From a virus: a stretch of DNA of 64,000 nucleotides. This document shows, one piece after another, positions 1 through 64,000 of the stretch. The notes beneath the pieces are model-generated. The model was not told the DNA's origin, made no database searches, and worked only from the letters and a program-made list of their open reading frames with translations. Every line of letters begins with the position of its first letter. Positions within the stretch are counted from its first letter, which is position 1. The translations under genes were made by a program, and so were the position numbers. The stretch lies in IMG/VR virus record IMGVR_UViG_3300043427_003220, positions 98,748 through 162,747 of that record. The stretch is one strand, 5' to 3'.

Positions 1-1
1 C

Positions 2-715
2 GGAACCACATCGGACTACGTTAAGATTAGCGACACTTTAACAAACAATACGCTCGCATCTCTAACTCGCTCTGTTATCACTGGACAAACAACTGCGGGC
101 GGCGGCGGTTTTGTTAACGTCAAAGTAAACCCAAGCGGTGCTTTAACTGTTGCTGCAACTCAAGATAGTCCTTGGAATGTTAGTGTTTTAGATAGTTGGA
201 AAAGCACATATACTGCATCTGTAACTAACTATATCCCTTACGCAAACGCAACGGATGTGGTTTGTATTAGCGGCAGCGCTACAAAAACAATTAGAATTTA
301 TCGAGTACATATTTCGGGAACAGCGAATCCAGCAAATACTACTAATACAAACTACGACATATTTTTAATTAAGCGTTCGACTTTAAACACAGGCGATACG
401 CCAACAGCCGTTGCCCCTATCCCTCATGACTCTGCCAATCCCGCAGCTACAGCTACCGTTACAAGATACTCTAGCTTGCCTGTATTGGGAACGGCGGCAG
501 GAACTGTTCGGCAGGAAAGCTTGTTTGTAAGCACTGGCTCTAAAGGGGGCGATAACCCTGTCCAACCGGGAAGTTTTGTGGACATGGAATTTGCCACTCA
601 TCCTAATTTGCAACCAATTGTTTTGCGCGGAGTTAATGAGAGTTTGTGTTTAAACTTTAATGGAATTTCAATTTTAGCAAACCTAGAAATTGATATTATG
701 TGGACTGAAGAATAA
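2..715 (+). CDS. virion-associated protein, 5'-truncated by window edge
   Basis: The frame is open from base 2 to the TAA at 713-715, so the gene starts before the window and at least 237 residues are present. The protein is rich in Thr, Ser, Asn and Gly with a predicted beta character. A segment around positions 280-370 (key residues TKTIRIYRVHISG, then LIKRST) resembles a domain I recall from phage structural or tail-associated proteins; that is a memory match, not a search. It is followed by a terminator, so it probably ends a late transcript. The exact role (fibre, decoration or baseplate) cannot be decided. Confidence 0.6.
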   Translation, partial: GTTSDYVKISDTLTNNTLASLTRSVITGQTTAGGGGFVNVKVNPSGALTVAATQDSPWNVSVLDSWKSTYTASVTNYIPYANATDVVCISGSATKTIRIYRVHISGTANPANTTNTNYDIFLIKRSTLNTGDTPTAVAPIPHDSANPAATATVTRYSSLPVLGTAAGTVRQESLFVSTGSKGGDNPVQPGSFVDMEFATHPNLQPIVLRGVNESLCLNFNGISILANLEIDIMWTEE

Positions 716-720
716 GATTA

Positions 721-749
721 AGGCCCCTCTTTTGAGGGATTTATCTTTT
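721..749 (+). terminator. Rho-independent terminator after the first gene
   Basis: A 5-bp CCCTC/GAGGG stem at 725-738 with a TTTT loop is followed by a T-rich run up to 749. It lies just after the stop at 715 and before the promoter of the next operon. Confidence 0.6.
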
Positions 750-897
750 GTCCTACAAGTTACATCTACTGTAATTCACAGAAGAAAAAATAAACTCATA
801 AAAATAACTCAAGACTTTCCAAAATCTGACAATATGTCTCTTATAAAGACATATTTATTAGCGACGACTGCGACCGTTACGGTGGCCTTGAAAATTA

Positions 898-925
898 TTG
901 ATTTTGCCGTCAATAATAGTAAAAT
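898..925 (+). promoter_or_regulatory. sigma70-like promoter for the polyvalent-protein operon
   Basis: TTGATT at 898-903, a 16-bp spacer and TAAAAT at 920-925 fit a -35/-10 pair. They end 26 bases before the GTG start at 952, which has GGAGG at 939-943. The rest of the 716-951 gap is A/T-rich and holds no convincing gene. Confidence 0.5.
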
Positions 926-951
926 GCCTTAAGTCATGGAGGTTTAAGGCT

Positions 952-3900
952 GTGCTCAAATCATTCAAACAATTAACAAATGAATACGAAAGACTTAAAA
1001 AGTCAGAAGAATTCAAAGACTTAACTTCTGACGACTTACTAAATAAAGATATTATTCAAAGAATTCAGAAAAAGAGAGTCAATTCTAGCCCAAGCGAAAA
1101 AGAACAATTAGACTCTTATATTAAAAACGCTATGCAAAAAGCTCTTCTTAATACCTACCATGACCCTAAGTACCCAGAAAAGCTAGACATGGCATGGAGT
1201 AAATCTTCACTTGCTGACAATGCTCAGAGGGAGCTTGAAACATCTCCCCGCAACTGGCTGACAAAAACGTCAAGTGGCGAATACGATGTTGACACAAATA
1301 AACTTAAAGAGTCTCCTCTTTCTTTCTCTGCACTAAAACATATCAAAGACATGAGTCCTGAAAATGCCAAGAAGATTATGGAAAAACTTAAAGACTCTCC
1401 AGAGCTATCTGAGTCGCCGGCCAGAACAGCTAAAGCTGGTGCTATTAGCGAAATTGCTAAGTTTGCACCACTAGAGGCGCTATTCGACAAAGACTACACG
1501 CCATGGGGTGCTTATGCAGCTATTAAAGAAAAAACAAAAGACTTTACAGAACATCCAATATCATTAGACAAACTAAAAGAACTTCACGGTAAGCGTTATT
1601 ATGGCGACGATACGTCTTATGTTGGTAAAGTGCTGAGTAATTATGTTCTTTCTCATCCAGACACTCCTAAAGAAGACCTTTTAAGCCATATTCAAAATAA
1701 CTTTTCTCCATCTTCAGACGTATTAACTCACAAATCTCTAAGCCCCGAAGATATTAAGCACGCTGTACGTTTAAGGCTTGCAAACCAAAAAGGCGTTCTT
1801 GATAACTTAGAAGGTTTGAATACAAAAGAAAAAGTCGATAAAGGACTAGCAGTTCTTGAAGGGCTGCATGAATATGCAAAGACTAACCCCGGTATTCATC
1901 AAGATATGATTGACTACGGTCTTCACAAATTAGCTTTGAACAATGTTTCAGAAGAAGTAACAGAGCATGCTTTAAATAAGCTATTGGAAAGATATAATAA
2001 TAAAAACTATTTATCTAACGACCCTAAAGCTGCTGCCGCCATTAGGGGCAGCTTGGCCCACAGTATTAATAGTGTAATTCATCCAGACAGCCCTGCTTCG
2101 CAAAAAGTTTTGATTGAAATTGCCAAGGGAACTCATTCAATTAAAGACAAAACAGGAAAAATCAAAGAAAACGATTTGTTAGATAACATCTTAAATACAC
2201 GTCGTTTTAGGACAGACGGAAGTCAAAATTTTGTAAACGAAGTAAGACGACATGTTATTGAGTCTGGTCACGCGCCATCTATTCAAAGTATTTACAAGCA
2301 ATGGGGTTCGGCTTGGGGAGTTGAAAGCCAAAAAGCAGAACTAGAACATTTAACAAATAAGTTTGACGACAAGACACTCGCCAAAATTGTTCCTCATATG
2401 GATGCTGCTTTTTTAAGAAAACATGTATTTTCTAATCAAGAACTTTCTCAAAAGATTCTCCCACATCTTTCTTCGGCAGCAAAAGCCAAACTTGAAAAAG
2501 ACGGCGCTCTTGGTGGTATTTCTAAAGAAGACTCTCCTTTGAGTTTTTCTAGTAATACAGAGATGTTAAGAAAACTAAGAGACGTTGCCGAAGCAAATGG
2601 CGGCTCTATTAGTGCAAAACAATTAGGGCAGCATGGATTAAATGAAAATTCTTTAAAAATTACACACTTAAAAGACGCAAAAGGAAACTATACAAAAGAA
2701 GCTATCCAAAAGCACATCGACTCAATGCCCAAGCATAATTACGACTACTCTCATACGAGTTGGAAGGGCGCTCAAGTACACTCAAACGAAAAACAGTATG
2801 TGTTTCAGCTTAACCACAATGAAGACCTCCTTAATGAAATGAAGAATGCCGGTGTCTATGACACTTTTGCAAAGACACATGAGCTTTCTTTTAATAGTGA
2901 CCATCCAGTCAAAGACAATACGTTAGGATGGGTTAGGTATACTAAGGGCAAAGACGGGCACATCCACATAGACGAAATTCAAAGTGACTTGGGACGCAGT
3001 CTGCATGGGTCTATAAAAGAATACTTAGAAAAACAACCAGAATCTCCTAAAAAGAAAAAACTAGAAGAGCTGTTTTCAAAAGAAAAAATAGACAAAATGA
3101 ACGACATTTTGTTTAAAGGACAGCACCCATCAAAGATAATTCATGAAGGGTTTCTGCAGTTTTTAAGAAACAACGGTAATGTTGGTAAAGATATACATAT
3201 CTGGCAGGCAATGCCCAAGGCCAAGTTGGCAGGGCAAGATACTGTGGGCAATTTTAGTCTTAGAGGCTTCTCAGATAACATTGACTTTCATAAAAAAGTT
3301 GAAGCAAATAAACCGATTGAAGATTTTGATGCTGGAGAAATTGAACAGGCAGCAAGAGCTTTTATAGGGCCTGAAGAAACAATTAAGATATACGATAAAC
3401 ATGCGGTCTATAGTCCGGGTACAGCAACACAAGGGCCTGAAGAGATTGGTTTTAATTTAGAAAACTTCAAGAATGACGTTGTCAATCATCCTCTATACAA
3501 ACTTGCAATAAGCCACATCAAAGCACATGCCACTAATGACGATTTGGCTTCAGCCAGAGAACCATTAGAGGAAAATGCAAGTTTTGACGATAAGGTTTCT
3601 TATCCCTACACCATCAACGAACTTCCTGTACACATGAAGATTGGCTATCAAGAGCTACCGCCTAAGCTAGACTATACTCCAGACAGCTATGGCAAAATAC
3701 AGACACAAAAAACCAAGGATTTAAAAGACCAACCAACGTGGAAGACCAACTTAAGAAAGTCTCTCAAGGCACTCACTGCTGAATACGAGAGACTTAAAAA
3801 GGCTACGGACCCGTATGCTTATATAAATAATTTTGGATATTCTGACGAGTCCGACGACCTATACAATGACATAAGCGATGCTATTGACCATCACAATTTA

Positions 3901-4920
3901 GTTTCAAATAGACGTGGCGAAATGTATGGAGAAATTTCAGAAGATTACGATACTAGCATTAAAAAACCCAGCGAACTTTTACCCGCCCATGCGTTGCAGC
4001 AAGAGGTCGGGTGGCTGTTAAAACATCCCAAAGAAGAATGGGCGGCCAAAATGGCTGAAGCGTTTAAACAAACTGGACGAGATTTTTCTCATATCATAGA
4101 TAAAAAGTCTAAAAAAGAACTATCTCCGCCTATTACAATTAATGGCGAGCTGGTTGACGGGTTTGGTAGAGTACATTTAGCGCATGCTTTAGGGGAAAAC
4201 GTTCCGGTTTTTAATTACAAAAGAAAAAGACTACGAAAGTCTTTTGGCTCGCTCACTGCTGAATACGAGAGACTTACAAAAGCCGACGCTCCGGTAGTCA
4301 AACTTAATCCAGAGCACGGCAGAATGATCGCCGACGCTTACCACAACATGAAGCACGACCCAAGTCACCCAGAAGTTAAGGCTTCTTACGATGCTCTTAT
4401 AAATGAGACTAAGCAGCAGTATAAAGATTTGTTGGCGTCTGGACTAAAAATTTCTAAGATACAGCCTAATATGGATAATCCATATCCGACTTCTAAACAC
4501 CTACATGCAGACATGACAAACAATAATCACATGTGGTACTATCCAACATCGTTGGGGTTTGGTTCAGAGGATTCTATTCCTCACGATCACCCAATGTTGC
4601 GGGAAACAGAATTTAAAGACCCAGAAGGTAAGCCAATGCTAGCTAACGACGTTTTCCGGGTAGTACATGACAGCGTCCATAATAAATTAAAAAATGGATT
4701 TGGGCCGAAGGGCGAACACGAATCATTCTTGGAACACAAAAAGACCTACAGCCCCTTGGCTCAAAAAGCATTGGCTACAGAGACGATGGGTCAAAATAAT
4801 TATGTTAATTTTTCAAGTCAAATTGGCCACTTAAACAGAGCTAAACCGGGTTCGGCTTATGCGCCGCAAAAGGCAGGATTGATGCCAGACGAAATCATCA
4901 ATAAGGATTGGCATTCATGA
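952..4920 (+). CDS. large polyvalent protein: EIQSD domain, ParB-like module and LPD-type C-terminal module
   Basis: The GTG at 952 is chosen because GGAGG lies 8 bases upstream; this gives 1322 residues. Residues 1-17 carry a tag (LKSFKQLTNEYERLKK) that recurs at about 934 and 1094 and divides the chain into three modules. Module 1 is long and helical and ends with a domain containing HIDEIQSD (about 672-679), a motif seen in large polyvalent phage proteins. Module 2 ends with INGELVDGFGRVHLAHALGE (about 1061-1080), which looks like the ParB-type nuclease-fold core. Module 3 has VFRVVHDSVHNKL and TETMGQNNYVNF, typical of another polyvalent-protein domain. The stop overlaps the next gene. The protein is probably virion-packaged; the enzymatic activities are unproven. 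Confidence 0.75.
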   Translation: MLKSFKQLTNEYERLKKSEEFKDLTSDDLLNKDIIQRIQKKRVNSSPSEKEQLDSYIKNAMQKALLNTYHDPKYPEKLDMAWSKSSLADNAQRELETSPRNWLTKTSSGEYDVDTNKLKESPLSFSALKHIKDMSPENAKKIMEKLKDSPELSESPARTAKAGAISEIAKFAPLEALFDKDYTPWGAYAAIKEKTKDFTEHPISLDKLKELHGKRYYGDDTSYVGKVLSNYVLSHPDTPKEDLLSHIQNNFSPSSDVLTHKSLSPEDIKHAVRLRLANQKGVLDNLEGLNTKEKVDKGLAVLEGLHEYAKTNPGIHQDMIDYGLHKLALNNVSEEVTEHALNKLLERYNNKNYLSNDPKAAAAIRGSLAHSINSVIHPDSPASQKVLIEIAKGTHSIKDKTGKIKENDLLDNILNTRRFRTDGSQNFVNEVRRHVIESGHAPSIQSIYKQWGSAWGVESQKAELEHLTNKFDDKTLAKIVPHMDAAFLRKHVFSNQELSQKILPHLSSAAKAKLEKDGALGGISKEDSPLSFSSNTEMLRKLRDVAEANGGSISAKQLGQHGLNENSLKITHLKDAKGNYTKEAIQKHIDSMPKHNYDYSHTSWKGAQVHSNEKQYVFQLNHNEDLLNEMKNAGVYDTFAKTHELSFNSDHPVKDNTLGWVRYTKGKDGHIHIDEIQSDLGRSLHGSIKEYLEKQPESPKKKKLEELFSKEKIDKMNDILFKGQHPSKIIHEGFLQFLRNNGNVGKDIHIWQAMPKAKLAGQDTVGNFSLRGFSDNIDFHKKVEANKPIEDFDAGEIEQAARAFIGPEETIKIYDKHAVYSPGTATQGPEEIGFNLENFKNDVVNHPLYKLAISHIKAHATNDDLASAREPLEENASFDDKVSYPYTINELPVHMKIGYQELPPKLDYTPDSYGKIQTQKTKDLKDQPTWKTNLRKSLKALTAEYERLKKATDPYAYINNFGYSDESDDLYNDISDAIDHHNLVSNRRGEMYGEISEDYDTSIKKPSELLPAHALQQEVGWLLKHPKEEWAAKMAEAFKQTGRDFSHIIDKKSKKELSPPITINGELVDGFGRVHLAHALGENVPVFNYKRKRLRKSFGSLTAEYERLTKADAPVVKLNPEHGRMIADAYHNMKHDPSHPEVKASYDALINETKQQYKDLLASGLKISKIQPNMDNPYPTSKHLHADMTNNNHMWYYPTSLGFGSEDSIPHDHPMLRETEFKDPEGKPMLANDVFRVVHDSVHNKLKNGFGPKGEHESFLEHKKTYSPLAQKALATETMGQNNYVNFSSQIGHLNRAKPGSAYAPQKAGLMPDEIINKDWHS
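3751..3803 (+). repeat. internal tag repeat, copy 2 (SLKALTAEYERLKK)
   Basis: This encodes residues 934-951 of the first polyvalent protein. Positions 3772-3796 are identical over 25 bases to 4252-4276, exactly 480 bp (160 codons) away. It marks the border between modules 1 and 2. Confidence 0.8.
4231..4283 (+). repeat. internal tag repeat, copy 3 (SFGSLTAEYERLTK)
   Basis: This encodes residues 1094-1111 of the first polyvalent protein and marks the start of module 3. It shares 25 identical bases with the copy at 3772-3796, which points to recent duplication or module shuffling. Confidence 0.8.
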
Positions 4921-7343
4921 ATTTAAGACACTTTCATCGTAGCAACACCGAAGAATACCAACGTGAGCTGCAAGAGTTGTTTAATCATAAACTAGCATTG
5001 GCAAGGTCTTTAAAAGCACTGACCGCTGAGCACGAAGAACTACAAAAAGTCATCTTTAGAAACGGCACGCACTACCCTGAATCAACTGACCGTGTAGGCA
5101 CTCCTCATCCAGAGTTGCGTCATCTTATCGTACATCAAGCAAGAAACGGTAAGCATGTTTGGTCGTACCATCCAGAACTCAGTAGAATTCACGACAGAAA
5201 CTTGATACAACTTATGGGCGGTCAAAAGATTGCCGGCAGAAACAATGTGCAACTCCCAAATAGACTAGCGTCTTTACAAAAACCGACGGTTTCAGCAGTT
5301 AGAAGTTTTGCTAATGATTTGATAAACAATCCAGACAGACACGTCATGTCTGCCAACACAGACCCAACCAAGCCAAAAGATCATTCAGAAATGCGCGTAA
5401 GGCATCTTATTAGTGCATTGACTGGCTCTGATGGATATGAGATAAAAGACCACCCAGAAGGGTTTGAAGTTTATGCGCCTCGTCACTCCAAGTCTCAAAA
5501 GGCAGACGACATTGCAACTCGTTGGATTTACAACGCTGCTAAAAAAGACTTAAGGTCTGAAAGAATTTATCCGAAAAGTCCAAATGGAGGCAGTTATGGA
5601 ACAAAATTTGGAAAATCAATTAGACCCAGACCTTCCAGCAATCTTGGAAGAAGACAAACTGATGCAAGAAAGTCTGCAGCTCAAAGACCCCGGTCTTCTA
5701 AAGACATTGTGGGTAAGACTGAAGTTGCTTCTAAGCTTTTGAAAGCCGAAGACGAAGCGGGCATGACCGCATATCCATTAAAAGATGGATATTCGCTGCA
5801 CCACGAAACTTCATCTAATGGCTATGACATCTGGAGTATTGGCCATAATGGCCAAAGAGCAGGTTCATTTATGATTTGTACAGATGAGGGACGCAGGGGC
5901 CGCCCGTTTGTCAGTTGGGCAGGAGTAGACAAGCCTCACCGTGGCAAAGGGATTGGAGCTGCAGTTTATAAGACTTTGGCTGTACACTATGGTGGTTTAG
6001 ACAGCGACAGAAACTCAACGTCCGTTGACGCTATCAAGGCGTGGCGTCGTGCTGGCGGTAGGCAGCTCAAAATTAAAACGGCTTTTGGTGAACCTAGATA
6101 CACTTTGGAAGGAGACAAGAAAAGACCCCCTATTGTGTGGAATGAAGATTTAGACAAAGCACAGGAATTAAATAAAAAATCGCCAAAGCCTTTAAAGGGG
6201 CTTCATGCTGAGGCGGCAAAGTACAATAATTTTAATGATTTTAAAAAAGCATTTTTAAACGAAATAAAACATGGAACATACTGGCATGTAACTGATAACC
6301 CTAATTTTCAAATAGACCCAAAAACTGGGCCACGAGATATGACTTCCCTTGGGATGGGCAAAAAAGATACTGGCGCGTTAATGATGACCTCGCATCTTGA
6401 ACATTGGGTTGATTTTTATGGCAAAAAAAATCGACCTTATGCTGCTCTTATAGATATGTCCGATGTACACCCAGATGACTACAAACAGGTAAATCGGGGT
6501 TTTGGTAATGAATTTTATGTAAAAAATTCGCAAAAAGCTAAAACTATAAAAGTAATGCCGGTTGATGAAGCCATTAAATACAATCAAAAACAACGCAAAA
6601 AAATGCCTCAAAATGAAGAAGAGCTAAGAAATCTTTATGAAAGTGTTCATAAACAAAACTCATCTAAGTCTCAAAATTTAGAGAAAACTCGCGGAACTTT
6701 GACATTTCCTAAAGTTCTTCCTAAAGATACTCGTCCAGAAGAAAACGTAAAGCAAATCCCTAAAGACGAAAAGGCTCACCCGATGCACGGCGGGCTATAT
6801 GAAGTCAAACCTGCTCAAGAGCAGTTCTTACACACAATGGTTCAGGGCATCCCTGCTGAAGAACAGTACCGAGCCATCACAAGCATTAAAAACCAAATAC
6901 AGCAAGGAACCATGGGCATCTACCATCCCAAGCAAGAGAAGGCGTTTGCTTTGGATTCAGATTATTATGTAAAGGCTCATGAAGCCATTCATGCAATGGT
7001 TGATAAGGTGGCAAAGCGCCTCAAGGCTCCCTCAACGGATGAAGTTTATCATCGGATGAACACCCTTATCCACCAAGACGATGTGCCTGTCTTAAAGCAC
7101 ATGCTCATGACCTTTGGTTACCCTGTAAGCAGCCATCATAGGGAACTCATTCCGTTCATTCACTCAATTTTGCATGACAGAGAAATGAGAAATCATTATA
7201 TTGAACACCTAAAGCTTTATCGCAATAATTTCGATATAGAGAAGCGTAGAAAAGACATTCAGCGTTTAGGCAGAACTTGGAATGCTATTCTACAGACAGG
7301 CAAGAGAGTGTCTCAGCTATCAGATTTACCTAAAGAGGTGTGA
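4917..7343 (+). CDS. polyvalent protein: GNAT-like, ADP-ribosyltransferase-like and HExxH metallopeptidase modules
   Basis: The ATG at 4917 overlaps the previous TGA (ATGA), giving 808 residues. The tag SLKALTAEHEELQK lies at residues 31-44. A GNAT-like core follows at about 300-400, with the acetyl-CoA loop HRGKGIGA near 340. At about 452-560, the segment beginning YWHVTDNPNF and containing GKKDTGALMMTS looks like an ADP-ribosyltransferase-type domain. The C-terminal module has HEAIH (688-692), a HExxH zinc-peptidase signature, followed by HRELIPFIHS. The modules are separated by short Lys-rich linkers. It probably belongs with its neighbours to a set of head-packaged or injected proteins. 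The fold calls come from motifs alone. Confidence 0.7.
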   Translation: MNLRHFHRSNTEEYQRELQELFNHKLALARSLKALTAEHEELQKVIFRNGTHYPESTDRVGTPHPELRHLIVHQARNGKHVWSYHPELSRIHDRNLIQLMGGQKIAGRNNVQLPNRLASLQKPTVSAVRSFANDLINNPDRHVMSANTDPTKPKDHSEMRVRHLISALTGSDGYEIKDHPEGFEVYAPRHSKSQKADDIATRWIYNAAKKDLRSERIYPKSPNGGSYGTKFGKSIRPRPSSNLGRRQTDARKSAAQRPRSSKDIVGKTEVASKLLKAEDEAGMTAYPLKDGYSLHHETSSNGYDIWSIGHNGQRAGSFMICTDEGRRGRPFVSWAGVDKPHRGKGIGAAVYKTLAVHYGGLDSDRNSTSVDAIKAWRRAGGRQLKIKTAFGEPRYTLEGDKKRPPIVWNEDLDKAQELNKKSPKPLKGLHAEAAKYNNFNDFKKAFLNEIKHGTYWHVTDNPNFQIDPKTGPRDMTSLGMGKKDTGALMMTSHLEHWVDFYGKKNRPYAALIDMSDVHPDDYKQVNRGFGNEFYVKNSQKAKTIKVMPVDEAIKYNQKQRKKMPQNEEELRNLYESVHKQNSSKSQNLEKTRGTLTFPKVLPKDTRPEENVKQIPKDEKAHPMHGGLYEVKPAQEQFLHTMVQGIPAEEQYRAITSIKNQIQQGTMGIYHPKQEKAFALDSDYYVKAHEAIHAMVDKVAKRLKAPSTDEVYHRMNTLIHQDDVPVLKHMLMTFGYPVSSHHRELIPFIHSILHDREMRNHYIEHLKLYRNNFDIEKRRKDIQRLGRTWNAILQTGKRVSQLSDLPKEV

Positions 7344-7345
7344 TT

Positions 7346-7747
7346 GTGAAGAGTTTTTTAAGATGTCTAACATATAAAAATGATTATAGTTTTTGTATAG
7401 AAGACGGCGTCTTAAAAGACTCTTTTCTTAATATTAAGATAAACCCCAATCCTTCTATGCTCTTTGCCGAGATGCTTACTGAGTGTTTGTGGAATGTCTG
7501 TAGGGTTGATTTTGACTTTATGATAACTTCTTTGACTCCTCCTACAAATGAAAATATAGTTAATGATTTTAATAACATAACAAAAACTTGTTATTTAAGA
7601 CACACAGTAGGCGACCAAGAAACCTACTATCACCTTAAAGACAACTCTCTCTATTTGTTTGATAAGCCAAACGAGCCAGTTAAAATAACAGAGCTATTAC
7701 TGATTGACGGCGATTGGACGATTGTTAAAGAGCAGGACTGCAGATGA
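7346..7747 (+). CDS. hypothetical protein, 133 aa
   Basis: I prefer the GTG at 7346 because AGAGG (7334-7338) lies 7 bases before it; the GTG at 7340, overlapping the previous stop, is too close to that site. The protein has no membrane segment and no motif I recognise. It is rich in Asp, Asn and aromatic residues and may be a small alpha/beta protein. It sits between two polyvalent genes and overlaps the next start by 4 bases, so it is co-translated with them. Confidence 0.55.
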   Translation: MKSFLRCLTYKNDYSFCIEDGVLKDSFLNIKINPNPSMLFAEMLTECLWNVCRVDFDFMITSLTPPTNENIVNDFNNITKTCYLRHTVGDQETYYHLKDNSLYLFDKPNEPVKITELLLIDGDWTIVKEQDCR

Positions 7748-9357
7748 AAAAACTTCTTGAAATTATTGACGAAGTTGCAAAAGAGCATGGGCTTGAATGG
7801 TACAAGCCACATAGCGCCGAACCTATCAAAAAATCCTCCGACCCTCTTGCCCCTCTTATTCAGCAAGCCAAAGCAAATCTTGCTGCAGTTCATAAAGTCG
7901 CTTCTCAAGAGCCACGCCCAATGTTGTTTGGCGGTAAGAACGGCTCTGGCCGTCATGGTTTTGTGTCTTTAGACCCATCCAAACCCAACCAATGGCGTGT
8001 CACTCACTTTGTTAAGGGCAAGCCTTCAGGGCACACAGAGGCAGATAGCTTTAGCGATGCAATTGAAAAGGCTCACAGCTATGGCTACAATGTATCCAAA
8101 GAATTATCTGAAGAAGATATGAGTAAGACTGAAGACTTAGAAAAAAACACAAATAAAATATCGCCAAGCTTTGCACACATTAAAAATATTGATAATTTTG
8201 ATGACTTTACTCAATCCGTAAAAAAATTGCCAGAAACAACCAAAAAAGAAATAATAAATTATCAAGAAGAGTATAATAAAAATCCCCCACTTTCTTCAAA
8301 TGAAGAACTTTACTATCACGGAACTCCTTTTTTTAATGAAATTAAAGAAGGTGGATTTAAGAATACAGAAGGAGGTAGGGCCGGATTCTTAGGTTTTGTG
8401 CATAAGGTGCAAAATTTAGGAAACTATTTCAGCAATGACAAAAGATTAGCGCACTATTATGGCTCTGACCGAGCGTCTCATCATACTAACAATTCTAATA
8501 ATTATGAAGTATTATCGGTCAAAGTAAATAAAGGAAACTGCTTAGACCTGACAGAACCAAAAGTTAAGATACCAACAGCGATAAAAAAATTAGGTCTTAA
8601 AAAACTACAGCAATATGATGGGCTGTTACGCTCTCATTTTATTAGAGGTAAAGACATGGTTGTTTTACTAGATGACCCTGATTTTGTTAAAAGTTTAACC
8701 AATCATGGATACGATAGCGTCAAATTTAAAGAAGACAAAGGTATTTTAAAAAATGCTAATAGTTCTGGACATACTTTATTCGTAATGAACCCTAATAAAT
8801 TGAAAGTTCATAAACCTATCCGTACCTTAAGAGACATGTTTAATCATTTTAAAGAGTTGTTTGAAGAAGATATGGAACAGGACAAAATGAAAAAATCCGA
8901 AGACTTCTCTCGTGTATCTTCTGTTGTTGTTGCTACCGACGACAAGATGTTGATGCTCCAGCGCCGCGACAATAACAAGTGGACATTCCCCGGTGGTCAT
9001 TTAAATGACACAGAAACTCACCTTGAGGGAGCTGTTAGAGAGCTATGGGAAGAGGCTGGCATCAGAGCTAACCCAGATGAAATGATTCTTCTTGGAAACA
9101 AGAAGACTTTTCAAAATAAAGACATTCACGTTTATCTTTATAAAGTAAACTCAGAAGTCAAACCATCAGCCGCCAATGACCCAGACAAAGAAGCCCAGAA
9201 GTTTGCATGGTTGCCGCATGTACTGCCAGAAGATATTAAAGAAAACCTCTATATCCCCGTTGGAGACAACTCTTCATTGTCGTTGTTTTCGGTATGGTTG
9301 TTGAGACAAAAGACGAATAAACTCAAAAAGTTGGTTGAGGCTAAGAAATCAGTTTAA
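7744..9357 (+). CDS. ADP-ribosyltransferase-like / Nudix hydrolase fusion protein
   Basis: The ATG at 7744 overlaps the previous stop; 537 residues. The N-terminus holds a small domain with GRHGFVSLDPSKPNQWRV. Residues about 187-360 look like an ADP-ribosyltransferase: YYHGTPFF (190-197), then GNYFSNDKRLAHYYG, and near the end LFVMNPNKLKV. After a Lys/Asp/Glu linker (KMKKSEDF), residues 400-520 form a Nudix hydrolase with a complete Nudix box at 418-440 (G-x5-E-x7-RELWEEAGI). Nudix enzymes cleave nucleoside-diphosphate-linked compounds, including ADP-ribose and NAD derivatives in some families. The Nudix call is very strong; the ADP-ribosyltransferase call is likely. Confidence 0.85.
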   Translation: MKKLLEIIDEVAKEHGLEWYKPHSAEPIKKSSDPLAPLIQQAKANLAAVHKVASQEPRPMLFGGKNGSGRHGFVSLDPSKPNQWRVTHFVKGKPSGHTEADSFSDAIEKAHSYGYNVSKELSEEDMSKTEDLEKNTNKISPSFAHIKNIDNFDDFTQSVKKLPETTKKEIINYQEEYNKNPPLSSNEELYYHGTPFFNEIKEGGFKNTEGGRAGFLGFVHKVQNLGNYFSNDKRLAHYYGSDRASHHTNNSNNYEVLSVKVNKGNCLDLTEPKVKIPTAIKKLGLKKLQQYDGLLRSHFIRGKDMVVLLDDPDFVKSLTNHGYDSVKFKEDKGILKNANSSGHTLFVMNPNKLKVHKPIRTLRDMFNHFKELFEEDMEQDKMKKSEDFSRVSSVVVATDDKMLMLQRRDNNKWTFPGGHLNDTETHLEGAVRELWEEAGIRANPDEMILLGNKKTFQNKDIHVYLYKVNSEVKPSAANDPDKEAQKFAWLPHVLPEDIKENLYIPVGDNSSLSLFSVWLLRQKTNKLKKLVEAKKSV

Positions 9358-9558
9358 GTCGTCTTTATCGTTTGGCCTATTTTCAATCGCTCTAATAAGC
9401 CTAACAGCAAAATGCTTATGAAAATCGTGGTTTGTTTGATTGGCGGGATTTTTAGCTAACGCATCTAGATAGGCAGTCAAAATATCCTTAGCGACTTTGT
9501 TGTCATCTTGGATTCTTTTGATAAGAGACTCGTCAATTTTATAAGTTGTTTGATTCAT
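9349..9558 (-). CDS. hypothetical protein, 69 aa
   Basis: A small, charged, predicted helical protein. Its start codon overlaps the stop of the upstream ClpP-like lipoprotein gene (ATGA), and its 3' end overlaps the convergent Nudix-fusion gene by 9 bases. It is the last gene of the leftward early block. I do not recognise the family. Confidence 0.55.
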   Translation of the reverse strand: MNQTTYKIDESLIKRIQDDNKVAKDILTAYLDALAKNPANQTNHDFHKHFAVRLIRAIENRPNDKDDLN

Positions 9559-10178
9559 TTATTTTTCTTTAGTTGATTGTCTTGAATATGATAATCGGCT
9601 GCGCGATATTTAACAATATCCTTTCCGTAGATATACCACTCTCCATTATTTTTTTGAATATTTTCAAGCAACTCTGCGTGAGTCATCCCCATTCTGTTTG
9701 CCGCTCGCTTTAGCAAATAAGTCTCTTGAACAAACCCTTCTAGGCCAGCCAAAAATGCCTCGGTGACTGGAATGGTTCCGTTTCCAAAAGAAATAGAATG
9801 GTGGTGAGTCATAAGCAATGTTCTGTCTAGATATACTCTTACAGTGCAGGCTTCGTAAATTTCAAACGCTGCGCTCATTGCTGTATCAGCAACGCAAATG
9901 GTTTTAAACCCACTCATAGTATTCATAATACTTTCGGCAGCATCAACCATTCCACCGTTGCTGTTGATATAGATAAGCAAGGTGTCTCCGGCTTTCATTT
10001 TTTCTGTGCGGCCCTTAAGGTTGTCGTCTACATACCAGTTAATTTCGCCGCTCATATTAAACATGGCTTGTTTATTGGTTTGCAACTCAGCCAAGACTTC
10101 TTGAGGTATCTCTGGATTGGGTTTAGATTTTCCACAAGCGGCTAAAATCATTAAAAATATCAAAAAAAGTTTTTTCAT
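9555..10178 (-). CDS. ClpP/SppA-like serine protease, predicted lipoprotein
   Basis: I chose the ATG at 10178 because it overlaps the upstream stop and gives a clean lipoprotein signal peptide (MKKLFLIFLMILAAC, lipid Cys at 15); 207 residues. The rest has the ClpP/crotonase protease fold signature: YINSNGGMVDAA (70-81), a likely nucleophile Ser102 in AMSAAFE, and a His in LLMTHHHS (125-127). ClpP normally acts in the cytoplasm with an unfoldase, so an exported lipid-anchored form is unusual. It would act in the periplasm, perhaps on envelope or superinfecting-phage proteins. The lipobox and fold are clear; the substrate is unknown. Confidence 0.8.
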   Translation of the reverse strand: MKKLFLIFLMILAACGKSKPNPEIPQEVLAELQTNKQAMFNMSGEINWYVDDNLKGRTEKMKAGDTLLIYINSNGGMVDAAESIMNTMSGFKTICVADTAMSAAFEIYEACTVRVYLDRTLLMTHHHSISFGNGTIPVTEAFLAGLEGFVQETYLLKRAANRMGMTHAELLENIQKNNGEWYIYGKDIVKYRAADYHIQDNQLKKNK

Positions 10179-10735
10179 TTTTTGTATCTCAATGGGTAGA
10201 AGACAGAGTGAACTATTTGAATACACTGCTCTTTTGTTAGTATTTTATTATCCATCAAAGTAAATACGGCATTTCTTGCTGCAATTGATGGGGTCCATGA
10301 TAAACACATATGAACAACATTCAGCAGCGACTTTTCTTCGTCTGAAAGTAGTTCTCTATACAATTCCATGCTCTTTTCTAACTGTTCTCTTATAGACGCA
10401 ATTTGACCGTCGAGTTCACGGCGTTCTTTGATATTTTGCTTTAAGACTCTTTCTATTCTTTTTGCAACCAACAAATCAACACTGAGTCTTTTTTCTACTT
10501 TTTTCAAACAAATCAACAATATACGTCTAGCTGCGTAATTGTCTAAAAAATTACCTGACAATACAATGTCTATTTTGTCTAAAGAATCGACATTTGGCAA
10601 CTTAAGAAAATCAACTATTGTGCCGCTCCATGTTGAGTCCAGTTGTTTCCAGATTCGAGGGCCTGATTCAGAAATATAATACACATCGTATCTATTAATT
10701 TTTCTAGATGTGTCTAGTAGTTGACTCTCTTTCAT
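10175..10735 (-). CDS. hypothetical coiled-coil protein, 186 aa
   Basis: The ATG at 10735 (MKESQLL) is preferred because it follows the upstream stop by 4 bases; the longer reading frame would run into the upstream gene. The middle (about 90-140) is a basic/acidic helical stretch likely to form a coiled coil (IKERRELDGQIASIREQLEK). No enzymatic motif is visible. It is translationally coupled to the ClpP-like lipoprotein downstream. Confidence 0.6.
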   Translation of the reverse strand: MKESQLLDTSRKINRYDVYYISESGPRIWKQLDSTWSGTIVDFLKLPNVDSLDKIDIVLSGNFLDNYAARRILLICLKKVEKRLSVDLLVAKRIERVLKQNIKERRELDGQIASIREQLEKSMELYRELLSDEEKSLLNVVHMCLSWTPSIAARNAVFTLMDNKILTKEQCIQIVHSVFYPLRYKK

Positions 10736-10739
10736 AAAA

Positions 10740-10955
10740 TTACTTTTTAGCGCCCTTCTTCTTTTTAGGTTCAATCAATACGACTTTGTCTTCTAATATA
10801 TCAACGGCCATCTGAGCGGGCATTGAAAGCCATACAAACCCGCCGTCTTCTGTATAAATAGAACAGTGTTCTTTGCGGGTTAGGACTCGACAGACTTTTT
10901 CTGAATTTAGCCAGACCTCGTTTCCATCGCTGTCCACAAACTTAATTAACTTCAT
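10740..10955 (-). CDS. hypothetical protein, 71 aa
   Basis: A small, probably beta-rich protein that opens with MKLIKFVDSDGNEVWLN and ends in a basic tail (EPKKKKGAKK) that could touch nucleic acid. The start overlaps the stop of the upstream gene by 4 bases. I do not recognise the family. Confidence 0.6.
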   Translation of the reverse strand: MKLIKFVDSDGNEVWLNSEKVCRVLTRKEHCSIYTEDGGFVWLSMPAQMAVDILEDKVVLIEPKKKKGAKK

Positions 10956-11305
10956 TTCTTGCCTCTTTTCTTTCTCTTAGTGGCGTAATCGTCTTCTGGG
11001 TCATAATCAGCATATTTTTCATAAACGTCTATATCTTCTTCTGCTTCTTGTTCTCTATATCCCGGAGACTTGTAATCTTTTAACTTATCGTCTTTTTTAA
11101 GCTCATTTTTAGTTGGCTCTACCTTTTTAACTATTACCACTTCTGCTCCGCCGGGTACAATCCTAACCTCTTGATTTGGGAAGCGATACCTGACGTTTTC
11201 TAAGAATTCCTCTATTGTCTCGTTTTCCCTTTCCCACTTACAGTCAAAGATTTCAACAATCGTTCTGCCAGTAATACACGCATGTTGCCTGTTAAAAACC
11301 TTCAA
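10952..11305 (-). CDS. hypothetical acidic/basic protein, 117 aa
   Basis: A TTG start at 11305 is supported by AGGAG six bases upstream; a nearby ATG at 11310 runs straight into a stop. The N-terminal half is folded-looking (VRYRFPNQEVRIVPGG). The C-terminal half is disordered and strongly charged, ending TKRKKRGKK. No recognised domain. Confidence 0.55.
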   Translation of the reverse strand: MKVFNRQHACITGRTIVEIFDCKWERENETIEEFLENVRYRFPNQEVRIVPGGAEVVIVKKVEPTKNELKKDDKLKDYKSPGYREQEAEEDIDVYEKYADYDPEDDYATKRKKRGKK

Positions 11306-11341
11306 TTCATTCTCCTAGTAGAAGGTTAATTTATATCTATT

Positions 11342-11611
11342 TTATTCAGGAAACGAGCGTTTTATCCCCACATCAATAATATTAAGCACTTGTTCTTTGG
11401 TCATCTGGCCATTTTTGAGGCATTCTAAGACATGTAATAAAATACACGCCATTGCTTCATTTCTTATATTTTGGTTCTTGATAGCATTCATTCTATTGGC
11501 AAAGTCATTCGATAATAGACTCACCAAAATTGAAAGTTGGTCAACTTTTTTCTCTCTTTTTGTCTTTTTTTCATTAATATCAATTACTTTCATAAGTTGC
11601 TTTAAAAGCAT
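11342..11611 (-). CDS. hypothetical helical protein, 89 aa
   Basis: The protein is mostly helical and contains the stretch MTKEQVLNIIDVGI. The ATG at 11611 sits only one base from GGAG, so the internal ATG at 11593 or another start may be used. It diverges from the endolysin gene, sharing the region with the sigma70 promoter at 11657. Function unknown. Confidence 0.5.
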   Translation of the reverse strand: MLLKQLMKVIDINEKKTKREKKVDQLSILVSLLSNDFANRMNAIKNQNIRNEAMACILLHVLECLKNGQMTKEQVLNIIDVGIKRSFPE

Positions 11612-11656
11612 ACTCCTTTCTTTTACAGAGCGTAAAATGGCAAAAGGCTAGTTAAT

Positions 11657-11685
11657 TTGACATTTAGCCAAGTTATGGCCATAAT
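11657..11685 (+). promoter_or_regulatory. near-consensus sigma70 promoter for the lysis genes
   Basis: TTGACA at 11657-11662, a 17-bp spacer and CATAAT at 11680-11685 give a promoter with a perfect -35 and optimal spacing. The expected start point is near 11692 and the endolysin ATG is at 11727. It shows that host sigma70 holoenzyme should read this island independently of the surrounding leftward block. Confidence 0.8.
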
Positions 11686-11726
11686 TCCTCCTATGGCAAC
11701 TTTATAGTAATTGAAAGGACTACGCA

Positions 11727-12311
11727 ATGGAAAAGAAAATTTTAGAAGCGGCCCTTCCTTTGGTGAAGGCTTATGAAGGATGTAAGCTAAAAGCATACAA
11801 GTGCCCTGCCGATGTTTGGACTATTGGTTGGGGACAGACAGGCAAAGACATCAAAGAAGGCGTTGTGTGGACTCAGGAGCAGGCCGACGCTGCGCTGGAA
11901 AAGAGTCTGTCTGAGTTTGCCGAAGGTGTGCTGAAGTTGATTAAGGTTAGACTCAGACCAGAACAGCTCGGCGCTCTCGTTTCGTTTGCCTATAACGTCG
12001 GCTTGGGTAACCTATCTAAGTCCACTCTATTGAGGCTAGTAAACGAAGGCAAGGACACAGACGCTGTTGTTGCTCAATTCCTTGTATGGAATAAGGCCGG
12101 TGGTAAGCCGCTATTGGGGCTTTTGTACAGACGAGTCTCAGAAGCATTGATGTATTCCACCGGAACATTCAAAAGATTTAATAACTTAGAAGAAATTAAA
12201 CCCTATATGAATGTTTCTAATGAATTGTTGCCGCCAAAAGAAGAGCCTAAAAAATCCGTTGAAAAAGTACCAACAACTTCAAAACCTAAAACACCTAAAA
12301 AGAAAGCCTAA
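11727..12311 (+). CDS. endolysin, T4-type lysozyme family (GH24)
   Basis: Cleaves the glycan strands of peptidoglycan to lyse the host. The catalytic triad spacing E17-x8-C26-x5-T32 (in YEGCKLKAYKCPADVWTIGWG) matches the lysozyme type with Cys in place of Asp, as in P1 Lyz. The conserved FAYNVG and downstream helices are present. At 194 residues it is longer than the usual 150-165 because of a Pro/Lys/Thr-rich tail (about 168-194) that could bind the negatively charged envelope. There is no N-terminal signal, so a holin is needed. AAAGGA lies upstream of the ATG. The next gene follows after 3 bases. Confidence 0.93.
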   Translation: MEKKILEAALPLVKAYEGCKLKAYKCPADVWTIGWGQTGKDIKEGVVWTQEQADAALEKSLSEFAEGVLKLIKVRLRPEQLGALVSFAYNVGLGNLSKSTLLRLVNEGKDTDAVVAQFLVWNKAGGKPLLGLLYRRVSEALMYSTGTFKRFNNLEEIKPYMNVSNELLPPKEEPKKSVEKVPTTSKPKTPKKKA

Positions 12312-12314
12312 ACA

Positions 12315-12923
12315 ATGTTGAAAGAACTTTATGAAAAAATCCCTGTATGGGGCAAAGTTGGAGCCGTAGCGTTGGTTGCTGGATACTTTATCGGAAGAAG
12401 TGCCGTACCTGTTCATACCGAAACGACTTCAGAAACTAAAAAAGAAACAAGTGAGTCTGAAAACAATAAAAAATCTGAAACTCATACAGAAGACAAAACA
12501 AAGACATCTGAAGAATCGTCTAAAAAGACTCAAGGGCCGATTAAGATTATTACAAGAGAGACTAAACCAGACGGTACAAAAGTAGATAAGATTATTGTTA
12601 TTGGACCTAAGACAGAAGAGAAGAACAAAAAAGAGACGGATAGTACAAAGAAAGAAGATAAAAAAGACGAATCTAGCAACAAAGACAAAAAATCTTCTGA
12701 AACAACCAAGCAGACAACAGTGACGCAGCCGCTTCCTTCGTATTCAGTCGGTGCTCACATCAAAGCACCTGTAGACGAAATTACATCCAACCACTTAAAG
12801 AAAGAGTTGGACGTAACCGCTGGATATAGGGTCTATAAGGGATTGTGGATTGAGGGAGTGGTATCTACCCCAATGGACTTTAAGAAGCCAGCAGTTGGAG
12901 TGGGCTTTAGGGTTGAGTTTTAA
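12315..12923 (+). CDS. membrane-anchored, periplasm-spanning protein; spanin candidate
   Basis: 202 residues. A single N-terminal transmembrane segment (about 11-27) is followed by a roughly 110-residue unstructured linker made mostly of Lys, Glu, Ser and Thr. A compact beta-rich end (145-202) finishes GVGFRVEF, with alternating aromatic residues and a terminal Phe, as in outer-membrane beta-strands. Directly after the endolysin, the layout fits an inner-membrane protein that reaches the outer membrane, the job of spanins. It is not a classical Rz/Rz1 pair and no overlapping lipoprotein gene was seen. The role is inferred from position and topology. Confidence 0.6.
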   Translation: MLKELYEKIPVWGKVGAVALVAGYFIGRSAVPVHTETTSETKKETSESENNKKSETHTEDKTKTSEESSKKTQGPIKIITRETKPDGTKVDKIIVIGPKTEEKNKKETDSTKKEDKKDESSNKDKKSSETTKQTTVTQPLPSYSVGAHIKAPVDEITSNHLKKELDVTAGYRVYKGLWIEGVVSTPMDFKKPAVGVGFRVEF

Positions 12924-13141
12924 CGCCTACGGCCCGGCCCACAGTCGATTTCTAGATGAGCGTCTTCAACGCCCAAATTTTGAAAAGTCATTGCAATCTG
13001 CATGGGGGTATAAAAATCCCCTGCATTCACTTTGACCTTAACTCTTTCCCCATTGATGCGAAGAATGAGCCATGCTGAGCCGTTCTCACGGCCCATCCTT
13101 GCGTTGACTGCTTTTTGAATTTGATTAATAAGAACTTTCAT
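12920..13141 (-). CDS. hypothetical protein, 73 aa, under a sigma28-like promoter
   Basis: GGAGG lies just before the ATG at 13141. The protein is small and alpha/beta, with a basic tail (GPGRRR). It converges on the spanin-candidate gene with a 4-base overlap. Its own FliA-type promoter at 13161-13190 suggests independent, probably early, expression. Family not recognised. Confidence 0.65.
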   Translation of the reverse strand: MKVLINQIQKAVNARMGRENGSAWLILRINGERVKVKVNAGDFYTPMQIAMTFQNLGVEDAHLEIDCGPGRRR

Positions 13142-13160
13142 AATTCACCTCCATTATAAG

Positions 13161-13190
13161 ACTTATCGTCACGAGTAGGAATAACTTTAG
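13161..13190 (-). promoter_or_regulatory. sigma28 (FliA)-like promoter, minus strand
   Basis: Read on the minus strand: TAAAGTTA, 11 bases, GACGATAA. The FliA consensus is TAAAGTTT-N11-GCCGATAA. The -10 element ends 21 bases before the ATG at 13141. Confidence 0.75.
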
Positions 13191-13205
13191 GGTGTGTTTA
13201 AAAAA

Positions 13206-13586
13206 TCACAAACCCTCTAATAATTCAGGGAAATCTGCAGTGCGTAAGATGCGGTCTTTGATGGCCGGGTACTTTTTGACTGCTGCAGCATAAGCCCTAC
13301 GGTAGATGAATTTATGGTAAGGTACAATGATTTTGTTAAGAAGTTGCATGACGGGACGACCGTACCTCAAATCCAAGCCATACAACCATTTCGGCCAATG
13401 AACATAAACATGACCGGGATTGAGCAGACTGAAGAACCCATAGTAGCCAAGACTGCAGTAGACTCTGACCGTGCCAAACTTCTCTTTGCTTTGCCTAACG
13501 GGTATGCGACCATAGTGAACGAGGTGCCGGTGAATAAACCAAGCTGCATTGTTGCAGGCGACTTCAATGCGTTCTTCAATAGCCAT
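13206..13586 (-). CDS. hypothetical protein with EKFGT-(V/L)-R motif, 126 aa
   Basis: GGAGGG precedes the ATG at 13586, which overlaps the upstream gene by 11 bases. The segment RQSKEKFGTVRVYCSLG resembles a short motif common in phage proteins of unknown function (EKFG-x-LR-x-Y). The remainder is rich in Tyr, His and Arg and helical. There is no membrane segment. Function unknown. Confidence 0.6.
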   Translation of the reverse strand: MAIEERIEVACNNAAWFIHRHLVHYGRIPVRQSKEKFGTVRVYCSLGYYGFFSLLNPGHVYVHWPKWLYGLDLRYGRPVMQLLNKIIVPYHKFIYRRAYAAAVKKYPAIKDRILRTADFPELLEGL

Positions 13587-13914
13587 GATGGCCCTCCGGC
13601 TCTACTAGTACGGCACGGACTCTGCCCAAGGCATTAGAATAACTATTAAAGATAAGACTATCTTCAGGGTTAAAAAACCACGCATAAGAAGGGTTATCGG
13701 AGTAAACTGTAGAAGTCCAGTAAGCACCATTCCGGCAACTCTTTCTAAACTCTTCCTTATAGTCCCACAAGTCACACCATTCACCCCTAGTCAAGAGACG
13801 TAGGCCGCGTGTCTTTGCCCATTCCATCGCCTCATCGTAAGTCATTGCTTCTTCGGGCTCGAAGTAAGTGAAGCCGTCGATGGTCATGTAACTGAAATTG
13901 GAAACTGCTTTCAT
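13576..13914 (-). CDS. Lcl/DUF1566-like C-type-lectin-fold protein
   Basis: 112 residues. The pattern TYDEAMEWAKTRGLRLLTRGEW, with the breaks YWTSTVYSDNPSYAWFFNP and GRVRAVLVEP, matches the Lcl C-terminal domain (DUF1566). That domain is related to the C-type lectin and formylglycine-enzyme folds and often mediates binding. It has no signal peptide, which is odd for a binding domain and suggests a cytoplasmic partner. The start overlaps the upstream stop (ATGA) and the stop overlaps the next gene by 11 bases. Confidence 0.65.
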   Translation of the reverse strand: MKAVSNFSYMTIDGFTYFEPEEAMTYDEAMEWAKTRGLRLLTRGEWCDLWDYKEEFRKSCRNGAYWTSTVYSDNPSYAWFFNPEDSLIFNSYSNALGRVRAVLVEPEGHHGY

Positions 13915-14315
13915 TGCTTATCTCCATTCTGTCTGTTTTGTCCGTGATAGTCGCCCATAGCAAAAAAAACATTCGCCACCCAACCGACGTCGTCAGGGAA
14001 GGATGTGACGTATTCAGACAAAACAATCAAATCTTCAATATAATTACCAAGTTCGTCATGCTTGCCGTGAGTTAACGGAATCCTGCCGGTTTCCAAAATA
14101 TGCAACGCAGAGCGGCCACTGCGCTCTTCTTTTTCAATCATCTCAACGACTTGACATAATCTTTTAAGACCATTGTCGGAATAAACGACTCTATCAAATT
14201 TTTCCATTTCTAAGATAGACCTTTCTTCTATGCTTAAAAGAGCGGCAAGTCTGCTGCGGTTAATATTTAAAGTCTTTAGTAAGTAATCTATTTGGTCTTT
14301 TTCATAGTGGCCCAT
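13911..14315 (-). CDS. hypothetical HTH-like protein, possibly Xre/MbcA/ParS-type
   Basis: I chose the ATG at 14315 because AAAGGA lies 8 bases upstream; a GTG at 14336 has no proper site. 134 residues. A helical segment (KTLNINRSRLAALLSIEERSI) looks like a helix-turn-helix, and a following LHILETGRIPL stretch is faintly like the toxin-binding part of Xre/MbcA/ParS antitoxins. No toxin partner is evident next door. A regulatory role is possible but weakly supported. Confidence 0.5.
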   Translation of the reverse strand: MGHYEKDQIDYLLKTLNINRSRLAALLSIEERSILEMEKFDRVVYSDNGLKRLCQVVEMIEKEERSGRSALHILETGRIPLTHGKHDELGNYIEDLIVLSEYVTSFPDDVGWVANVFFAMGDYHGQNRQNGDKQ

Positions 14316-14520
14316 TACTGCTGTCCTTTTGTTCACCTCGTTCTATTTCCAGTTCCTCCACCGAGTACCATTGGGAATAACTTTTGCATTGATGCTTATC
14401 TGCCTCTGCATCCATCTCGTCCTGCATAATTCTGAGACGCTCTTCCGCCTTCTCTCGGTCAAGGAATGCCGTGGGATGGGAAATGTGGTCACCGTCGAAG
14501 CAGATAATGTAGACTTTCAT
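14302..14520 (-). CDS. small family-A protein, copy 1 (MKVYIICFDG)
   Basis: 72 residues, with GGAG seven bases before the ATG. The sequence from MKVYIICFDG to the end of YSVEELE is almost identical to the gene at 14763-14957, so this is a recent duplicate. A more distant copy lies at 15427-15627. The predicted fold is a beta strand followed by a charged helix (REKAEERLRIMQDEMDAEAD). Function unknown; the family alternates with family B. Confidence 0.65.
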   Translation of the reverse strand: MKVYIICFDGDHISHPTAFLDREKAEERLRIMQDEMDAEADKHQCKSYSQWYSVEELEIERGEQKDSSNGPL

Positions 14521-14562
14521 GTCGGCTCTCCAGTGTTCTTAATTCTTTGGATAACTCGGTGT

Positions 14563-14766
14563 TCATTCCTCGTCCTCCCACTCGTAGACAATCCTTTTGT
14601 TAGGCTCGGCATAGGCTGTCGGTGCGTATTTGATGCGCTTCGGCGGCTGCATTCCTTGGCTTTCGAGGAAGACAATAATTATTTCTGCGTATGACCTGTC
14701 TTCTCTATATCCCTGCTCTTCACTGAGAAAGCATGTTAAGCGTTCAATCATCTCGCTGCGTTTCAT
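14563..14766 (-). CDS. small family-B protein, copy 1 (MKRSEM ... GMQPP)
   Basis: 67 residues. The ATG overlaps the stop of the family-A copy upstream. Family B begins M(K/R)RSEM, continues with a helix ending LESQGMQPP, and closes with an acidic W-E-x-E-E tail. I have seen this GM(L/Q)PP plus WEPE pattern in other phage proteins of unknown role. Paralogues are at 14961-15170 and 15157-15423. Confidence 0.65.
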   Translation of the reverse strand: MKRSEMIERLTCFLSEEQGYREDRSYAEIIIVFLESQGMQPPKRIKYAPTAYAEPNKRIVYEWEDEE

Positions 14767-14957
14767 GTTTCACCTCGTTCCATCTCCAATTCTTCCACCG
14801 AGTACCAGTGCGAGTAACTCTTGCATTGATGTTTATCTGCCTCCGCATCCATCTCGTCTTGCATAATTCGGAGACGCTCCTCTGCCTTCTCTCGGTCAAG
14901 GAATGCCGTGTGATAGGAGATGTGGCTACCGTCGAAACAGATTATGTAGACTTTCAT
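14763..14957 (-). CDS. small family-A protein, copy 2
   Basis: 64 residues, with GGAG six bases before the ATG. It differs from copy 1 (14302-14520) by only a few residues over its shared length, and copy 1 has a short C-terminal extension. It is coupled to the family-B gene downstream by a 4-base overlap. Function unknown. Confidence 0.65.
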   Translation of the reverse strand: MKVYIICFDGSHISYHTAFLDREKAEERLRIMQDEMDAEADKHQCKSYSHWYSVEELEMERGET

Positions 14958-14960
14958 ATT

Positions 14961-15170
14961 TCACTCCTCTGGTTCCCATATGTCGGTGGGTTGTATACCG
15001 AGCGGTTCGTCTTTTTCTACAATTACTTTCACGGGCTGTGGTAAAGGTGGCCGCATACCTTGGCTTTCAAGAAGTCTTAATATTAGGTCGGCCATTTCGT
15101 CCGGTTCACCCTTCCAATCGTGATACTCAAGAGCGTCGGCCAAAAGTTTGACCATTTCACTTCGTCTCAT
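14961..15170 (-). CDS. small family-B protein, copy 2
   Basis: 69 residues, opening MRRSEMVKLLADAL and carrying LLESQGMRPPLPQP before an acidic WEPEE end. The ATG at 15170 lies inside the last codons of the upstream family-B gene (14-base overlap), with GGGAG seven bases before it. With the family-A gene at 14763 it forms one of two duplicated B-A pairs. Confidence 0.65.
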   Translation of the reverse strand: MRRSEMVKLLADALEYHDWKGEPDEMADLILRLLESQGMRPPLPQPVKVIVEKDEPLGIQPTDIWEPEE

Positions 15171-15423
15171 GTTCTGGCTCCCACTTGTTTACCTTAATTT
15201 TGCGATATGCTTTTGAAAGTATTAAATTTTCATCTACTTTTACGTAGGTTTCATACGCTGGCGGCTGCATTCCTTGCTCTTCAATCAAAGAGATTAGCTC
15301 ATCTGCGAGAAAATGAGCAAACGCCCATATTTCATAGTCTGTAGTATCGGACGCATAATGATTTTCTCTGATACGCATTGCGATTCTGTCTTTAATTTTC
15401 TGCTGTAAATCACTGCGTTTCAT
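15157..15423 (-). CDS. small family-B protein, copy 3 (divergent)
   Basis: 88 residues. The N-terminus MKRSDLQQKI and the central LIEEQGMQPPAYET with a WEPE ending place it in family B, with a longer helical part than the other copies. GGAG lies six bases before the ATG. It follows the divergent family-A gene by 3 bases. Confidence 0.65.
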   Translation of the reverse strand: MKRSDLQQKIKDRIAMRIRENHYASDTTDYEIWAFAHFLADELISLIEEQGMQPPAYETYVKVDENLILSKAYRKIKVNKWEPEHETK

Positions 15424-15426
15424 ATT

Positions 15427-15627
15427 TCACTCCTCTGGAATATAGACTACGCAAAGATGAAATGTAGAAGGATTTTCGTCATAGTATTTACTAGTCATTT
15501 CATTTGTATACCGATCTTTAATCTCACTGAGGAGCATCATGGCTTTCTCATAGTCCTCAAAAACCTTTCCATGACCAACGACGTGTGAGCCATCTGAGAA
15601 TTTTCGGACAATAACATAAAGTTTCAT
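15427..15627 (-). CDS. small family-A protein, copy 3 (divergent)
   Basis: The ATG at 15627 has AAGGAG eight bases upstream and gives 66 residues starting MKLYVIVRKFSDGSHVVG, clearly related to family A (MKVYIICFDGSHIS). The longer reading frame lacks a ribosome site. It is the first gene after the hairpin terminator at 15659-15698. Confidence 0.6.
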   Translation of the reverse strand: MKLYVIVRKFSDGSHVVGHGKVFEDYEKAMMLLSEIKDRYTNEMTSKYYDENPSTFHLCVVYIPEE

Positions 15628-15658
15628 TTGCCGCACTCCTTCAAAGCGACTCAATAAA

Positions 15659-15698
15659 AAAATGTTATTAATATTCTTAAGAGCACTAATAACATTTT
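15659..15698 (-). terminator. hairpin terminator between early sub-operons
   Basis: A perfect 12-bp inverted repeat (15659-15670 with 15687-15698) around a 16-base loop is followed on the minus strand by seven T residues. It lies right after the stop of the gene at 15711. A-runs on the other flank could let it work on both strands. Confidence 0.65.
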
Positions 15699-15710
15699 GT
15701 AAAAAAACGC

Positions 15711-15989
15711 TTAAGAAACAACTGCACTATCGTCTTCTTGATTGTCTGGGTGCGACGAATGCTTATCGCCGGGCTTTATTTCAATATAAACTCTATGGGC
15801 AGAATATCTGGAATCGGTTGGACCAATTAAATCTTTGATTCGCCACAACAATCCAGCAAAAGCTTCTGCTGAGTTTTTTTCATATAAATACCCATCTTCC
15901 CTTTCCTGAAAGACGTATTTTTGTACCATTTCTGGATCGCTCTCATCCGTAAGCAGCCATCCGTTTTGAACAACTTCGATCTTAAGCAT
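15711..15989 (-). CDS. hypothetical protein, 92 aa
   Basis: Opens MLKIEVVQNGWLL, a short beta start with VQKYVFQERED and a helix AFAGLLWRIKDLIG; the C-terminus is acidic. This shape (beta hairpin plus helix) is common in small phage proteins of unknown role. GGGG lies before the ATG at 15989. It follows the upstream gene by 3 bases and precedes the terminator at 15659. Confidence 0.6.
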   Translation of the reverse strand: MLKIEVVQNGWLLTDESDPEMVQKYVFQEREDGYLYEKNSAEAFAGLLWRIKDLIGPTDSRYSAHRVYIEIKPGDKHSSHPDNQEDDSAVVS

Positions 15990-15992
15990 AAT

Positions 15993-16370
15993 TTACCCCT
16001 GCTCTTCTGATTTTTTCTTTTCAGACAAAACAAACGCCGCCATTTGAATGGTTGCCTTGTAGGGAGCAATAGCTTCTTTAAGGCCACTTTCTAGTAGCTT
16101 CTTAGCTTCTACAGCTCTTTGATACTCTTCATGAGCTTCTAGTTCTTCCTCGCCGCGCTGTACTTGAACAGCGGCATTAGCAATAAGCTCTTCTAGCTCC
16201 TGCTGAGACATCTTGAGGACTTCTTGAATACGGTCGTAAGACATAAACTTAGCGACCTTACTGTGGAGTTTTTTTGGTACTCCGTATTCTTCAAGCATTC
16301 CCTTTTTTTCTTTAGAAGAGACATCATCTGTAACTGAATCATTTGAATTAATTTTCTTTAGTCTGGCCAT
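15993..16370 (-). CDS. hypothetical helical protein, 125 aa
   Basis: AGGAG lies six bases before the ATG. After a Ser/Lys-rich start the protein is almost wholly helical and charged (ELEELIANAAVQVQRGEEELEAHEEYQ), suggesting a coiled coil. It sits in the operon downstream of the recombinase. Function unknown. Confidence 0.6.
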   Translation of the reverse strand: MARLKKINSNDSVTDDVSSKEKKGMLEEYGVPKKLHSKVAKFMSYDRIQEVLKMSQQELEELIANAAVQVQRGEEELEAHEEYQRAVEAKKLLESGLKEAIAPYKATIQMAAFVLSEKKKSEEQG

Positions 16371-16382
16371 ATAAAACTCCTA

Positions 16383-16862
16383 TTAATAAAGTAGTGCGTC
16401 GTCTTCGGAATCGGGCAATACGGTATCTTCATAAATTGGTTGCTTTCTTACAGCTCTAACAGCCTGTTGAGGCTGAGGTGCTGGCTTTCTCTGTTGCTGT
16501 TGCTGCTGCTGCTGTTGAGGTTGCTGGGGTCGTTGCTGACCGCCCACAACTTGGCGAACGGACTGTACAAGAGCTTGTTGTAGTTTAATGCAGGACTCAA
16601 CAATCTCGTCTACCTTCTCTTGAGCCACTGTCAACTCTTCATCTACAATCTCGTTGCCCATTAACGTCTCAATGCGTCTCTCGGCAGCCTCAACAAAGAT
16701 TTGATGAATAGCTTCCCCTTGAGGCATAGCTAAAAATGCTTTTTTAATAGATTCTGACTCAACCGCTTCAATGAGTTGATTAGCCAACTTGACCTTTTGT
16801 AGCGTTGTCATTCGTTTGGGTGCAGTAGCTACAGGCGGCAGCTCTACTGGCTCTGCGCTCAT
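16383..16862 (-). CDS. hypothetical helical protein with poly-Gln tract, 159 aa
   Basis: The ATG at 16862 is chosen because AAGGAGG sits just upstream; a longer frame would overlap the previous gene. A helical domain (about 15-100) is followed by a Pro/Gln region with nine consecutive Gln residues, coded by a CAG/CAA run near 16491-16530 on the minus strand, and an acidic end (PDSEDDALLY). The run could change length by slippage. The acidic tail recalls ssDNA-binding-protein tails, but no OB fold is visible. Confidence 0.6.
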   Translation of the reverse strand: MSAEPVELPPVATAPKRMTTLQKVKLANQLIEAVESESIKKAFLAMPQGEAIHQIFVEAAERRIETLMGNEIVDEELTVAQEKVDEIVESCIKLQQALVQSVRQVVGGQQRPQQPQQQQQQQQQRKPAPQPQQAVRAVRKQPIYEDTVLPDSEDDALLY

Positions 16863-16875
16863 TTGTCCCTCCTTT

Positions 16876-17229
16876 TTAGTCTGCGACTTCCTCGTAGCCA
16901 TTTATCTCCGACCCCCATGTTTCTGTAGCATCTCTAATCTCTTGCAAAAGCGTCTTACTAAACTCTTTTAGAGTTTTAGAGCCTCTGTCGCACGAGAACA
17001 GAATACTCTTTATTTTTGCAAAAAACAAGTAATGAATACGTTTTTTTGGTATTCGCCCTAGCACATGTCCATACACTTCAATATCCTCTTCAAAACCTAG
17101 CTCATCCAACGTATCCAGCGCAGCCTTTTCAATTTTTGCATGGGGAAATACGCTGGTTTTAAACGGCGTATACGCAATTTCTGCAGCGGTCGTTAGGCAC
17201 GTTGTGGCGGCAGACTTGTCTCCCCTCAT
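16876..17229 (-). CDS. hypothetical protein, 117 aa
   Basis: The ATG at 17229 has GAGG seven bases upstream and overlaps the end of the recombinase gene, so the two are coupled. The protein has helical segments (IEKAALDTLDELGFEED; LKEFSKTLLQEIRDATETW) and a central basic strand (RIPKKRIHYLFFAKI). No known domain is recognised. Coupling to the recombinase hints at a recombination or replication role. Confidence 0.6.
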   Translation of the reverse strand: MRGDKSAATTCLTTAAEIAYTPFKTSVFPHAKIEKAALDTLDELGFEEDIEVYGHVLGRIPKKRIHYLFFAKIKSILFSCDRGSKTLKEFSKTLLQEIRDATETWGSEINGYEEVAD

Positions 17230-17231
17230 GG

Positions 17232-18377
17232 TCAATCCTCAAGGTCAATATTAACTGTTTCGTTTTCTGAAAGCTTCATTGAAGCTGTCATACACTGACG
17301 CTCAACCGCTTGGTATGCTGGAGAATCAGGAACCAACGAATCTTCTGTCTTTTCTTGGCCATGAAACTTATATTCCACGCCCTTTTCGTCCTTGTATGCC
17401 CACCAATGAAGACTAGGCTTACCTGAATCTCCCGTTGGGTGGTACACGACTCCTAGCTTCTTGGCCAAGTTAAACAGCGACCTGTTTTTGTTGACAATCT
17501 GACAAGTTTCCATATTGACCTGAAACTCAACAACGCGGCCCTCAACAGTGTTACGACTCTTGAGAACACGGGCGCGGATTGTTTTACCAACTTTGACAGC
17601 ATCTTTATCGCTGTTCTCAATGGTATTATTATCAGCAGTCAAGCCAGCATCCTTGCGCTCTACTGACTCCATCAAAAGCATGAGGTCAGCTTGGTGCTTA
17701 AGCTTCTGTCCGCCTGTAACAATCCATTTTTTAGGGCCGCTTGGGTCTGCAGCCATATCCTGAATAGCGTGTTGAATAAGAAAGCAAGCTACTTTGTTCT
17801 CAGCAGAGATGCGAGTCATAGCCTTAACGAGAGGGCCCATGACTTTAGCCATACCGCCAAACTTATTGCCTGCTTGCTCGATTTCGCCTTCTTTAATCTT
17901 CTTTTCATCGTACGCAGCGGTGGCACCGCCAAGCGAGTCTACACCAATTGCGCAAAGACTGTTAGGAGACTCTTTAACACCCTCTTCGAGCATAGAAAGC
18001 TTGGCAAATACCTTGTCTGGTTCGTTAGAGCTAATAATCAATAGACGATTGAGGTCAATACCAAACTGAGCAAGACGACGTACACGGTCAGGCTTGTTGT
18101 GTAGATAGTATTCGATGTCAAAGATTACAGCGCCCGCTTCTGGATTAGCCTTCATAAGTTGACCAATCCAATAATACATTAGAAAGGACTTGCAGGCCCC
18201 AGGAACACCGGCAAGAATGGTAATACGGTCTGTGGGGATTTTGCCCGTGCCCCAGTTAAGTGCAGGGTCACCTGCGTCAAAGTTAGTTTTATCTTCCTGA
18301 GACGCGAGGTTGGCTGCCATTACTGCATAATCAAGGTCGCGGGTCAATTTAGAAAAATAACTTGGAAGCTTAGCCAT
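17232..18377 (-). CDS. uvsX: RecA-superfamily recombinase, UvsX-like
   Basis: 381 residues; catalyses ATP-dependent strand exchange on ssDNA. The RecA core follows a short N-terminus: P-loop GVPGACKS (57-64), Walker B LCAIGVDSLGG, and a conserved FLIQHAIQD strand. The P-loop has Cys62 where most RecA proteins have Gly. T4 UvsX (GPSKSFKS) also lacks that Gly, which supports a UvsX-like rather than bacterial RecA assignment. TAGGAGG lies before the ATG. The neighbours (gp32-like protein, RuvC, gp46/gp47 homologues) complete a T4-type recombination set. Confidence 0.88.
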   Translation of the reverse strand: MAKLPSYFSKLTRDLDYAVMAANLASQEDKTNFDAGDPALNWGTGKIPTDRITILAGVPGACKSFLMYYWIGQLMKANPEAGAVIFDIEYYLHNKPDRVRRLAQFGIDLNRLLIISSNEPDKVFAKLSMLEEGVKESPNSLCAIGVDSLGGATAAYDEKKIKEGEIEQAGNKFGGMAKVMGPLVKAMTRISAENKVACFLIQHAIQDMAADPSGPKKWIVTGGQKLKHQADLMLLMESVERKDAGLTADNNTIENSDKDAVKVGKTIRARVLKSRNTVEGRVVEFQVNMETCQIVNKNRSLFNLAKKLGVVYHPTGDSGKPSLHWWAYKDEKGVEYKFHGQEKTEDSLVPDSPAYQAVERQCMTASMKLSENETVNIDLED

Positions 18378-18390
18378 AATAACCTCCTAC

Positions 18391-18429
18391 AAAATAAAAA
18401 AGGGAAAGTCTCAGTTATTCTGAGACTTT
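18391..18429 (-). terminator. Rho-independent terminator at the end of the ClpP-like gene
   Basis: A 10-bp perfect stem (18405-18414 with 18420-18429, loop of 5) is followed on the minus strand by CCC and then TTTTTTATTTT. The stem includes the stop codon of the ClpP-like gene. It separates that gene from the recombinase gene, so uvsX expression relies on read-through or on an unseen promoter. Confidence 0.8.
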
Positions 18430-19347
18430 GAATCCCATTGCCTCGTCAATCATCTTACGAGCTTCTGCTTTATAATCAAGAATTTTTGTAAGTTGTTTTT
18501 GCAAACTTAGTTCTTGCGCAGGAGTTAGTGTGCCATTACGTGCAATTTCAACCGATTTTGGCTCAGTTATCAGCGGACACTTTGACCAAGTTATATTAAG
18601 GCGAACATAACCGCCGAATAGAGAAAGAGTTTGTTTTTCTTCTTTGTTTACCAAATCCGGTGTACAAACGGCTTGAGCAACGCGGTCGGCGGCCTTTGCC
18701 TTGACAGCATCGCGGCCAAATAGCCAATAATCATCTCTTACAAGTTGTTTAAATCTTTCTACTGGCAATTCCATGCGTTTTGCTTGTGCAGCATCAATTG
18801 CATTGGTCATTTGCTTCAAAAATTCAACAAACGCAATTGCATTTGGCTGAGGTTGGAACCTTAGTCCAAAAGAGGGAACATGTTGCATCAAAATAGATGA
18901 TTCGAGAACCACGCGCTCATCGCAAGCTTGAAGGATAACAAATGACATCGAAGCAGAAAAGTCTGTTACACAAACTACTTTTTTATTAACAGAACGAATT
19001 GCCTGTACAAGCTGTACGCCATCCATTACTGAACCACCGGGGGAGCTAAGAAACAAATTAACCGTATCCCCTTGAGCGGTCATCAAAGCAGAGATAGCTT
19101 TTGACACGCTGGTTCCGTCAACCTCGCCACGTAGTACGATTGTATTATCAGAAAGCACAATAGAATTTTTACTAGAAGTAAGCTTTTGTTGGCATTCAAG
19201 GCTTTGGCAAGTAACATCGCTGCTATTATTTTTTTGCGACAAAATTGGCTTAGAACTATTGTTTGAAAACTCAGAAGCTGAGGCTGACCCAACTGTTGTC
19301 AAAGCTAGAATAGACAATGGAATAGAAAGAAAAGACTTAAAAAACAC
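18415..19347 (-). CDS. exported ClpP-like serine protease
   Basis: The GTG at 19347 has GGAGG four bases upstream and yields 310 residues with a signal peptide (about 1-25, ending VGSASAS). The ClpP fold follows: LFLSSPGGSVMDGVQL (98-113), nucleophile Ser133 in SASMS, and His156 in LMQHVPSFG. An extra Cys-containing domain lies at the C-terminus. Like the lipoprotein at 9555-10178, it is sent out of the cytoplasm, unlike cellular ClpP. It may work in the periplasm; the substrate is unknown. The gene ends in a strong terminator. Confidence 0.8.
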   Translation of the reverse strand: MFFKSFLSIPLSILALTTVGSASASEFSNNSSKPILSQKNNSSDVTCQSLECQQKLTSSKNSIVLSDNTIVLRGEVDGTSVSKAISALMTAQGDTVNLFLSSPGGSVMDGVQLVQAIRSVNKKVVCVTDFSASMSFVILQACDERVVLESSILMQHVPSFGLRFQPQPNAIAFVEFLKQMTNAIDAAQAKRMELPVERFKQLVRDDYWLFGRDAVKAKAADRVAQAVCTPDLVNKEEKQTLSLFGGYVRLNITWSKCPLITEPKSVEIARNGTLTPAQELSLQKQLTKILDYKAEARKMIDEAMGFKVSE

Positions 19348-19403
19348 AAAACCTCCAATCGTATTAACAGCATAAGACAACACCATTGTTTCTTATGAAA
19401 TTA

Positions 19404-19883
19404 TTAAACCATATTTCCTGACATTTGTCTAGTCTCATTAAAACCATATCTTGAAGCTTTAATGCTAGACTGAGCCATAATGAGATTCATCTTAATCAAA
19501 TTAAGTTGTTCCAGCATGGCTTCGTACATTGCTTCGCGTTGTTGAGCTGTTTGAACATCTGTGTCAAGGTTGACAAAGTGTTCGCGTAAGTCAGCAGTAG
19601 GCTTGGCAATATTCATTTGTTGGCAGTATTCTGGAAACCGCTCTAGGGCGGCGAGAGCCTTAGAGCGCTTAACCTCGGAACGCGCCATATTAAAACTATA
19701 GGTAACTGACCCCAAGTAACCACTTAAGAGACTCATACCCTCAGACAGAGCGGAAATGGCCCTGTTGGCATCGTAGTCTGTCTTCAGTTCATGGATATTT
19801 GACGCGATGACAAGATAGTTTTTAAGAGTGTCAATGTACTCAGGAATTACATCTTGAGAATCAACGCGCTTAACTTCTTTCAT
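19404..19883 (-). CDS. helical protein beside the gp32-like gene; UvsY-like mediator candidate
   Basis: 159 residues, entirely helical by eye, with a good ribosome site (GGGGGGAAG) before the ATG. It sits between the gp32-like ssDNA-binding protein and the UvsX-like recombinase. Phages with this pair need a mediator such as UvsY, which is a small helical protein. Only position, size and helicity support this; no motif does. It could equally be an unrelated accessory protein. Confidence 0.45.
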   Translation of the reverse strand: MKEVKRVDSQDVIPEYIDTLKNYLVIASNIHELKTDYDANRAISALSEGMSLLSGYLGSVTYSFNMARSEVKRSKALAALERFPEYCQQMNIAKPTADLREHFVNLDTDVQTAQQREAMYEAMLEQLNLIKMNLIMAQSSIKASRYGFNETRQMSGNMV

Positions 19884-19912
19884 GACTTCCCCCCTAGCCT
19901 TCCGTGTTTAAG

Positions 19913-19937
19913 AGTGTTCCGGCATTACCGGAACACT
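19913..19937 (-). terminator. hairpin at the end of the gp32-like gene
   Basis: A perfect 10-bp GC-rich stem (19913-19922 with 19928-19937, loop of 5) includes the stop codon of the gp32-like gene. The downstream T content is poor, so it may act as a partial terminator or a 3'-end stabiliser that keeps the ssDNA-binding protein mRNA abundant. Confidence 0.5.
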
Positions 19938-20887
19938 GCATCAAGAGCGTCGTCAATTGACGATGGGGCTGCTGCTTTTGGCGCAGTTGGCTTAGGCTGC
20001 GGAGCGGGAGTAGGAGTAGACATCATAGCGGGGACATCAACTTCTTCATTGGTTGGTGTTGAAGCTGCATTGCTACGACGCTCTGGAGTTTTGCCAGCAG
20101 AAAGATACTCTTGTACCTCTCCTACAGTCCACATATAGTTGGAAGCAATCTCAATAACGTCTGGCAAGTCAGACTCTTTAAGGCTCTTAAGAGCTTGCGA
20201 TGGCTCTGCCTTAAAGACAGCCAAAACAGGGTCGTCAAGGCCCTCGACTTTCTGCTCTGTTCTGTAAAGGTCTACAGAATATTCTGTGTTCAATCCTGAA
20301 CCAGTACGGGAAATGCGCAGCCAACCCGTAGGAGCCATGGTATTAAACAAGTTGGTGCCTTTACGGCGCAGGGTCTGATACAAGCCTTCTTGAGCTGGCT
20401 TGTCACCGTAAGCTTCTGTGCCAAACAAAATCTTAATGACAGTCTCTGGAACTTCGAGCGCTTCGACCTTGTCTGAGCCCAAGACGTTTACAAGAAGAAC
20501 GCCCCTGCGTGTTGGTCTGTGAATTCTTGCCTGCGCGTCAAGCTCTTTGTATTCGGCGCTTTCTTTGTTTTTAATTTCTTTTTGTTTCTTCTTCAGCTCC
20601 ATAAACAGCTCAAACTGTGGGTCTTTTTGACCTTGAACTTGGAGTGATGGGCGTGTCCAGTTAGCCATGGTGCCGTCTGGCATCTTTCTCTTATAGGTGA
20701 ACTTATTGAATCCATAATAAAAGGCGGGATTTCCTCCTCCATCCTTCATATAGACAATAGGAATGATTTTGCAGATAAGTGGCTTGCCTTCTGGTACAGT
20801 GAGCGCCTTGGGGCGGCCACCAGCAGCAGAGCCAGATTTTGCAGTTTCAGGAAGAGCATCAGGATTAAAGTTATCAAGAAATGACAT
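19925..20887 (-). CDS. gp32-like single-stranded DNA-binding protein
   Basis: The ATG at 20887 has GGAGG eight bases upstream; 320 residues. The central region (about 40-200) carries the aromatic/basic pattern of T4 gp32-type cores (FYYGFNKFTYKRK, NWTRPSLQVQGQKDPQFELF). A Pro/Ala-rich linker (about 270-305) leads to an acidic C-terminal tip (IDDALDAVFR) that would recruit partner proteins. It coats ssDNA during replication and recombination. A second, SSB-like protein is encoded at 37223-37555. Confidence 0.8.
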   Translation of the reverse strand: MSFLDNFNPDALPETAKSGSAAGGRPKALTVPEGKPLICKIIPIVYMKDGGGNPAFYYGFNKFTYKRKMPDGTMANWTRPSLQVQGQKDPQFELFMELKKKQKEIKNKESAEYKELDAQARIHRPTRRGVLLVNVLGSDKVEALEVPETVIKILFGTEAYGDKPAQEGLYQTLRRKGTNLFNTMAPTGWLRISRTGSGLNTEYSVDLYRTEQKVEGLDDPVLAVFKAEPSQALKSLKESDLPDVIEIASNYMWTVGEVQEYLSAGKTPERRSNAASTPTNEEVDVPAMMSTPTPAPQPKPTAPKAAAPSSIDDALDAVFR

Positions 20888-20902
20888 AGTAGGTACCTCC
20901 AA

Positions 20903-21553
20903 TTAAACATGCTTAGCAATAAATTCAAAAGAAGTGTCAGCGTTCTCCGCTGTCACAATAAAAGTATCGTCAAAAGTGAGATTATCTTTAGGTGAATCAG
21001 AAATAAGTAGTAATTTTGAAGACATATTTTTTAGTGTAGAATAATATTCTTCAGAAATGTCGTGAACTACCGTGAAGTACACCTTTGTGTCTGTACGCTG
21101 AGTATCAAACATACAGCTCAGGGTTGTTCCGTCTTGGCAGCTAACCAAATAATCTAAAATGCGTGCATAGTCATAAGGCTCCTTTACTACTAAATCAGTT
21201 CCATTGTAAGATTTAACAGGGTCATCCGATACCCTGCAGACCTCGTTAAAGTGAATCATAATTTCTTGCAGCAAAAGAAGAGATACAGACTCAGACAACT
21301 CCATGATGTCGCCTACAGCTGGCAATCTGTGAGAATAGCCCTCTTCTCTTAAATAATTAACAGCGTCCATAACAAACAAACCATGCCACGGCATATACTT
21401 AGCCTGAGCCTCTAACAATGCGTGGACTGTATCTACAAATATGCTGTTGTCTTTGGACATCAACACAACCCACACTGGCACTGGAGTGTGTTTACTGTAG
21501 ATAGTTGACTGTTTGTCTTTAAACGCCCAACGGCTTTTTTCTAGTCTTTTCAT
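20903..21553 (-). CDS. hypothetical protein in the replication operon, 216 aa
   Basis: The start at 21553 lies within the end of the ruvC-like gene (35-base overlap), with AAAGG upstream. The protein is mixed alpha/beta with no metal or nucleotide motif I recognise. Its place between RuvC and gp32 homologues suggests a DNA-metabolism role, but nothing in the sequence proves it. Confidence 0.6.
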   Translation of the reverse strand: MKRLEKSRWAFKDKQSTIYSKHTPVPVWVVLMSKDNSIFVDTVHALLEAQAKYMPWHGLFVMDAVNYLREEGYSHRLPAVGDIMELSESVSLLLLQEIMIHFNEVCRVSDDPVKSYNGTDLVVKEPYDYARILDYLVSCQDGTTLSCMFDTQRTDTKVYFTVVHDISEEYYSTLKNMSSKLLLISDSPKDNLTFDDTFIVTAENADTSFEFIAKHV

Positions 21554-22106
21554 CTTTTTTGCCTTTCTTTTTTGGAGTCTGTTTCTTGTTTTTAGGTTTT
21601 GGCTCTTTCTCTACAATGAATTGTCCGTACTGGTTATACCAATAGCCAATCAATAGGGCATCAATGATGCCTTCATGCGGCTTGCTGCTTCTTTCTGTAG
21701 CAAGAAAATCCTCTAAAGGGAAGAGTTTTTTTGCAACCTCTAAACTTCTTGCCTTGGGGTCTTCAAAAGGTGACTCTGAGTCATGTAGTTTTGTTGCCCA
21801 AGTCCGAGGAGCGACTAGTGCAATATTATTTACAATTGCAGAGGCTGTGGCAAACAACAGTCCAAAGTTATAGCCAGAAGTCCAAGCTGAGCTGACTCCC
21901 TCTCCCGGTCTTGGTGCTTGTCTCTCTAAAACAACAACATCTGGCCGATGATTGACCATAAGCTGGCCAACTTCAACCAGATTGATTGTTGACTTTTTGT
22001 TCTTAAGGTTTTTGTCAATTGGCATCCTGCCGCGAGCAACGACTATGAAGCCGTCTAAAATTGCATAACCACCCGAAATACCGGGGTCAAAAGCCAAAAT
22101 TCTCAT
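21519..22106 (-). CDS. RuvC-like Holliday junction resolvase
   Basis: 195 residues with an RNase-H-like fold. The acidic catalytic residues are visible: Asp7 in AFDPGISGG, Glu61 in VVVLERQ, and Asp149 in HEGIIDALLIG (His144 five residues before). It would cut branched DNA before packaging. The C-terminal 35 residues are a Lys-rich extension. The ATG overlaps the stop of the primase gene. Confidence 0.88.
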   Translation of the reverse strand: MRILAFDPGISGGYAILDGFIVVARGRMPIDKNLKNKKSTINLVEVGQLMVNHRPDVVVLERQAPRPGEGVSSAWTSGYNFGLLFATASAIVNNIALVAPRTWATKLHDSESPFEDPKARSLEVAKKLFPLEDFLATERSSKPHEGIIDALLIGYWYNQYGQFIVEKEPKPKNKKQTPKKKGKKDEKTRKKPLGV

Positions 22107-23104
22107 AAGTTATTCCAGTCAATTAAATTATCCGTCTTATTTATAGTAAATTCTGGCTTCTTTGTCAATGTTCCCGCCTCTTGCATCAACTTATCTATAG
22201 CTACGAGTATCTTATCGTTGTGTATTTCGGGGTCTTTAAAGCAATGAAACAGGGCGTCTGGCCCAGTAATGTGCAGGTTGTCTCCATGGTTGTCGCCGCC
22301 CTCTTCTCGACAGCACGGGCAGGCTATTTGTAACTTGCCGCCAATCTCTGTTGATAGTCCCAAGTAAGTATTTACATACCAATCTAGCTTTTTGACAATG
22401 TCGGCTCTGTTTACTGCTTGCGGCGAAGCTTGAGCATCCTTTTGAAAGATTTGGTGCCACTTTGTTTGTTTGTATTTTTCCTCGAACGCAGGAGAATATA
22501 TAAGGTCAAACAATTCTGAATTGTCAATTCTGTCAGATATTTCGACAATTTGCTGTACTGTGTTAGACCTGATAGAATTCGGAAACCGAGTGAAACGAGC
22601 GGGGTCACTACATGCGCGGTCATTTTTCTCTTCGCATAAAAAATGAATCCTATAAAAGATGTCTTTGTATTGTAATAAGCCATTGCTTTTAAGCTCTCCT
22701 GTATGATGGTATAGAGGTTCTTTTAAAGAAATAATAAAATGATATGATTTGCCACCTGAATAAATGCAAGCCGAGTACGGTAAACCAATCTTTTTCATAA
22801 ATGGAATTTGTTCTTCGAGTGGCAGTTGGTCAAATTCTATAAGAAAATTTCTAAGAACAAATACGTTTTCAGATGTTTTATTGATATTAAGTTGTTTTGC
22901 GGCATTTACGGCAATGTAAGCGCCCCTTTCAAAGCTTCTGTCAATATACTGAAGGATAGCTTGCTCTTTTGTCATGGAGAAATGTTTTTGGAGCAGATAG
23001 TCTGCCGCCCAGACGTACTGCTCGTCTCCGTATAAAAGAGTCATATACTTAACGACGGGCATCAATATATCTCTTTTGATGCCGTCTCGTGGGGAATGGC
23101 GCAC
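22103..23104 (-). CDS. DNA primase, archaeo-eukaryotic type with C-terminal zinc finger
   Basis: 333 residues from a GTG start preceded by GGGGG. The AEP-type core shows FLIEFDQLP (metal-binding acidic pair), YSGGKSYHFII, and DPARFTRFPNS, all diagnostic of phage and plasmid primases. The C-terminus has a zinc-binding finger (CPCC, then H and C about 20 residues later). It makes primers for the polymerase. It is coupled to ruvC by a 4-base overlap and lies next to the helicase and AAA+ genes. Confidence 0.8.
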   Translation of the reverse strand: MRHSPRDGIKRDILMPVVKYMTLLYGDEQYVWAADYLLQKHFSMTKEQAILQYIDRSFERGAYIAVNAAKQLNINKTSENVFVLRNFLIEFDQLPLEEQIPFMKKIGLPYSACIYSGGKSYHFIISLKEPLYHHTGELKSNGLLQYKDIFYRIHFLCEEKNDRACSDPARFTRFPNSIRSNTVQQIVEISDRIDNSELFDLIYSPAFEEKYKQTKWHQIFQKDAQASPQAVNRADIVKKLDWYVNTYLGLSTEIGGKLQIACPCCREEGGDNHGDNLHITGPDALFHCFKDPEIHNDKILVAIDKLMQEAGTLTKKPEFTINKTDNLIDWNNL

Positions 23105-23117
23105 AAAGCCCCCTTAA

Positions 23118-24119
23118 TCAAAAATTATCGTAATCGTCATTAAAACCCATCGAACGCTGTTCTTTCTTTAGTCCACCCGATTCAGCCTTCTTACGTTGTA
23201 GTAGCACTTCAACCACCGCATCCGCAAGAGGAATATCATATAACTCATGCCGTAACACTGCTTCTTTGCTGTAAGCAGGAGTTAGCTTAGTTCCCACAAA
23301 CAACTGCTTCTCATCGGCAGTTAGTTCTCTATCCATAAACTTTTCTACAAGAAAAATAATTTCTTCGTCTTTTGGCGGCTCTACTTCACGGACGATGTCA
23401 AACCGTCCCGGTCTACTGGTCAAAGTTTTGTTCAATACATCTAGGTAGTTGGTTGTGGCTACAATCAAAGTAGGGATTTTGAATACATCTGCGTTGCCGT
23501 CCAAGAAGTTAAGCATCTCAGAATCAACACGGCCTGCTCTTTCTTCAAGGCCAGACCCGCCAATATCCTCTATAACCAAAAGAATCAAGCTGGCAGCCGA
23601 CTCTTGAGCATTTGAGAACATATCAATCAAAGTCTCAAAGCTGACTTGCTGAGAGTCTACTCTGAGAATGCAAGCCTTGGGCATCTTGATAATTTGGCGG
23701 CAAAAGTAGTTGATGAGGCTAGATTTACCAATCCCCGGTTCACTGCCGAACAAAAACCCTCTTTTGGGGGCAATCTTTCTTTTCTTGTAGATGTCCAGCT
23801 TAGACATAAAGACACTGAAGTGCTTCATGAGTTCTCTGGAGGTGTCTGTCTCGTAATACTGAATCTCTGTCAGTTCCATGGGCTGAAGACCCTCTTCAGG
23901 GGTAATACGCCATGCTCCTTCGGTAATCTTATAGGATTCTTTGGTCTTTGGTGTCTGAATGTCCATATCTAGCAGGTGAGGTTCTGATACCTTAACGACG
24001 TTTCCTAACTCATCTACAGACTCAATAGTCCTATTGACAACAAGCTGATAGTTGCCTAGCTCAACCTGTAAACCTGCCTGTAACTTAGTAATGCTCCGTA
24101 CTTTGGCTACTTTAGACAT
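23118..24119 (-). CDS. AAA+ ATPase
   Basis: 333 residues with a complete classical AAA module: Walker A GSEPGIGKSS, Walker B LLVIEDIGG, sensor-1 VATTN, and arginine-finger region SRPGRFD. The N-terminal 110 residues are a separate beta-rich domain. The SRPGRFD box is typical of proteasomal/FtsH/spastin-like ATPases rather than clamp loaders. It probably forms a hexamer that remodels a protein or nucleoprotein. GGAG lies five bases before the ATG. The partner is unknown. Confidence 0.88.
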   Translation of the reverse strand: MSKVAKVRSITKLQAGLQVELGNYQLVVNRTIESVDELGNVVKVSEPHLLDMDIQTPKTKESYKITEGAWRITPEEGLQPMELTEIQYYETDTSRELMKHFSVFMSKLDIYKKRKIAPKRGFLFGSEPGIGKSSLINYFCRQIIKMPKACILRVDSQQVSFETLIDMFSNAQESAASLILLVIEDIGGSGLEERAGRVDSEMLNFLDGNADVFKIPTLIVATTNYLDVLNKTLTSRPGRFDIVREVEPPKDEEIIFLVEKFMDRELTADEKQLFVGTKLTPAYSKEAVLRHELYDIPLADAVVEVLLQRKKAESGGLKKEQRSMGFNDDYDNF

Positions 24120-24129
24120 AACGACTCCA

Positions 24130-24402
24130 TTAATAACTAAAAATCAAATCATCTGCTGTTACATAAGTGTCATTAAAAAATCTGGGTGTTTCTTGGCGCA
24201 ATCTGGGGTCCAAAACATCGCTGTGCCACACTGCATTATCAGAAGACCTAGTGATGGCCGCTACTGCGACAAACGACTTATCGTCATCAATCCAAAAATT
24301 AGAAATAGTTAGAATTAGTCTTGGAGCGTCGTCATCGACATAATAGGCATTTTGCGATGTTTGGTCGAGTCCACCGTTCATATATCTATTTGGACGCATC
24401 AT
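24130..24402 (-). CDS. hypothetical protein, 90 aa
   Basis: Starts within GGAGGAGGAATG and overlaps the helicase stop (ATGA). A short beta-rich protein (LILTISNFWIDDDKSFVAVAAI). No recognised domain. Co-translated with the helicase. Confidence 0.6.
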   Translation of the reverse strand: MMRPNRYMNGGLDQTSQNAYYVDDDAPRLILTISNFWIDDDKSFVAVAAITRSSDNAVWHSDVLDPRLRQETPRFFNDTYVTADDLIFSY

Positions 24403-25418
24403 TCCTCCTCCACGTCTTCTGCCGGAATCAAGACAAAGTTATCATTCATCTGCCAAGTCGTAATATCTTTGCCGTACTTGTAAGGATAACGAACTTTTTG
24501 AATCTTTAGCCAAGTGCGAACTTCATTGTTGGCATTGACCTTCTTAACAAGCATAAGACCATGGGTCGCGTGGGTCAACGACTCTTTTGACTTTCTTAGG
24601 CAGCTAAACATATCCCACTGAAAGGCCGACCGCCCTGCTGGCGGATACATTTGCTGAAAGCAGATAACAGGGGCATACTTAGGAGACTTACGGCTGTTGA
24701 TTCTGAGGCCAAACTGCTGACTCATAGTTTCAATCTTTTTAAAATCTTCAACCTTGCCCTTGCCTGTATAACCAATATCAGCCATGGCGTTTGACAACTG
24801 GTCAACAAAAATTAAGTCTGGATTAAACTCCTGAGCACACCTAAACGTATAGGTACATAGGGTCAGCCACCCTAATGACAACCCTTGAGAAGACTCGGCA
24901 TCTTCAATACGAGAATACTGATAGACTCTCTTAAAAGCTTTTTCATAGGACAGGCCCAACATTGCGGCCAGCTTACGGCTAATTTCATTCCTATAGGCTT
25001 CAATAGGCAACTCGTTGGAAATAATCAAGATTCTTCGTCTGTTAGCAATAGCATGGGCAGCGGACTGCATACAAAAAGTTGACTTGCCGTTACCTGTAGG
25101 AGCACCCACAACGACAAAAGACTTTTTATGCAAAGTAAGTTGAAACTCATCTGAAAAGAAGGGAATGCGGTCTTCGACCATGTCTTGAAAATCTTTTGCT
25201 TCTGACAACGCTTGTTCAACGAGGCGCTCTTTAAAATCCTCTTCCGCTTCTTTTTGCTGACGTTCAGATTCTGCCAAAATTTCTTTAAGCTGATTTGGAT
25301 TAACAAGAATATCTTTTTGGGTGTCTCCGGTTTTAATAGAGACACTCCATGGAGTATCGGCTCCGACATCTCCAAACTGTGGGCTAGACCAATTTTCGTC
25401 TTCGTCGTGAGTAACCAC
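24399..25418 (-). CDS. DnaB-like replicative helicase
   Basis: 339 residues from a GTG with GAGG five bases upstream. A charged helical N-terminus (about 40-85) leads into a RecA-fold helicase core: Walker A GAPTGNGKST, a following ILIISNELP strand, Walker B LIFVDQLS and a GLMLVKKV strand near the end. It lacks the full N-terminal domain of bacterial DnaB, as phage helicases often do. It would unwind DNA at the fork with the adjacent primase and polymerase. It has its own sigma28-like promoter at 25443-25472. Confidence 0.82.
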   Translation of the reverse strand: MVTHDEDENWSSPQFGDVGADTPWSVSIKTGDTQKDILVNPNQLKEILAESERQQKEAEEDFKERLVEQALSEAKDFQDMVEDRIPFFSDEFQLTLHKKSFVVVGAPTGNGKSTFCMQSAAHAIANRRRILIISNELPIEAYRNEISRKLAAMLGLSYEKAFKRVYQYSRIEDAESSQGLSLGWLTLCTYTFRCAQEFNPDLIFVDQLSNAMADIGYTGKGKVEDFKKIETMSQQFGLRINSRKSPKYAPVICFQQMYPPAGRSAFQWDMFSCLRKSKESLTHATHGLMLVKKVNANNEVRTWLKIQKVRYPYKYGKDITTWQMNDNFVLIPAEDVEEE

Positions 25419-25442
25419 AAAAACCTCAACTTAAAGTTGCCA

Positions 25443-25472
25443 TCCTATCGGCATCACAAATCATAACTTTAG
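25443..25472 (-). promoter_or_regulatory. sigma28 (FliA)-like promoter upstream of the helicase
   Basis: On the minus strand: TAAAGTTA, 11 bases, GCCGATAG, one base from the FliA -10 element GCCGATAA. The -35 part overlaps the last codons of the polymerase gene and the -10 ends 26 bases before the helicase GTG. Confidence 0.7.
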
Positions 25473-28400
25473 TTCCATTAGCGGAACAATTCTTTTTACA
25501 TCTGGAAAATGCTTTCCATTCCATAACTTAGGAATCATTAAAACCATAACAATTTTCTTTGTTTGTAGATGCTCTTTGTATTTGTCCACCGAAGAGCCAA
25601 ATACATTGATACCTGTAATCTTATCTGTGCCTGTATCCAAAGTAAAGCTCAAATAAGGATTGCCGTTCTTTGAAAGTTTTGTCTCGACGTTAGTAATAAT
25701 TCCAACAACTCCAGCTAAGATTCTTGGTTCGTTGCCATATGTAATGTATCTTCTAGCATTTTCAGAGGATTCAACTACTTTTGACCAAGACTCAATAATA
25801 TCCATACGAGGAGCTTTGATGCCACCCTCTGTGTTTTTAGCGTCTGTAGGCTTAAATTCAATTGGGCGAGTAAATAGAATATTGTCCTCGCTATCGCCCT
25901 CAATAAAACCAAATTTATCAATAATCATCTTCTGAATATCTTGGAGCATGGCTACGCTGTAAGAATAGATTGGGTTATTTTCAGCTCGCCACAAAGACAA
26001 GGTAAATTCATCTTCAATCATAGACAAGCTGACTGTTTGAGTTCTTTTAAGCTTTCCGCCCGTTGATTTAGAATTCATAGCATCACGAAGTTGAGTAGCA
26101 TGAATAATAATATCTTTTGGAGTGTCTGTTTGCGACGGCAAAATTTCTTTAAAAGCTCCGGCGTATAATAGGTTGATTACGGTTGTAGCCGTAAAACTAA
26201 TTGCGGCCTTGGCTTTTTTAGAATCAGCCAATGCCAATAAAAAACTGCCCCACTGATGGTCTGGGTTAGACATATCAACGTGTCCACGAATAAACTCGCC
26301 AACCGCTTTAGCGGCCTCAACGCCGACGCCCTTAATCATAGCTAATGGAGCGCGAATCTTGTCACCTTCAACAATCCATTCGTGAGAGTGGGAATGCAAA
26401 ACCGATGGCTGGAGAACATATTCGCGGCACTCAGACAAAAAGGCTAGAATCTTTTCTTCCTTGCCGCGATTGACTGTTAGCTTGCCAAGCCAATAATAAG
26501 CGGGGTAGTAACATTTAATCATTGCTTCAATATAAGCAATTACGCCGTAACTTGCGCTGTGGCTTTTGTTAAAGCTATAGCGGGCAGTTGCAACAACCGT
26601 ATCAACCAATCGTTGAGCTTGCTCCTCGTTCCAGCCTCTCTTTAGTGCTGCCTGCTTAAGGTCATCGCACAGGGCATCCATTAATTTTTTATCTTTTTTG
26701 CCCGTAGCGCGACGCCAATCATCAGCTTGTTGGTCATTTAAGCCCAATACAAGCTTGGCAATAGCCATAAGTTGCTCTTGATAAACAAGAACCCCATATG
26801 TTTCTGACAAAATTGGCTCTAACTCAGAATGGACATAATAAGGGTGTTTGCGATTGTTAGAACACTCAACATAATAATCAGCAGCAGTAAGAACGCTGCC
26901 ATCAGGAGCTGGAGCATCAAGAGCACCAGGGCGGCAGAGAGCAATAAGGGCTGCAAGGTCTTTGACATTTTTTGGAGGAGCTTTTTGAATGAAGGGGGCA
27001 ACCGCTCCTCCACTAATCTGGAAAATACCTGATATTTTGTTTTGATGAATAATATCGGCAAATACGCGCTCGTCGTGCTCAGGTTGTTTCCACTCAAACG
27101 AGACGCCCAAGTTTCTTTTAATTGCTTCAAATGAGTATGACAGGCTTTCAAGAGTTTTAACACCGAGAAAATCGAATTTAACGCCGCCAACATATTCGAC
27201 CCATTTCATTGTGTAGGCAGTTGCTAATTGGTCATTTACCTTTGTAATAGGAATAACATTTTGAATTGGCACTGGAGTAATGACAACGCCGCCGGCATGG
27301 ACGCCGCGAGCTTTAGGGATACCTGAACAAGCCAATACGACTTCCCAAATCTCTTTTTCTTCTTCAATATATTTCTTAAATCTTTCGGCAGCTTGCGTGC
27401 CGCTTTCTAAAAAACCTTGTACATGCTCGCTTGTGGATTCGTCTTCATATCCAAACAAAAAATGAAGGTCAGAAACACCCTGCGGCACAAAAGGCATATC
27501 GTCCAGCACATCTTCCGTTGATGAGCGTACCTTGCCAAACATCCACCGCTCGACTTCGCGGATAGTCAGCTTGAGGCGCATAGCCACATCCGTTGAAATA
27601 AGAGCCATCTTGTCTTGGTATTTAGCTTTGAGATAATCAAGGCAGACTTCGCGTACCGAAATATCTAAGTCAATATCAGGAAATGAGCCTCCTTTAACGC
27701 GGCCTTCGTTCAAGAAGCGCGAGAAGGGCAGCTTCCATTCAATGGGGTCAATAATTGAAATACCAATCAGGTAAAGCGCCAATGAACTACAACCAGAACC
27801 ACGGGGGTTGGCAAGGTAGCCACGCTCACGCATAGCGTTACAGACATCATGTACCGTAAAGATGTATGGTAAGAAATCATAACCAAGTTGTGTCAGTACG
27901 CGGATTTCCTCTTTAAGGCGGTCTGCATAGATGGCTGCTTTTTCTGGGTCTTTGGGGAAACGGCCATTCTCAACAATCAACTTCTTAAGATGTTGAACCG
28001 ATGACGACTCTGTCGATACGTTGTAAACAGACTCCATAGTCGGCAGCAGGTGCCGAGTCTTACTGGTTTCAAACTTATAATCTTTAAATTGCTCAAAAAT
28101 CTTGTATGAGTTATCAACCCATTCTTCTATGTCTCTCGACGTAATTTCAGGGAGTTGTTTTAGCAGTGCTTCTGCCCATACGTCTGGGCTTTCTAATGAA
28201 TAAGAGCAGCTAAACCGCCAGTTGTCGCCAAGGCGAACATCTTGTACAACTTTATGTTCTTTGACAGCAATATGAGCATCCTCTGAGATAACGATAGGGT
28301 CTTTGTACTTGCGAGCCATCATAATCATAAACTGATTAGTGGCTTTTTGAAGGTCAATAGGCAGGCCACACTCATCAAGGTCGTTTGGAACAAACATACC

Positions 28401-29051
28401 TGACTTAATAATTTCTTTTGATACTTTGTCGTATTCTGGCCTAATCCACTTTTGGTCTAGGATATGAGGCATAACTTCTACAAAGAAAGATTCAGGCCCA
28501 ACAATAGACCTAATCTTTTGATAAATTTGTTCTGCTAGCTCAGGGCTTCCAGACTTGAGGGCTTTAGAGACAGCCGAACCATAGCAGCCGCTGCCTAAGA
28601 CAATCTCGCTTCCAATCTCTTGCAGCTCTTCCCATGTAATCAATGGCTTCATGTCACCGTACTTGATTAAGGCGCGGTCATGAGCAATGGGAGTTAATGA
28701 AGAAAAGTATTCATACGCCTTTTGAGTTTTAAACAGGACTGTCATATGACAGGTGGCCGGCTCTTCTTTGCCATTTTTGTAAATCTTTGGCGGCTCCCAC
28801 GGAGACATAAGATATGCCTCGACTCCGTGAATAGGAGTGAGGCCAGCTTTCATTGATTCTTCATATAGTTCGGCCAAGCCGCCCATCTGGCCATGGTCAG
28901 TCAATGTTGCAGACTTGCGTCCCAACTCCTTTGAGCGTTTGACGAGAGCCTTAACTGAAGACCCTCCATCAAGAGATGCCTGAGCACTATGGCAGTGAAA
29001 GCACATGCACAGTGGGCGATACTTAGGCAATTTAGGAGTTAGGATTTCCAT
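25461..29051 (-). CDS. dnaE: DNA polymerase III alpha subunit (C-family)
   Basis: 1196 residues, the size of bacterial DnaE. The N-terminal PHP domain keeps its metal-site motifs (HCHS, TDHGQMGG, GVEAYL), so it could proofread. The catalytic palm has PDIDLDIS (about 457-464). Further family blocks include ARGVHAGGVVITP and GVLVYQEQLMAIAKL, and the C-terminus has an OB-fold region (VVGIITNVETKLSKNG). It replicates the phage genome. No sliding clamp or loader is in the window, so the host clamp or genes elsewhere must serve. Confidence 0.95.
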   Translation of the reverse strand: MEILTPKLPKYRPLCMCFHCHSAQASLDGGSSVKALVKRSKELGRKSATLTDHGQMGGLAELYEESMKAGLTPIHGVEAYLMSPWEPPKIYKNGKEEPATCHMTVLFKTQKAYEYFSSLTPIAHDRALIKYGDMKPLITWEELQEIGSEIVLGSGCYGSAVSKALKSGSPELAEQIYQKIRSIVGPESFFVEVMPHILDQKWIRPEYDKVSKEIIKSGMFVPNDLDECGLPIDLQKATNQFMIMMARKYKDPIVISEDAHIAVKEHKVVQDVRLGDNWRFSCSYSLESPDVWAEALLKQLPEITSRDIEEWVDNSYKIFEQFKDYKFETSKTRHLLPTMESVYNVSTESSSVQHLKKLIVENGRFPKDPEKAAIYADRLKEEIRVLTQLGYDFLPYIFTVHDVCNAMRERGYLANPRGSGCSSLALYLIGISIIDPIEWKLPFSRFLNEGRVKGGSFPDIDLDISVREVCLDYLKAKYQDKMALISTDVAMRLKLTIREVERWMFGKVRSSTEDVLDDMPFVPQGVSDLHFLFGYEDESTSEHVQGFLESGTQAAERFKKYIEEEKEIWEVVLACSGIPKARGVHAGGVVITPVPIQNVIPITKVNDQLATAYTMKWVEYVGGVKFDFLGVKTLESLSYSFEAIKRNLGVSFEWKQPEHDERVFADIIHQNKISGIFQISGGAVAPFIQKAPPKNVKDLAALIALCRPGALDAPAPDGSVLTAADYYVECSNNRKHPYYVHSELEPILSETYGVLVYQEQLMAIAKLVLGLNDQQADDWRRATGKKDKKLMDALCDDLKQAALKRGWNEEQAQRLVDTVVATARYSFNKSHSASYGVIAYIEAMIKCYYPAYYWLGKLTVNRGKEEKILAFLSECREYVLQPSVLHSHSHEWIVEGDKIRAPLAMIKGVGVEAAKAVGEFIRGHVDMSNPDHQWGSFLLALADSKKAKAAISFTATTVINLLYAGAFKEILPSQTDTPKDIIIHATQLRDAMNSKSTGGKLKRTQTVSLSMIEDEFTLSLWRAENNPIYSYSVAMLQDIQKMIIDKFGFIEGDSEDNILFTRPIEFKPTDAKNTEGGIKAPRMDIIESWSKVVESSENARRYITYGNEPRILAGVVGIITNVETKLSKNGNPYLSFTLDTGTDKITGINVFGSSVDKYKEHLQTKKIVMVLMIPKLWNGKHFPDVKRIVPLMELKL

Positions 29052-29054
29052 TGA

Positions 29055-29390
29055 TTACTCTTTATGACTGAGTTTTTGATGAATTCTGCTCATCTTGTCT
29101 GCAACTGACTCTTCTGCAATATCGGTGAGGAATTCAACAACCCTGTCCATATCATGCGCATGGTATGACATCAAGTGCATTGCAAGATTTTTTACTGCGT
29201 CTGAGCAGCTCAAAACCATTGCAACATCTTCCAACTGTTCGCCAGTCACTGGAAACGTAGTTTTAAGGCCAGCTTTCTCACTGACCAAGAAACCCTTTCC
29301 TTCATTATCAAGCTGGACGCTCAAAGGGGCATCAGCGGTTGGGCGCTTAACATCAAGGTGCGGCATCTTGTGCAAAGAAACTTTAGACAT
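29055..29390 (-). CDS. hypothetical protein, 111 aa
   Basis: GAGG precedes the ATG at 29390, which overlaps the end of the sbcC-like gene by 8 bases. An N-terminal beta part is followed by helices (EQLEDVAMVLSCSDAVKNLAMHLM). No known motif is seen. It lies between the polymerase and gp46 genes. Confidence 0.6.
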   Translation of the reverse strand: MSKVSLHKMPHLDVKRPTADAPLSVQLDNEGKGFLVSEKAGLKTTFPVTGEQLEDVAMVLSCSDAVKNLAMHLMSYHAHDMDRVVEFLTDIAEESVADKMSRIHQKLSHKE

Positions 29391-31554
29391 AAATCACCTC
29401 ATCAAAAAGGCCGTCATCTAGGCCATGTTCAACAATAATTACGAGCTTCTTGCTCGCTACACTGCGCAAACTCTCAATACAGTCGTTCTTTAGTTCAGTA
29501 TGCGCTCCTGCAAACGCTTCGTCAAGGAGAAGTATTGGACTGTTAAATAAGTCTGACAAAGCCAACTGAAACGCCAACATTGCTCTGTTTTGTTCACCTC
29601 CACTGAGTTGTTCAAGACTGTCATACTCAACCCCTTTATGAAAAACCGTTGTACTCATCTTGGCACGAACCGTATCGTCCTTATTCTGCTTCACGTTGTT
29701 CAGCGTAATTACTGTGCCTTGATTTGGAAACAGCAATTCGGTGTACGCCTTAGCGTGAGCGTTGATTGAGCTTAGAATGGCTGCGACAGATTGTGTCGCG
29801 GCAGCATCGCTTAGCTCTTTCAACTTTAGAGCTTTCTTCAGCTTGTTCTCTGCAGCCAATTGGCTTTTGAGCTTAGCTTCGTACTTGCCCTGAGCCTCCT
29901 TGGCTCTCTCAATACTCTTTTCGACATCTTGTTGCGCTTGCTTTAACTGTTTTTCATAAATTTCATCAATTTCAACTACTTGAAGCTTTTCTTTTAATTC
30001 GGCAACGTCCGTTGCACAATTGTCTAATTCTATTTGAGCTAGTGCCCATTCTTTATAAATAGCCTTGCCCTCTGCCATAAGGGCATTGAGTTTAGGTTGG
30101 TTGTCAGACAGAGAAGCCTTGGTCTTGGCTATGTTGTCTTCTAGTTTTTGAATCTCAGTTTCAAGGGATGACTTTGTGAAATTGTACATAGAGACAGAAA
30201 TTTCAATAACTTTGATTTTTTCTTGAAATTGATTGAGTTGTTCTTGAGTCTGAGCTGCTGGCAATGGTGCTGGCCCTAGCTCAGTTGTCTCTGCTTGCAA
30301 TCCTTTAAGCTCTCGGTGTAAATGAACTAAAGAAATGCGTTCAGCGTCAATTTTATTCTTAGTGGCTTTGACTGCATCTATTTCTTTTTTAATATCGACG
30401 AGAGAACTTCCTCTATGGTCGTGAGCTTTTATTAAATTATTATTAGAAAAAATAACAGACTGATTGCAATGTGGGCAGGGAAGTTCTTTAGAGCTAAGCT
30501 CAGCACGATATTTTTTTCCTTCTAATTCCTTGAGCTTATCTTCTTGCTCCCAAAACTCTGTACTAAGTTTATCTATAGTTTTTTCTATGTTTTTAATTTC
30601 ACCGTGTTTTTGCACAATATTTTGAATCTTTTGAAGCTTCTTGACCGTCTCCGTTGATTTTGCTAACCAGACAGTTTGTGCCTGAATTAGAGAATAGGCG
30701 GCTTTAATCTTTTCTGCGGTGTACTTTTCATCGGGAGGCTCTAACGAATTTAATTTGTCTTTTTGTTCAATCAAGTTTTTTGTATGTTCACTTAAAGCAT
30801 TCTCAAGATTGTTAATAACATTCTGTAGGTCGCGGGTTGCATCTTTAATATCTTCGAGCAATTTCTTCTTTTCGTTAAAGTTTTTCTCAGCGTCTTTGTA
30901 TTTTTGTTTAACAACGTCTGCGTCAGCAAATAAAAACAGGCGCTCAGCCGCTGTATAAACGGGCTTTTTCTGCTCACTAAGGCGAGCCTCGGCAGCTTCT
31001 TGAGCGGACTTAGCTGCTTGAGCTATCTCAGCAAGCAAAGTCAACTCAGATGCCTGAGTTTTGATTGTCCCCTCAATCTCCTTAATCATGACTGAGATTT
31101 TGGCTTTATGAATTTCTGGGTCGTCAGCTCCAAAGGCAATCTTCTGAACAAAGCGAAGCTGCTCTGCTGGACTAAACGACAGTAATGAACCCTTGAGCTT
31201 CTGTTTAATATAAGAGCAAGCCTGAAAAATGTCTGCGTTCATGCCCAGTGTCGTGTCAATAAAAGCCTGAGCAGCCTCATTCTCATACTGATTGGACTCG
31301 ATAAGCAGCCTATTAGGCGAGTTCTGCCGCAAAACGGGCATGTCTTTGAATGTGATGTTTACAATAGGCTTCTTGCTGCCAGTCAAAGGTTTTACACCCT
31401 TGGCAACAGCTTCTCCGTATAGACCCCAAGAGATAGCATCAAGGAATGTAGACTTGCCAGCACCTGAGTCGCCGGCAATACGAACAAGGCCCGTATTAGG
31501 CAATTCAATCTCTTTGTCTTCAATAGACCGAAAGTTTTGAATCTTAATTTTCAT
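29383..31554 (-). CDS. SbcC/gp46-like recombination ATPase
   Basis: 723 residues with SMC/Rad50 architecture: N-terminal Walker A GDSGAGKST, long coiled coils broken by a zinc hook CPHC near residue 360, then the ABC signature LSGGEQNRAML, Walker B ILLLDEAFAG and an H-loop IIVEHG. With the SbcD homologue it forms the nuclease that resects ends for recombination and may degrade host DNA. Start and stop overlap both neighbours. Confidence 0.92.
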   Translation of the reverse strand: MKIKIQNFRSIEDKEIELPNTGLVRIAGDSGAGKSTFLDAISWGLYGEAVAKGVKPLTGSKKPIVNITFKDMPVLRQNSPNRLLIESNQYENEAAQAFIDTTLGMNADIFQACSYIKQKLKGSLLSFSPAEQLRFVQKIAFGADDPEIHKAKISVMIKEIEGTIKTQASELTLLAEIAQAAKSAQEAAEARLSEQKKPVYTAAERLFLFADADVVKQKYKDAEKNFNEKKKLLEDIKDATRDLQNVINNLENALSEHTKNLIEQKDKLNSLEPPDEKYTAEKIKAAYSLIQAQTVWLAKSTETVKKLQKIQNIVQKHGEIKNIEKTIDKLSTEFWEQEDKLKELEGKKYRAELSSKELPCPHCNQSVIFSNNNLIKAHDHRGSSLVDIKKEIDAVKATKNKIDAERISLVHLHRELKGLQAETTELGPAPLPAAQTQEQLNQFQEKIKVIEISVSMYNFTKSSLETEIQKLEDNIAKTKASLSDNQPKLNALMAEGKAIYKEWALAQIELDNCATDVAELKEKLQVVEIDEIYEKQLKQAQQDVEKSIERAKEAQGKYEAKLKSQLAAENKLKKALKLKELSDAAATQSVAAILSSINAHAKAYTELLFPNQGTVITLNNVKQNKDDTVRAKMSTTVFHKGVEYDSLEQLSGGEQNRAMLAFQLALSDLFNSPILLLDEAFAGAHTELKNDCIESLRSVASKKLVIIVEHGLDDGLFDEVIYV

Positions 31555-32177
31555 TGTTTTTTTTCTTTAATATAAGTTTCTAAAATAAATTGTTTTTTGC
31601 TGCTTTTATTACGAACTATAGGATATAGCCAAATAGTTTTTGGTAAACCTGTTTTTAAAACAGCCTCTCCTGTCTTAAGAGCATCTCTCATTTTGTAACT
31701 ATAATCTCTATCAATTGTGATAGACCTTGGATGATAAGTTTTTCCATTCCATTCTACAAATTTTGTAGGCGTTGTCGTTCCTATTTTTTTAAAATTAGCT
31801 GCTTTATAAATTGTTCCGCTGTGTCCTACGGTCGCATCGCTGTACGATAGTACATTTTCATAATCTGAATTAAATTTAACCCACTGAATAATTTGACCTA
31901 AAAACCAACTTTCACTATTAACAGGGGCGCTATCTAAACAAGCCATTCTACGAATGTCTATACAATTTTTGTATTTTTTTTCATGTCTGGGTTTTCCTAA
32001 TACGCTACCGCCGACTAATTTATCATCTATAAACATAGCAAAACACACGCTAATTCCGCCGCCCATGTGAGCTTTTTTATAATGAAAATTTTGAAAAATT
32101 TCTCGGATATCAGCAAATCTGCAAATTTTTATTTTGCATCTTTTTTTATCTAATCTTTCCCTTGTATCGTTTGACAT
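31551..32177 (-). CDS. Mom-like DNA modification protein (GNAT fold)
   Basis: The ATG at 32177 has GAGG five bases upstream; 208 residues. The pattern VGGSVLGKPRHE, IRRMACLDSAPVNSESWFLG and LSYSDATVGHSGTIYKAANF matches the Mom protein family of phage Mu and relatives. Mom is a GNAT-like enzyme that converts adenine to N6-(methylcarbamoyl)adenine and so protects DNA from restriction. The gene is wedged between the sbcC and sbcD homologues and overlaps both coding neighbours or their stops, so the set is co-transcribed. Identification is by motif, not by search. Confidence 0.75.
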   Translation of the reverse strand: MSNDTRERLDKKRCKIKICRFADIREIFQNFHYKKAHMGGGISVCFAMFIDDKLVGGSVLGKPRHEKKYKNCIDIRRMACLDSAPVNSESWFLGQIIQWVKFNSDYENVLSYSDATVGHSGTIYKAANFKKIGTTTPTKFVEWNGKTYHPRSITIDRDYSYKMRDALKTGEAVLKTGLPKTIWLYPIVRNKSSKKQFILETYIKEKKQ

Positions 32178-32184
32178 GCTATCC

Positions 32185-33156
32185 TCAAGCAAGAGCTTCG
32201 TTAAAAATGCTCATCAACTCTGTATCGTCACTTCCTACCATTTCCTTTAGGAGTTCCAAATAGGTTTTTTTGACAATGGTCGCATTTAAGGAAAGTTCGT
32301 TTTCAGTTGGACATAATACAATTTTGACATTTTTTTGTGCGAGTTCTGAATATCCTTTTGTTTTTTTAAATGCAGACAGGGCAGACGCCTCTCCTTCCAG
32401 CATAAGGCGCAGATGAGTATTTTCTGGAACTTTAAACTTTTTAACTTGGTCAAGAGTCAACTTAACAGTCAGCTTTTTGGGCATACCAAGGTCAATTCGG
32501 GTGTGCTTTACAGATTCACCGAATTCAAACAGACTCAGGCCCTTCTCATCAGTTTCGGCAAAGGTCGTCATGTAGGGAGTGCCAACATAACAAATGTTCT
32601 TTTCTAGCCACTGATGCTCATGAATATGGCCACTAATGACTAGGGGGAAGTCTTCTGGCCATTTGTCGCCATGTTCCATCTTGATGCCGTTTAGCTCAAC
32701 TCCGTAAAAGTCTTGATGGCAAAAAATAGCCTTTGCGCTCTTCCAGCCTTCACACGTATCAAGTGCCTCTACAAACCTTCCTGCAGGCACGTAGGGCATC
32801 AAAATTAAACCATAGTGGCTAACTACTCTATCTACAATCTTGACGCGGTCTAGGCCGCCAAATGCCTTTAAAAAATGGTTGTCTGACAAAAACTGAGAGT
32901 TGTTGATGTAGTCATGGTTTCCTACAAGAACATATACCGTACAGATTGAGCCAATTTCCTTTAAGAGTTTTAGGACTTGATTAAATGGTTGAACGTAGGT
33001 TGTTCCGTGATTGTGGAGCAAGTCTCCCATAAAAACGACAATATCGGGAGAGGACTCCCAAACTTTTTCTTTTAGCTTTTCGATTAGTAAGTCATTTTCT
33101 ACAATAGATGAATGTCTAAAGTGAATATCCCCAACACATAAAATTCTTAAATCCAT
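32185..33156 (-). CDS. SbcD/gp47-like (Mre11-type) nuclease
   Basis: 323 residues with all calcineurin-like phosphoesterase blocks: GDIHFRH, FMGDLLHNHG, LVGNHDY, FCHQDF and SGHIHEHQ. It pairs with the SbcC-like ATPase downstream as a double-strand-end exo/endonuclease. GGGG lies four bases before the ATG. The Mom-like gene separates the pair. Confidence 0.92.
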   Translation of the reverse strand: MDLRILCVGDIHFRHSSIVENDLLIEKLKEKVWESSPDIVVFMGDLLHNHGTTYVQPFNQVLKLLKEIGSICTVYVLVGNHDYINNSQFLSDNHFLKAFGGLDRVKIVDRVVSHYGLILMPYVPAGRFVEALDTCEGWKSAKAIFCHQDFYGVELNGIKMEHGDKWPEDFPLVISGHIHEHQWLEKNICYVGTPYMTTFAETDEKGLSLFEFGESVKHTRIDLGMPKKLTVKLTLDQVKKFKVPENTHLRLMLEGEASALSAFKKTKGYSELAQKNVKIVLCPTENELSLNATIVKKTYLELLKEMVGSDDTELMSIFNEALA

Positions 33157-33165
33157 AAATCCCCC

Positions 33166-34584
33166 TCATTTTGTCCACTTCCCATCAATAGAAATGACAA
33201 TCTGAAATAATCCACCCTTATACAATAAAACACTTGCATTTAACCAGCTCGATGCGCCGCTGTTGTAAGATAATCTCAACTTTGTTGATGTTCCTGCTAC
33301 AACCCATCTATGTACAATCTCTGGTGTATGTGTATGGCCGCTGATTCCTTTACCGTATGTCTTTTCCAGTGCAGCAGGGCTACCTCGACTTCCATTAGAT
33401 GCCCTATCTCCATGTACTGCCAAATTAAACCCTTCTACAACATAGTCGTCATTTCTGTCAAGCCAGTTGTAGTTCTTGTCTGGGTCGATAGCATCGCGCA
33501 AAATATTGTCAGAACCTTTAATCCTGAGATTCATCAGTTCGTGAGCAAGAGCATAGTTTACATGGTCTGTAAGATAGCGACCTTCATCTAGGTATCGTAC
33601 AAGGTGGTCTGGAGCGTGGTTTGACGCTACGATGTTTAGCTCGCCATCGCTGGGCATCTTACCCTTAATTTCTGCAAGCTTTTTGCCGACAATTAAAAGT
33701 TCTTTTTCCAAGGTAGAGAGTTCATGAGGGCGATTAAGGCGGTCAATTGGCTTGTGCTCCAAGTGATGGCTAATAGACACGCCATCCATAATGTCGTGCA
33801 GAAATACTCTCTTTGGTTTGGTTGCGGCAAAGACTTCGTACCAAGCCTGCATCGTCTTATGGCAATCAAAGCCAGCATGTAAATCACCCATGACAAACGC
33901 TTCTGCTCTTTCTTCTGCAGCAGAACCATCTGGAAAGTGTCTTTTACCGTAAACAACCATCGAGCCATCAACGTCTGCCTGTACTTGAGTCAAATGAAAC
34001 TGGCTCTTGTCGAGAGTGACAAACAATCCGCCTACAACATGGTCTTGAGTCGAAATGCGACCGAGACGGTTTTTTTGATAATCAGGAAGAGTAATGGCAC
34101 CTGTTGAGTGCAGCATACGAGGATGCAATCCGTTGCCGCTGGGAAGAATCTTCATATGTTGTCTTGGAGAAGCAACAAGAACAGAATAACGCTTGTCTCC
34201 ATCAACGCCATAACGAGTAAGACCAGTCAAAGGTAATACTTGTTGTGGGTTAACTTGAACGTCTAGTGCTTTTAAATTACTATTAAAAACATACTCAACA
34301 AATGCTTTGCCTTCTTTATGTAGCTTTTCTATTTCTGGTGCATAGATATGGTCTTGTGGCTCTAAGCTGCGTTTATGACCGCGCATTAGAAGAACGATTA
34401 GTTTTGCTTTCTTTTGTTCACAAAACTTTTCGACTGTAGATAAGAACTTTTTATCTACGGGGGCGCCTGCAACCGCTGCAGTAATAAAATATCGACCATA
34501 TAAAGATTCATTGAATTTGCGAGATTTTTCGGCCTTTTCTCGCGTCAAACCCTCGACGGGTTTTTTCTTTTTAGACGTAGCCAT
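33166..34584 (-). CDS. metallophosphoesterase with N-terminal extension
   Basis: The ATG at 34584 has GAGG eight bases upstream; 472 residues. The C-terminal half holds a calcineurin-like metal site: VMGDLHAGFD, FLHDIMDG, SNHAPDHL, LAVHGDRASNGSRG and ISGHTHTPE. The first 215 residues form a separate, unrecognised domain. It may be a nuclease or phosphatase used against host DNA or RNA. It is distinct from the SbcD homologue next to it. Confidence 0.8.
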   Translation of the reverse strand: MATSKKKKPVEGLTREKAEKSRKFNESLYGRYFITAAVAGAPVDKKFLSTVEKFCEQKKAKLIVLLMRGHKRSLEPQDHIYAPEIEKLHKEGKAFVEYVFNSNLKALDVQVNPQQVLPLTGLTRYGVDGDKRYSVLVASPRQHMKILPSGNGLHPRMLHSTGAITLPDYQKNRLGRISTQDHVVGGLFVTLDKSQFHLTQVQADVDGSMVVYGKRHFPDGSAAEERAEAFVMGDLHAGFDCHKTMQAWYEVFAATKPKRVFLHDIMDGVSISHHLEHKPIDRLNRPHELSTLEKELLIVGKKLAEIKGKMPSDGELNIVASNHAPDHLVRYLDEGRYLTDHVNYALAHELMNLRIKGSDNILRDAIDPDKNYNWLDRNDDYVVEGFNLAVHGDRASNGSRGSPAALEKTYGKGISGHTHTPEIVHRWVVAGTSTKLRLSYNSGASSWLNASVLLYKGGLFQIVISIDGKWTK

Positions 34585-34611
34585 TAACATCACCTCAACA
34601 TAATTTTAAAC

Positions 34612-34893
34612 TTAGAGCTTCTTAAGTCCGTCCTGAAATCTTTCAGCGGCTTTTTCTTTCTCTTTCCGCTTCATATCTTCATTATTCCACTTAATCCTCT
34701 CCGGCATCGAGTCATAATACGTATGCCGATTTGAGTACAAATCCGTTGTACCCGCTGTATGAGCAGTATCTACAGCCTTTTGTTCAAGTTCGCAAGAGTT
34801 TTCTTTACAAGTAGAAGTAAAACCGTTGACTTCATCATCAAACAGTTCTACTTCTTTTTTACATTTTTTACAAATGTATAATCTTAACGGCAC
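34612..34893 (-). CDS. small zinc-ribbon protein
   Basis: 93 residues from a GTG with GGAGA nine bases upstream. Cys pairs CKKC near the start and CKENSC about 20 residues later form a likely zinc ribbon similar to FmdB-type regulators; the rest is charged and helical. It follows the chaperonin gene after one base. It is not a GroES homologue. Role unknown. Confidence 0.65.
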   Translation of the reverse strand: MPLRLYICKKCKKEVELFDDEVNGFTSTCKENSCELEQKAVDTAHTAGTTDLYSNRHTYYDSMPERIKWNNEDMKRKEKEKAAERFQDGLKKL

Positions 34894-34894
34894 T

Positions 34895-36508
34895 TTATCT
34901 TGTCTCCGTAATAAGAGACTTTAATTTACGCAACTCATCCATCTTTTGCAAATCTGCAGTCAAACTAAAGCAAGCGGTTGTACTACACATCGCAGCAAGC
35001 TCACAAGCATTGCGCAATACGCTCATGCAAGTTTCCGCCGCGTCGCAAACTTGTAAGTCCTTGTAGTGTCCTACCTTAACAGAGCCGTCTTCCTGTACAG
35101 CGTAAGTCTCGTTCTCTTTACGGGGCGGGACTTTGGCGCCAAGATTCTCGAACACTTTATCGGTGACAGCAGATAGGGCTTGAACAAGGTTTTCAGGCAA
35201 TCCACAAGCCAATGCGGCCTGTTGGTACATGACGCCACACCCAGGTACAATGCCACCTCTTCTTGCCGCCTGAGCCGCTTTAATAGCATCATCGACTCGG
35301 TCAGCTCGCTCTTGTACTGCAGCAGCATGGCCAGCGCCAACGACGATAGTAACTAGCCCCTCAGTCAACTCAGCATTACGGGCAGCGATTACGTCCTTAT
35401 CAAAAGCAGAACGAGCAGCTTCCATAGCGTTGATATTTTGTTGAGCACGCTTGGGGATAAAGTGATTCTTGTTGCGACCATGTAGAACTGTCTTATAAGG
35501 GTGAACAACTACATGATTGCAAGTACCCAAGTTTTCTACCTTAGCACGACCATAAGAAGCACCGTCAAAGATTTCAGCGTTAGTGATAGCAGCGATGTCC
35601 ATGAGAATTTGCATGCCGCTATTGAATTCGGCAGTCTGGCGTACCTTGGAAACAAAAATACTAACTTTGCCAGCATACTTACGATTTACAGGGATCAACT
35701 CATTACAGACGCTTTCGGCCACGTCGTAAGCAAAAACTAAAAGAGTAAATCTGTTATTTGTCTTGATGCCCAAATCAGTTACAGCCGCGTTGAGCTGCTC
35801 TAGTGAATGAATCTCGCCGTTATACAGAAAAATATAGGGTTTTTCCATTTGAAAAGGAAGATTTTCGCCTACCTTGTCCGAACAACTCATAGCCAAGGTG
35901 GGATGATGATTGTAGCCACGGCCGGCATTGTACCCATCTTGTAGTTCAACTTTATAGCGCTCTTTAGCTGCTACATTCTTTTCAACGAGAATAGTGCCAT
36001 GAACGCTGGTCTTATTAAGAGCTTCCATAACGGAATTAACAATTTCCATATCGCCATTTGATGACGTTTTAGCTACCATGGCGACCGCTTCTGGGTCTTT
36101 AACTGCATTTTCTCGAATGTAGTCGATACAATCCTCAATGTGATGTTCAACCTGACGAGCATAAGCTTGCGGAGCGGCTGCATTTTTTTCTTTGATTGCT
36201 TTAGCCAAAGCCGCGCTAAGGACAAGAGTTGAAGTTGTGCCGTCCCCAGACTCCAAAACAGAATGATTAGCGGCCTGTTTAGCAAAGTAATGCACCGCGT
36301 GTTTGATTGGGTCTGTAAACTGCATCCAGCTGATGGTGGTTACCCCGTCTTTGGTGACGGTTGGTTGCATCTCACCCATTTGATTTGGCTTGTCAAATAT
36401 AACCGGTAAACCCGCTGGCCCTAAAGTTGACCCGACAGCCTCTGCGATTTCCTGCAAAGCATCTACCGCCATATCGCGGGCTTGTTTACCTACGACTAAT
36501 TGTTTCAT
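34895..36508 (-). CDS. groEL: GroEL-type chaperonin
   Basis: 537 residues, close to bacterial GroEL (about 548). ATP-site blocks are conserved: STLGPAG, VTKDGVTT, SGDGTTST and DRVDDAIKAAQAARRGG with GIVPGCG (GroEL has GGG). The apical region is divergent and the Gly/Met C-terminal tail is missing. Jumbo-phage chaperonins of this kind fold phage proteins, some without a GroES partner, and none is seen here. The start overlaps the upstream stop. Confidence 0.93.
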   Translation of the reverse strand: MKQLVVGKQARDMAVDALQEIAEAVGSTLGPAGLPVIFDKPNQMGEMQPTVTKDGVTTISWMQFTDPIKHAVHYFAKQAANHSVLESGDGTTSTLVLSAALAKAIKEKNAAAPQAYARQVEHHIEDCIDYIRENAVKDPEAVAMVAKTSSNGDMEIVNSVMEALNKTSVHGTILVEKNVAAKERYKVELQDGYNAGRGYNHHPTLAMSCSDKVGENLPFQMEKPYIFLYNGEIHSLEQLNAAVTDLGIKTNNRFTLLVFAYDVAESVCNELIPVNRKYAGKVSIFVSKVRQTAEFNSGMQILMDIAAITNAEIFDGASYGRAKVENLGTCNHVVVHPYKTVLHGRNKNHFIPKRAQQNINAMEAARSAFDKDVIAARNAELTEGLVTIVVGAGHAAAVQERADRVDDAIKAAQAARRGGIVPGCGVMYQQAALACGLPENLVQALSAVTDKVFENLGAKVPPRKENETYAVQEDGSVKVGHYKDLQVCDAAETCMSVLRNACELAAMCSTTACFSLTADLQKMDELRKLKSLITETR

Positions 36509-37218
36509 GATAAGCTCTCCACTTTGTTAATTTTTTTATCTTCTTTATTGGAAATTTTTTCGTACGCAGTTAGAGCATCGTACGCATCAACGTCCGATGT
36601 TGTAACCAAATGCAAACGAATCTTCCATTCACTGGAAAATTGTAAAAGGTTTTCGTCCCATGGCAATGTCCAAACAATTCTTTTGTGCTGCAAGGGAGTT
36701 GCCAAAGTCATCAGGAGCAGTCCTAGTTCCCATGCAAACTTAGGAAAAATTGTCCTATCTCCTTTTTCTTTTAGTTTGTCGTCAGAAACGGAATAGACTC
36801 CCAAATCCCAATGATTACTCGCATTAAGTCCATTCATATCATTTCTAAACCAATTTGTATTTTCTACAACTGGCTGACTTCCTTTATAAAACAAAAAGCC
36901 AGACTCTCCCAAGTGGGTAAAGCTACCTGCACGCTTGGAAGATTTCTGGTAAGTAATGTGAACTTCGTCCATGTAATCCAAGTGTTTAATTTTTGTAACA
37001 TTTCCCAATGCCTTTAAATATTCGCCTTTTGAATGCCTAACCAAAACCAAGCACACATGGCGGTCAGTAGGTACGTTGTAAATTGCTTTAAAAAGTTTTT
37101 CTGACTCGCTTGGACTTTCCGGCACATTAACAACCGATACATCGCTTGCCGGAATAATTAAATCACTTTTAGTTTTACTTGCTTCAATTGTCAACAATCC
37201 ATCTACACTTCTTAACAT
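36505..37218 (-). CDS. hypothetical protein, about 237 aa
   Basis: I prefer the ATG at 37218 since AAGGA sits seven bases upstream at the SSB stop; an ATG at 37239 is possible. The middle has WELGLLLMTLATPLQHKRIVW, which faintly recalls the C-terminal half of some DNA methyltransferases, but no catalytic DPPY-type motif exists. It is therefore either unrelated or inactive. It lies between SSB and GroEL. Confidence 0.6.
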   Translation of the reverse strand: MLRSVDGLLTIEASKTKSDLIIPASDVSVVNVPESPSESEKLFKAIYNVPTDRHVCLVLVRHSKGEYLKALGNVTKIKHLDYMDEVHITYQKSSKRAGSFTHLGESGFLFYKGSQPVVENTNWFRNDMNGLNASNHWDLGVYSVSDDKLKEKGDRTIFPKFAWELGLLLMTLATPLQHKRIVWTLPWDENLLQFSSEWKIRLHLVTTSDVDAYDALTAYEKISNKEDKKINKVESLS

Positions 37219-37222
37219 AAAA

Positions 37223-37555
37223 TCATCCTTGACTTTCATACTTTCCTGATTTTTGAGGCAAGAAGCAAAATACTTCTTTTGCGTCTACTTCAAAAGATAG
37301 TTTTGCGTCTCCGTTGGCATCTTCCCATTTATCAATAATCAAATCACCATGCACCAAAGCAACGTGGTCTGGCTTGATATAGCCTTCAACAATAGCGACC
37401 AAGCTGCCTTTAACGGTGACTTTGTGCCATTGAATTGCTTTGTATTTATTAATAACGCCGACTTTGAATATTAGAATTTTGCCGTTTGGATATGATTTAG
37501 TTTCGATATCTTTTCCGATTTTGCCGACTAATTCAACTTTGCAGAACGAACTCAT
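37223..37555 (-). CDS. single-stranded DNA-binding protein, SSB-like OB fold
   Basis: 110 residues with the SSB pattern: VELVGKIGKDIETK, FKVGVINK, WHKVTVKGSLVAIVEGYIKPD and a closing LSFEVDAKEVFCF strand. It lacks the acidic C-terminal tip of bacterial SSB, so it may not recruit host partners. It is the first gene of the leftward early block and faces the initiator gene. The AAGGAG before the ATG is strong. Confidence 0.75.
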   Translation of the reverse strand: MSSFCKVELVGKIGKDIETKSYPNGKILIFKVGVINKYKAIQWHKVTVKGSLVAIVEGYIKPDHVALVHGDLIIDKWEDANGDAKLSFEVDAKEVFCFLPQKSGKYESQG

Positions 37556-37637
37556 AACTCTCTCCTTGTTTAAAACGACTTAATCAATGAATAAGTAGTT
37601 TGACTTTCAAAATCAAATTAGATTAACTTAAAAAAAT

Positions 37638-37665
37638 TAAAGTTTTCTAAACCGAAGTCCGAAAA
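37638..37665 (+). promoter_or_regulatory. possible sigma28-like promoter of the initiator gene
   Basis: TAAAGTTT, 12 bases, TCCGAAAA resembles the five FliA-type promoters but has one extra spacer base and two -10 mismatches. A sigma70 alternative is TTGACT (37600-37605) with TTAACT 17 bases on. The 129-bp divergent region 37556-37684 must hold promoters for both directions. Confidence 0.35.
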
Positions 37666-37684
37666 GAGAAAAGCGGAGGTTTTT

Positions 37685-39133
37685 ATGTCAACGCGCTTAA
37701 AAAGTTCAGATATCTTGATTAATACTCTTTCGCACGATGGGTATTGGATGGTTAACAAGAAGATTGCCAGCCTACTTGGCAATGATGGAGCCATCATACT
37801 GTCTGACTTGGTTTCAAAGTACAAATACTTCAAAACTAAAAAAATGTTAGAAAATGATGGTTTTTACAATTTTTCTGAAAACTTAGAGAAAGACTGTAAC
37901 GTCTCTCGTTATATTAGGAGAGAGATTTTTCAAAAATTACAAGACGTTGGGTTTTTGAAAATAGAGAAGCAGGGCTTCCCTCCAAGAAATTACTACTATA
38001 TTCAACATGATAGCATTTTGGAGTTTTTGCACTCCGAAGACGAACACGCTGAAAGTATTGAAGAATTAGAGAATTCCCATAGAGGTCAAAATTTACCTCT
38101 CCATAGGGGTGAAAATTTACCTCTCCATAGAGGTCAAAATTTACCTCTCCATAGGGGTGAAAATTTACCTCTCCATAGAGGTCAAAATTTACCCCAACAA
38201 GTATATAGTAATAAGAATAAAGAAATAACAATAAAGGAACAAGAACAAAGCACGCCGCCTGCGGCGGCACCCTCCCCCTCTTCTGTTTTGGTAGTTTTAG
38301 GACAAAACGAATTAAAAGAGTTTGCTCGAAGAGCAAAAAATGTCTTAATGCGTAAACTTCCAAAAGTTGCGGCCAACAATAGCCATAAGGTTGAAGACCA
38401 AGTCGTAGCGTTTACGGAAGTTATCTTTGGGGATTTGCCTTATGAATGGTGGAAGTACGAAAATGGCAAAAGAAAGTCAGTCCCCGGTAAGGTTCCTCCC
38501 GTTGCGTATCCTTGGGACTTTGACACTGCTGAAAAATTTGACACACTGGTGGACTTAGCTAGCGAATGGCTCAAAAAACCTAAAGTCTTCTTCGAGAAGA
38601 CCGAATGGACTCAGGAATCCTACTCAAATGTCATTACGGAAAACCTAAGAGAGTGTTTGTTTAATAATGATAGTTACTTACCCCCTCACGAACAAGCGGA
38701 AAAAAATCGCAAAGCTAAGCAAGAAATAATTGAGGATAAACAAAAGTCTCAAGAAATCACCCAAGCTATTGAAAAAATGCAAAAGATAGAGCAGGCAAAA
38801 AAGGAGGGTTTATTCGATACGACCAAATGGGCTGTTACGCCAGAAGAGCTTGTCGATGCCCATAAAGCAGGCATGGCATTTTTTGTCATGAAAAAGACTG
38901 CACCCTGCGTAGAAAGTTATGTTTATGATTTTATTGAAGATTTAGTTGACATTGGTAAGGCTGAGATGCCAGACTCTTTCAGACATCCTGAGTGGGTAGA
39001 GGGATTTATGGTTGCAATTACGGACGCGGTTGACTCTAGAACAGACTGGACGTGGAAGAATCCTGAGTGTAAAACAGCTATGGAGGCTGTTCATGCTCTT
39101 GTGAGAAAATACACTGCAGATGCAGAAGGATAA
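37685..39133 (+). CDS. replication-initiator-like protein with winged-helix N-terminus and internal iterons
   Basis: 482 residues, with GGAGG before the ATG. The N-terminal about 115 residues look like a winged helix (IASLLGNDGAIILSDLV; SRYIRREIFQKLQDVGFLKIEK). Residues about 132-170 are five HRGxNLPL repeats coded by 24-bp iterons. A Pro-rich linker, a helical middle and a C-terminal domain follow. This layout (DNA-binding N-terminus, origin inside the gene, C-terminal partner domain) parallels lambda O. The helical region near 330-370 is charged. Initiator function is inferred from architecture. Confidence 0.7.
   Translation: MSTRLKSSDILINTLSHDGYWMVNKKIASLLGNDGAIILSDLVSKYKYFKTKKMLENDGFYNFSENLEKDCNVSRYIRREIFQKLQDVGFLKIEKQGFPPRNYYYIQHDSILEFLHSEDEHAESIEELENSHRGQNLPLHRGENLPLHRGQNLPLHRGENLPLHRGQNLPQQVYSNKNKEITIKEQEQSTPPAAAPSPSSVLVVLGQNELKEFARRAKNVLMRKLPKVAANNSHKVEDQVVAFTEVIFGDLPYEWWKYENGKRKSVPGKVPPVAYPWDFDTAEKFDTLVDLASEWLKKPKVFFEKTEWTQESYSNVITENLRECLFNNDSYLPPHEQAEKNRKAKQEIIEDKQKSQEITQAIEKMQKIEQAKKEGLFDTTKWAVTPEELVDAHKAGMAFFVMKKTAPCVESYVYDFIEDLVDIGKAEMPDSFRHPEWVEGFMVAITDAVDSRTDWTWKNPECKTAMEAVHALVRKYTADAEG
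38077..38193 (+). repeat. five 24-bp iterons, putative replication origin
   Basis: Units start at 38077, 38101, 38125, 38149 and 38173 (the last is 21 bp). Each contains a dyad AGAGGT-N8-ACCTCT or the variant AGGGGT-N8-ACCTCT. Two versions alternate A-B-A-B-A, giving a 48-bp higher-order unit. Iterons with dyad symmetry inside an initiator gene are the hallmark of lambdoid origins. Confidence 0.75.
38194..38240 (+). other. A-rich stretch beside the iterons, possible unwinding element
   Basis: About 47 bases directly after the iterons are strongly purine- and A-rich on the + strand (A, T and few G/C). In lambda, an AT-rich region next to the iterons is where the helix opens. The stretch also encodes part of the linker of the initiator-like protein. 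Confidence 0.45.
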
Positions 39134-39136
39134 GAA

Positions 39137-39970
39137 ATGACAATTAATGACCGCAATAGTCGCAAAGGTTTGATTGGACTAGGGCCTATTCCTAAAAAGG
39201 CTCCCGTTGCGGCGTTTAATATAGACCAAATTCATGACTTATTGCGCACTAAAGGTTTTTTAGCATTTCATTGCCGGCATGCGCTTAATCCTAAGCGCAA
39301 TACCTTAAACGCAGGCATGGATTTGTCTGAAAAGGGAGCGGAGCGCCCGTTCATTTTTTACGATATCCGACCCATTCTCATGGTTGGGCAGGATTTTTCT
39401 GTTCGAGACACTTTGACGGCTATGGGATTATACGGCACCGGAACTTCAATGTTTAGCGTTGCTGGAGAGTATCTCGATGGTTCACAAGAACGTGTTTTTA
39501 TTAGAATTAATGATGTTATTATTTTAAATCCAACAATGACGGAGCTTTTTGAGCAAAACTTTGAGTATAAAGGCGAAAAGGAAACATCGCTAATGTATCG
39601 CGCTCGCGCCGTCGATTATATGCTTACTGCTCGCGGAACTCGTTTGAACGAAGGCTTGGACTTTCATATTACGACCGAAGGTAAGATTCAGTGGGTTGAG
39701 AGTACGGACAAACCCAAAGTTGGCGAGATTGTCTCAATTGTGTATTACTATCAGCCAATCTTTATTGTTCGAGCTTTGCCGCACAACATCAGGCTTCTGC
39801 CGTCAAATAATCTTGGTAGCGGCAATATGCCACGCGACATTAAATATGCTCCACAGCTCGTATTATGCGACTATTCTACAGTGCGAGACGGGCCGGAAAA
39901 CTCAATAGATTTTTTTAATTTGCCAGAGTTACAAAATTGGGAACAATTTTTAATTAAGCCATCGAAATGA
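39137..39970 (+). CDS. putative virion structural protein, 277 aa
   Basis: AAGGA precedes the ATG. The protein is beta-rich with no membrane segment; blocks such as RPILMVGQDFSVRDTLTAMGL and GEIVSIVYYYQPIFIVRALPH look like a structural fold. It starts a run of four closely packed genes (39137-42554) of similar style that I take to be head-tail or tail components. A specific role cannot be assigned. Confidence 0.55.
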   Translation: MTINDRNSRKGLIGLGPIPKKAPVAAFNIDQIHDLLRTKGFLAFHCRHALNPKRNTLNAGMDLSEKGAERPFIFYDIRPILMVGQDFSVRDTLTAMGLYGTGTSMFSVAGEYLDGSQERVFIRINDVIILNPTMTELFEQNFEYKGEKETSLMYRARAVDYMLTARGTRLNEGLDFHITTEGKIQWVESTDKPKVGEIVSIVYYYQPIFIVRALPHNIRLLPSNNLGSGNMPRDIKYAPQLVLCDYSTVRDGPENSIDFFNLPELQNWEQFLIKPSK

Positions 39971-39981
39971 AAGGAGAAATT

Positions 39982-40797
39982 ATGAAAGACGCAGAGGCAA
40001 CGCCACTTATGCAAGAAGAACCAAAAGAGAACGCAGTCAAGGACACAAAAAAGCTTGTAGAAGCCTTTTCCGCTGTATTTCGTCATCAGAACGGCGAAGA
40101 CCCAACTCAAGAAGACATTACAAAATTCTTGGCTGGTCAGGCAGAAAAGGAAGAGCAGCCAGAAGTACAAGACCATAGCCCCGCTGTTTTGAAATATAAA
40201 GTTATTTCAGGCAAGTCAAACAAACCCCTTTACTTCTGCGATGGCGATAAATGGTTTGACTGCGACGCTGAACAGTGGATAGATAAGGCACCTTCAGTTG
40301 CCTCAGAGCTTAATGAGCGTCCTATTACAACCGCTGACTTGTACTATGCAATCATGCACGGACTTGTTGATGACGCTGCATATCAGCAACTTAACGAAAG
40401 AAAGCTAGTTCCCCAAGAGTCACAAAAACTCTATGAAAAACTACAAAAATTACACCAAACAGTAGAAGATTTAAAGATGAGTCAAGAGCAGCTAGAAAAA
40501 GCTATGCCAGATGAAGAGTATGAGCCTTATGAAGTCGACGATGGTATGAAGTCAGCTATTCAAGATTCTTTCAATGAAGATGATATGGGTTTTTCTCATT
40601 TCCCCACCGAAGAAATTGGCACAGACGTTGTTGCTGAAATTATGCGGTTGGCTATGGAAGAAGGTTTGGCTCCTGAACTAGAAGCAGCTATTCGCCGTAT
40701 TGTACGCGAAGAACTGCAGGCTATGCAACAGCCACAAGCTGCTCCTGCTTCAGAATTGCAACCGCTTAGTCCAGAGCAAGTTGACGAACTAGGATAA
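39982..40797 (+). CDS. acidic hypothetical protein, 271 aa
   Basis: The ATG at 39982 has AAAGGAG upstream. The protein is acidic with a folded centre (KPLYFCDGDKWFDCDAEQWIDK), a coiled-coil segment (KLYEKLQKLHQTVEDLKMSQEQLEK) and a Gln/Pro/Glu-rich tail. It may be an assembly or scaffold-type protein. It lies between two structural-looking genes. Confidence 0.55.
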   Translation: MKDAEATPLMQEEPKENAVKDTKKLVEAFSAVFRHQNGEDPTQEDITKFLAGQAEKEEQPEVQDHSPAVLKYKVISGKSNKPLYFCDGDKWFDCDAEQWIDKAPSVASELNERPITTADLYYAIMHGLVDDAAYQQLNERKLVPQESQKLYEKLQKLHQTVEDLKMSQEQLEKAMPDEEYEPYEVDDGMKSAIQDSFNEDDMGFSHFPTEEIGTDVVAEIMRLAMEEGLAPELEAAIRRIVREELQAMQQPQAAPASELQPLSPEQVDELG

Positions 40798-40800
40798 CAA

Positions 40801-41565
40801 ATGCCATCTAACTTAGGCGACATTGTCGAGTATTTTGAAGCTTATGTCAACGCGCTGGAAGATGCCGTTGACAAGGCTATTACAGCTACTCCTTTGTTGA
40901 TTCGCCAAGAGTTTGCTACTCAGGCCAGAAAGAACTTAAAGACTTCTATGGAAGAATACATGGCTTCCTTAGATATTAAGTTAATAGATACCGTTGTGGT
41001 TGTTGATTTAGATAAAGCAAGTTGGCTGGCAAATGCAGTTGAAAATGGCGCCGATTCATGGGATATGAAAACAACGCACCTTAATGGCCCTAACGTCAAG
41101 TATTCAAAAAATGGATTTAAGTATATTCGCGTTCCTTTGCCGGCCTACAAAGACAAAGGTTCAACGGCAGGTACTGACAAAGCGCAAGTATTGCAAGAAA
41201 AGATTAAGTCAGCCCTCAAAGACCCCGCGTTCAGCGCACCGCGCATGAGCAAAACCCGCGACGGCTCACTTATGGTTGTAGAAAGATTGTTGACAGCAGA
41301 CCCTGCGCTCAAAGGCATGATTCGCACCTCTTCATTTGGTTCGCCGGATGACTTGGCCGCTGGAAAACGACCAAGAAACGTCCAGTATACTTTGTTCAGA
41401 ACAATGTCTAATAATCCGACTTCGTTGTCTCAGTGGATACACCCAGGCATCAAACCAAGAAAACTATTCCCAAAGGTACAGGGATGGGCAGAAAGTACAT
41501 TGACCGATTTGTTGGTTGATATTATTAAAACTGAAATGGAAGATTTTTTGCGAGGTAATAGATAA
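40801..41565 (+). CDS. putative head-tail/tail-completion protein, 254 aa
   Basis: AGGA precedes the ATG. The stretch SQWIHPGIKPRKLFPKVQGW followed by a helix to the end resembles small phage neck or tail-completion proteins that carry a HPG(I/R)K motif before a C-terminal helix. The stop overlaps the next start (TAATG). Assignment is tentative. Confidence 0.5.
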   Translation: MPSNLGDIVEYFEAYVNALEDAVDKAITATPLLIRQEFATQARKNLKTSMEEYMASLDIKLIDTVVVVDLDKASWLANAVENGADSWDMKTTHLNGPNVKYSKNGFKYIRVPLPAYKDKGSTAGTDKAQVLQEKIKSALKDPAFSAPRMSKTRDGSLMVVERLLTADPALKGMIRTSSFGSPDDLAAGKRPRNVQYTLFRTMSNNPTSLSQWIHPGIKPRKLFPKVQGWAESTLTDLLVDIIKTEMEDFLRGNR

Positions 41566-42554
41566 TGGCAATGTATCTCGCCGATTTGGCAGTCATGGCA
41601 ACAATTCAATCTGGTCTTCAACACTTGAAGGAAAACCCAGACGAATTGGAATATATTTTGTCAAATTATGTTGACTTGTGCATGATTAACAAGATGACGG
41701 GCGGCTATAAATACGTCCGTATGCTTATGGATGTAATGTTGGAAAAAACTGGTCAACAAATCATAGTTGATGAGTATTACACACAAAATACACAATCTAA
41801 CTACGCCGTTTATGTTATTTCTTCGGGCGGCGAGTCTAATAAGTTTTTTTCCGATTACGGTCAAGAAGAACAACAACAAATTGAACCAAAAGTATATTTA
41901 ATTGCCGACGCAATTAAAAACAAAGGAAAAAATAAACTAGTATTTTTAAAAAATACTGGAATTTTAGATGCAGTTTCTATTGGCATGAAAGCAGTTATTT
42001 CTACCCCTACGGGCAATTTCGAGGCTTTTGTAAAAGAAATTTTTCCAGATAAAAAAAGCTTACCAGATGCTCCAACAGCGGAAGGATTTAATAATTCTGA
42101 TTCAGTTACAGTAATTCTTGACAAAGACATTCCTATTTTTGAAGGTAAGCCTTCTTTAAAGGGATGGTCTTTTAAATCTAGACACAGTATTAGAACTGCA
42201 ATTATTAACGCATCCGGCGATTCTGTTAATATTGGCGTACTTTTAAAGACAACCGGCGATATTCAACTTCATAAATTGTTTACCTTGGTTATGCGTTATA
42301 TTTTAAAAAAAGGTCGCATGACTCTAGAGTCTCAAGGATTGCAAGTTGCAACTATCACTCAATCTCCCCCTTCCGAGGAAGGCGGAACTCAAGACGTTGC
42401 TTTTACAACAACTTTTAGTATTAAGGCAACGGCATTTGATTTTTGGATTGACAAAAAGGTATCATTACCAGATAAGATATGTTTGCACGTTGACGGAGTT
42501 TCTCAGGACGGCTCCTCAATTGTTCCCATTTATCCAGTAAAAGAGGAGAAATAG
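41565..42554 (+). CDS. putative virion structural protein, 329 aa
   Basis: The ATG overlaps the previous stop region, with GAGG nine bases upstream. An N-terminal helical part is followed by a long beta-rich section and a region with KGRMTLESQGLQVATITQS. No membrane segment or enzyme motif is visible. It probably forms part of the neck or tail with the three genes before it. Confidence 0.5.
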   Translation: MAMYLADLAVMATIQSGLQHLKENPDELEYILSNYVDLCMINKMTGGYKYVRMLMDVMLEKTGQQIIVDEYYTQNTQSNYAVYVISSGGESNKFFSDYGQEEQQQIEPKVYLIADAIKNKGKNKLVFLKNTGILDAVSIGMKAVISTPTGNFEAFVKEIFPDKKSLPDAPTAEGFNNSDSVTVILDKDIPIFEGKPSLKGWSFKSRHSIRTAIINASGDSVNIGVLLKTTGDIQLHKLFTLVMRYILKKGRMTLESQGLQVATITQSPPSEEGGTQDVAFTTTFSIKATAFDFWIDKKVSLPDKICLHVDGVSQDGSSIVPIYPVKEEK

Positions 42555-42556
42555 TT

Positions 42557-43129
42557 GTGTCGAAAAAGAAAAAATTCTCATCACGTGTAACCGAATCTGT
42601 AGACCCAATGAGCGCATTCATTGATGAGTCCGAAGAACTTGCTGAGCCAGAAAAGGAACTGTTTGAAACTTTAAAAGACTCTCTCACAGAAGCAATTGAG
42701 TTTGAAAAGGGAAATACAGAACTTGCAGAAACTGCTCATAAAACTAAATCAGAAGCAGAAAAGCCCGCAGCGCCCCAACCTACTGAAGAACTAAAACCAT
42801 CAGTGGCACCTGCGACAGAATCAGATGTATTGGCCGTGCTTCATGGTACAGAGATGAGCCCAAAAGCTAGCATTTTGGAAAAGAATGCACTTCCTGTTCA
42901 GCTTTTGAACAAAGAAGCCGAAAAGGAAAAGGTGGTTGTAATTGAAGCTCCAAATGTAGGTAAATTGTATGATTTACTCGAAGTGGCTCGTCAGCATGCG
43001 TCCGGCTATCAAGGAACATGGGACGCTTCAATTAAAGCTTATGCAAGACATATGGGATTTCCATCTATGGCTTCATTGGAAGATTGTAAAACTTTTTTAG
43101 TTAAATGGGGAGCTAAACTAAAGGATTAA
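42557..43129 (+). CDS. hypothetical acidic protein, 190 aa
   Basis: GTG start with GAGG upstream. The first 120 residues are disordered and rich in Glu, Ala and Pro; a compact C-terminal domain (about 130-190) follows with YDLLEVARQHASGYQGTWDA. It could be an assembly adaptor. It is the last gene before the nucleotide-metabolism group. Confidence 0.55.
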   Translation: MSKKKKFSSRVTESVDPMSAFIDESEELAEPEKELFETLKDSLTEAIEFEKGNTELAETAHKTKSEAEKPAAPQPTEELKPSVAPATESDVLAVLHGTEMSPKASILEKNALPVQLLNKEAEKEKVVVIEAPNVGKLYDLLEVARQHASGYQGTWDASIKAYARHMGFPSMASLEDCKTFLVKWGAKLKD

Positions 43130-43152
43130 TTATTTTTTATGGGGGAATTTTT

Positions 43153-43701
43153 ATGAAAATTGCTTTTGGTTACAAGGCTCGCTCAGGAAAAGACACATCA
43201 GCGGAATATCTTCAAGGGCAGTATGGAGGGCAAATCTTTAAGTTTGCTCAACCAATTTATGAGATTATGAAATCCATTCATGAAATAGCTTGTATTGACA
43301 CATTTAAGGATACTAAGTTATTAACTTGGGTTGGAACAGATTGGGGCCGTTCTATAAATGAAAATATTTGGGTAGACCACTGTTTAAATAGAATTTATCA
43401 AGCAGAAAGACAAGGTTGTTATCTTTCCAATGAGGCTTTTGTAAATAATTTTTATGTAACAGACGTAAGATTCCCAAACGAAGCCGAAGCTTTAAAAGCA
43501 AATGGTTTTTTTCTAGTTAAAGTGGACAGAAAAACTCGCCCGCAAGAAGAAAGAGCCTCTCACGTGTCAGAAAATGCACTGAACGATTACAAAGGTTGGG
43601 ATTTTGTTATTGATAATAATGGAACAATAGAAGACCTTTATGAACAACTTCAAGTAATAGTGCAAGTTATTAAAATTTCAGAAAAATATAATATAAAATA
43701 A
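43153..43701 (+). CDS. deoxynucleoside monophosphate kinase
   Basis: 182 residues. The P-loop is KARSGKDT near the N-terminus, followed by the family blocks YVTDVRFPNEAEALKANG and SHVSENAL, as in T4 gp1-type dNMP kinases. It phosphorylates dNMPs to dNDPs for DNA synthesis. GGGGG lies upstream of the ATG. It starts a dNTP supply set with ribonucleotide reductase and dCMP deaminase. Confidence 0.82.
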   Translation: MKIAFGYKARSGKDTSAEYLQGQYGGQIFKFAQPIYEIMKSIHEIACIDTFKDTKLLTWVGTDWGRSINENIWVDHCLNRIYQAERQGCYLSNEAFVNNFYVTDVRFPNEAEALKANGFFLVKVDRKTRPQEERASHVSENALNDYKGWDFVIDNNGTIEDLYEQLQVIVQVIKISEKYNIK

Positions 43702-43703
43702 CT

Positions 43704-43748
43704 CTTGGCTGATTGGTTAAAATACGATAGTTTCTAACGGCAGCCAAG
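43704..43748 (+). other. mRNA hairpin that overlaps the nrdB ribosome site
   Basis: An 8-bp perfect inverted repeat CTTGGCTG (43704-43711) and CAGCCAAG (43741-43748) encloses a 29-base loop. The right arm covers the first bases of the AAGGAG ribosome site for nrdB at 43760. There is no T-run, so it is not a terminator. It may limit translation of the reductase subunit. Confidence 0.45.
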
Positions 43749-43759
43749 GAGTGTGCAAC

Positions 43760-44731
43760 ATGCTCGTAGAACCACGGCTATATTACAAACCATTTAAATA
43801 TCCAGAAGCATATGATTTTTTTCTTAAACAACAACAGGCTCACTGGCTTTGGACCGAAGTCAATATGGGGCCAGACATCAAAGACTATAATGAAAATTTG
43901 ACAGAAGATGAAAAGAAAGTTGTTATTAGGATTTTGCGGCTTTTTACAACTATTGAGATTGATGCGGAAGATTACTGGTCATCAAGCGTAGCCAAATGGT
44001 TTAAGCATCCAGAGGTGCAACAGATGGCCGCCACCAACGGAGCTTTTGAAAGTATCCATATTGCAGCTTATGATCATCTTTCAACTTCATTAGGGCTTCC
44101 TTTGTCTGAATATGAAGAGTTTTTGAAGAATCCCGCCATGAAGGCAAAAAAAGATAAACTCGCCGCTGTTCTTAGTGACACAGAAACCCTTCAGGGTAAA
44201 GCGCGTTCCTTGGCTATTTTTTCAGCCTTCACTGAGGGGGTATCGCTTTTTAGTTCTTTTGCCGTCCTAATGAACTTTTCAAGATTTAATAAACTTAAAG
44301 GCGTAGCAAATATTGTTAGCTGGTCCGTCAGGGACGAGGGGCTGCATTCCGATGCAGGCTGCTGGTTGTTTAGAACTTTGATGGCAGAACATCCAGAAAT
44401 TTGGACGGACGAATTTAAGAAGACCATCTATCAGGCAGCCAGAGACGTTGTCGAGCTAGAAGATGATTATATTGATGCTGTATTTGATGGAGCTGAAATT
44501 CAAGGAATTAATCCTAAACAACTCAAGGCGTACATCCGATATAGAGCCAACACAAAGCTACAAGATTTAGGACTAAAGACCAACTGGAAAAATATTGATG
44601 CTGAGTCGGTAAAAACTATTACAAGTTGGTTTGATGTGTTAAGCTCCGGCAATGAGCACTCTGACTTTTTTGCTTTAAAAAGTACAGCATATTCCAAGGG
44701 TCATATTGATTGGTCTAAGATTAAGTTTTAA
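43760..44731 (+). CDS. nrdB: class I ribonucleotide reductase, small (beta) subunit
   Basis: The ATG at 43760 follows AAGGAG by 8 bases; 323 residues. Iron ligands are visible: E97 and H100 in ESIH, E159 in TEGVS, and E193/H196 in RDEGLH, with an acidic residue near 70 (EIDAED). Tyr104 sits at the radical-Tyr spacing (ESIHIAAY). It generates the radical for reduction of ribonucleotides. The large subunit follows at once. Confidence 0.93.
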   Translation: MLVEPRLYYKPFKYPEAYDFFLKQQQAHWLWTEVNMGPDIKDYNENLTEDEKKVVIRILRLFTTIEIDAEDYWSSSVAKWFKHPEVQQMAATNGAFESIHIAAYDHLSTSLGLPLSEYEEFLKNPAMKAKKDKLAAVLSDTETLQGKARSLAIFSAFTEGVSLFSSFAVLMNFSRFNKLKGVANIVSWSVRDEGLHSDAGCWLFRTLMAEHPEIWTDEFKKTIYQAARDVVELEDDYIDAVFDGAEIQGINPKQLKAYIRYRANTKLQDLGLKTNWKNIDAESVKTITSWFDVLSSGNEHSDFFALKSTAYSKGHIDWSKIKF

Positions 44732-44743
44732 TGGAGTCTTTTC

Positions 44744-46429
44744 ATGGAACTAGAAAAACTCAAGGAACACGGCGAAGCCCCTGATTTTCTTACTGAGATT
44801 GGTTATAAAACATTGTTGGGTGGTTATCTCCTCCCGAATGAAACCCCTAAAGGCATGTGGAGCCGAGTTTCGCGCACAGCCGCCAATATTCTTAAAAAGC
44901 CAGAACTTGAAGAAAAGTTTTTTAATATGCTTTGGAAAGGGTGGGTAGGACTTGCTACTCCGGTGGCTAGTAATATGGGTACAAACAGAGGACTGCCTAT
45001 AAGTTGTTATTCAATCTCTCCGCAAGATAGTACCGATTCAATTATGAAAAAAGGCCATGAACTAGCCATGCTGACTAAAAATGGCGGCGGTGTTGGCGTC
45101 TATATGGGAGACTTGCGCCCTGCAGGGTCTAAAATTAAAACAGGTGGAACATCCGAAGGTATGATTCCGTTTGCAAAGATTTACGATTCTATTACCGTAG
45201 GTATTAGTCAAGGAAATGTACGCCGTGGCGCTGCAGCTATTTATCTTCCCATTGACCATGGCGATATCAAAGCCTTTCTGCGCATGCGCCGCCCCGAAGG
45301 TGACCCTAATCGCCAATGCCTCAATCTTCATCACGCCGTTTGTATTCCAGATAGCTTTATGCACAAAGTACAGTCTGGCGATGAATCTGCTCAGGAGCTA
45401 TTGAGGGAAATTTACAAGGCACGTCTTGAAACAGGCGAGCCATATATCTTTTATTCAGACAATGTAAATTCGCAAAATCCAGAAGCGTACATAAAAAATA
45501 ATTTAAAGATTTCAACAAGTAACATCTGCAGTGAAATTGTTTTGTATACCGACCATGACCATACTTTTGTTTGTTGTTTATCTTCCCTCAATTTAGCTAA
45601 GTGGAATGAGTGGAAGGACACAGACACAGTTGAGTTGTCTGTTTATCTTTTAGATGCGGTTTTAACTGAATTTATTGAAAAAGCACAAAAATTACAAGGA
45701 TTGGAGGCCGCCGTTCGTTCTGCTATTAAGGGCAGAGCATTAGGTTTGGGCGTCATGGGATGGCATACATTGTTGCAACAAGAACATGTAGGCATGGGCT
45801 CATTTAGAGCCAAGATTTTGAATAAGGCAATCTTTAAGAATATTAATGAAAATGCAATCAAGGCGTCTAAAAAACTCGCCGAAGAATTTGGAGAACCAGA
45901 ATGGTGCAAGGGAACCGGACTGCGGTCAACTCATTTAATTGCGATTGCCCCTACGGCATCCAACTCCCTTATTACGGGCAATATTTCTGCGGGCATTGAG
46001 CCAATCAACGCTAATGCGTATGTTAAAAAAACAGCTAAGGGCACCTTTATTGAGTTTAATCCCTTGCTCAAGAAAAGATTACAAGAGCTAGGCAAGGATA
46101 CAGAAGAGGTGTGGAACGCCATCGTTAAAGACGAGGGGTCGGTTCGAGGATTAGAATTCTTGTCAGAAGAAGACAAAGATGTCTTTAAGACTGCTTTTGA
46201 GATTGACCAACTGACTCTTATTGACTTAGCAGCAGACAGGCAACCTTTTATTTGTCAGGCGCAATCTTTGAATTTATTCTTCTCAAAAGACGTAGACCCT
46301 CAATATTTTCACGAAGTTCACTGGACAGCATGGCAGAAAAAAGTTAAAACTCTTTATTATGTACGCAGTTCCTCTGTCCTGAGAGCCGACTTGTCCTCAA
46401 GAGGTGAATGTGTCGCGTGCGAAGGATGA
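44744..46429 (+). CDS. nrdA: class I ribonucleotide reductase, large (alpha) subunit
   Basis: 561 residues, shorter than E. coli NrdA (761) because the N-terminal ATP-cone regulatory domain is missing; it may therefore escape dATP feedback. Active-site residues are conserved: SCYS near 90, N260-x-C262-x-E264 (NICSE), the radical-transfer pair YY in TLYYVR, and a C-terminal redox pair C556/C559 (CVAC). It makes dNDPs with NrdB. The end overlaps the dCMP deaminase start. Confidence 0.95.
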   Translation: MELEKLKEHGEAPDFLTEIGYKTLLGGYLLPNETPKGMWSRVSRTAANILKKPELEEKFFNMLWKGWVGLATPVASNMGTNRGLPISCYSISPQDSTDSIMKKGHELAMLTKNGGGVGVYMGDLRPAGSKIKTGGTSEGMIPFAKIYDSITVGISQGNVRRGAAAIYLPIDHGDIKAFLRMRRPEGDPNRQCLNLHHAVCIPDSFMHKVQSGDESAQELLREIYKARLETGEPYIFYSDNVNSQNPEAYIKNNLKISTSNICSEIVLYTDHDHTFVCCLSSLNLAKWNEWKDTDTVELSVYLLDAVLTEFIEKAQKLQGLEAAVRSAIKGRALGLGVMGWHTLLQQEHVGMGSFRAKILNKAIFKNINENAIKASKKLAEEFGEPEWCKGTGLRSTHLIAIAPTASNSLITGNISAGIEPINANAYVKKTAKGTFIEFNPLLKKRLQELGKDTEEVWNAIVKDEGSVRGLEFLSEEDKDVFKTAFEIDQLTLIDLAADRQPFICQAQSLNLFFSKDVDPQYFHEVHWTAWQKKVKTLYYVRSSSVLRADLSSRGECVACEG

Positions 46430-46850
46430 ACAACATTTTATGGAATTAGCTGAACTTGTCGCTAAACGCTCTCCAGATGTAAAGCGACAAGTCGGCGCTA
46501 TTGTTGTTAAAGATGGCCATAAAATTTCAGATGGACACAATAAGCCGGTTCCTAAAAAGAAGATAGACGATTATTTTTGCCAATCAAAACAACCATATAT
46601 GATTCACGCTGAAATGGACGCTTTATTAAAAAATACAGCAAAACAAACTAAAAATGCTACTATTTATATTACTTTGGCTCCATGCCCCGAATGTTGCAAG
46701 CTAATAGCTGCATGCGGAATTGAGAGAGTAGTTTACAAAGAAGACCACAAAGAATCAAATGTTAATTATTTAAAGGAGTTAGGTATAACAGTCGATAAAC
46801 ACGTTGACATTTTAGAGGATTGTGATAAAATTGAATCATTGCAGGAATAA
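46410..46850 (+). CDS. dCMP deaminase
   Basis: The GTG at 46410 has AAGAGG five bases upstream and overlaps the nrdA end; 146 residues opening MSRAKDEQHFMELAELVA. Zinc motifs HAE (near 65) and PCPECC (near 91) define the cytidine/deoxycytidylate deaminase family. It would convert dCMP to dUMP for dTTP synthesis. A different, second deaminase is encoded at 57805-58197. Confidence 0.9.
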   Translation: MSRAKDEQHFMELAELVAKRSPDVKRQVGAIVVKDGHKISDGHNKPVPKKKIDDYFCQSKQPYMIHAEMDALLKNTAKQTKNATIYITLAPCPECCKLIAACGIERVVYKEDHKESNVNYLKELGITVDKHVDILEDCDKIESLQE

Positions 46851-46887
46851 ACCTGTACAATCCTAAAATAGAATAGGGGATTTTTCC

Positions 46888-47382
46888 ATGGCTCACGCAC
46901 GCGAACTACGTTTACTACAGGGTCTTGTTGATACTCAGCTTAAATCATTCGGCTGGAAAGACCCCAAAGCTCTCTTTGTTGGACAGGACGGAGAAGGCTA
47001 CGCTTCTCTTTTCGTCAACTTTACTGACGCTACTTACAGCACAAACGACGTTGCTGTTCTAGTTCGTTTGATTCCAGCAGGCGACGGTCTTCCAGCTTCT
47101 ATGTTCACCCTCAGCCACAGCGGCAACGCTCCAATCCATGGCTCAGTCCATGCTTTGGTTGCTTGCGAAGCTCCTTTGGCTCTTATGGGCGACCATGCTA
47201 AGTTTGTTCAGGACGTTGTTCATTGCCTTCGCGGCGTTCTTGGTTCACCCGTTGAACTCAAGCTCACTGCAAATGGCGTTCTTCCTGCATTCAAAGGAAT
47301 CAACGGTGCCGGTGCTGACAGCCTTCCAGCAGACAGCATGGCTCTTGCTCCTTCTCGTACAGCGGTTGTTGGCGGCGTTTAA
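46888..47382 (+). CDS. hypothetical, probably highly expressed protein, 164 aa
   Basis: AGGGG precedes the ATG, and codon choice is of the C-ending, highly expressed kind shared with the major capsid gene. The chain is beta-rich and Gly/Ala-rich, without Cys clusters or membrane segments. It may be a virion component (decoration?). TAAAATAGAATAG lies 24 bases upstream, one of several such boxes before late genes. Confidence 0.6.
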   Translation: MAHARELRLLQGLVDTQLKSFGWKDPKALFVGQDGEGYASLFVNFTDATYSTNDVAVLVRLIPAGDGLPASMFTLSHSGNAPIHGSVHALVACEAPLALMGDHAKFVQDVVHCLRGVLGSPVELKLTANGVLPAFKGINGAGADSLPADSMALAPSRTAVVGGV

Positions 47383-47421
47383 TCGCTGTCAACTCCCCTT
47401 TTAAACACAAGGAGAAGAAAA

Positions 47422-48132
47422 ATGGACGATATTAAAAATCTATTAGAAGAAATCAACAGTCTGACTGCAGAAGTTGAAAAACTTGCTAAGTCAGATATGT
47501 ATAAGGCAGAAGGCGAAGAAAAAGAAGAAGGCGCTGAAATGGAAGGCGGCGAAGCTGCTCCTGCTCCTGAGATGGAAGGCGGCGAAGCTCCTGAGATGGA
47601 AGGCGGCGAAGACAAGATTGAAGATCAAGCCGAAGAACTTGAAGACGCTTCCGAAGAGGGCGGCGAGTCACTCGACGAAGTTGTCAAAGCTCTTGACGAT
47701 GAAGACCTTCAGGAACTAATGGCCGCTGTTCAGGCTGAAATGGCTGCTCGTAAGGGCGGCGAAGCTGCTCCAGCTCCAGAAGCTCCTGCGGCTCCTGCTC
47801 CTGAAATGGGCAAAGCTATGGACGACATGAAGAAGACTATGGACGAAATGAAGAAGTCAATTGACAGCCTTCGCGCTGAAAATGCTTCTCTCAAGAAGTC
47901 AGCTCCTGTTAGCCGTCCTGCAGCTATGAACCGCGCTGAAGTTCAGACAATGGCTAAGTCAGACGCTGTTCCTGAGATGCTCAGCAAGTCAGAAGTCGTT
48001 GAGTATCTACTCAACACCAAGGCTCCTGTATCTCTCGTTCAGGATGCTAACTGGGCTAGTTCACCTGCTGAACTCCGCGATGTTTACACTAAGGCTGAAC
48101 TCAAGGGTGTCAAAATCCCAACTAAGAAATAA
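47422..48132 (+). CDS. scaffold-like acidic coiled-coil protein
   Basis: 236 residues, with AAGGAGAAG before the ATG. The N-terminus has the helical tag INSLTAEVEKLAKSD (11-25). An acidic region with EMEGGEA repeats (about 35-60), a Pro/Ala linker, a coiled coil (MDDMKKTMDEMKKSIDSLRAE) and a more basic end follow. That acid-to-basic design fits prohead scaffolds or core proteins. The tag shared with the polyvalent proteins hints at co-assembly. A terminator follows. Confidence 0.6.
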   Translation: MDDIKNLLEEINSLTAEVEKLAKSDMYKAEGEEKEEGAEMEGGEAAPAPEMEGGEAPEMEGGEDKIEDQAEELEDASEEGGESLDEVVKALDDEDLQELMAAVQAEMAARKGGEAAPAPEAPAAPAPEMGKAMDDMKKTMDEMKKSIDSLRAENASLKKSAPVSRPAAMNRAEVQTMAKSDAVPEMLSKSEVVEYLLNTKAPVSLVQDANWASSPAELRDVYTKAELKGVKIPTKK

Positions 48133-48152
48133 TTTCTTAGTTTTTAACTAAA

Positions 48153-48197
48153 GGCGGCTCTTTTGTATGAAAAACATGCACTTGAGCCGCTTTTTTT
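48153..48197 (+). terminator. Rho-independent terminator after the scaffold-like gene
   Basis: The stem GCGGCTC (48154-48160) pairs with GAGCCGC (48184-48190), with an inner hairpin in the loop, followed by TTTTTTT. Confidence 0.85.
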
Positions 48198-48213
48198 GTT
48201 GTAAAATAGAACT

Positions 48214-48483
48214 ATGAAATTTATCTGGACAGACAGACGATTATTTGCAGGATTATTCGCCATGACGCTCCTTGCGTTGCTGGCATGGCGTTCATCGTCT
48301 TCTGTAACAGGTGATTTTATTTGGGCAATTGTAACTATAGTAGGTGTCATTGGTGGTTCTAATGCTTGGCAGGCAGCGCAGGTTGCTAAGCATGGTAAGA
48401 GTTTAGGGGTAAATGTTAATGTCAGAGAAGAAGAACAGCAACAGCCGAAAACTTCAAAGCGTGAGCAGCCCAAGAACCAGTAA
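48214..48483 (+). CDS. holin-like protein with two membrane segments
   Basis: 89 residues. Two hydrophobic segments (about 10-25 and 34-49) are followed by a polar, Gln/Lys-rich C-terminus; this is the class II holin pattern. No clear ribosome site; a TAAAATAGAA box ends only a few bases before the ATG. The next gene overlaps it and is XhlA-like. It is distant from the endolysin, so a holin role is tentative. Confidence 0.5.
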   Translation: MKFIWTDRRLFAGLFAMTLLALLAWRSSSSVTGDFIWAIVTIVGVIGGSNAWQAAQVAKHGKSLGVNVNVREEEQQQPKTSKREQPKNQ

Positions 48484-48868
48484 GATAGTTGTTAAACAAG
48501 CATCAGTATCTAATGATGTAATTGTCGAAAAACTATCTGAACTGTCTGACCACGTCAAAGATATTAAAAAGAACGTAGAGGCCGTTGAAGCTCTATCTCT
48601 TAGTTCTGATAAAACTCTAGCCGTTCAGGCTCAGCAACTTGCTGAACATATGCGCCGCACCGATGCCCTCGAAAATCTAGTCAAATTAAATAAAGAAGAA
48701 CTAGAGCGCCAAGATACAAAAGTATTTACAGAACAAAAAGAACTTTTACAAAAAGTTACAGAAGTCGGCACAGAAGTTAGCAAAATTAAAACTTTTGTTG
48801 TGTGGGGCGCCAGCGCCGTTGGATTTATCATCACAGTTGTACAATTTATCTTGAAAGTGGCTGGTTGA
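48419..48868 (+). CDS. coiled-coil protein with C-terminal membrane anchor, XhlA-like
   Basis: The ATG at 48419 has AGGGG eight bases upstream; 149 residues. A long coiled coil (about 30-120) ends in a single transmembrane segment (about 125-146, FVVWGASAVGFIITVVQFIL). That topology matches XhlA-type lysis proteins that work with a holin. It overlaps the two-segment membrane protein upstream by 65 bases, which supports a functional pair. Confidence 0.55.
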   Translation: MSEKKNSNSRKLQSVSSPRTSKIVVKQASVSNDVIVEKLSELSDHVKDIKKNVEAVEALSLSSDKTLAVQAQQLAEHMRRTDALENLVKLNKEELERQDTKVFTEQKELLQKVTEVGTEVSKIKTFVVWGASAVGFIITVVQFILKVAG

Positions 48869-48869
48869 T

Positions 48870-50579
48870 ATGGCTGAGAAGAAAAAGAAACCTTTTAAAG
48901 GCTACAATAAAAAGAAACATTCTCGCACCGGCGGTCTTAACGATAAAGAACGTGCGCGTATTAACCGCGAAGAAGGTTCTAATCTTAAGCGTCCAGTAAC
49001 AGGAAAAGTTAAGGCCGGCTCTAAAGCGGCAAATAGACGTAAATCTTTTTGCGCAAGAATGTCGGGAGTTAAGGGCCCAACATCTAAAGATGGTCAGCTT
49101 ACTCCCAAAGGCGCTGCCCTTAAAAGATGGAAATGTCGTAAGTCGCTTCAAAAATCAGACATGCCCCCTAAAGTAAAGCTCGCCGCATTCTTGCGCGACC
49201 ATATTGATAATAAGCTTGCTTTAAAAGCAGCGGAACCAACGATTACAAAGTCAGATGAAAAAACAGGCATGTCGGCCTTGATGAAGGCACTTAAACAATG
49301 TGCTTGTAAAAAGTCAGACAAGCTCGCCGGTGGTAAAGGCGACACTAAAGACATTTCAGATTTTGATGCAAAACAAGTTGAGATGGGCCTCAAAGTTGAA
49401 ATGGAGCACACTAAAGACCGCGAAGTTGCTCAAGAGATTGTTGCAGACCATCTCTCCGAAGACCCTTCATACTATTCAAAGCTCAAAGGTTCTGGACTAG
49501 CTGATGAACTAGAAAAAGCAGGTCGCTGTTGGGAAGGCTACGAACCGACTCCTGGCAAAAAGCCATATTCAAAAGGCTCATGCAGAAAGATTAAAAAGTC
49601 TATTACTGCCGAAGCAATTGAGGCGGGACAGTATCAAGGTGAACAATTAGACAGTCATCACCACAATCGTTTGGGCGTTGAGTATAAAGGAATGGCTCAA
49701 AAAGCTCACAAAATGGGCGATAGGAAGAAAGCCCGTGAGTTTCACGACAAGGCTCTCCACCACTTCAAAATGGCCGATAAGATGGGCTTCCAAGCGGAAG
49801 AGCCCCTCGAAAAAAAAATAAGCGGTAAAGTTGCCGCAGGTTTGACGGCGTTGGCAGGAATGATGCCGACTCAGTTTGCCGCAGCTTCAGGTAACCCAAC
49901 TCAAACTGAAATAACTGCTAAGCCAATTCCAAAAGAAAAATACCCAGACTTCGGCGCTCACGACGCAATCTCCATGATTGAGTCGTCGGGTGGCAAAAAT
50001 ATTATTCATAAGTTTATTCCAAAACAAAACCAAAGAGCAGTATCCCGTTATGGCCTTCTACCAACAAGAGTCATGGAGCTATACGCTCGTAGCCCAGAAT
50101 TTAGAGAGTCACCTCAAGGCAAGATGGTTGGCGAAATACTAGAGCCACACCTATCAAAGCATAAAACAAAAAACTTTTACGATACCGCAGCGTTTGTTCA
50201 AAAAACACCCAAAGATGTTCGCGGGCAGTTGTACCAACAAATCAACAAGATTACAGAAAACCCAGAACACGACAAAGCTATTTTTGAAGCTTCAAGAAAA
50301 CACAGCATGGAAAATCTTTCAAGTGTTACTTCTGACCCAGTAGAACTTGAAATTATGGCAACTCATGCCCATCATTGGCACTGGCCTAGAACAAAGAGGC
50401 TCTATCAAAAGGGTGGCCTTGATGCTGTTATCAACGATGAAAAATCAAAAGAAGGCAACTACATTAAAAAGTTCCATAAACAGTTACCTGAAAACCACCC
50501 CGTTAAAGAGCGCATTGAAGAAGCTTTGCCTCAGTCCCAACCTCCTGTAAAGAAGAAGGCTCCTTTCCATGGAAGTTAA
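48870..50579 (+). CDS. polyvalent virion protein with transglycosylase-like domain
   Basis: 569 residues. Small modules appear in order: a basic domain with KKHSRTGGLNDKERARIN and RRKSFCARMSG (DUF6321-like, 1-95); a helical domain with VEMGLKVEMEHTKDREVA and SYYSKL (DUF5661-like, about 160-210); a GRCWEGYEPTPGKKPYSKGS segment; a helical HHHNRLG repeat domain; and a C-terminal lytic-transglycosylase-like region with DAISMIESSGG (about 367-377) and SRYGLLP. LxKSD linkers join the modules. It may digest peptidoglycan during entry. Confidence 0.7.
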   Translation: MAEKKKKPFKGYNKKKHSRTGGLNDKERARINREEGSNLKRPVTGKVKAGSKAANRRKSFCARMSGVKGPTSKDGQLTPKGAALKRWKCRKSLQKSDMPPKVKLAAFLRDHIDNKLALKAAEPTITKSDEKTGMSALMKALKQCACKKSDKLAGGKGDTKDISDFDAKQVEMGLKVEMEHTKDREVAQEIVADHLSEDPSYYSKLKGSGLADELEKAGRCWEGYEPTPGKKPYSKGSCRKIKKSITAEAIEAGQYQGEQLDSHHHNRLGVEYKGMAQKAHKMGDRKKAREFHDKALHHFKMADKMGFQAEEPLEKKISGKVAAGLTALAGMMPTQFAAASGNPTQTEITAKPIPKEKYPDFGAHDAISMIESSGGKNIIHKFIPKQNQRAVSRYGLLPTRVMELYARSPEFRESPQGKMVGEILEPHLSKHKTKNFYDTAAFVQKTPKDVRGQLYQQINKITENPEHDKAIFEASRKHSMENLSSVTSDPVELEIMATHAHHWHWPRTKRLYQKGGLDAVINDEKSKEGNYIKKFHKQLPENHPVKERIEEALPQSQPPVKKKAPFHGS

Positions 50580-51819
50580 AGACAAAAAACTCGAAAAAGT
50601 CTTAGTCTCCAACGAACCATCAGAAGGCGTTCTTAAAATTGCCAAGTACGATGGCATGAGGCCAAACGAAACCCATGTTAGCACGACTCGCGTTCCTCAC
50701 GAACGTTTCGGCAGTGTTTATGTGCATCACTTTGAGTCAGACGATGGGACAAATGCTCGCCATCTTGTCTCAATGCACCATGACCCCCATCAATCAGGTG
50801 TGTCTACTTTGTTGGCAGCAAGACAGAATGAAAATGAGCCAATGACTGTCTATGCAGCAGCAACTCATCCGAACTTCCAAGGCAACAGACTCAATTACGT
50901 TGCTCTAAGGGAAGCCGTTAAGTCTCATGGCACATTACACTCAGACGTAATGCAGTCGATGCCAGCCTTTAAAAACTGGAACAGACTCAAACAAGAAGCT
51001 GGATTTAAAGTCAATATTACAAAGCCATACAGAGAACCTTCCGCAGAAGATGCCTCTATGTTGCCCCATATTGCTCAATACAGTAAGCAGGCCAAAAGGT
51101 TGCAAGATATGGAAAAAGCTGTAACTCCTGAACAACAAAAAGAAAATATTAAAAAACAAAGACAACTCAAAAACAAAGAAATTATTGCGCAGCTTAAGTC
51201 AAAAGTTGTAGATAAAGCTCCTAAACAAGAGTCGTCTATTCAGCCCAAACTCCTTATGTCTGAAGATGAGTCCCCTGTTGGTATCCCGCTTTATCTCAAA
51301 ACACATCCAAGCCATGACAATCTAGTAGGCGTTCATGTTCACGTCGATAAGCTACCAAGCCTAGAAAACTATGGCATCTTGGACGAGCCAAGAATCGACA
51401 GAGCTTTGGACTCGGCGGAATCAAAAGGCCATAGTGCCGTTTATGTCAGCGCAGACCAAATAGACGAACCCAAAAAACCAAAACTTCAGTTAGTTAAAAG
51501 TCGGCTTGTTAAAGCTCTTTGGTCTGCACCCAAAGTCACTAATGGCCAATATGCCAAGCCTTTCTCTATGGGCGGCACCAAAAAAGAGAAAAAGACTATT
51601 TATAGTCATTTCAGTCACCCAGAGCACGCCAAGTTTAATGCTCAGGAGCACCTTGATGCTTATTGGCGTCATCAAGAAAAGATTAAACAAAATCCCAAGA
51701 TGGAGTCTTCCCTTGTGAGCTTTCACAAGCAGCAGGCTCAAATGCACTGGGATAAAAGCAGAGATTTGGTAGATAAGGGCGACACGACTCGTCGCATCGA
51801 AGAAAATAAACTGGGTTAA
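50569..51819 (+). CDS. polyvalent protein with GNAT-like segment, 416 aa
   Basis: The ATG overlaps the previous gene by 11 bases. The segment AATHPNFQGNRLNYVALREA with WNRLKQEAGF (about 100-150) resembles a degraded acetyltransferase fold. After a coiled linker (MEKAVTPEQQKENIKKQR), a second domain runs VGVHVHVDKLPSLENYG, and the C-terminal 80 residues are helical and His-rich. It belongs to the same mosaic family as its neighbours. No activity can be assigned with certainty. Confidence 0.55.
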   Translation: MEVKDKKLEKVLVSNEPSEGVLKIAKYDGMRPNETHVSTTRVPHERFGSVYVHHFESDDGTNARHLVSMHHDPHQSGVSTLLAARQNENEPMTVYAAATHPNFQGNRLNYVALREAVKSHGTLHSDVMQSMPAFKNWNRLKQEAGFKVNITKPYREPSAEDASMLPHIAQYSKQAKRLQDMEKAVTPEQQKENIKKQRQLKNKEIIAQLKSKVVDKAPKQESSIQPKLLMSEDESPVGIPLYLKTHPSHDNLVGVHVHVDKLPSLENYGILDEPRIDRALDSAESKGHSAVYVSADQIDEPKKPKLQLVKSRLVKALWSAPKVTNGQYAKPFSMGGTKKEKKTIYSHFSHPEHAKFNAQEHLDAYWRHQEKIKQNPKMESSLVSFHKQQAQMHWDKSRDLVDKGDTTRRIEENKLG

Positions 51820-51822
51820 TCA

Positions 51823-52083
51823 ATGTCTGATAACAAAGACGATGAATTGCCAGACAATGTTTACCCATATAGCCACTTTAGGCTAAGGCAGTTTTCTGAA
51901 GAAGTTAAGAGGCAGTTGCCCAAAGAGCTTTGGGATAATCCCCCAGACGCCGACCGTAATGAAAAAATAAGAAAAGCCCTAAACAAACAATCAAAGATTG
52001 TCGATAGGATAAAATGGGACAAAGCCGTTACGGCTCAAAAGAGCAAGGCAAAACTTAAACTTGTGAAAGACGAGGAAGAATGA
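51823..52083 (+). CDS. hypothetical charged protein, 86 aa
   Basis: A small, highly charged helical protein (FRLRQFSEEVKRQLPKELWD; KIRKALNKQSKIVDRIKWDK). It lies 3 bases after the upstream stop, and its stop overlaps the next ATG (ATGA). It may be a small assembly or packaged protein. Confidence 0.6.
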   Translation: MSDNKDDELPDNVYPYSHFRLRQFSEEVKRQLPKELWDNPPDADRNEKIRKALNKQSKIVDRIKWDKAVTAQKSKAKLKLVKDEEE

Positions 52084-54656
52084 ATCCATACTTAGTTCAT
52101 TTCTCCACAACTTCCGGTCTGACTGCCTTAGACCCAGAGTTTCAAGGAACTGCGGGTAAGCATTCCCCCGAAGCTAAACACGGTAAGCCCATTCACCCCC
52201 GCGTCTACTTTTATGAAGAAGGCACGCCAACAGAGTCAGTTGTGACAGGTGGAGCTAAGTCAAAATACATAGTTAAGCACCCAGGACATGATAAAATCAT
52301 TGATATTGCTAATGACCTTGAAAATCAACAGCAGGCTAAGCAACAATGGCTACAAAAGCCCATTGGAAGTATGCAGGATGCTTACTTTAAGTTGTTGAAA
52401 GAAAAAGGATATTTAGGCTTTAAGAACTCGGCGAGCGGTCTTCCAAATGTAGTGGCGTTGTTTCATGCAACTCCAGTACACGCAGAAATACCAATGCCAA
52501 AAGATATGACCGCAAATAAAGATTGGACGGAGGCGAGCGTTCCCATGAGTTTGAAAAAATCAGATGTCAAAGAAGCTGTTGAGGCAATCAAGGGTCCCGC
52601 CAAAGTCAATGAAGTATTGTCCGAAGCTAAACCTGACATGCGTTCTAAGATTCTTGCCGCTCTCCGCAAAGAGAAACTAGCTAAAATGAACGGCACAGGA
52701 ACCCCCGGCGCTGGCGGAGCAACTCCCCCAATGATGCGCCCACCTGTACCTGCAGCACCTGCATCTATGGCTATGTCTAAAGCAGACGAGTCTGAAAGTC
52801 GCATGGCTAAAAAAGACCTCAAAGACATCATGGAGTATGCTCAAGCACTCGACAAGATGGTTGTTGAGTCCGAAGACCTTGAAGATTGGGTTGATTCAAA
52901 GATTACTGTTGCTAGACAGTATTTGTCCGATATCGCTCATTACTTGTCATATGAACACGGCCAACCAACTGAAGAGTTGGATAAAGGCGACGTTATTAGC
53001 ATGAAAGACAAGAAAGTCATTTCCACCGATACAAAGGCAGCCCCTAAAGAGTTGGTTGCTCAACAACCAAAAGCAGCTAAAAACGAGCGTGCTTTGGCTC
53101 AAAGAGTTAAGAGTAACTGGGAAGGTCCACGTCCAGAACTAGCTAAGTCTGATTCCAAGAAAGCTAAGTTTGAGCGTTGCGTACTCGCTGTTAAAAAGAA
53201 GTCAGGCGACAAAGTCAATCCATGGGCCGTTTGCCATGCTTCTGTTGATAGTGCTAAAAAGTCAGAAGACCTTGAAAAAGCCGACATGAAGGTCAAAGAG
53301 CAAGAGAAGCCTACCAAGGGAATGCCGCAGGCTAAACAGCTTAAGGCAGATGCTGACTTGGAGAAGATTAAAGAAGGCGCTGAAAACGTAGCCAAAGCCG
53401 CTGATAAAAAAAAAAGTGAACTAAACAAATCAGGTTATTTCAAAGAAGATAAGAAGACTCAACTTCCTAAGTGGCACGACCCTCTCCAAGAACAGAGAGA
53501 GTCCGCCGCTCAGGAAGAGCAAGAGTTGCGTCCAGAAAGCAAAATGCACATTTGGGCAATGCTTGAGCGTGAAAAACAACAAGCAGACAAAGCCAAAACT
53601 CAAAAGCCAAAAGAAGAATTAGAAAAAGGCAAGAATGTTCGTAAGCAGCGCGAAGCCGTGTTTGGAGGATGGAAAACATCAGCCGGCTCGCCACGCAGAG
53701 AAAAGCAAATTGCTGCTTTAACCGATATGATTAAAAGAAGGTTTGGACTAGAAGCCAAACGCGCTCCCGGTAAGGTAGCTGCATCTGGCAAAGTAATTGA
53801 TAAGCCAAATTTTCATGACAATGTCGTTGAGCATATTGGCAATCCAGATTCCCTCGTTCATGAAGTTGGTCATCTATATCAATACGGCAAAGATATGGAG
53901 TCAATTGACCCTCGCAAAGAGTTTAAGGCTAAAGAGCAATCACTTTCTGATTGGCAAAAAGACATGGACACCCATTGGGGTGACATAAACGTCAAACACG
54001 GTTATAAGAAACAGGCGCAAACAGCAGAAGAGTATGAGCCAACTGCCTTAGAGAATTACTACAGACGCAGAGCTGGTTTGCCAACTCATCAAAAAACGGC
54101 ATCTACCGAGGAAGAAAATAGAATAGAGTCTGAAAAAAGAGGAAAAAAATACAAAAAGCCAGAAATTCCAAGAACTCAAGCGGTTGACGACCCCTCTAAA
54201 GAAATTGTTCAAAAGGTCAAGGTCAAAGGTAAAGACGGCAAAGAAAAGGAAATTTGGCTAACTGGTTCTATGAAGAACCTTACAAACAAGACAAGAGAAC
54301 TTGTTGACCAAATTGACAGAGGCGAGCTTATGTTAGACCCTACTCGTGGGTTTGTAGAAGGCACCTCCGTTGATGCAAAAATTAACCGCCGTGCTCGTGC
54401 AGCATCTCAAGATAAGACCCGCAAGGATGCCGACACCCTTATGCGCTCAGACGAAGTCCTTGAGAAAAAGCTAATCCTCGGAGAAGGCAAGCCCTCAAAG
54501 GCCACTAAGAAAGCAACCCCCGAAGAGCACAAAACAATTATGGATAAACTCAGTACGGCTCTTGATACTGTTAAGGTAGATACTTCTCCAGAAGCTACAA
54601 AAGAGCGTAAAATGCTACTTGAACATGTAAAACACAAGCTCAAAGGCCAAAAATAA
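52080..54656 (+). CDS. polyvalent protein: ART-like N-terminus and HExxH metallopeptidase
   Basis: 858 residues. The N-terminus (LVHFSTTSGLTALDPEFQGT, then RVYFYEEGTPTESVV) matches an ADP-ribosyltransferase-like phage domain with the LTxLDP pattern. Linkers with LKKSD, LDKGD, LAKSD and LEKGK follow. A small domain with KFERCVLAVKKKSGDKVNPW and a Cys ends near 395. The peptidase domain has HEVGH (594-598) in DSLVHEVGHLYQYG, with ALENYYRRRAGLP downstream. A basic C-terminus closes the protein. It is probably packaged in the virion. Confidence 0.7.
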   Translation: MNPYLVHFSTTSGLTALDPEFQGTAGKHSPEAKHGKPIHPRVYFYEEGTPTESVVTGGAKSKYIVKHPGHDKIIDIANDLENQQQAKQQWLQKPIGSMQDAYFKLLKEKGYLGFKNSASGLPNVVALFHATPVHAEIPMPKDMTANKDWTEASVPMSLKKSDVKEAVEAIKGPAKVNEVLSEAKPDMRSKILAALRKEKLAKMNGTGTPGAGGATPPMMRPPVPAAPASMAMSKADESESRMAKKDLKDIMEYAQALDKMVVESEDLEDWVDSKITVARQYLSDIAHYLSYEHGQPTEELDKGDVISMKDKKVISTDTKAAPKELVAQQPKAAKNERALAQRVKSNWEGPRPELAKSDSKKAKFERCVLAVKKKSGDKVNPWAVCHASVDSAKKSEDLEKADMKVKEQEKPTKGMPQAKQLKADADLEKIKEGAENVAKAADKKKSELNKSGYFKEDKKTQLPKWHDPLQEQRESAAQEEQELRPESKMHIWAMLEREKQQADKAKTQKPKEELEKGKNVRKQREAVFGGWKTSAGSPRREKQIAALTDMIKRRFGLEAKRAPGKVAASGKVIDKPNFHDNVVEHIGNPDSLVHEVGHLYQYGKDMESIDPRKEFKAKEQSLSDWQKDMDTHWGDINVKHGYKKQAQTAEEYEPTALENYYRRRAGLPTHQKTASTEEENRIESEKRGKKYKKPEIPRTQAVDDPSKEIVQKVKVKGKDGKEKEIWLTGSMKNLTNKTRELVDQIDRGELMLDPTRGFVEGTSVDAKINRRARAASQDKTRKDADTLMRSDEVLEKKLILGEGKPSKATKKATPEEHKTIMDKLSTALDTVKVDTSPEATKERKMLLEHVKHKLKGQK

Positions 54657-54657
54657 C

Positions 54658-55074
54658 ATGTATTACTTTCAAGTAAAACCCCTAGACCTTTTTGACGAAC
54701 CCAACGATATTGCGCCACTAGAGTATTGGGAAGTAACTCAAGACTCTCCTGTAAGACTGTCGTTTCAAGTTCTTATTTCAGATGCGCTCCCCCTAAGACG
54801 TTTTATGGTGCCAACTGGCCAAGTCGTCAAGGCAAAGTTTCAACGAGCTAAAGTTGCTAAACTTGGACAAGCATCAGCATCTCAGACCTTTGAAGTTCAG
54901 GCTCTTCCTATGGCTATGGACAGAAGCATTTGGAGTATCAATTTAACTGCTGAGCAGGTAAATCTTCTCGTATCGGGAACCGTACAGTTTAATATCTATA
55001 ACGGTACAACAATTGTTCAAACCATCAATAGTCCTTATATGATTAAGAAAATTCTAACAGGGGCGGGTTGCTAA
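54658..55074 (+). CDS. virion structural protein, 138 aa
   Basis: Beta-rich, with SPVRLSFQVLISDALPL and SIWSINLTAEQVNLLVSGTVQFNI, typical of small phage immunoglobulin-like or BppU-type domains. It lies between the polyvalent and connector-like genes and is one base from the latter. Role in baseplate, neck or head decoration is unsettled. Confidence 0.6.
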   Translation: MYYFQVKPLDLFDEPNDIAPLEYWEVTQDSPVRLSFQVLISDALPLRRFMVPTGQVVKAKFQRAKVAKLGQASASQTFEVQALPMAMDRSIWSINLTAEQVNLLVSGTVQFNIYNGTTIVQTINSPYMIKKILTGAGC

Positions 55075-55075
55075 A

Positions 55076-55957
55076 ATGTCAGACCAATACCCACTTGGAT
55101 ATAACCCCGCAGGATTGCAGCCCTATAGAGGCGATTATAATACATATCCAATTCACTGTAAGTCAGACATGGAGACAATTGAGGGAGCATTCAAACGCTT
55201 TCTTCCGTTGCCAAATGTTCACGATGTTCGTAAGTTTGCATTGTTTGGGCTTAAGCGTCTTTTAGACCAAGACCAACTCGATGAACTTGATGACGCTTTC
55301 ATTGGACAGTATTTAACTTCGGCTATCAACGAAATTGAAATGAGTATGGGGATGTTTCTATCTCCATGTGAGCAAACTTTGGTATTCGACTATACTGAAG
55401 GTATGTTTGCTAGTAATTTTAGCGGATTAAAAGTAAAACAGTTTCCTGTGACAGATATTTTGTCAATGAAACTCAAGTTTTCTCACGCAATGAACGACCA
55501 GCCTATTAACGAGTTCACGCTACCGCCTTCTTGGATTTCTTACAGAAACAGAAGAATCAACGTATTGGCTGACTTGGGTACCATCAAAACAACCGCACGC
55601 GGAGGCGACGGAACCGTATTTAGCTTTATGGCTGGCTACGTTCCACAAGCTTTCCGTCCTAATATGATTTCTGTAGAAGTCTTGACAGGCTTTCCAGAAG
55701 GCAGAGTTCCTGCAATCGTAGTAGACCTCGTGATTACGGTTGCTTCAATTCGCTTGCTTACAGATGTTATTCCTGTGTTGTTCCCGTACAGTTCAGTCAA
55801 CGTAAGTATTGATGGAGTTAGTCAGGCGGCATCGTTGCCGGGGCCAAATTTCTTGCTAAACCGTATTCAAGCACTAGAGAAGAAGAGACTAGAGCAAGAG
55901 TCCGCTATTAAGGCTTCTATGGGTCAGCAAATTAAGGTTGGCTTTATTGGAGCTTGA
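55076..55957 (+). CDS. putative head-tail connector/neck protein
   Basis: 293 residues. The N-terminal third is helical (FALFGLKRLLDQDQLDELDDAFIGQYLTSAI), the middle beta-rich, and the end has SVNVSIDGVSQAASLPGPN before a coiled helix (IQALEKKRLEQESAIKAS). This shape and the DGVSQ-S-PG motif recall connector or neck proteins of large phages. A terminator follows at 56006. Confidence 0.6.
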   Translation: MSDQYPLGYNPAGLQPYRGDYNTYPIHCKSDMETIEGAFKRFLPLPNVHDVRKFALFGLKRLLDQDQLDELDDAFIGQYLTSAINEIEMSMGMFLSPCEQTLVFDYTEGMFASNFSGLKVKQFPVTDILSMKLKFSHAMNDQPINEFTLPPSWISYRNRRINVLADLGTIKTTARGGDGTVFSFMAGYVPQAFRPNMISVEVLTGFPEGRVPAIVVDLVITVASIRLLTDVIPVLFPYSSVNVSIDGVSQAASLPGPNFLLNRIQALEKKRLEQESAIKASMGQQIKVGFIGA

Positions 55958-56005
55958 CTTATAAGTTTTACCGAGGTATTTTGTATATGCTTCGGAGGCT
56001 TGCGG

Positions 56006-56040
56006 CCCGTTCAATTTTTTATTGAGCGGGTTTATTTTTT
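56006..56040 (+). terminator. Rho-independent terminator after the connector-like gene
   Basis: The 10-bp stem 56006-56015 with 56021-56030 (one G-U pair, loop TTTTT) is followed by TTTATTTTTT. It ends the structural operon; the next gene has its own sigma28-like promoter starting 3 bases later. Confidence 0.88.
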
Positions 56041-56042
56041 AC

Positions 56043-56072
56043 CTAAAGTTATTTGTCCTAGTGTCGATAAGA
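56043..56072 (+). promoter_or_regulatory. sigma28 (FliA)-like promoter
   Basis: TAAAGTTA, 11 bases, GTCGATAA; one mismatch to each FliA hexamer-like box. It is placed right after a terminator and 20 bases before the ATG at 56091. Confidence 0.8.
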
Positions 56073-56090
56073 TTATCATGGGGGTGAACT

Positions 56091-56447
56091 ATGAAAGTCT
56101 TTGTTTACAAAAATCTTCATAAAGGCTGCTTCAGCGTCAAAGCCATGGAAGGCCCAATGAAGGGTCGAGTGATTGCCTACGTAGACAGCATCAAGTTGAC
56201 TGATTGCCAGCTTAAAGTCAGCCAAGCGGGCCGCGCCAGAGTCTTGCGCGAGCGTCAAAAAAATGTTCACGCAGGCGTGCGCGGTCAGTGGAATCCAGAA
56301 GAATTTGCTGCAATCGCCAACAAGATGATTAAAGTGCGTTACAACCCTTATGAAGTCTCTACGTTTGTAGAGGCGGCAACGGGAAATCCTGTACTTACTG
56401 CAAAAGAGGTCTTTATTGACAAAAATGGTCTTTTTGCTACTCTTTGA
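56091..56447 (+). CDS. conserved phage protein of unknown function, 118 aa
   Basis: GGGGG before the ATG. MKVFVYKNLHKGCFSVKAMEGPMKG and AGRARVLRERQKNVHAGVRG match a family I recall from many phages, always of unknown function. A C-terminal segment VRYNPYEVSTFVEAATGNPV completes it. Mixed alpha/beta, basic. Driven by its own sigma28-like promoter. Confidence 0.7.
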   Translation: MKVFVYKNLHKGCFSVKAMEGPMKGRVIAYVDSIKLTDCQLKVSQAGRARVLRERQKNVHAGVRGQWNPEEFAAIANKMIKVRYNPYEVSTFVEAATGNPVLTAKEVFIDKNGLFATL

Positions 56448-56477
56448 CTAAAGTTTTTTTGTTGACTGTCGATAAGA
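56448..56477 (+). promoter_or_regulatory. sigma28 (FliA)-like promoter
   Basis: TAAAGTTT (perfect), 11 bases, GTCGATAA (one mismatch). It lies between two genes and drives 56515 onward, including the aminotransferase/deaminase/gmhA cluster. Confidence 0.85.
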
Positions 56478-56514
56478 ATTATGTAAGCAGTGACTATTAT
56501 ACAAAGGGGGATTT

Positions 56515-56850
56515 ATGACAATCAATGATGAGTTCTTTAAGAAAACACAAGAAAACCTGCGCCGCATCAAAGCACAAAACAATCAAAAAACTCTTAATTC
56601 ATACAACATTGATGGCAAGGCTGAGGAAGTAGAAGAATTACTCTCAACTCAGCCTTCTCAGCCACAAGAAACTACAAATAATGTTGTGAGTTTGGCTGAT
56701 TTTAGAAAAAACAAAGAAAAAGATTTAGTTATTAAATCAAATCTTTCTACTGAAGAAAGACACAAAAGAATTGCAGAATCAATAAAAAGAGTCCATGATT
56801 TGATGGACCAACTCCAAAAAAACAACACTAGGACATCTTCAAATGATTGA
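56515..56850 (+). CDS. hypothetical protein, 111 aa
   Basis: GGGGG lies before the ATG. Polar and probably helical, with Asn/Lys/Gln-rich regions; the C-terminus ([20 protein letters not shown]) could form a coiled coil. The end overlaps the aminotransferase start, so translation is coupled. Function unknown. Confidence 0.6.
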
Positions 56851-57808
56851 CCTTAGAATTGGCAACCCAGACCTTCTTATAGAACTCTTCACTCAAAGAC
56901 TTCCCCATGATAGAATTGTCACCTCTATTATGGGGGGTATGCCTTATAACAAAGAAGGACCGCATCAAGAAGTCGTAGATGCCATTAAGGCTCTTCATAA
57001 CAAATACCATCCTAATTTGATTACTCCTAACAGCAAAATCGTTGTTGGAAGCGGAGCATCTCAACTTGTAAGTTGTTTTTTTCACTTACATAAAGAAGCG
57101 GGCGTACCTTCGCCTTATTGGTTTAGAATTCCTATGCTATCTCAAATGCACAACTCAAGAGTTAAATTTTCTGCATTTAATAATGAATTTAACTTGCTGA
57201 CATATCCTAGTAATCCAAGCGGCTCTCTTCCATTGTTGAGATATAATTCAAAAACTTGGTACGATTGCGTATATTTGTGGCCATGGTATTTTCATTCAGA
57301 AAAACTTTATCACGAAGCTGTTGCTGATTTAGTCGAAGAACCCAAAACAGCGACTATCTTTACGCTGTCTAAGATGACAGGCCACTGCGGAGTAAGATTT
57401 GGGTGGGCAATCGTAGAAGATGAAAAAGTAGCAAAAGATATCAGCGAATATATGGAATTTGAGTCTGGCGGAGTTGGATACGATACCCAAGTCAAAGCAA
57501 CAGAAATTATTAATACTCTTGTAACTGATGAGTCATGGTCGGAAGAATTGGCAAATATTCAAGGAATCTTGACCGAAAGAAAAGAAATGTTACAGGATTT
57601 TTGTCATAAAAATGAATGGTCTTATCCCAAAGGGTTGGGGATGTTTGCGTGGGTGCAAATTTCCGATGGCAGCGCTGTCGATGCTTTTAGAGAGTTGGGG
57701 ATTTTGGGCACTTGTGGAACTAAATGCGGTGGGTCTATTAATCAAGTTAGATTGAATTTGGCCGTAGATACAAAGACTTGGGATGAGGTTATGAAGGTTA
57801 TTTCATGA
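56843..57808 (+). CDS. PLP-dependent aminotransferase, alliinase/TAA1-like
   Basis: 321 residues of the fold-type-I aminotransferase kind. YPSNPSG supplies the NPxG motif, and [19 protein letters not shown] holds the PLP lysine K177 and the Arg/Gly segment of the alliinase and tryptophan-aminotransferase (TAA1) branch. The family moves amino groups from amino acids to 2-oxo acids. In a phage it could serve base or sugar modification, or amino-acid metabolism. Coupled to the deaminase downstream. Confidence 0.85.
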
Positions 57809-58197
57809 AAGAAAGAATTAAGCCAGCACAAAAAGCAGCAAAGAAGGCGGAGCATTACCGCTATTACCTTGGCGCTGCTTTGTTTTATAAAGACAAGCTG
57901 ATTTCGACTGGCTGTAATTACCTTAGTAAAACGCACCCGCTATGCAACGAGGAAACTTATGGCAGGCCCGTAACACTGCACGCCGAAGTCAATGCTTTAA
58001 TTAAGGCCAGAGACTTTCTTAATAGTTTAACTAAGACTGAAAAAAAGAAACTCATGATGGTTACTTATAGAGAGACTAAAGATGGTTGTTGGGCAAACGC
58101 CCGCCCCTGTTCGGGTTGTATGGCTATTTTGAAACAAAACGATATAAAAACAATAATGTATACGATTGAAAATGGCTTTACAGTGGAGGAACTATGA
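57805..58197 (+). CDS. second CDA-family deaminase
   Basis: 130 residues, with the ATG overlapping the previous stop. Zinc motifs HAE (in LHAEVNAL) and PCSGC (in [12 protein letters not shown]) place it in the cytidine-deaminase-like family, but it differs strongly from the dCMP deaminase at 46410. Its substrate could be a modified or free nucleobase/nucleotide, or a biosynthetic intermediate. It is coupled to gmhA by a 4-base overlap. Confidence 0.8.
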
Positions 58198-58796
58198 GTG
58201 AGCTAGACCAAATTCTTAAAGAAGAGGCTATGATGAAGGAAGCCTTTGATAGTCATGAAGCATTAACTCATCTTACTTATGAGCACTGTGGCTCTACTAT
58301 TTTAAGGATTGCATCCTACATAACCGACGCTTTAGAGAATGGCTGTAAAGTTATCTTGATGGGGAATGGAGGAAGCGCCGCCGACGCTCAGCATTTGGCC
58401 GCTGAGTTGGTTGGTAGGTTTACTCGTGAGAGAAAAGGACTGCCGGCAATTGCCTTGACGACTGACTCATCTATCTTGACAGCAATCGCTAATGATTATG
58501 GATATGACCAAGTCTTTTCAAGGCAAATCGAGGCTTTGGCTCAAAGAGGCGACGTTGTCATTGGTATTTCTACATCTGGAAATAGTTTCAATATTTTGAA
58601 AGCCATGGAAAAGGCCGCTGGTAAAGGATGCATTTTGATTGGTTTTTCTGGAGGAAAAGGCGGAAAGTTGTATGAAAATACTGATTTGTGCGTTACGGTG
58701 CCCTCTTTGACTACAGCTAGAATTCAAGAAATGCATATTTTAATTGGACATGTACTATGCGATATCGTTGAAAATTATTTTTCAGAAAAGAGTTGA
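58194..58796 (+). CDS. gmhA: sedoheptulose-7-phosphate isomerase (GmhA)
   Basis: 200 residues of the SIS fold with the full GmhA pattern: GNGGSAADAQHLAAELVGRF, ALTTDSSILTAIANDYGYDQVF, GISTSGNS and TARIQEMHILIGH. GmhA converts sedoheptulose 7-phosphate to D-glycero-D-manno-heptose 7-phosphate, the first step to ADP-heptose for LPS core. A phage copy could alter host LPS or feed a sugar modification. It lies in the sigma28-driven cluster. Confidence 0.95.
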   Translation: MSELDQILKEEAMMKEAFDSHEALTHLTYEHCGSTILRIASYITDALENGCKVILMGNGGSAADAQHLAAELVGRFTRERKGLPAIALTTDSSILTAIANDYGYDQVFSRQIEALAQRGDVVIGISTSGNSFNILKAMEKAAGKGCILIGFSGGKGGKLYENTDLCVTVPSLTTARIQEMHILIGHVLCDIVENYFSEKS

Positions 58797-58864
58797 TTAT
58801 GAATATTAAAGATGTTATTAAAAGCTTAATCGAGAATGCCCTCGGTTATTTTAAGGAGAAAGTT

Positions 58865-59122
58865 ATGCGTCGTAATTCACCGTCTACTTATACAGAAGTT
58901 GCAATTGAAATTCTTGCTGCGGCAGGCAGCCGCGAACTTACAGCAGCTCAGGTTTTTGAAAATGCACGTAAGCGCGGATTGCTTCGTCGTTTTACTGCTC
59001 AGGGCCGCACTCTTGAGCAAGTTCGTGTAGGTCTTTCGGCTAAGCTTCGCCAGTCGTCCAATTCAGGTAACAGTGGAATTGCTGTTCGCCAAAAGAATGG
59101 CGTCAACCTTTATTCAGTTTAA
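58865..59122 (+). CDS. HARE-HTH-like small DNA-binding protein
   Basis: The ATG at 58865 has AAGGAG just upstream, giving 85 residues; a longer form from 58799 in the same frame, with AAAAGAG before it, is possible. TYTEVAIEILAAAGSRELT, QVFENARKRGLLRRF and TLEQVRVGLSAKL fit the HARE-HTH winged-helix domain. HARE-HTH has been linked to chromatin and modified-DNA recognition. It may bind DNA; no other domain is fused to it. Confidence 0.65.
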   Translation: MRRNSPSTYTEVAIEILAAAGSRELTAAQVFENARKRGLLRRFTAQGRTLEQVRVGLSAKLRQSSNSGNSGIAVRQKNGVNLYSV

Positions 59123-59423
59123 TCAAGGAGTGCCGGCACGGACGCTGGCTTTTTTGATGGTCACTACTTATATTGCGGCAGGTATGTTAGCTTTTCTATT
59201 TGGGCAGATTCGTCTGCCTTCTTGTATTATTGGCGCAGAAAACAAGAATTACTGTGTTTCTAAGCAACATGCCAACATCAGGTCAGAACACATAGAGTTT
59301 GTCAAAAAGCTCAACACTAACCCCAACGATGCTCGCGTTATAATCAAATTAAAAGAATACGGAACAATATCAGTTCCTTATGACACCAATAAACTCACTA
59401 TTGACTATCACGTTAATTTTTAA
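59097..59423 (+). CDS. small inner-membrane protein
   Basis: The ATG at 59097 (MASTFIQF) overlaps the previous gene; 108 residues. One transmembrane segment (about 15-38, ARTLAFLMVTTYIAAGMLAF) leaves about 70 residues outside it, with two Cys (IPLP-C and YC region) that could form a disulfide. It may act on the envelope, for example superinfection exclusion. The role is unproven. Confidence 0.55.
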   Translation: MASTFIQFNQGVPARTLAFLMVTTYIAAGMLAFLFGQIRLPSCIIGAENKNYCVSKQHANIRSEHIEFVKKLNTNPNDARVIIKLKEYGTISVPYDTNKLTIDYHVNF

Positions 59424-59453
59424 CTAAAGTCTTTCTGCTAACTGCCGATAAGA
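59424..59453 (+). promoter_or_regulatory. sigma28 (FliA)-like promoter
   Basis: TAAAGTCT, 11 bases, GCCGATAA. The -10 box is identical to the FliA consensus. It lies 21 bases before the ATG at 59473. Confidence 0.85.
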
Positions 59454-59472
59454 CTTATGTTGGAGGTGATTT

Positions 59473-59742
59473 ATGGAAAACATTATGAAAATCCTTAATA
59501 ACTTTCCCAAGACAGTGACTCGCCTTGATTGGTGTGAAGTTGACGACGTTGTTTTTGAGTATGAAATTGTCGATGTAGTTTATGAGTATGATGACGAAGG
59601 CAGAGCCCATCCTGAGCACGCGGCAACAGTAAGACTACTGACCGTAAACGCTCAACAACCAACAAAAGAAGTTGTACAAAAGTTTCAAGAGTTGATTTAT
59701 AGAAAGCGCCTTGTTGTTGATATGACCGTTGAGCTAGACTAA
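59473..59742 (+). CDS. hypothetical protein, 89 aa
   Basis: GGAGG precedes the ATG. A mostly beta-stranded acidic protein (DDVVFEYEIVDVVYEYDDEG). No recognised family. It is expressed from the FliA-type promoter together with the 44-aa gene 12 bases downstream. Confidence 0.65.
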   Translation: MENIMKILNNFPKTVTRLDWCEVDDVVFEYEIVDVVYEYDDEGRAHPEHAATVRLLTVNAQQPTKEVVQKFQELIYRKRLVVDMTVELD

Positions 59743-59754
59743 AGGGAGGCACTC

Positions 59755-59889
59755 ATGAAAAAACAACGCCAACAACAAGACTTAGAACTTGAGCTTCTCC
59801 AGCCCACCAAAATGTCTCCTAAGCCGCCAAAACCATCTAAGAAAAAGATGAAGAAGTGGTTCAGAATCATGCAATCTGTTAAATTCTAA
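59755..59889 (+). CDS. small basic protein, 44 aa
   Basis: ATG at 59755 with GGGAGG six bases upstream and a TAA at 59887-59889. The sequence is strongly basic (KMSPKPPKPSKKKMKKWF) after a Gln-rich start; it could bind RNA or DNA. It is short enough to be missed by standard length cut-offs but has a proper ribosome site and lies just before a terminator. Confidence 0.6.
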   Translation: MKKQRQQQDLELELLQPTKMSPKPPKPSKKKMKKWFRIMQSVKF

Positions 59890-59915
59890 AAATATTTTTT
59901 CTTTAATCATTTCAG

Positions 59916-59955
59916 AGGGATAGTTAGGCAAAACAGCCAACTGTCCCTTTTGTTT
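59916..59955 (+). terminator. Rho-independent terminator before the capsid gene
   Basis: A 13-bp stem with one bulge and one G-U pair (59916-59929 with 59936-59948) is followed by TTTTGTTT. It isolates the capsid gene from the sigma28-driven operon. Confidence 0.8.
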
Positions 59956-59989
59956 ATTCTTTTTCTAAAATTGTAGTAAAATTACCTCA

Positions 59990-60012
59990 TACATCTTTTG
60001 ATGTAGTTTTTT
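59990..60012 (+). other. terminator-like hairpin in the capsid-gene leader
   Basis: TACATC (59990-59995), TTTT, GATGTA (60000-60005), G and six T. It lies between the likely promoter box (TAAAAT, 59977-59982) and the AGAGGAG ribosome site at 60027-60033. It could be an attenuator or a 5' stabiliser for abundant capsid mRNA. Confidence 0.5.
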
Positions 60013-60042
60013 GATTGGGAACTAACAGAGGAGACTTTTCCC

Positions 60043-61578
60043 ATGAGCACTGGTTATCAGTTTGTAGGCCAGCAAGACTTGGCCAAAATTAGAGAACGCC
60101 TTGAGCGCATGGCTAAGTCGTTCAACGCCATCGGTTATCAAGGTATGCAGAACGCTGGCCGTACAGGCATCAGCGCCCTTACTATTGACTCCGCTGACCC
60201 TGTAATGTACGCAATCTGCGCGCAGGAAAAGCAGCTCAAGTTGATGAAGAACGTCAAAACCCTTAAAGCTACCCAGCCTGTTTACTTCTATAAAGTACAG
60301 ACTGCTATCGTTACTCAAGGTCTTGACCTTGCTGGCTTTGAAAACTTCATGCCACAAGAAGACCAAGCTCAGTACGAACAAGTTGCTGAACCGCTCAAAA
60401 TCTATGGTATTAAGAAGACTCTTGGTGACATGGTTCGCCTAACTAACGAAGCAGGCGGCTTCTTCGACGGTATCGACATTGAAAAAGAAAATGAGCGCAA
60501 CGCTGCTATGGCTCTTTCAACACAGTTTGAGCGCGACGGCTACGCTGGCGGTGACTACTATGTTGACGCTGCTGGTCAAATCGACGTTGAAACTCCCTTG
60601 AAATTCCTTGGCAACCGCCGCATCCCAGCTATCCGTCAGCTTCGTGGTGTTCAGAACAATATCCGCGAAGGCGAGCGCGCTACTCGTGGTGTCACGCCTG
60701 ACTTTGCTGCTTATGGAAACTCCTTCTCCGTCGTTCAGGACCTCAAGGGCAAGGCTCTTGACCAAGAAGTTCTTGATGATACAACCACTGCAGTTGTTTC
60801 TAACGCAGGTGAAGTTTCAGAAGCTCACGCTACTCCAGCTCAAATTGCTGAGTTCCGTAAGACTTTCTTCGGCCTTCAGCGCGGCGACATCGCTCAGAAC
60901 TTTGCAATCCGTGGACCAGACCTCAGCAACGCTGAAGAAGGTGGATTTGCAATTATGTCTGTTAGCGGTCTAGTTAAGTTCATTCCTGCTATCTATAAGC
61001 ACTCTGTTCGTCAGAAGGCTCTTCCAGTGTCAGGAACTAACGGCGTACCTCCTTCAACTCCAGTTATCGCTGCAGCTAACCTCACAGTTGGTTCAGTTGG
61101 TTCAGAACTCAAGATTGGCGACAAAGTCAAGTTCTTGGTTCAGGCTACCTCAATCTTCGGCATCAGCTCACCAGCTATGTCCGGCGAACTTACCGTTACT
61201 GTTGATGGACAGGGCGTTGACCTCTCTATCGCTGCTCAGGCCGACGCTGAAGCGTTCATGGTCTTTATGACTCCACGCGAAGCTGCTGGTAAGGCTGGTT
61301 CAGAAGGATTCGTTGGTAAGGTCGTCAAGGCCGCTTCCGGCGCAACTGCATTCAAATATACTGGCGCAGTAATGCCAGGCTATGAAAGCGTACTCTTCAT
61401 GCCTTCAAGCGAAGACCGCGTTAAGCTTGCAGTTCTTGGTAACCTCCTCAACAAGTCTGACCTTGGTCGTCAGGGCTTGGCTCTTGAGAGCGTGTTCAGC
61501 TCGTACTTGGCTGTTGTACTTCATAAGCCACGTTCGTTCGCTGTTCTTGACAACGTCAAGCAACGTCGTCGCATCTAA
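60043..61578 (+). CDS. major capsid protein
   Basis: 511 residues. AGAGGAG lies nine bases before the ATG; codon choice is uniformly of the highly expressed kind, and the gene is bounded by its own leader and a UUCG terminator, as expected for the most abundant virion protein. The chain reads as HK97-type: a helical N-terminus, a mixed core, and an immunoglobulin-like insertion (about 340-410). The spine segment PGYESVLFMPS and the end SYLAVVLHKPRSFAVLDNVK fit such capsids. Identification is by context and overall style, not by search. Confidence 0.75.
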   Translation: MSTGYQFVGQQDLAKIRERLERMAKSFNAIGYQGMQNAGRTGISALTIDSADPVMYAICAQEKQLKLMKNVKTLKATQPVYFYKVQTAIVTQGLDLAGFENFMPQEDQAQYEQVAEPLKIYGIKKTLGDMVRLTNEAGGFFDGIDIEKENERNAAMALSTQFERDGYAGGDYYVDAAGQIDVETPLKFLGNRRIPAIRQLRGVQNNIREGERATRGVTPDFAAYGNSFSVVQDLKGKALDQEVLDDTTTAVVSNAGEVSEAHATPAQIAEFRKTFFGLQRGDIAQNFAIRGPDLSNAEEGGFAIMSVSGLVKFIPAIYKHSVRQKALPVSGTNGVPPSTPVIAAANLTVGSVGSELKIGDKVKFLVQATSIFGISSPAMSGELTVTVDGQGVDLSIAAQADAEAFMVFMTPREAAGKAGSEGFVGKVVKAASGATAFKYTGAVMPGYESVLFMPSSEDRVKLAVLGNLLNKSDLGRQGLALESVFSSYLAVVLHKPRSFAVLDNVKQRRRI

Positions 61579-61600
61579 TCTTTTGATTAGATTTACAGAA

Positions 61601-61627
61601 AACCACCCTTCGGGGTGGTTTTTTTTA
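61601..61627 (+). terminator. strong Rho-independent terminator with UUCG loop
   Basis: AACCACCC (61601-61608), TTCG, GGGTGGTT (61613-61620) and a T run to 61627. A textbook terminator after the capsid gene. Confidence 0.95.
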
Positions 61628-61651
61628 TTCCTTTTAAAAAATGAGAAACAA

Positions 61652-61894
61652 ATGCTTTCTAAAGGTTTAAAGATTGTAATAGAAACAACTGAACAAGATG
61701 CTAAAGCAGAAGTAAAAGTAAATATTTTTAATGTTCTTTTTAGTTGCGGAATTGATTTTTTTCAATGGAATTGCAGCGTTATTAAAAAAGCTTATCTTAT
61801 TAAAATAAAAGTTGGACCGCTTTTTTGCTCTTTTATTAATCTTTATAAAATGAATAATTATTTGGATAGTTGTTTAGAGGATAAAATAGAATAA
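61652..61894 (+). CDS. hypothetical protein, 80 aa
   Basis: ATG at 61652 with a weak GAGAAA site. The protein begins MLSKGLKIVIETTEQDAKAEV and is mixed alpha/beta with several Cys. Base use is more A/T-rich than the capsid gene. A TAAAATAGAATA box overlaps its last codons and precedes the next gene. Function unknown. Confidence 0.5.
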   Translation: MLSKGLKIVIETTEQDAKAEVKVNIFNVLFSCGIDFFQWNCSVIKKAYLIKIKVGPLFCSFINLYKMNNYLDSCLEDKIE

Positions 61895-61918
61895 ACATTT
61901 TTAATTATAGGAAAGACA

Positions 61919-62281
61919 ATGAAAACCGATGTAATTTTTAAAAAATATACAGATTTTTGCATTTATCAGCCAAATGAAATTGTCCAAGCGACTATCAATG
62001 GCGCGGGACCTGCAAAAAGGGGTGAGTGGGTAAGAGATACTTTATTTTATAAATTTACAGTCACCGATGCAGCAAATGTTCATGATTTTTTATATTCAAA
62101 ATATGGCCTTAAAGAAGTTAGTCGTAAACAGGCAGACGGTCTGTTTCTGTCCATGATGTTAAAAAAGCTAAAAAAACAAAATAAAAAATCTAAAATTTTA
62201 AACAAACCATTAGTTTATATGTATTATTTTGCTGTTAGATTGTTTGGGGGTTTTTTTTGGGAAAAAACAAAGATTGATTAA
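61919..62281 (+). CDS. hypothetical protein, 120 aa
   Basis: AGGAAAG precedes the ATG. A folded N-terminal part (YTDFCIYQPNEIVQATINGAG) leads to a basic Lys-rich stretch (MLKKLKKQNKKSKILNK) and an aromatic C-terminus (YMYYFAVRLFGGFFWEK) that may touch a membrane. A/T-rich like its upstream neighbour. Function unknown. Confidence 0.55.
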   Translation: MKTDVIFKKYTDFCIYQPNEIVQATINGAGPAKRGEWVRDTLFYKFTVTDAANVHDFLYSKYGLKEVSRKQADGLFLSMMLKKLKKQNKKSKILNKPLVYMYYFAVRLFGGFFWEKTKID

Positions 62282-62333
62282 TCTTGAAAATGTTAAAATT
62301 ATATTACTTAAATGTGTTTAAAAGGAGAAACAA

Positions 62334-63119
62334 ATGGCTAACGTAGCAACACTTGCAACCTTAGCAGATTCCAAAGCTTCTCAAAAAGCAGGTCAAGCAT
62401 CATTTTTTATGCCTACAGGCGTAATTTTACCCTTTTCAGGACAATCTGGAGTTCCAACGGGATGGCTTCTCTGCGATGGTACAGCATATAATCAAGCTGA
62501 TTATCCAGAATTGTATGCTCTTTTAGGAAATCTTTATAATACACAAATAAATCCAACTACAGGAGCTGCGTGGGTAGCTCCTTCAGCTGGACAATTCAGA
62601 GTACCAGATCACAGAGCTGTTTTTTTAAGAGGAGAGGGGACTCCATCTGTAGGAGATGCCGTAACTACAGGCGGCTGGCAAGCACAAAAAACAGCTAAAA
62701 ATGGACTAAGTGCAGCTTCTGTTTCAGTAACTGTTTCTGGTCTAAAAAATCAAATGAATGGAGGCACTGGAAATAACTCTGCCGGCCATTCGCATACCGT
62801 AGGAGAAAGCGGAGCACATAGCCATACATATTACGATTGGTCATATTGCTCTCAGTCATATGGCAACTGGGGATGGAGAGGTTCAGGAGCAGGTGAAGAT
62901 ACTGACAATGCTCCAGGTTCTGAAGGAGGAAGAGCTACAGATTATGGCGGATATCATGACCATACTATAGGCGGTGACACTGGCTCTCATACTCATAGTT
63001 GGAACTTTGGCACTACTGCAACCTTTAGTGCATCTGGAACAGTAGCTGCTCAAACTATTTCAGGCGATAACGAGACAAGACCTAGTAATAAAGGTGTTAA
63101 TTATATTATTAAAGTTTAA
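62334..63119 (+). CDS. tail-collar-domain fibre protein, copy 1
   Basis: 261 residues, with AAAAGGAG before the ATG. The phage tail collar domain is clear (GWLLCDGTAYNQADYPELYALLG, then QFRVPDHRAVFLRG). A Gly/Ser-rich C-terminal half has spaced His-x-His motifs (HSHT twice, HDHT, HTHS), which in T4 long-fibre tips bind iron. The C-terminal 37 residues and the DNA around the gene join are shared with the next copy. It likely binds the host receptor. Confidence 0.9.
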   Translation: MANVATLATLADSKASQKAGQASFFMPTGVILPFSGQSGVPTGWLLCDGTAYNQADYPELYALLGNLYNTQINPTTGAAWVAPSAGQFRVPDHRAVFLRGEGTPSVGDAVTTGGWQAQKTAKNGLSAASVSVTVSGLKNQMNGGTGNNSAGHSHTVGESGAHSHTYYDWSYCSQSYGNWGWRGSGAGEDTDNAPGSEGGRATDYGGYHDHTIGGDTGSHTHSWNFGTTATFSASGTVAAQTISGDNETRPSNKGVNYIIKV

Positions 63120-63184
63120 AAATAATAATTTTTAATCAATTTTTAAAAGGAGAAACAAATGGCTAACGTAGCAACACTTGCAAC
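63006..63184 (+). repeat. near-identical block joining fibre gene copies 1 and 2
   Basis: From 63006 to the first 26 bases of the next gene, the DNA matches 63834 onward with a period of 828 bp. It covers the shared fibre C-terminus, the identical 39-base intergenic region (63120-63158) and the next start. It is a ready substrate for homologous recombination. Confidence 0.9.
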
Positions 63185-63947
63185 TTTAGCGGATTTTAAA
63201 GCTTCTCGACGAGCCGGCGGCAACTCATCCCTTGTACCTTCCGGCGTTGTACTTCCGTATGCAGTATCAACCCCTCCCGCCGGATGGCTTCTCTGCGATG
63301 GTACAGCATATAATCAAGCTGATTATCCAGAATTGTATGCCGCATTGGGTACTCTTTATAATACACAAATAAATCCAACTACAGGAGCTGCCTATACGGC
63401 CCCTTCAGCTGGACAATTCAGAGTTCCAGATTATAGAGCTATATTTTTAAGAGGAGCTGGAACTCCATCTGTAGGAGATGCCGTAACTACAGGTGGATGG
63501 CAAGCACAAAAAACAGCTAAAAATGGACTAAGTGCAGCTTCTGTTTCAGCAACTACTTCTGGTCTAAAAAATCAAATGAATGGAAGCACTGGAACTCTCA
63601 GCGGCGCTCATGGGCATTCAAGTACGGGCTCGGGCGGATATCATGGCCATACATATTACGATTGGTCGTGGAGTTCCCAAGCATATGCCAACTGGGGATG
63701 GAGAGGTTCAGGAGCAGGTGAAGATACTGACAATGCTCCAGGAAATAATGCAGCTAGAACTACATCAAGTTTAGGCCATCACACACATTCTGCTTTTAAT
63801 ACTGATGCTTATACCCATGCTCATAGTTGGGATTTTGGCACTACTGCAACCTTTAGTGCATCTGGAACAGTAGCTGCTCAAACTATTTCAGGCGATAACG
63901 AGACAAGACCTAGTAATAAAGGTGTTAATTATATTATTAAAGTTTAA
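63159..63947 (+). CDS. tail-collar-domain fibre protein, copy 2
   Basis: 262 residues, paralogous to copy 1 with the same collar domain and C-terminus but a different central tip region; His-x-His motifs are HGHS, HGHT, HTHS and HAHS. The variable middle flanked by constant ends suggests receptor-binding diversification. The ribosome site and start context are the same as copy 1. A third copy begins at 63987. Confidence 0.9.
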   Translation: MANVATLATLADFKASRRAGGNSSLVPSGVVLPYAVSTPPAGWLLCDGTAYNQADYPELYAALGTLYNTQINPTTGAAYTAPSAGQFRVPDYRAIFLRGAGTPSVGDAVTTGGWQAQKTAKNGLSAASVSATTSGLKNQMNGSTGTLSGAHGHSSTGSGGYHGHTYYDWSWSSQAYANWGWRGSGAGEDTDNAPGNNAARTTSSLGHHTHSAFNTDAYTHAHSWDFGTTATFSASGTVAAQTISGDNETRPSNKGVNYIIKV

Positions 63948-64000
63948 AAATAATAATTTTTAATCAATTTTTAAAAGGAGAAACAAATGGCTAACGTAGC
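63834..64000 (+). repeat. near-identical block joining fibre gene copies 2 and 3
   Basis: Second instance of the 828-bp periodic block. It includes the 39-base intergenic copy at 63948-63986 and the start of a third gene, and is cut by the window edge. Confidence 0.85.
63987..64000 (+). CDS. tail-collar-domain fibre protein, copy 3 (start only)
   Basis: ATG at 63987 after an identical AAAAGGAG and spacer; the visible codons read M-A-N-V as in copies 1 and 2. Only 14 bases lie in the window, so the identity rests on the repeat context. Confidence 0.7.

Follow-up and report, generated by a model that had tools for sequence, protein, structure and literature searches.

A candidate early replication origin inside the initiator gene of a large phage

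The 64-kb window analyzed here is the last part of a 162,747-bp virus record. A site near 38.1 kb is, in our estimate with a probability of about 85%, the early replication origin of this phage, located within its initiator gene and bound by the encoded protein. Intragenic origins of this architecture are known from many other phages. The architecture is already described for lambda and for RepA_N plasmids (PMC7466680, PMC5703833). The novelty lies in this instance of it, in a large phage that supplies much of its own replisome and whose initiator has an orphan C-terminal domain, and in the overview of a family in which iterons are replaced and the layout stays constant. The site provides a precise candidate origin for a phage that encodes much of its own replisome, a group in which origins have rarely been mapped, and would extend the lambda-like intragenic design beyond the temperate phages and plasmids in which it was elucidated. 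The features are collected in Table 1.

Table 1. Features at and around the candidate origin (window coordinates)
Feature	Position	Strand	Remarks
Initiator gene, 482 aa	37685-39133	+	Winged helix ~1-116; linker coded by iterons and putative unwinding element ~131-190; orphan C-terminal domain ~209-482
Winged-helix DNA-binding domain (predicted)	37685-38041	+	AF2, Foldseek, profile search
Five 24-bp iterons	38077-38196	+	In frame in ORF 37685-39133, codons 131-170; core GGTNAAAATTTACC invariant
Iteron dyads, copies 1-5	38081-38100, 38105-38124, 38129-38148, 38153-38172, 38177-38196
A-rich stretch, putative DNA-unwinding element	38200-38250	+	TATATAGTAATAAGAATAAAGAAATAACAATAAAGGAA...; directly after the iterons
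GC hairpin GCCGCC-TGC-GGCGGC	38254-38268	.	Immediately to the right of the A-rich stretch
Divergent intergenic region between SSB (leftward) and initiator (rightward)	37556-37684	.	Unchanged over much of its length in relatives; change point of GC skew at 37653
SSB	37223-37555	-	PF00436, E=4.8e-12; first gene of the leftward replication module
DNA polymerase III alpha	25461-29051	-
DnaB-like replicative helicase core	24399-25418	-	phrog_19, E=2.8e-12; weak DnaB_C
AAA+ ATPase, candidate helicase loader	23118-24119	-	PF00004, E=4.5e-10
DNA primase	22103-23104	-	phrog_2597, E=4.7e-11

The iteron array and the adjacent A-rich stretch

The initial annotation described five in-frame 24-bp iterons, each with the dyad AGAGGT-N8-ACCTCT. 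The five in-frame copies were confirmed, but only the first and third carry the exact dyad; five of six arm pairs are kept in copies 2 and 4 (AGGGGT..ACCTCT) and four of six in copy 5 (AGAGGT..ACCCCA). Tandem Repeats Finder (TRF) reported positions 38077-38193 either as period 24 (4.9 copies, 91%) or as period 48 (2.4 copies, 100%). The 14-bp core occurs five times without mismatch in the window, and a search of the whole record allowing up to one mismatch returned only the five array sites (one site for the reversed control pattern). No other iteron-like array was found in the record, the remaining tandem repeats being mostly of longer period and coding-like. Two close relatives, the IMG/VR contigs L002 (95% protein identity) and L003 (83%), have five copies at the same codons with the core kept and outer arm bases changed; one copy in L003 is a perfect dyad, TGGGGT-AAAAATTT-ACCCCA. 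The uniqueness of the array and the retention of copy number and core in these relatives argue for an origin. A scan of the contig collection with the tandem pattern matched the two close relatives and two further contigs. These two, L101 and L102, match AAAATTTACC-N-GGTNAAAATTTACC, and their spacing is a little wider.

The order of the two iteron variants, read earlier as A-B-A-B-A, is correct for the window. The accompanying suggestion was that the alternation may reflect a 48-bp duplication or dimer binding. A functional dimer unit was rejected, since the 95%-identical L002 has the order A-A-B-B-B', and the alternation is better read as array turnover than as a functional 48-bp or dimer unit: copy number and core are constrained and the A/B order is not, a pattern that would fit slippage or unequal exchange between repeats.

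Read in frame, the array encodes a regular octapeptide (H-R/W-G-x-N-L-P-L/H) with Q/E/K changes between copies, and the repeat might instead be a protein-level feature, a flexible or interaction segment of which the DNA repetition is a by-product. We regard this as highly improbable. The glycine, asparagine and leucine codons are GGT, AAT and TTA in 15 of 15 copies of three phages, despite usages of about 0.28, 0.59 and 0.18 in the phage. Distant relatives carry at the equivalent position an octapeptide, AEKDAQYR, that is chemically unrelated to that of the window, and yet the DNA architecture is the same. Furthermore, in the plasmid pSK41 the iterons (Rep boxes) lie inside rep and are bound by the N-terminal domain of Rep, and the protein segment encoded by the origin is a dispensable linker (PMC5703833). 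Compared with synonymous recodings that preserve the peptide, dyad symmetry was higher in the window (P=0.014), in L003 (P=0.036) and in the distant relatives L108 (P=0.017) and L136 (P=0.007), and was not significant in L107; given the peptide, support for the dyads is moderate. Within the iteron block alone, 19 of 26 codons are unchanged between the window and L003, and synonymous constraint was not significant (P=0.08). The excess of dyad symmetry counts in favor of an origin; its moderate strength, the L107 result and the iteron-block result count against one.

As previously noted, an A-rich stretch follows the iterons; positions 38200-38250 comprise 32 A, 8 T, 8 G and 3 C. The 50-mer of lowest stability in the initiator ORF falls within this stretch and ranks in the top 0.5% of the window in this respect. 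Between the window and L003, all 16 informative codons of the stretch are free of synonymous change, compared with 193 of 337 unchanged codons (57%) elsewhere in this gene (Fisher P=1.8e-4), which indicates constraint at the DNA level. This constraint, and the position of the stretch as the least stable DNA of the gene, are further arguments for an origin. To its right, the hairpin is the only one in the window with an all-GC 6-bp stem and a 3-nt loop. In L003 the same stem encloses another loop, AGA, though the surrounding residues differ. Folding z-scores were not significant for the window or L003, so that the case for the hairpin is the conservation of its stem rather than its folding energy.

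The initiator protein and its relatives

A winged-helix N-terminus had been proposed from the sequence, and the AF2 model of residues 1-119 is indeed a winged helix (pLDDT 78). The full-length model was poor (pLDDT 42) and structural work used the winged-helix model only. Foldseek placed the RepA_N initiators 5kbj, 4pql, 4pt7 and 4pta at ranks 1-5 and 8 (E from 4.6e-3, TM about 0.53-0.57), and a family profile search returned the same four PDB sequences first, with E values from 0.0024 (4pta) to 0.09, and only 0.1 with a more diverse alignment. The RepA_N family model itself, PF06970, gave no match to the initiator even at E<=10. By these models the winged helix appears to be nearest, at a distance, to the RepA_N plasmid initiators. 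Membership of the lambda O family is not supported: PF04492 (Phage_rep_O), with which lambda O itself scores 5.7e-36, did not match the initiator, and hhalign comparison of the initiator and lambda O profiles gave a probability below 1%. PHROG 9773, annotated as 'replication initiation O-like', matches initiator residues 25-124 (E=1.8e-5) and 10 of the 12 winged-helix sequences of the family alignment. For the C-terminal domain, no relatives were found beyond the two close ones. A scan of genome contigs for the winged helix returned no relatives, and consequently no host was identified.

More distant relatives (L105-L108 and L135-L137) share the winged helix only, at about 36-49% identity. At the same gene position they carry an unrelated in-frame 24-bp array, TGGGCT-GAAAAAGC-AGCCCA (with an N8 centre), and AATAAGAATAAAGA, a run of the window's A-rich stretch that is likewise present in L105-L108. 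Arrays of 23 bp occupy this position in Escherichia phage SaltyDalty, Vibrio phage PVP-XSN, IKEMa6-1, two Bacillus-group plasmids, a faecal phage contig and L139, and Vibrio phage X29 has a 21-bp array there. The recurrence of the architecture with unrelated repeats in winged-helix relatives supports the origin assignment; since peptides and DNA words differ and the DNA layout is constant, we argue that the DNA rather than the peptide has been selected. Some relatives weigh against the origin assignment: TRF detected no iteron array in Flavobacterium phages, L138 or the Lactobacillus (L. delbrueckii) phages LL-Ku/Ld17, in which the A-rich codon run is present. L139 (IMG/VR 3300030105_003769), a winged-helix relative with its 23-bp array inside the gene, has a Phg_2220_C C-terminal domain, and the same N-terminal domain thus occurs on different C-terminal domains. 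Contig L100 has long tandem arrays of 33, 54 and 120 bp (4050-4450 and 10946-11410) that encode Ala/Glu-rich repeats and are unlike the iteron array.

These O-like initiators (SaltyDalty; the Vibrio phages X29, PVP-XSN and IKEMa6-1; the Bacillus smithii and Parageobacillus plasmids; L105-L108, L135-L137 and L139) resemble the window initiator in their winged helix and in the in-frame 20-24-bp tandem repeats and A/T-rich codon run that follow it, and differ from it in having unrelated iteron sequences and other C-terminal domains. In several of them a DnaC/IstB-like or helicase gene follows. Relatives with the same winged helix, different iterons and the same layout provide a natural data set on the joint change of an initiator and its binding sites where those sites double as coding sequence. 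Tentatively, and on balance with the odds against it, the initiator may belong to a broad, unrecognised superfamily joining phage O-like and plasmid RepA_N proteins, in which iterons are freely replaced while a DNA 'grammar' is kept (dyads recurring about every 24 bp, an A-rich stretch of Asn/Lys codons and, in some members, a hairpin), and in whose large-phage branch an orphan C-terminal domain loads a phage-encoded helicase. If so, a lambda-style origin would fire a largely host-independent replisome.

Comparison with lambda and RepA_N origins and a model for initiation

The initial annotation called the origin 'lambda-type'. This is partly supported: the term is right for architecture, would be right for mechanism and does not hold for family. 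The succession of iterons, A-rich stretch and palindrome, and their place in the gene, agree with lambda, and the profile comparisons described above reveal no O-family kinship. In both genes, dyad-armed iterons with A-rich centres lie in frame just after the winged helix (from codon 117 in lambda and 131 in the window), with an A-rich region rightward of them; in lambda this tract is about 39 bp and an inverted repeat lies beyond it (PMC6022878, PMC3349717). The annotated lambda iterons are four 18-bp elements spaced 20, 24 and 23 bp apart, compared with five regular 24-bp copies in the window. The window initiator also lacks detectable sequence homology to O, and its orphan C-terminal domain spans about 270 aa. 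The gene that follows it is not P-like, and this phage, unlike lambda, encodes its own polymerase, helicase and primase.

The second comparison is with the RepA_N initiators (pSK41, pTZ2162; PF06970) and PLE RepA of the ICP1 satellite, which supply the closest solved folds and the top profile matches. The published description of RepA_N iterons, as direct repeats that are semi-palindromic and converge on a poly-A tract (PMC7145576), fits the window array, which likewise lies inside the initiator gene. Shared with these systems are also the central position of the origin in rep and a modular, lineage-specific C-terminal domain (PMC5703833, PMC7145576). In contrast, PF06970 is unmatched here, the element is a 163-kb phage rather than a plasmid or satellite, and the phage shows no sign of the antisense-RNA copy control of the staphylococcal members. 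Both the lambda O layout and the fact that the nearest folds are iteron-binding initiators favor an origin.

In lambda, two O molecules occupy each dyad iteron, and unwinding takes place in the 39-bp A-rich tract beside the iterons (PMC6022878, PMC7466680). The C-terminal domain of pSK41 Rep contacts primase (PMC5703833). By analogy with these systems, we propose that the N-terminal winged helix binds the five dyad iterons, probably as one dimer per dyad, and that the initiator would wrap them into a nucleoprotein complex, thereby straining and opening the adjacent A-rich stretch. The C-terminal domain would then recruit helicase machinery. Gene content suggests that the likeliest partners are phage-encoded, namely the DnaB-like helicase, the AAA+ ATPase and the primase. 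Replication would proceed from the site, presumably in both directions.

Genomic setting and GC skew

The initiator gene had been placed next to the point where leftward replication genes and rightward genes diverge, and this is correct, with SSB on the other side; SSB is the initiator's neighbor also in the close-relative contigs G001 and G002. The divergence of replisome genes here, together with a skew change point at the site, is consistent with an origin. From SSB on, the leftward module additionally encodes chaperonin-like, SbcD-like, SbcC-like and Mom-like proteins, a resolvase and a UvsX-like recombinase. To the right of the initiator, the gene at 39137-39970 is matched best, though weakly, by a phage family of virion structural proteins, and in comparison with phage families it was neither P-like nor DnaC-like.

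GC skew, which had been suggested as a check, changes sign at 37653 (support range 37237-38428), but this change is inseparable from gene direction, which the skew tracks throughout the record (+0.044 in plus-strand genes and -0.075 in minus-strand genes). Because the reversal coincides with the switch in gene direction, it is consistent with an origin without being decisive. The cumulative skew of the whole record has another low near 10.7 kb, which counts against the assignment. In G001 the cumulative minimum (30,465) is 87 bp from the A-rich stretch (30,378), with adjacent C-rich sequence influencing the exact point; the change-point fit for this contig is dominated by one contig end.

In iteron plasmids, iteron arrays can act in control and partition. 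The window iterons might accordingly be regulatory sites for the initiator or a different phage protein (in autorepression, in the control of copy number or incompatibility, or in partition), with replication starting elsewhere, and the strong conservation of the upstream divergent intergenic region would suit such a role. We consider this improbable: the array lies 0.4 kb inside the gene, where it adjoins a constrained and highly unstable A-rich stretch in the standard layout of an origin, and no counterpart was found elsewhere in the record. A promoter scan of the divergent region gave no signal above chance. Its non-coding segment AATAAGTAGTTTGACTTTCAAAATCAAATTAGATTAACTTAAAAA (37600-37645), nearly unchanged in L002 and L003, has TTTGA-N9-TCAAA arms and, lying between divergent replication genes, is a possible operator or promoter.

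An origin at this site may also serve the first rounds only, with most DNA arising later at other sites through recombination-dependent or rolling-circle replication; we would give this reading somewhat less than even odds. The UvsX/RecA-like recombinase, SbcCD-like proteins and resolvase are in keeping with such a switch, as is the read depth of ICP1, which suggests a shift of origin during infection (PMC7145576). Nothing specific speaks against it, and it differs from our preferred reading, an early origin within the initiator gene, in scope only.

Other genes of the window include a divergent GroEL/Cpn60-like chaperonin encoded within the replication module (34895-36508) and a Mom-like DNA modification protein (31551-32192) adjoining the SbcC/SbcD-like genes. 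Two minus-strand genes (9555-10226 and 18415-19386) encode ClpP-like or head-maturation-protease-like proteins and lie well away from the capsid gene (60043-61578), and a 537-aa protein with a C-terminal NUDIX domain is encoded at 7744-9357, at the end of a rightward block.

Follow-up and report, generated by a model that had tools for sequence, protein, structure and literature searches.

A 162,747-bp viral contig carries three tandem genes for short collar-type fibre proteins, which we read, at a probability of about two in three and from their sequences, as an accessory receptor-binding cassette in which recombination keeps the frames alike and moves variable segments. The region analysed, referred to here as the window, comprises the last 64 kb of the contig (positions 98,748 to 162,747), and the features discussed below are collected in Table 1.

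The window holds two complete open reading frames of this kind, A and B; a third, C, is present there with its first 14 bases only. The first-pass annotation had described a tandem repeat of two complete collar genes and the start of another, and the reading frames, the periods of 825 and 828 bp and the Pfam Collar matches bear this out. Its description of the third gene as only a start holds for the window, where C is cut merely by the end of the contig; the complete gene lies at the opposite end (contig 114–905), and a convergent ClpX-like gene comes next (contig 930–1862). Both contig ends fall within the array and the first 127 bases of the contig match its last 127 exactly. This overlap, together with the intact C at the other end, gives an array of three intact genes in the order A–B–C, encoding proteins of 261–263 aa and lying between a chaperone-like ORF and the ClpX-like gene. 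The same AT-rich spacer sequence follows each gene, with the A–B and B–C spacers identical, and A and B share repeat blocks of 300 nt at 90 %, 131 nt at 83 % and 185 nt at 98 % identity, including an exact repeat of 167 bp, far above chance.

Table 1. Features of the fibre array and its left flank, in window coordinates unless the contig is named
Feature	Position	Strand	Basis
Gene A, collar-type fibre protein, 261 aa, first in array	62334–63119	+	ORF; Pfam Collar 2.2e-12
Gene B, collar-type fibre protein, 262 aa, second in array	63159–63947	+	ORF; Pfam Collar 3.4e-15
Gene C, start; full 263-aa gene at contig 114–905	63987–64000	+	127-bp end overlap; Pfam Collar
A–B spacer, AT-rich, with ribosome-binding site, same as B–C spacer	63120–63158	+	Sequence
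B–C spacer with ribosome-binding site	63948–63986	+	Sequence
Exact 167-bp repeat, copy 1: end of A, spacer and start of B	63006–63172	+	Repeat comparison
Exact 167-bp repeat, copy 2; its last 127 bases (63874–64000) equal the contig's first 127	63834–64000	+	Repeat comparison
VR1 of A, variable; residues 17–42, between N-terminal anchor and collar	62382–62459	+	Per-block divergence
VR3 of A, variable; residues 147–161, around HxH pair 1	62772–62816	+	Alignment and per-block divergence
VR4 of A, variable; residues 196–218, around HxH pair 3	62919–62987	+	Alignment and per-block divergence
VR1 of B, variable segment	63207–63281	+	Per-block divergence
VR3 of B, variable segment	63594–63641	+	Per-block divergence
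VR4 of B, variable segment	63744–63815	+	Per-block divergence
Left flank, chaperone-like/DUF1353-like ORF, retained in relatives without fibre genes	61919–62281	+	Profile matches and relatives
Left flank, major head protein, query for finding relatives	60043–61578	+	PHROG 752
Terminator-like hairpin after major head protein gene	61597–61624		

An array whose ends coincide with the ends of a contig invites the suspicion that fewer genes are real and that the assembler joined alleles of a single gene that coexist in a mixed population, the more so as the 127-bp end overlap resembles an assembler k-mer. That overlap does fit a k-mer overlap, and because the same spacer and start region is also found between A and B, the assembler probably halted at an ambiguous repeat. 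Alleles of a single gene would have both flanks in common, but here the flanks differ: unique DNA precedes A on the left and follows C on the right, and B is bounded by array spacer at either end. The relatives described below, moreover, show the left and right flanks as neighbours; L044 and L046 have the chaperone-like ORF immediately next to clpX, so that in this lineage the two ends of the present contig lie side by side, and joining them through the array is consistent with that order. An artefact of this type is therefore very unlikely, and the question of whether A, B and C are alleles of a single-copy gene appears, from their distinct flanks, to be largely answered in the negative, with other copy numbers possible in some genomes. 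The first-pass annotation had named a single, misassembled copy as the finding that would refute it, and flank differences and synteny alike disfavour that outcome.

The A and B proteins are 77 % identical, and all three copies match tail-fibre PHROGs and the Pfam Collar domain (PF07484) with scores of 47–59 bits against a cut-off of 24 (E 2e-12 to 5e-16). A profile of 13 sequences finds T4 gp12 (E 3.6e-9) and the receptor-binding tip of T4 gp37 (E 1.4e-7). The match to the gp37 structure (2xgf) runs over positions 16–253, that to gp12 (1ocy) falls in two stretches, at the start and at the end, and the C-terminal motif ETRPxNxxxNYIIK corresponds to the strand (254–261) with which an AlphaFold2 model closes the collar; together these point to a needle inserted in the collar. 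The monomer model is confident for the collar and closing strand only, with pLDDT below 50 at residues 122–244, and the best Foldseek matches (T4 gp12 in the baseplate, the tail fibre of cyanophage A-1(L) and T4 gp37) have low TM-scores, as the model leaves the needle unresolved. In T4 gp37 the needle is likewise an insertion into the collar, and its histidines coordinate iron (PMC6957217).

Judged by these matches, A, B and C are short fibre proteins with the collar layout of T4 gp37 and gp12, and presumably trimeric. They share with the gp37 tip (PDB 2XGF) and gp12 (1OCY) a Collar closed by a C-terminal strand and an insertion that bears HxH pairs, but are much shorter, have an anchor of their own of about 16 residues, lack a long shaft and occur as three tandem copies. 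Four HxH pairs, known from sequence, compare with seven irons in gp37. The pairs are invariant in A, B and C within otherwise variable segments and are candidate metal-binding pairs; by analogy, the distal tip is presumed to lie between pairs 2 and 3, at residues 165–207.

Alignment of the three copies reveals variable segments at residues 17–42, 147–161 and 196–218, plus a small one at 93–101. Within the presumed distal tip, residues 168–195 are conserved and only the last part is variable, so that most of the variation flanks the tip. It had been claimed that the His-rich tip regions differ: this is half right, as the last part of the presumed tip does vary, but the HxH pairs do not and most of the variation lies outside the tip. 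The companion claim, that the ends and intergenic DNA are identical, stands for the spacers and nearly so for the last 43 codons (95–98 % identical among copies), but at the 5′ end full identity of the three copies is limited to some 31 bases that begin just upstream of the ribosome-binding site.

Silent-site divergence was determined block by block, and the three larger variable segments were compared with the conserved blocks (residues 43–92, 102–146, 162–195 and 219–261) by a one-sided Fisher test. Silent differences between A and B occupy 30/50 sites in the variable segments against 17/122 in the conserved blocks (p 3e-9), with corresponding values of 25/48 and 16/121 for A and C (p 4e-7) and 36/52 and 10/122 for B and C (p 5e-16); divergence thus ranges over 52–69 % of silent sites in the former and 8–14 % in the latter. 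Nonsynonymous change in the variable segments is high as well. Along the alignment the agreeing pair switches in blocks, with B matching C at columns 62–66, A matching C at 79–82 and B again matching C at 172–177. This agreement is clustered, forming 78 runs where 107 are expected, a degree of clustering reached in 0 of 20,000 shuffles (p 0.001 when each codon carries a single label).

The conserved frames, the invariant HxH pairs and the high nonsynonymous change would all be in keeping with an old duplication followed by divergence without recombination, in which purifying selection held the conserved blocks while exposed loops drifted or underwent diversifying point mutation. That history would not by itself account for silent sites that are almost saturated with change in the variable segments while few differ in the conserved blocks, for a non-coding spacer that is identical, or for the clustering of shared variants, since purifying selection at the protein level alone does not readily produce this silent-site pattern together with an identical spacer; we consider it unlikely. 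Modular silent divergence and clustered shared variants imply a recombinant history of the copies, and the sequences thus point to recombination, not point mutation of recent duplicates, as the source of the divergence. The mosaic analysis covers three copies on one contig. Three sequences fit either direction, in that the frames may have been homogenised or the segments imported, and the recombination could be ancient, or could have taken place between phages instead of within the array.

The confinement of variation to short segments of adhesin-type genes is also what a dedicated variation system, either a diversity-generating retroelement or an invertible segment, would be expected to leave, but such an origin is hardly credible here. 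No PF00078 (reverse transcriptase) match was found in the 162.7-kb contig by a search that was positive in control genomes, and no second copy of the array sequence is available as a template, the rest of the contig having yielded neither donor cassettes nor further copies; a retroelement was rejected on these two grounds. Length changes and silent changes run throughout the variable segments. An invertible cassette of the Mu/P1 type was set aside as well, since the copies are direct repeats and no sizeable inverted repeats surround the fibre genes.

The major head protein is distant from those of named phages (23 % identity to Myxococcus phage Mx1 and 22 % to Bacteroides phage SJC03). Four records carry a head protein 97–98 % identical to it (L044, L045, L046 and L047), of which L046 and L047 give the same matches at the locus and may be one phage. 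The site is without a fibre gene in L044, L046 and L047. L045 has a single fibre, 85 % identical to A over its first 60 bases but with a different body; it also retains a frameshifted, 5′-truncated fibre remnant fused to the 3′ end of clpX, in the orientation opposite to the array (L045:4446–4868, minus strand). A further record, L062 (clpX 92 %), ends 200 bp past clpX in the same kind of remnant (L062:9916–10115, plus strand). Over 103 bp the two remnants are 89 % identical, beyond which they have nothing in common; the break falls just after GGHQxGKTAKNGL, which is homologous to GGWQAQKTAKNGL of A, B and C and lies slightly upstream of the point at which A, B and C diverge. With 0, 1 or 3 fibre genes at the site among these relatives and the present contig, the locus is, on sequence comparison, a hotspot where fibre genes come and go and segments change among close relatives.

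The chaperone-like ORF is unlikely to be a dedicated fibre chaperone, as it is retained by the fibre-less L044 and L046. The sequence AATGTTAAAATT precedes the first fibre here as well as in L045, but was rejected as a shared promoter because its frequency in the window is no higher than chance and promoter-like sites are not enriched. The ClpX-like AAA+ ATPase (contig 930–1862, minus strand) has no obvious protease partner adjoining and keeps the same position in close relatives. Elsewhere the window encodes a GroEL-type chaperonin (34895–36508, minus strand; Pfam Cpn60_TCP1, E 1e-25).

Beyond the close relatives, a search for DNA resembling the start of the array gave 0 matches in a record set from which near relatives may be absent, and a scan of bacterial genomes found distant collar proteins only. 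Four distant uncultured phages (L004, L005, L143 and L144) have two or three short collar-fibre genes adjoining or nearly so, and L144 shares the N-terminal anchor MANVALLATIADLKASQ with the array, but their copies are far more diverged and lack a long homogenised repeat. An AAA ATPase (Pfam AAA) of about 340 aa adjoins collar-fibre genes in three phages (L004:9246–10274, minus strand; L045:3344–4375, minus strand; L144:6297–7298, plus strand); a similar ATPase of the present contig lies far from the array (window 23118–24119, minus strand), where the ClpX-like AAA gene adjoins the fibres instead. In L143 an ORF that looks homing-endonuclease-like by eye directly follows two collar-fibre genes (L143:8115–8657, plus strand).

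The position of the array raises the question of what the fibres do. It adjoins a head gene and not other fibre genes, which counts against the receptor-binding reading, and a second fibre locus near contig 71.7 kb (L148:1–2667) encodes a long fibre with a collar-like C-terminus ending in DIRPKYFSVVYLMRV, so the array is not the only adhesin candidate of this phage. The 201-aa gene that follows the long fibre has the same ending and is perhaps another product of tandem duplication. Given this arrangement, and a site that is empty in close relatives and hence dispensable, the proteins might decorate the virion, form fibres of the head or neck, or bind surfaces in general, in place of serving as tail fibres for a host receptor. 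Their best matches, however, are the receptor-binding parts of T4 tail fibres, and gene position is weakly informative for position in the virion, which leaves such a role unlikely. Because the presumed distal tip is mostly conserved, the variable parts may not be the receptor contact. The first-pass annotation had proposed a receptor-binding diversification cassette, and part of this survives in the tandem collar fibres, the mosaic recombinational history and the gain and loss of fibres among relatives; what needs amending is that the variable parts are not simply the tip.

In the accessory cassette that we favour, each fibre would combine a common type of N-terminal anchor, a collar core and a C-terminus with differing segments around the needle and tip. 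Homologous recombination within the conserved blocks, by gene conversion or crossing-over, would act within one genome or with co-infecting relatives, probably via the phage's own UvsX/SbcCD-type proteins; UvsX-, SbcC-, SbcD-, primase- and DnaB-like proteins are encoded in the window. By keeping the frames alike and moving variable segments, it would yield virions with alternative or mixed adhesins, while crossing-over between the long repeats would allow whole genes to be gained or deleted with the frame intact. More tentatively, and with rather less confidence than half, the array might be a permanent store of several adhesin genes, maintained as a reservoir for recombination: gene conversion would hold the frames uniform so that segments can be swapped and whole units gained or lost in frame, and mixed fibres would be displayed on virions.

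Several elements of this scheme have been described in other phages. In T4 and the Xanthomonas oryzae phages OP1, Xp10 and Xop411, duplication and loss of tail-fibre domains have been linked to host range and repeats suggested as the sites of recombination (PMC2248197); there the domains are duplicated inside one gene, whereas the unit repeated in the array is an entire gene, complete with start, stop and spacer. A variable-number tandem duplication arises in a fibre gene of Enterococcus phage EfV12-phi1 during coevolution with its host, but as a 1.8-kb in-frame duplication inside one gene, with no diversity in sequence observed among its copies, unlike the complete genes and diverged segments seen here (PMC6365445). 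The mosaicism and modular exchange between phages known for T4-type tail-fibre genes were described between genomes, while in the array mosaicism is found also among paralogues of one genome (PMC2993671). The literature searched, with partial coverage, contained no direct precedent for complete collar-fibre genes repeated in tandem and homogenised in this way. Duplication and recombination of fibres are already known, and the whole-gene tandem set is a less common layout.

If the reading is true, some large phages maintain a row of adhesin genes that can stand in for one another, in place of point mutation or a retroelement. Assemblies from short reads are interrupted by arrays of this kind, as the present contig is by ending in its own, and host-range variation may be missed in metagenomes as a result. 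The array also makes it testable whether variable segments are exchanged among copies and among phages where conserved blocks begin and end.
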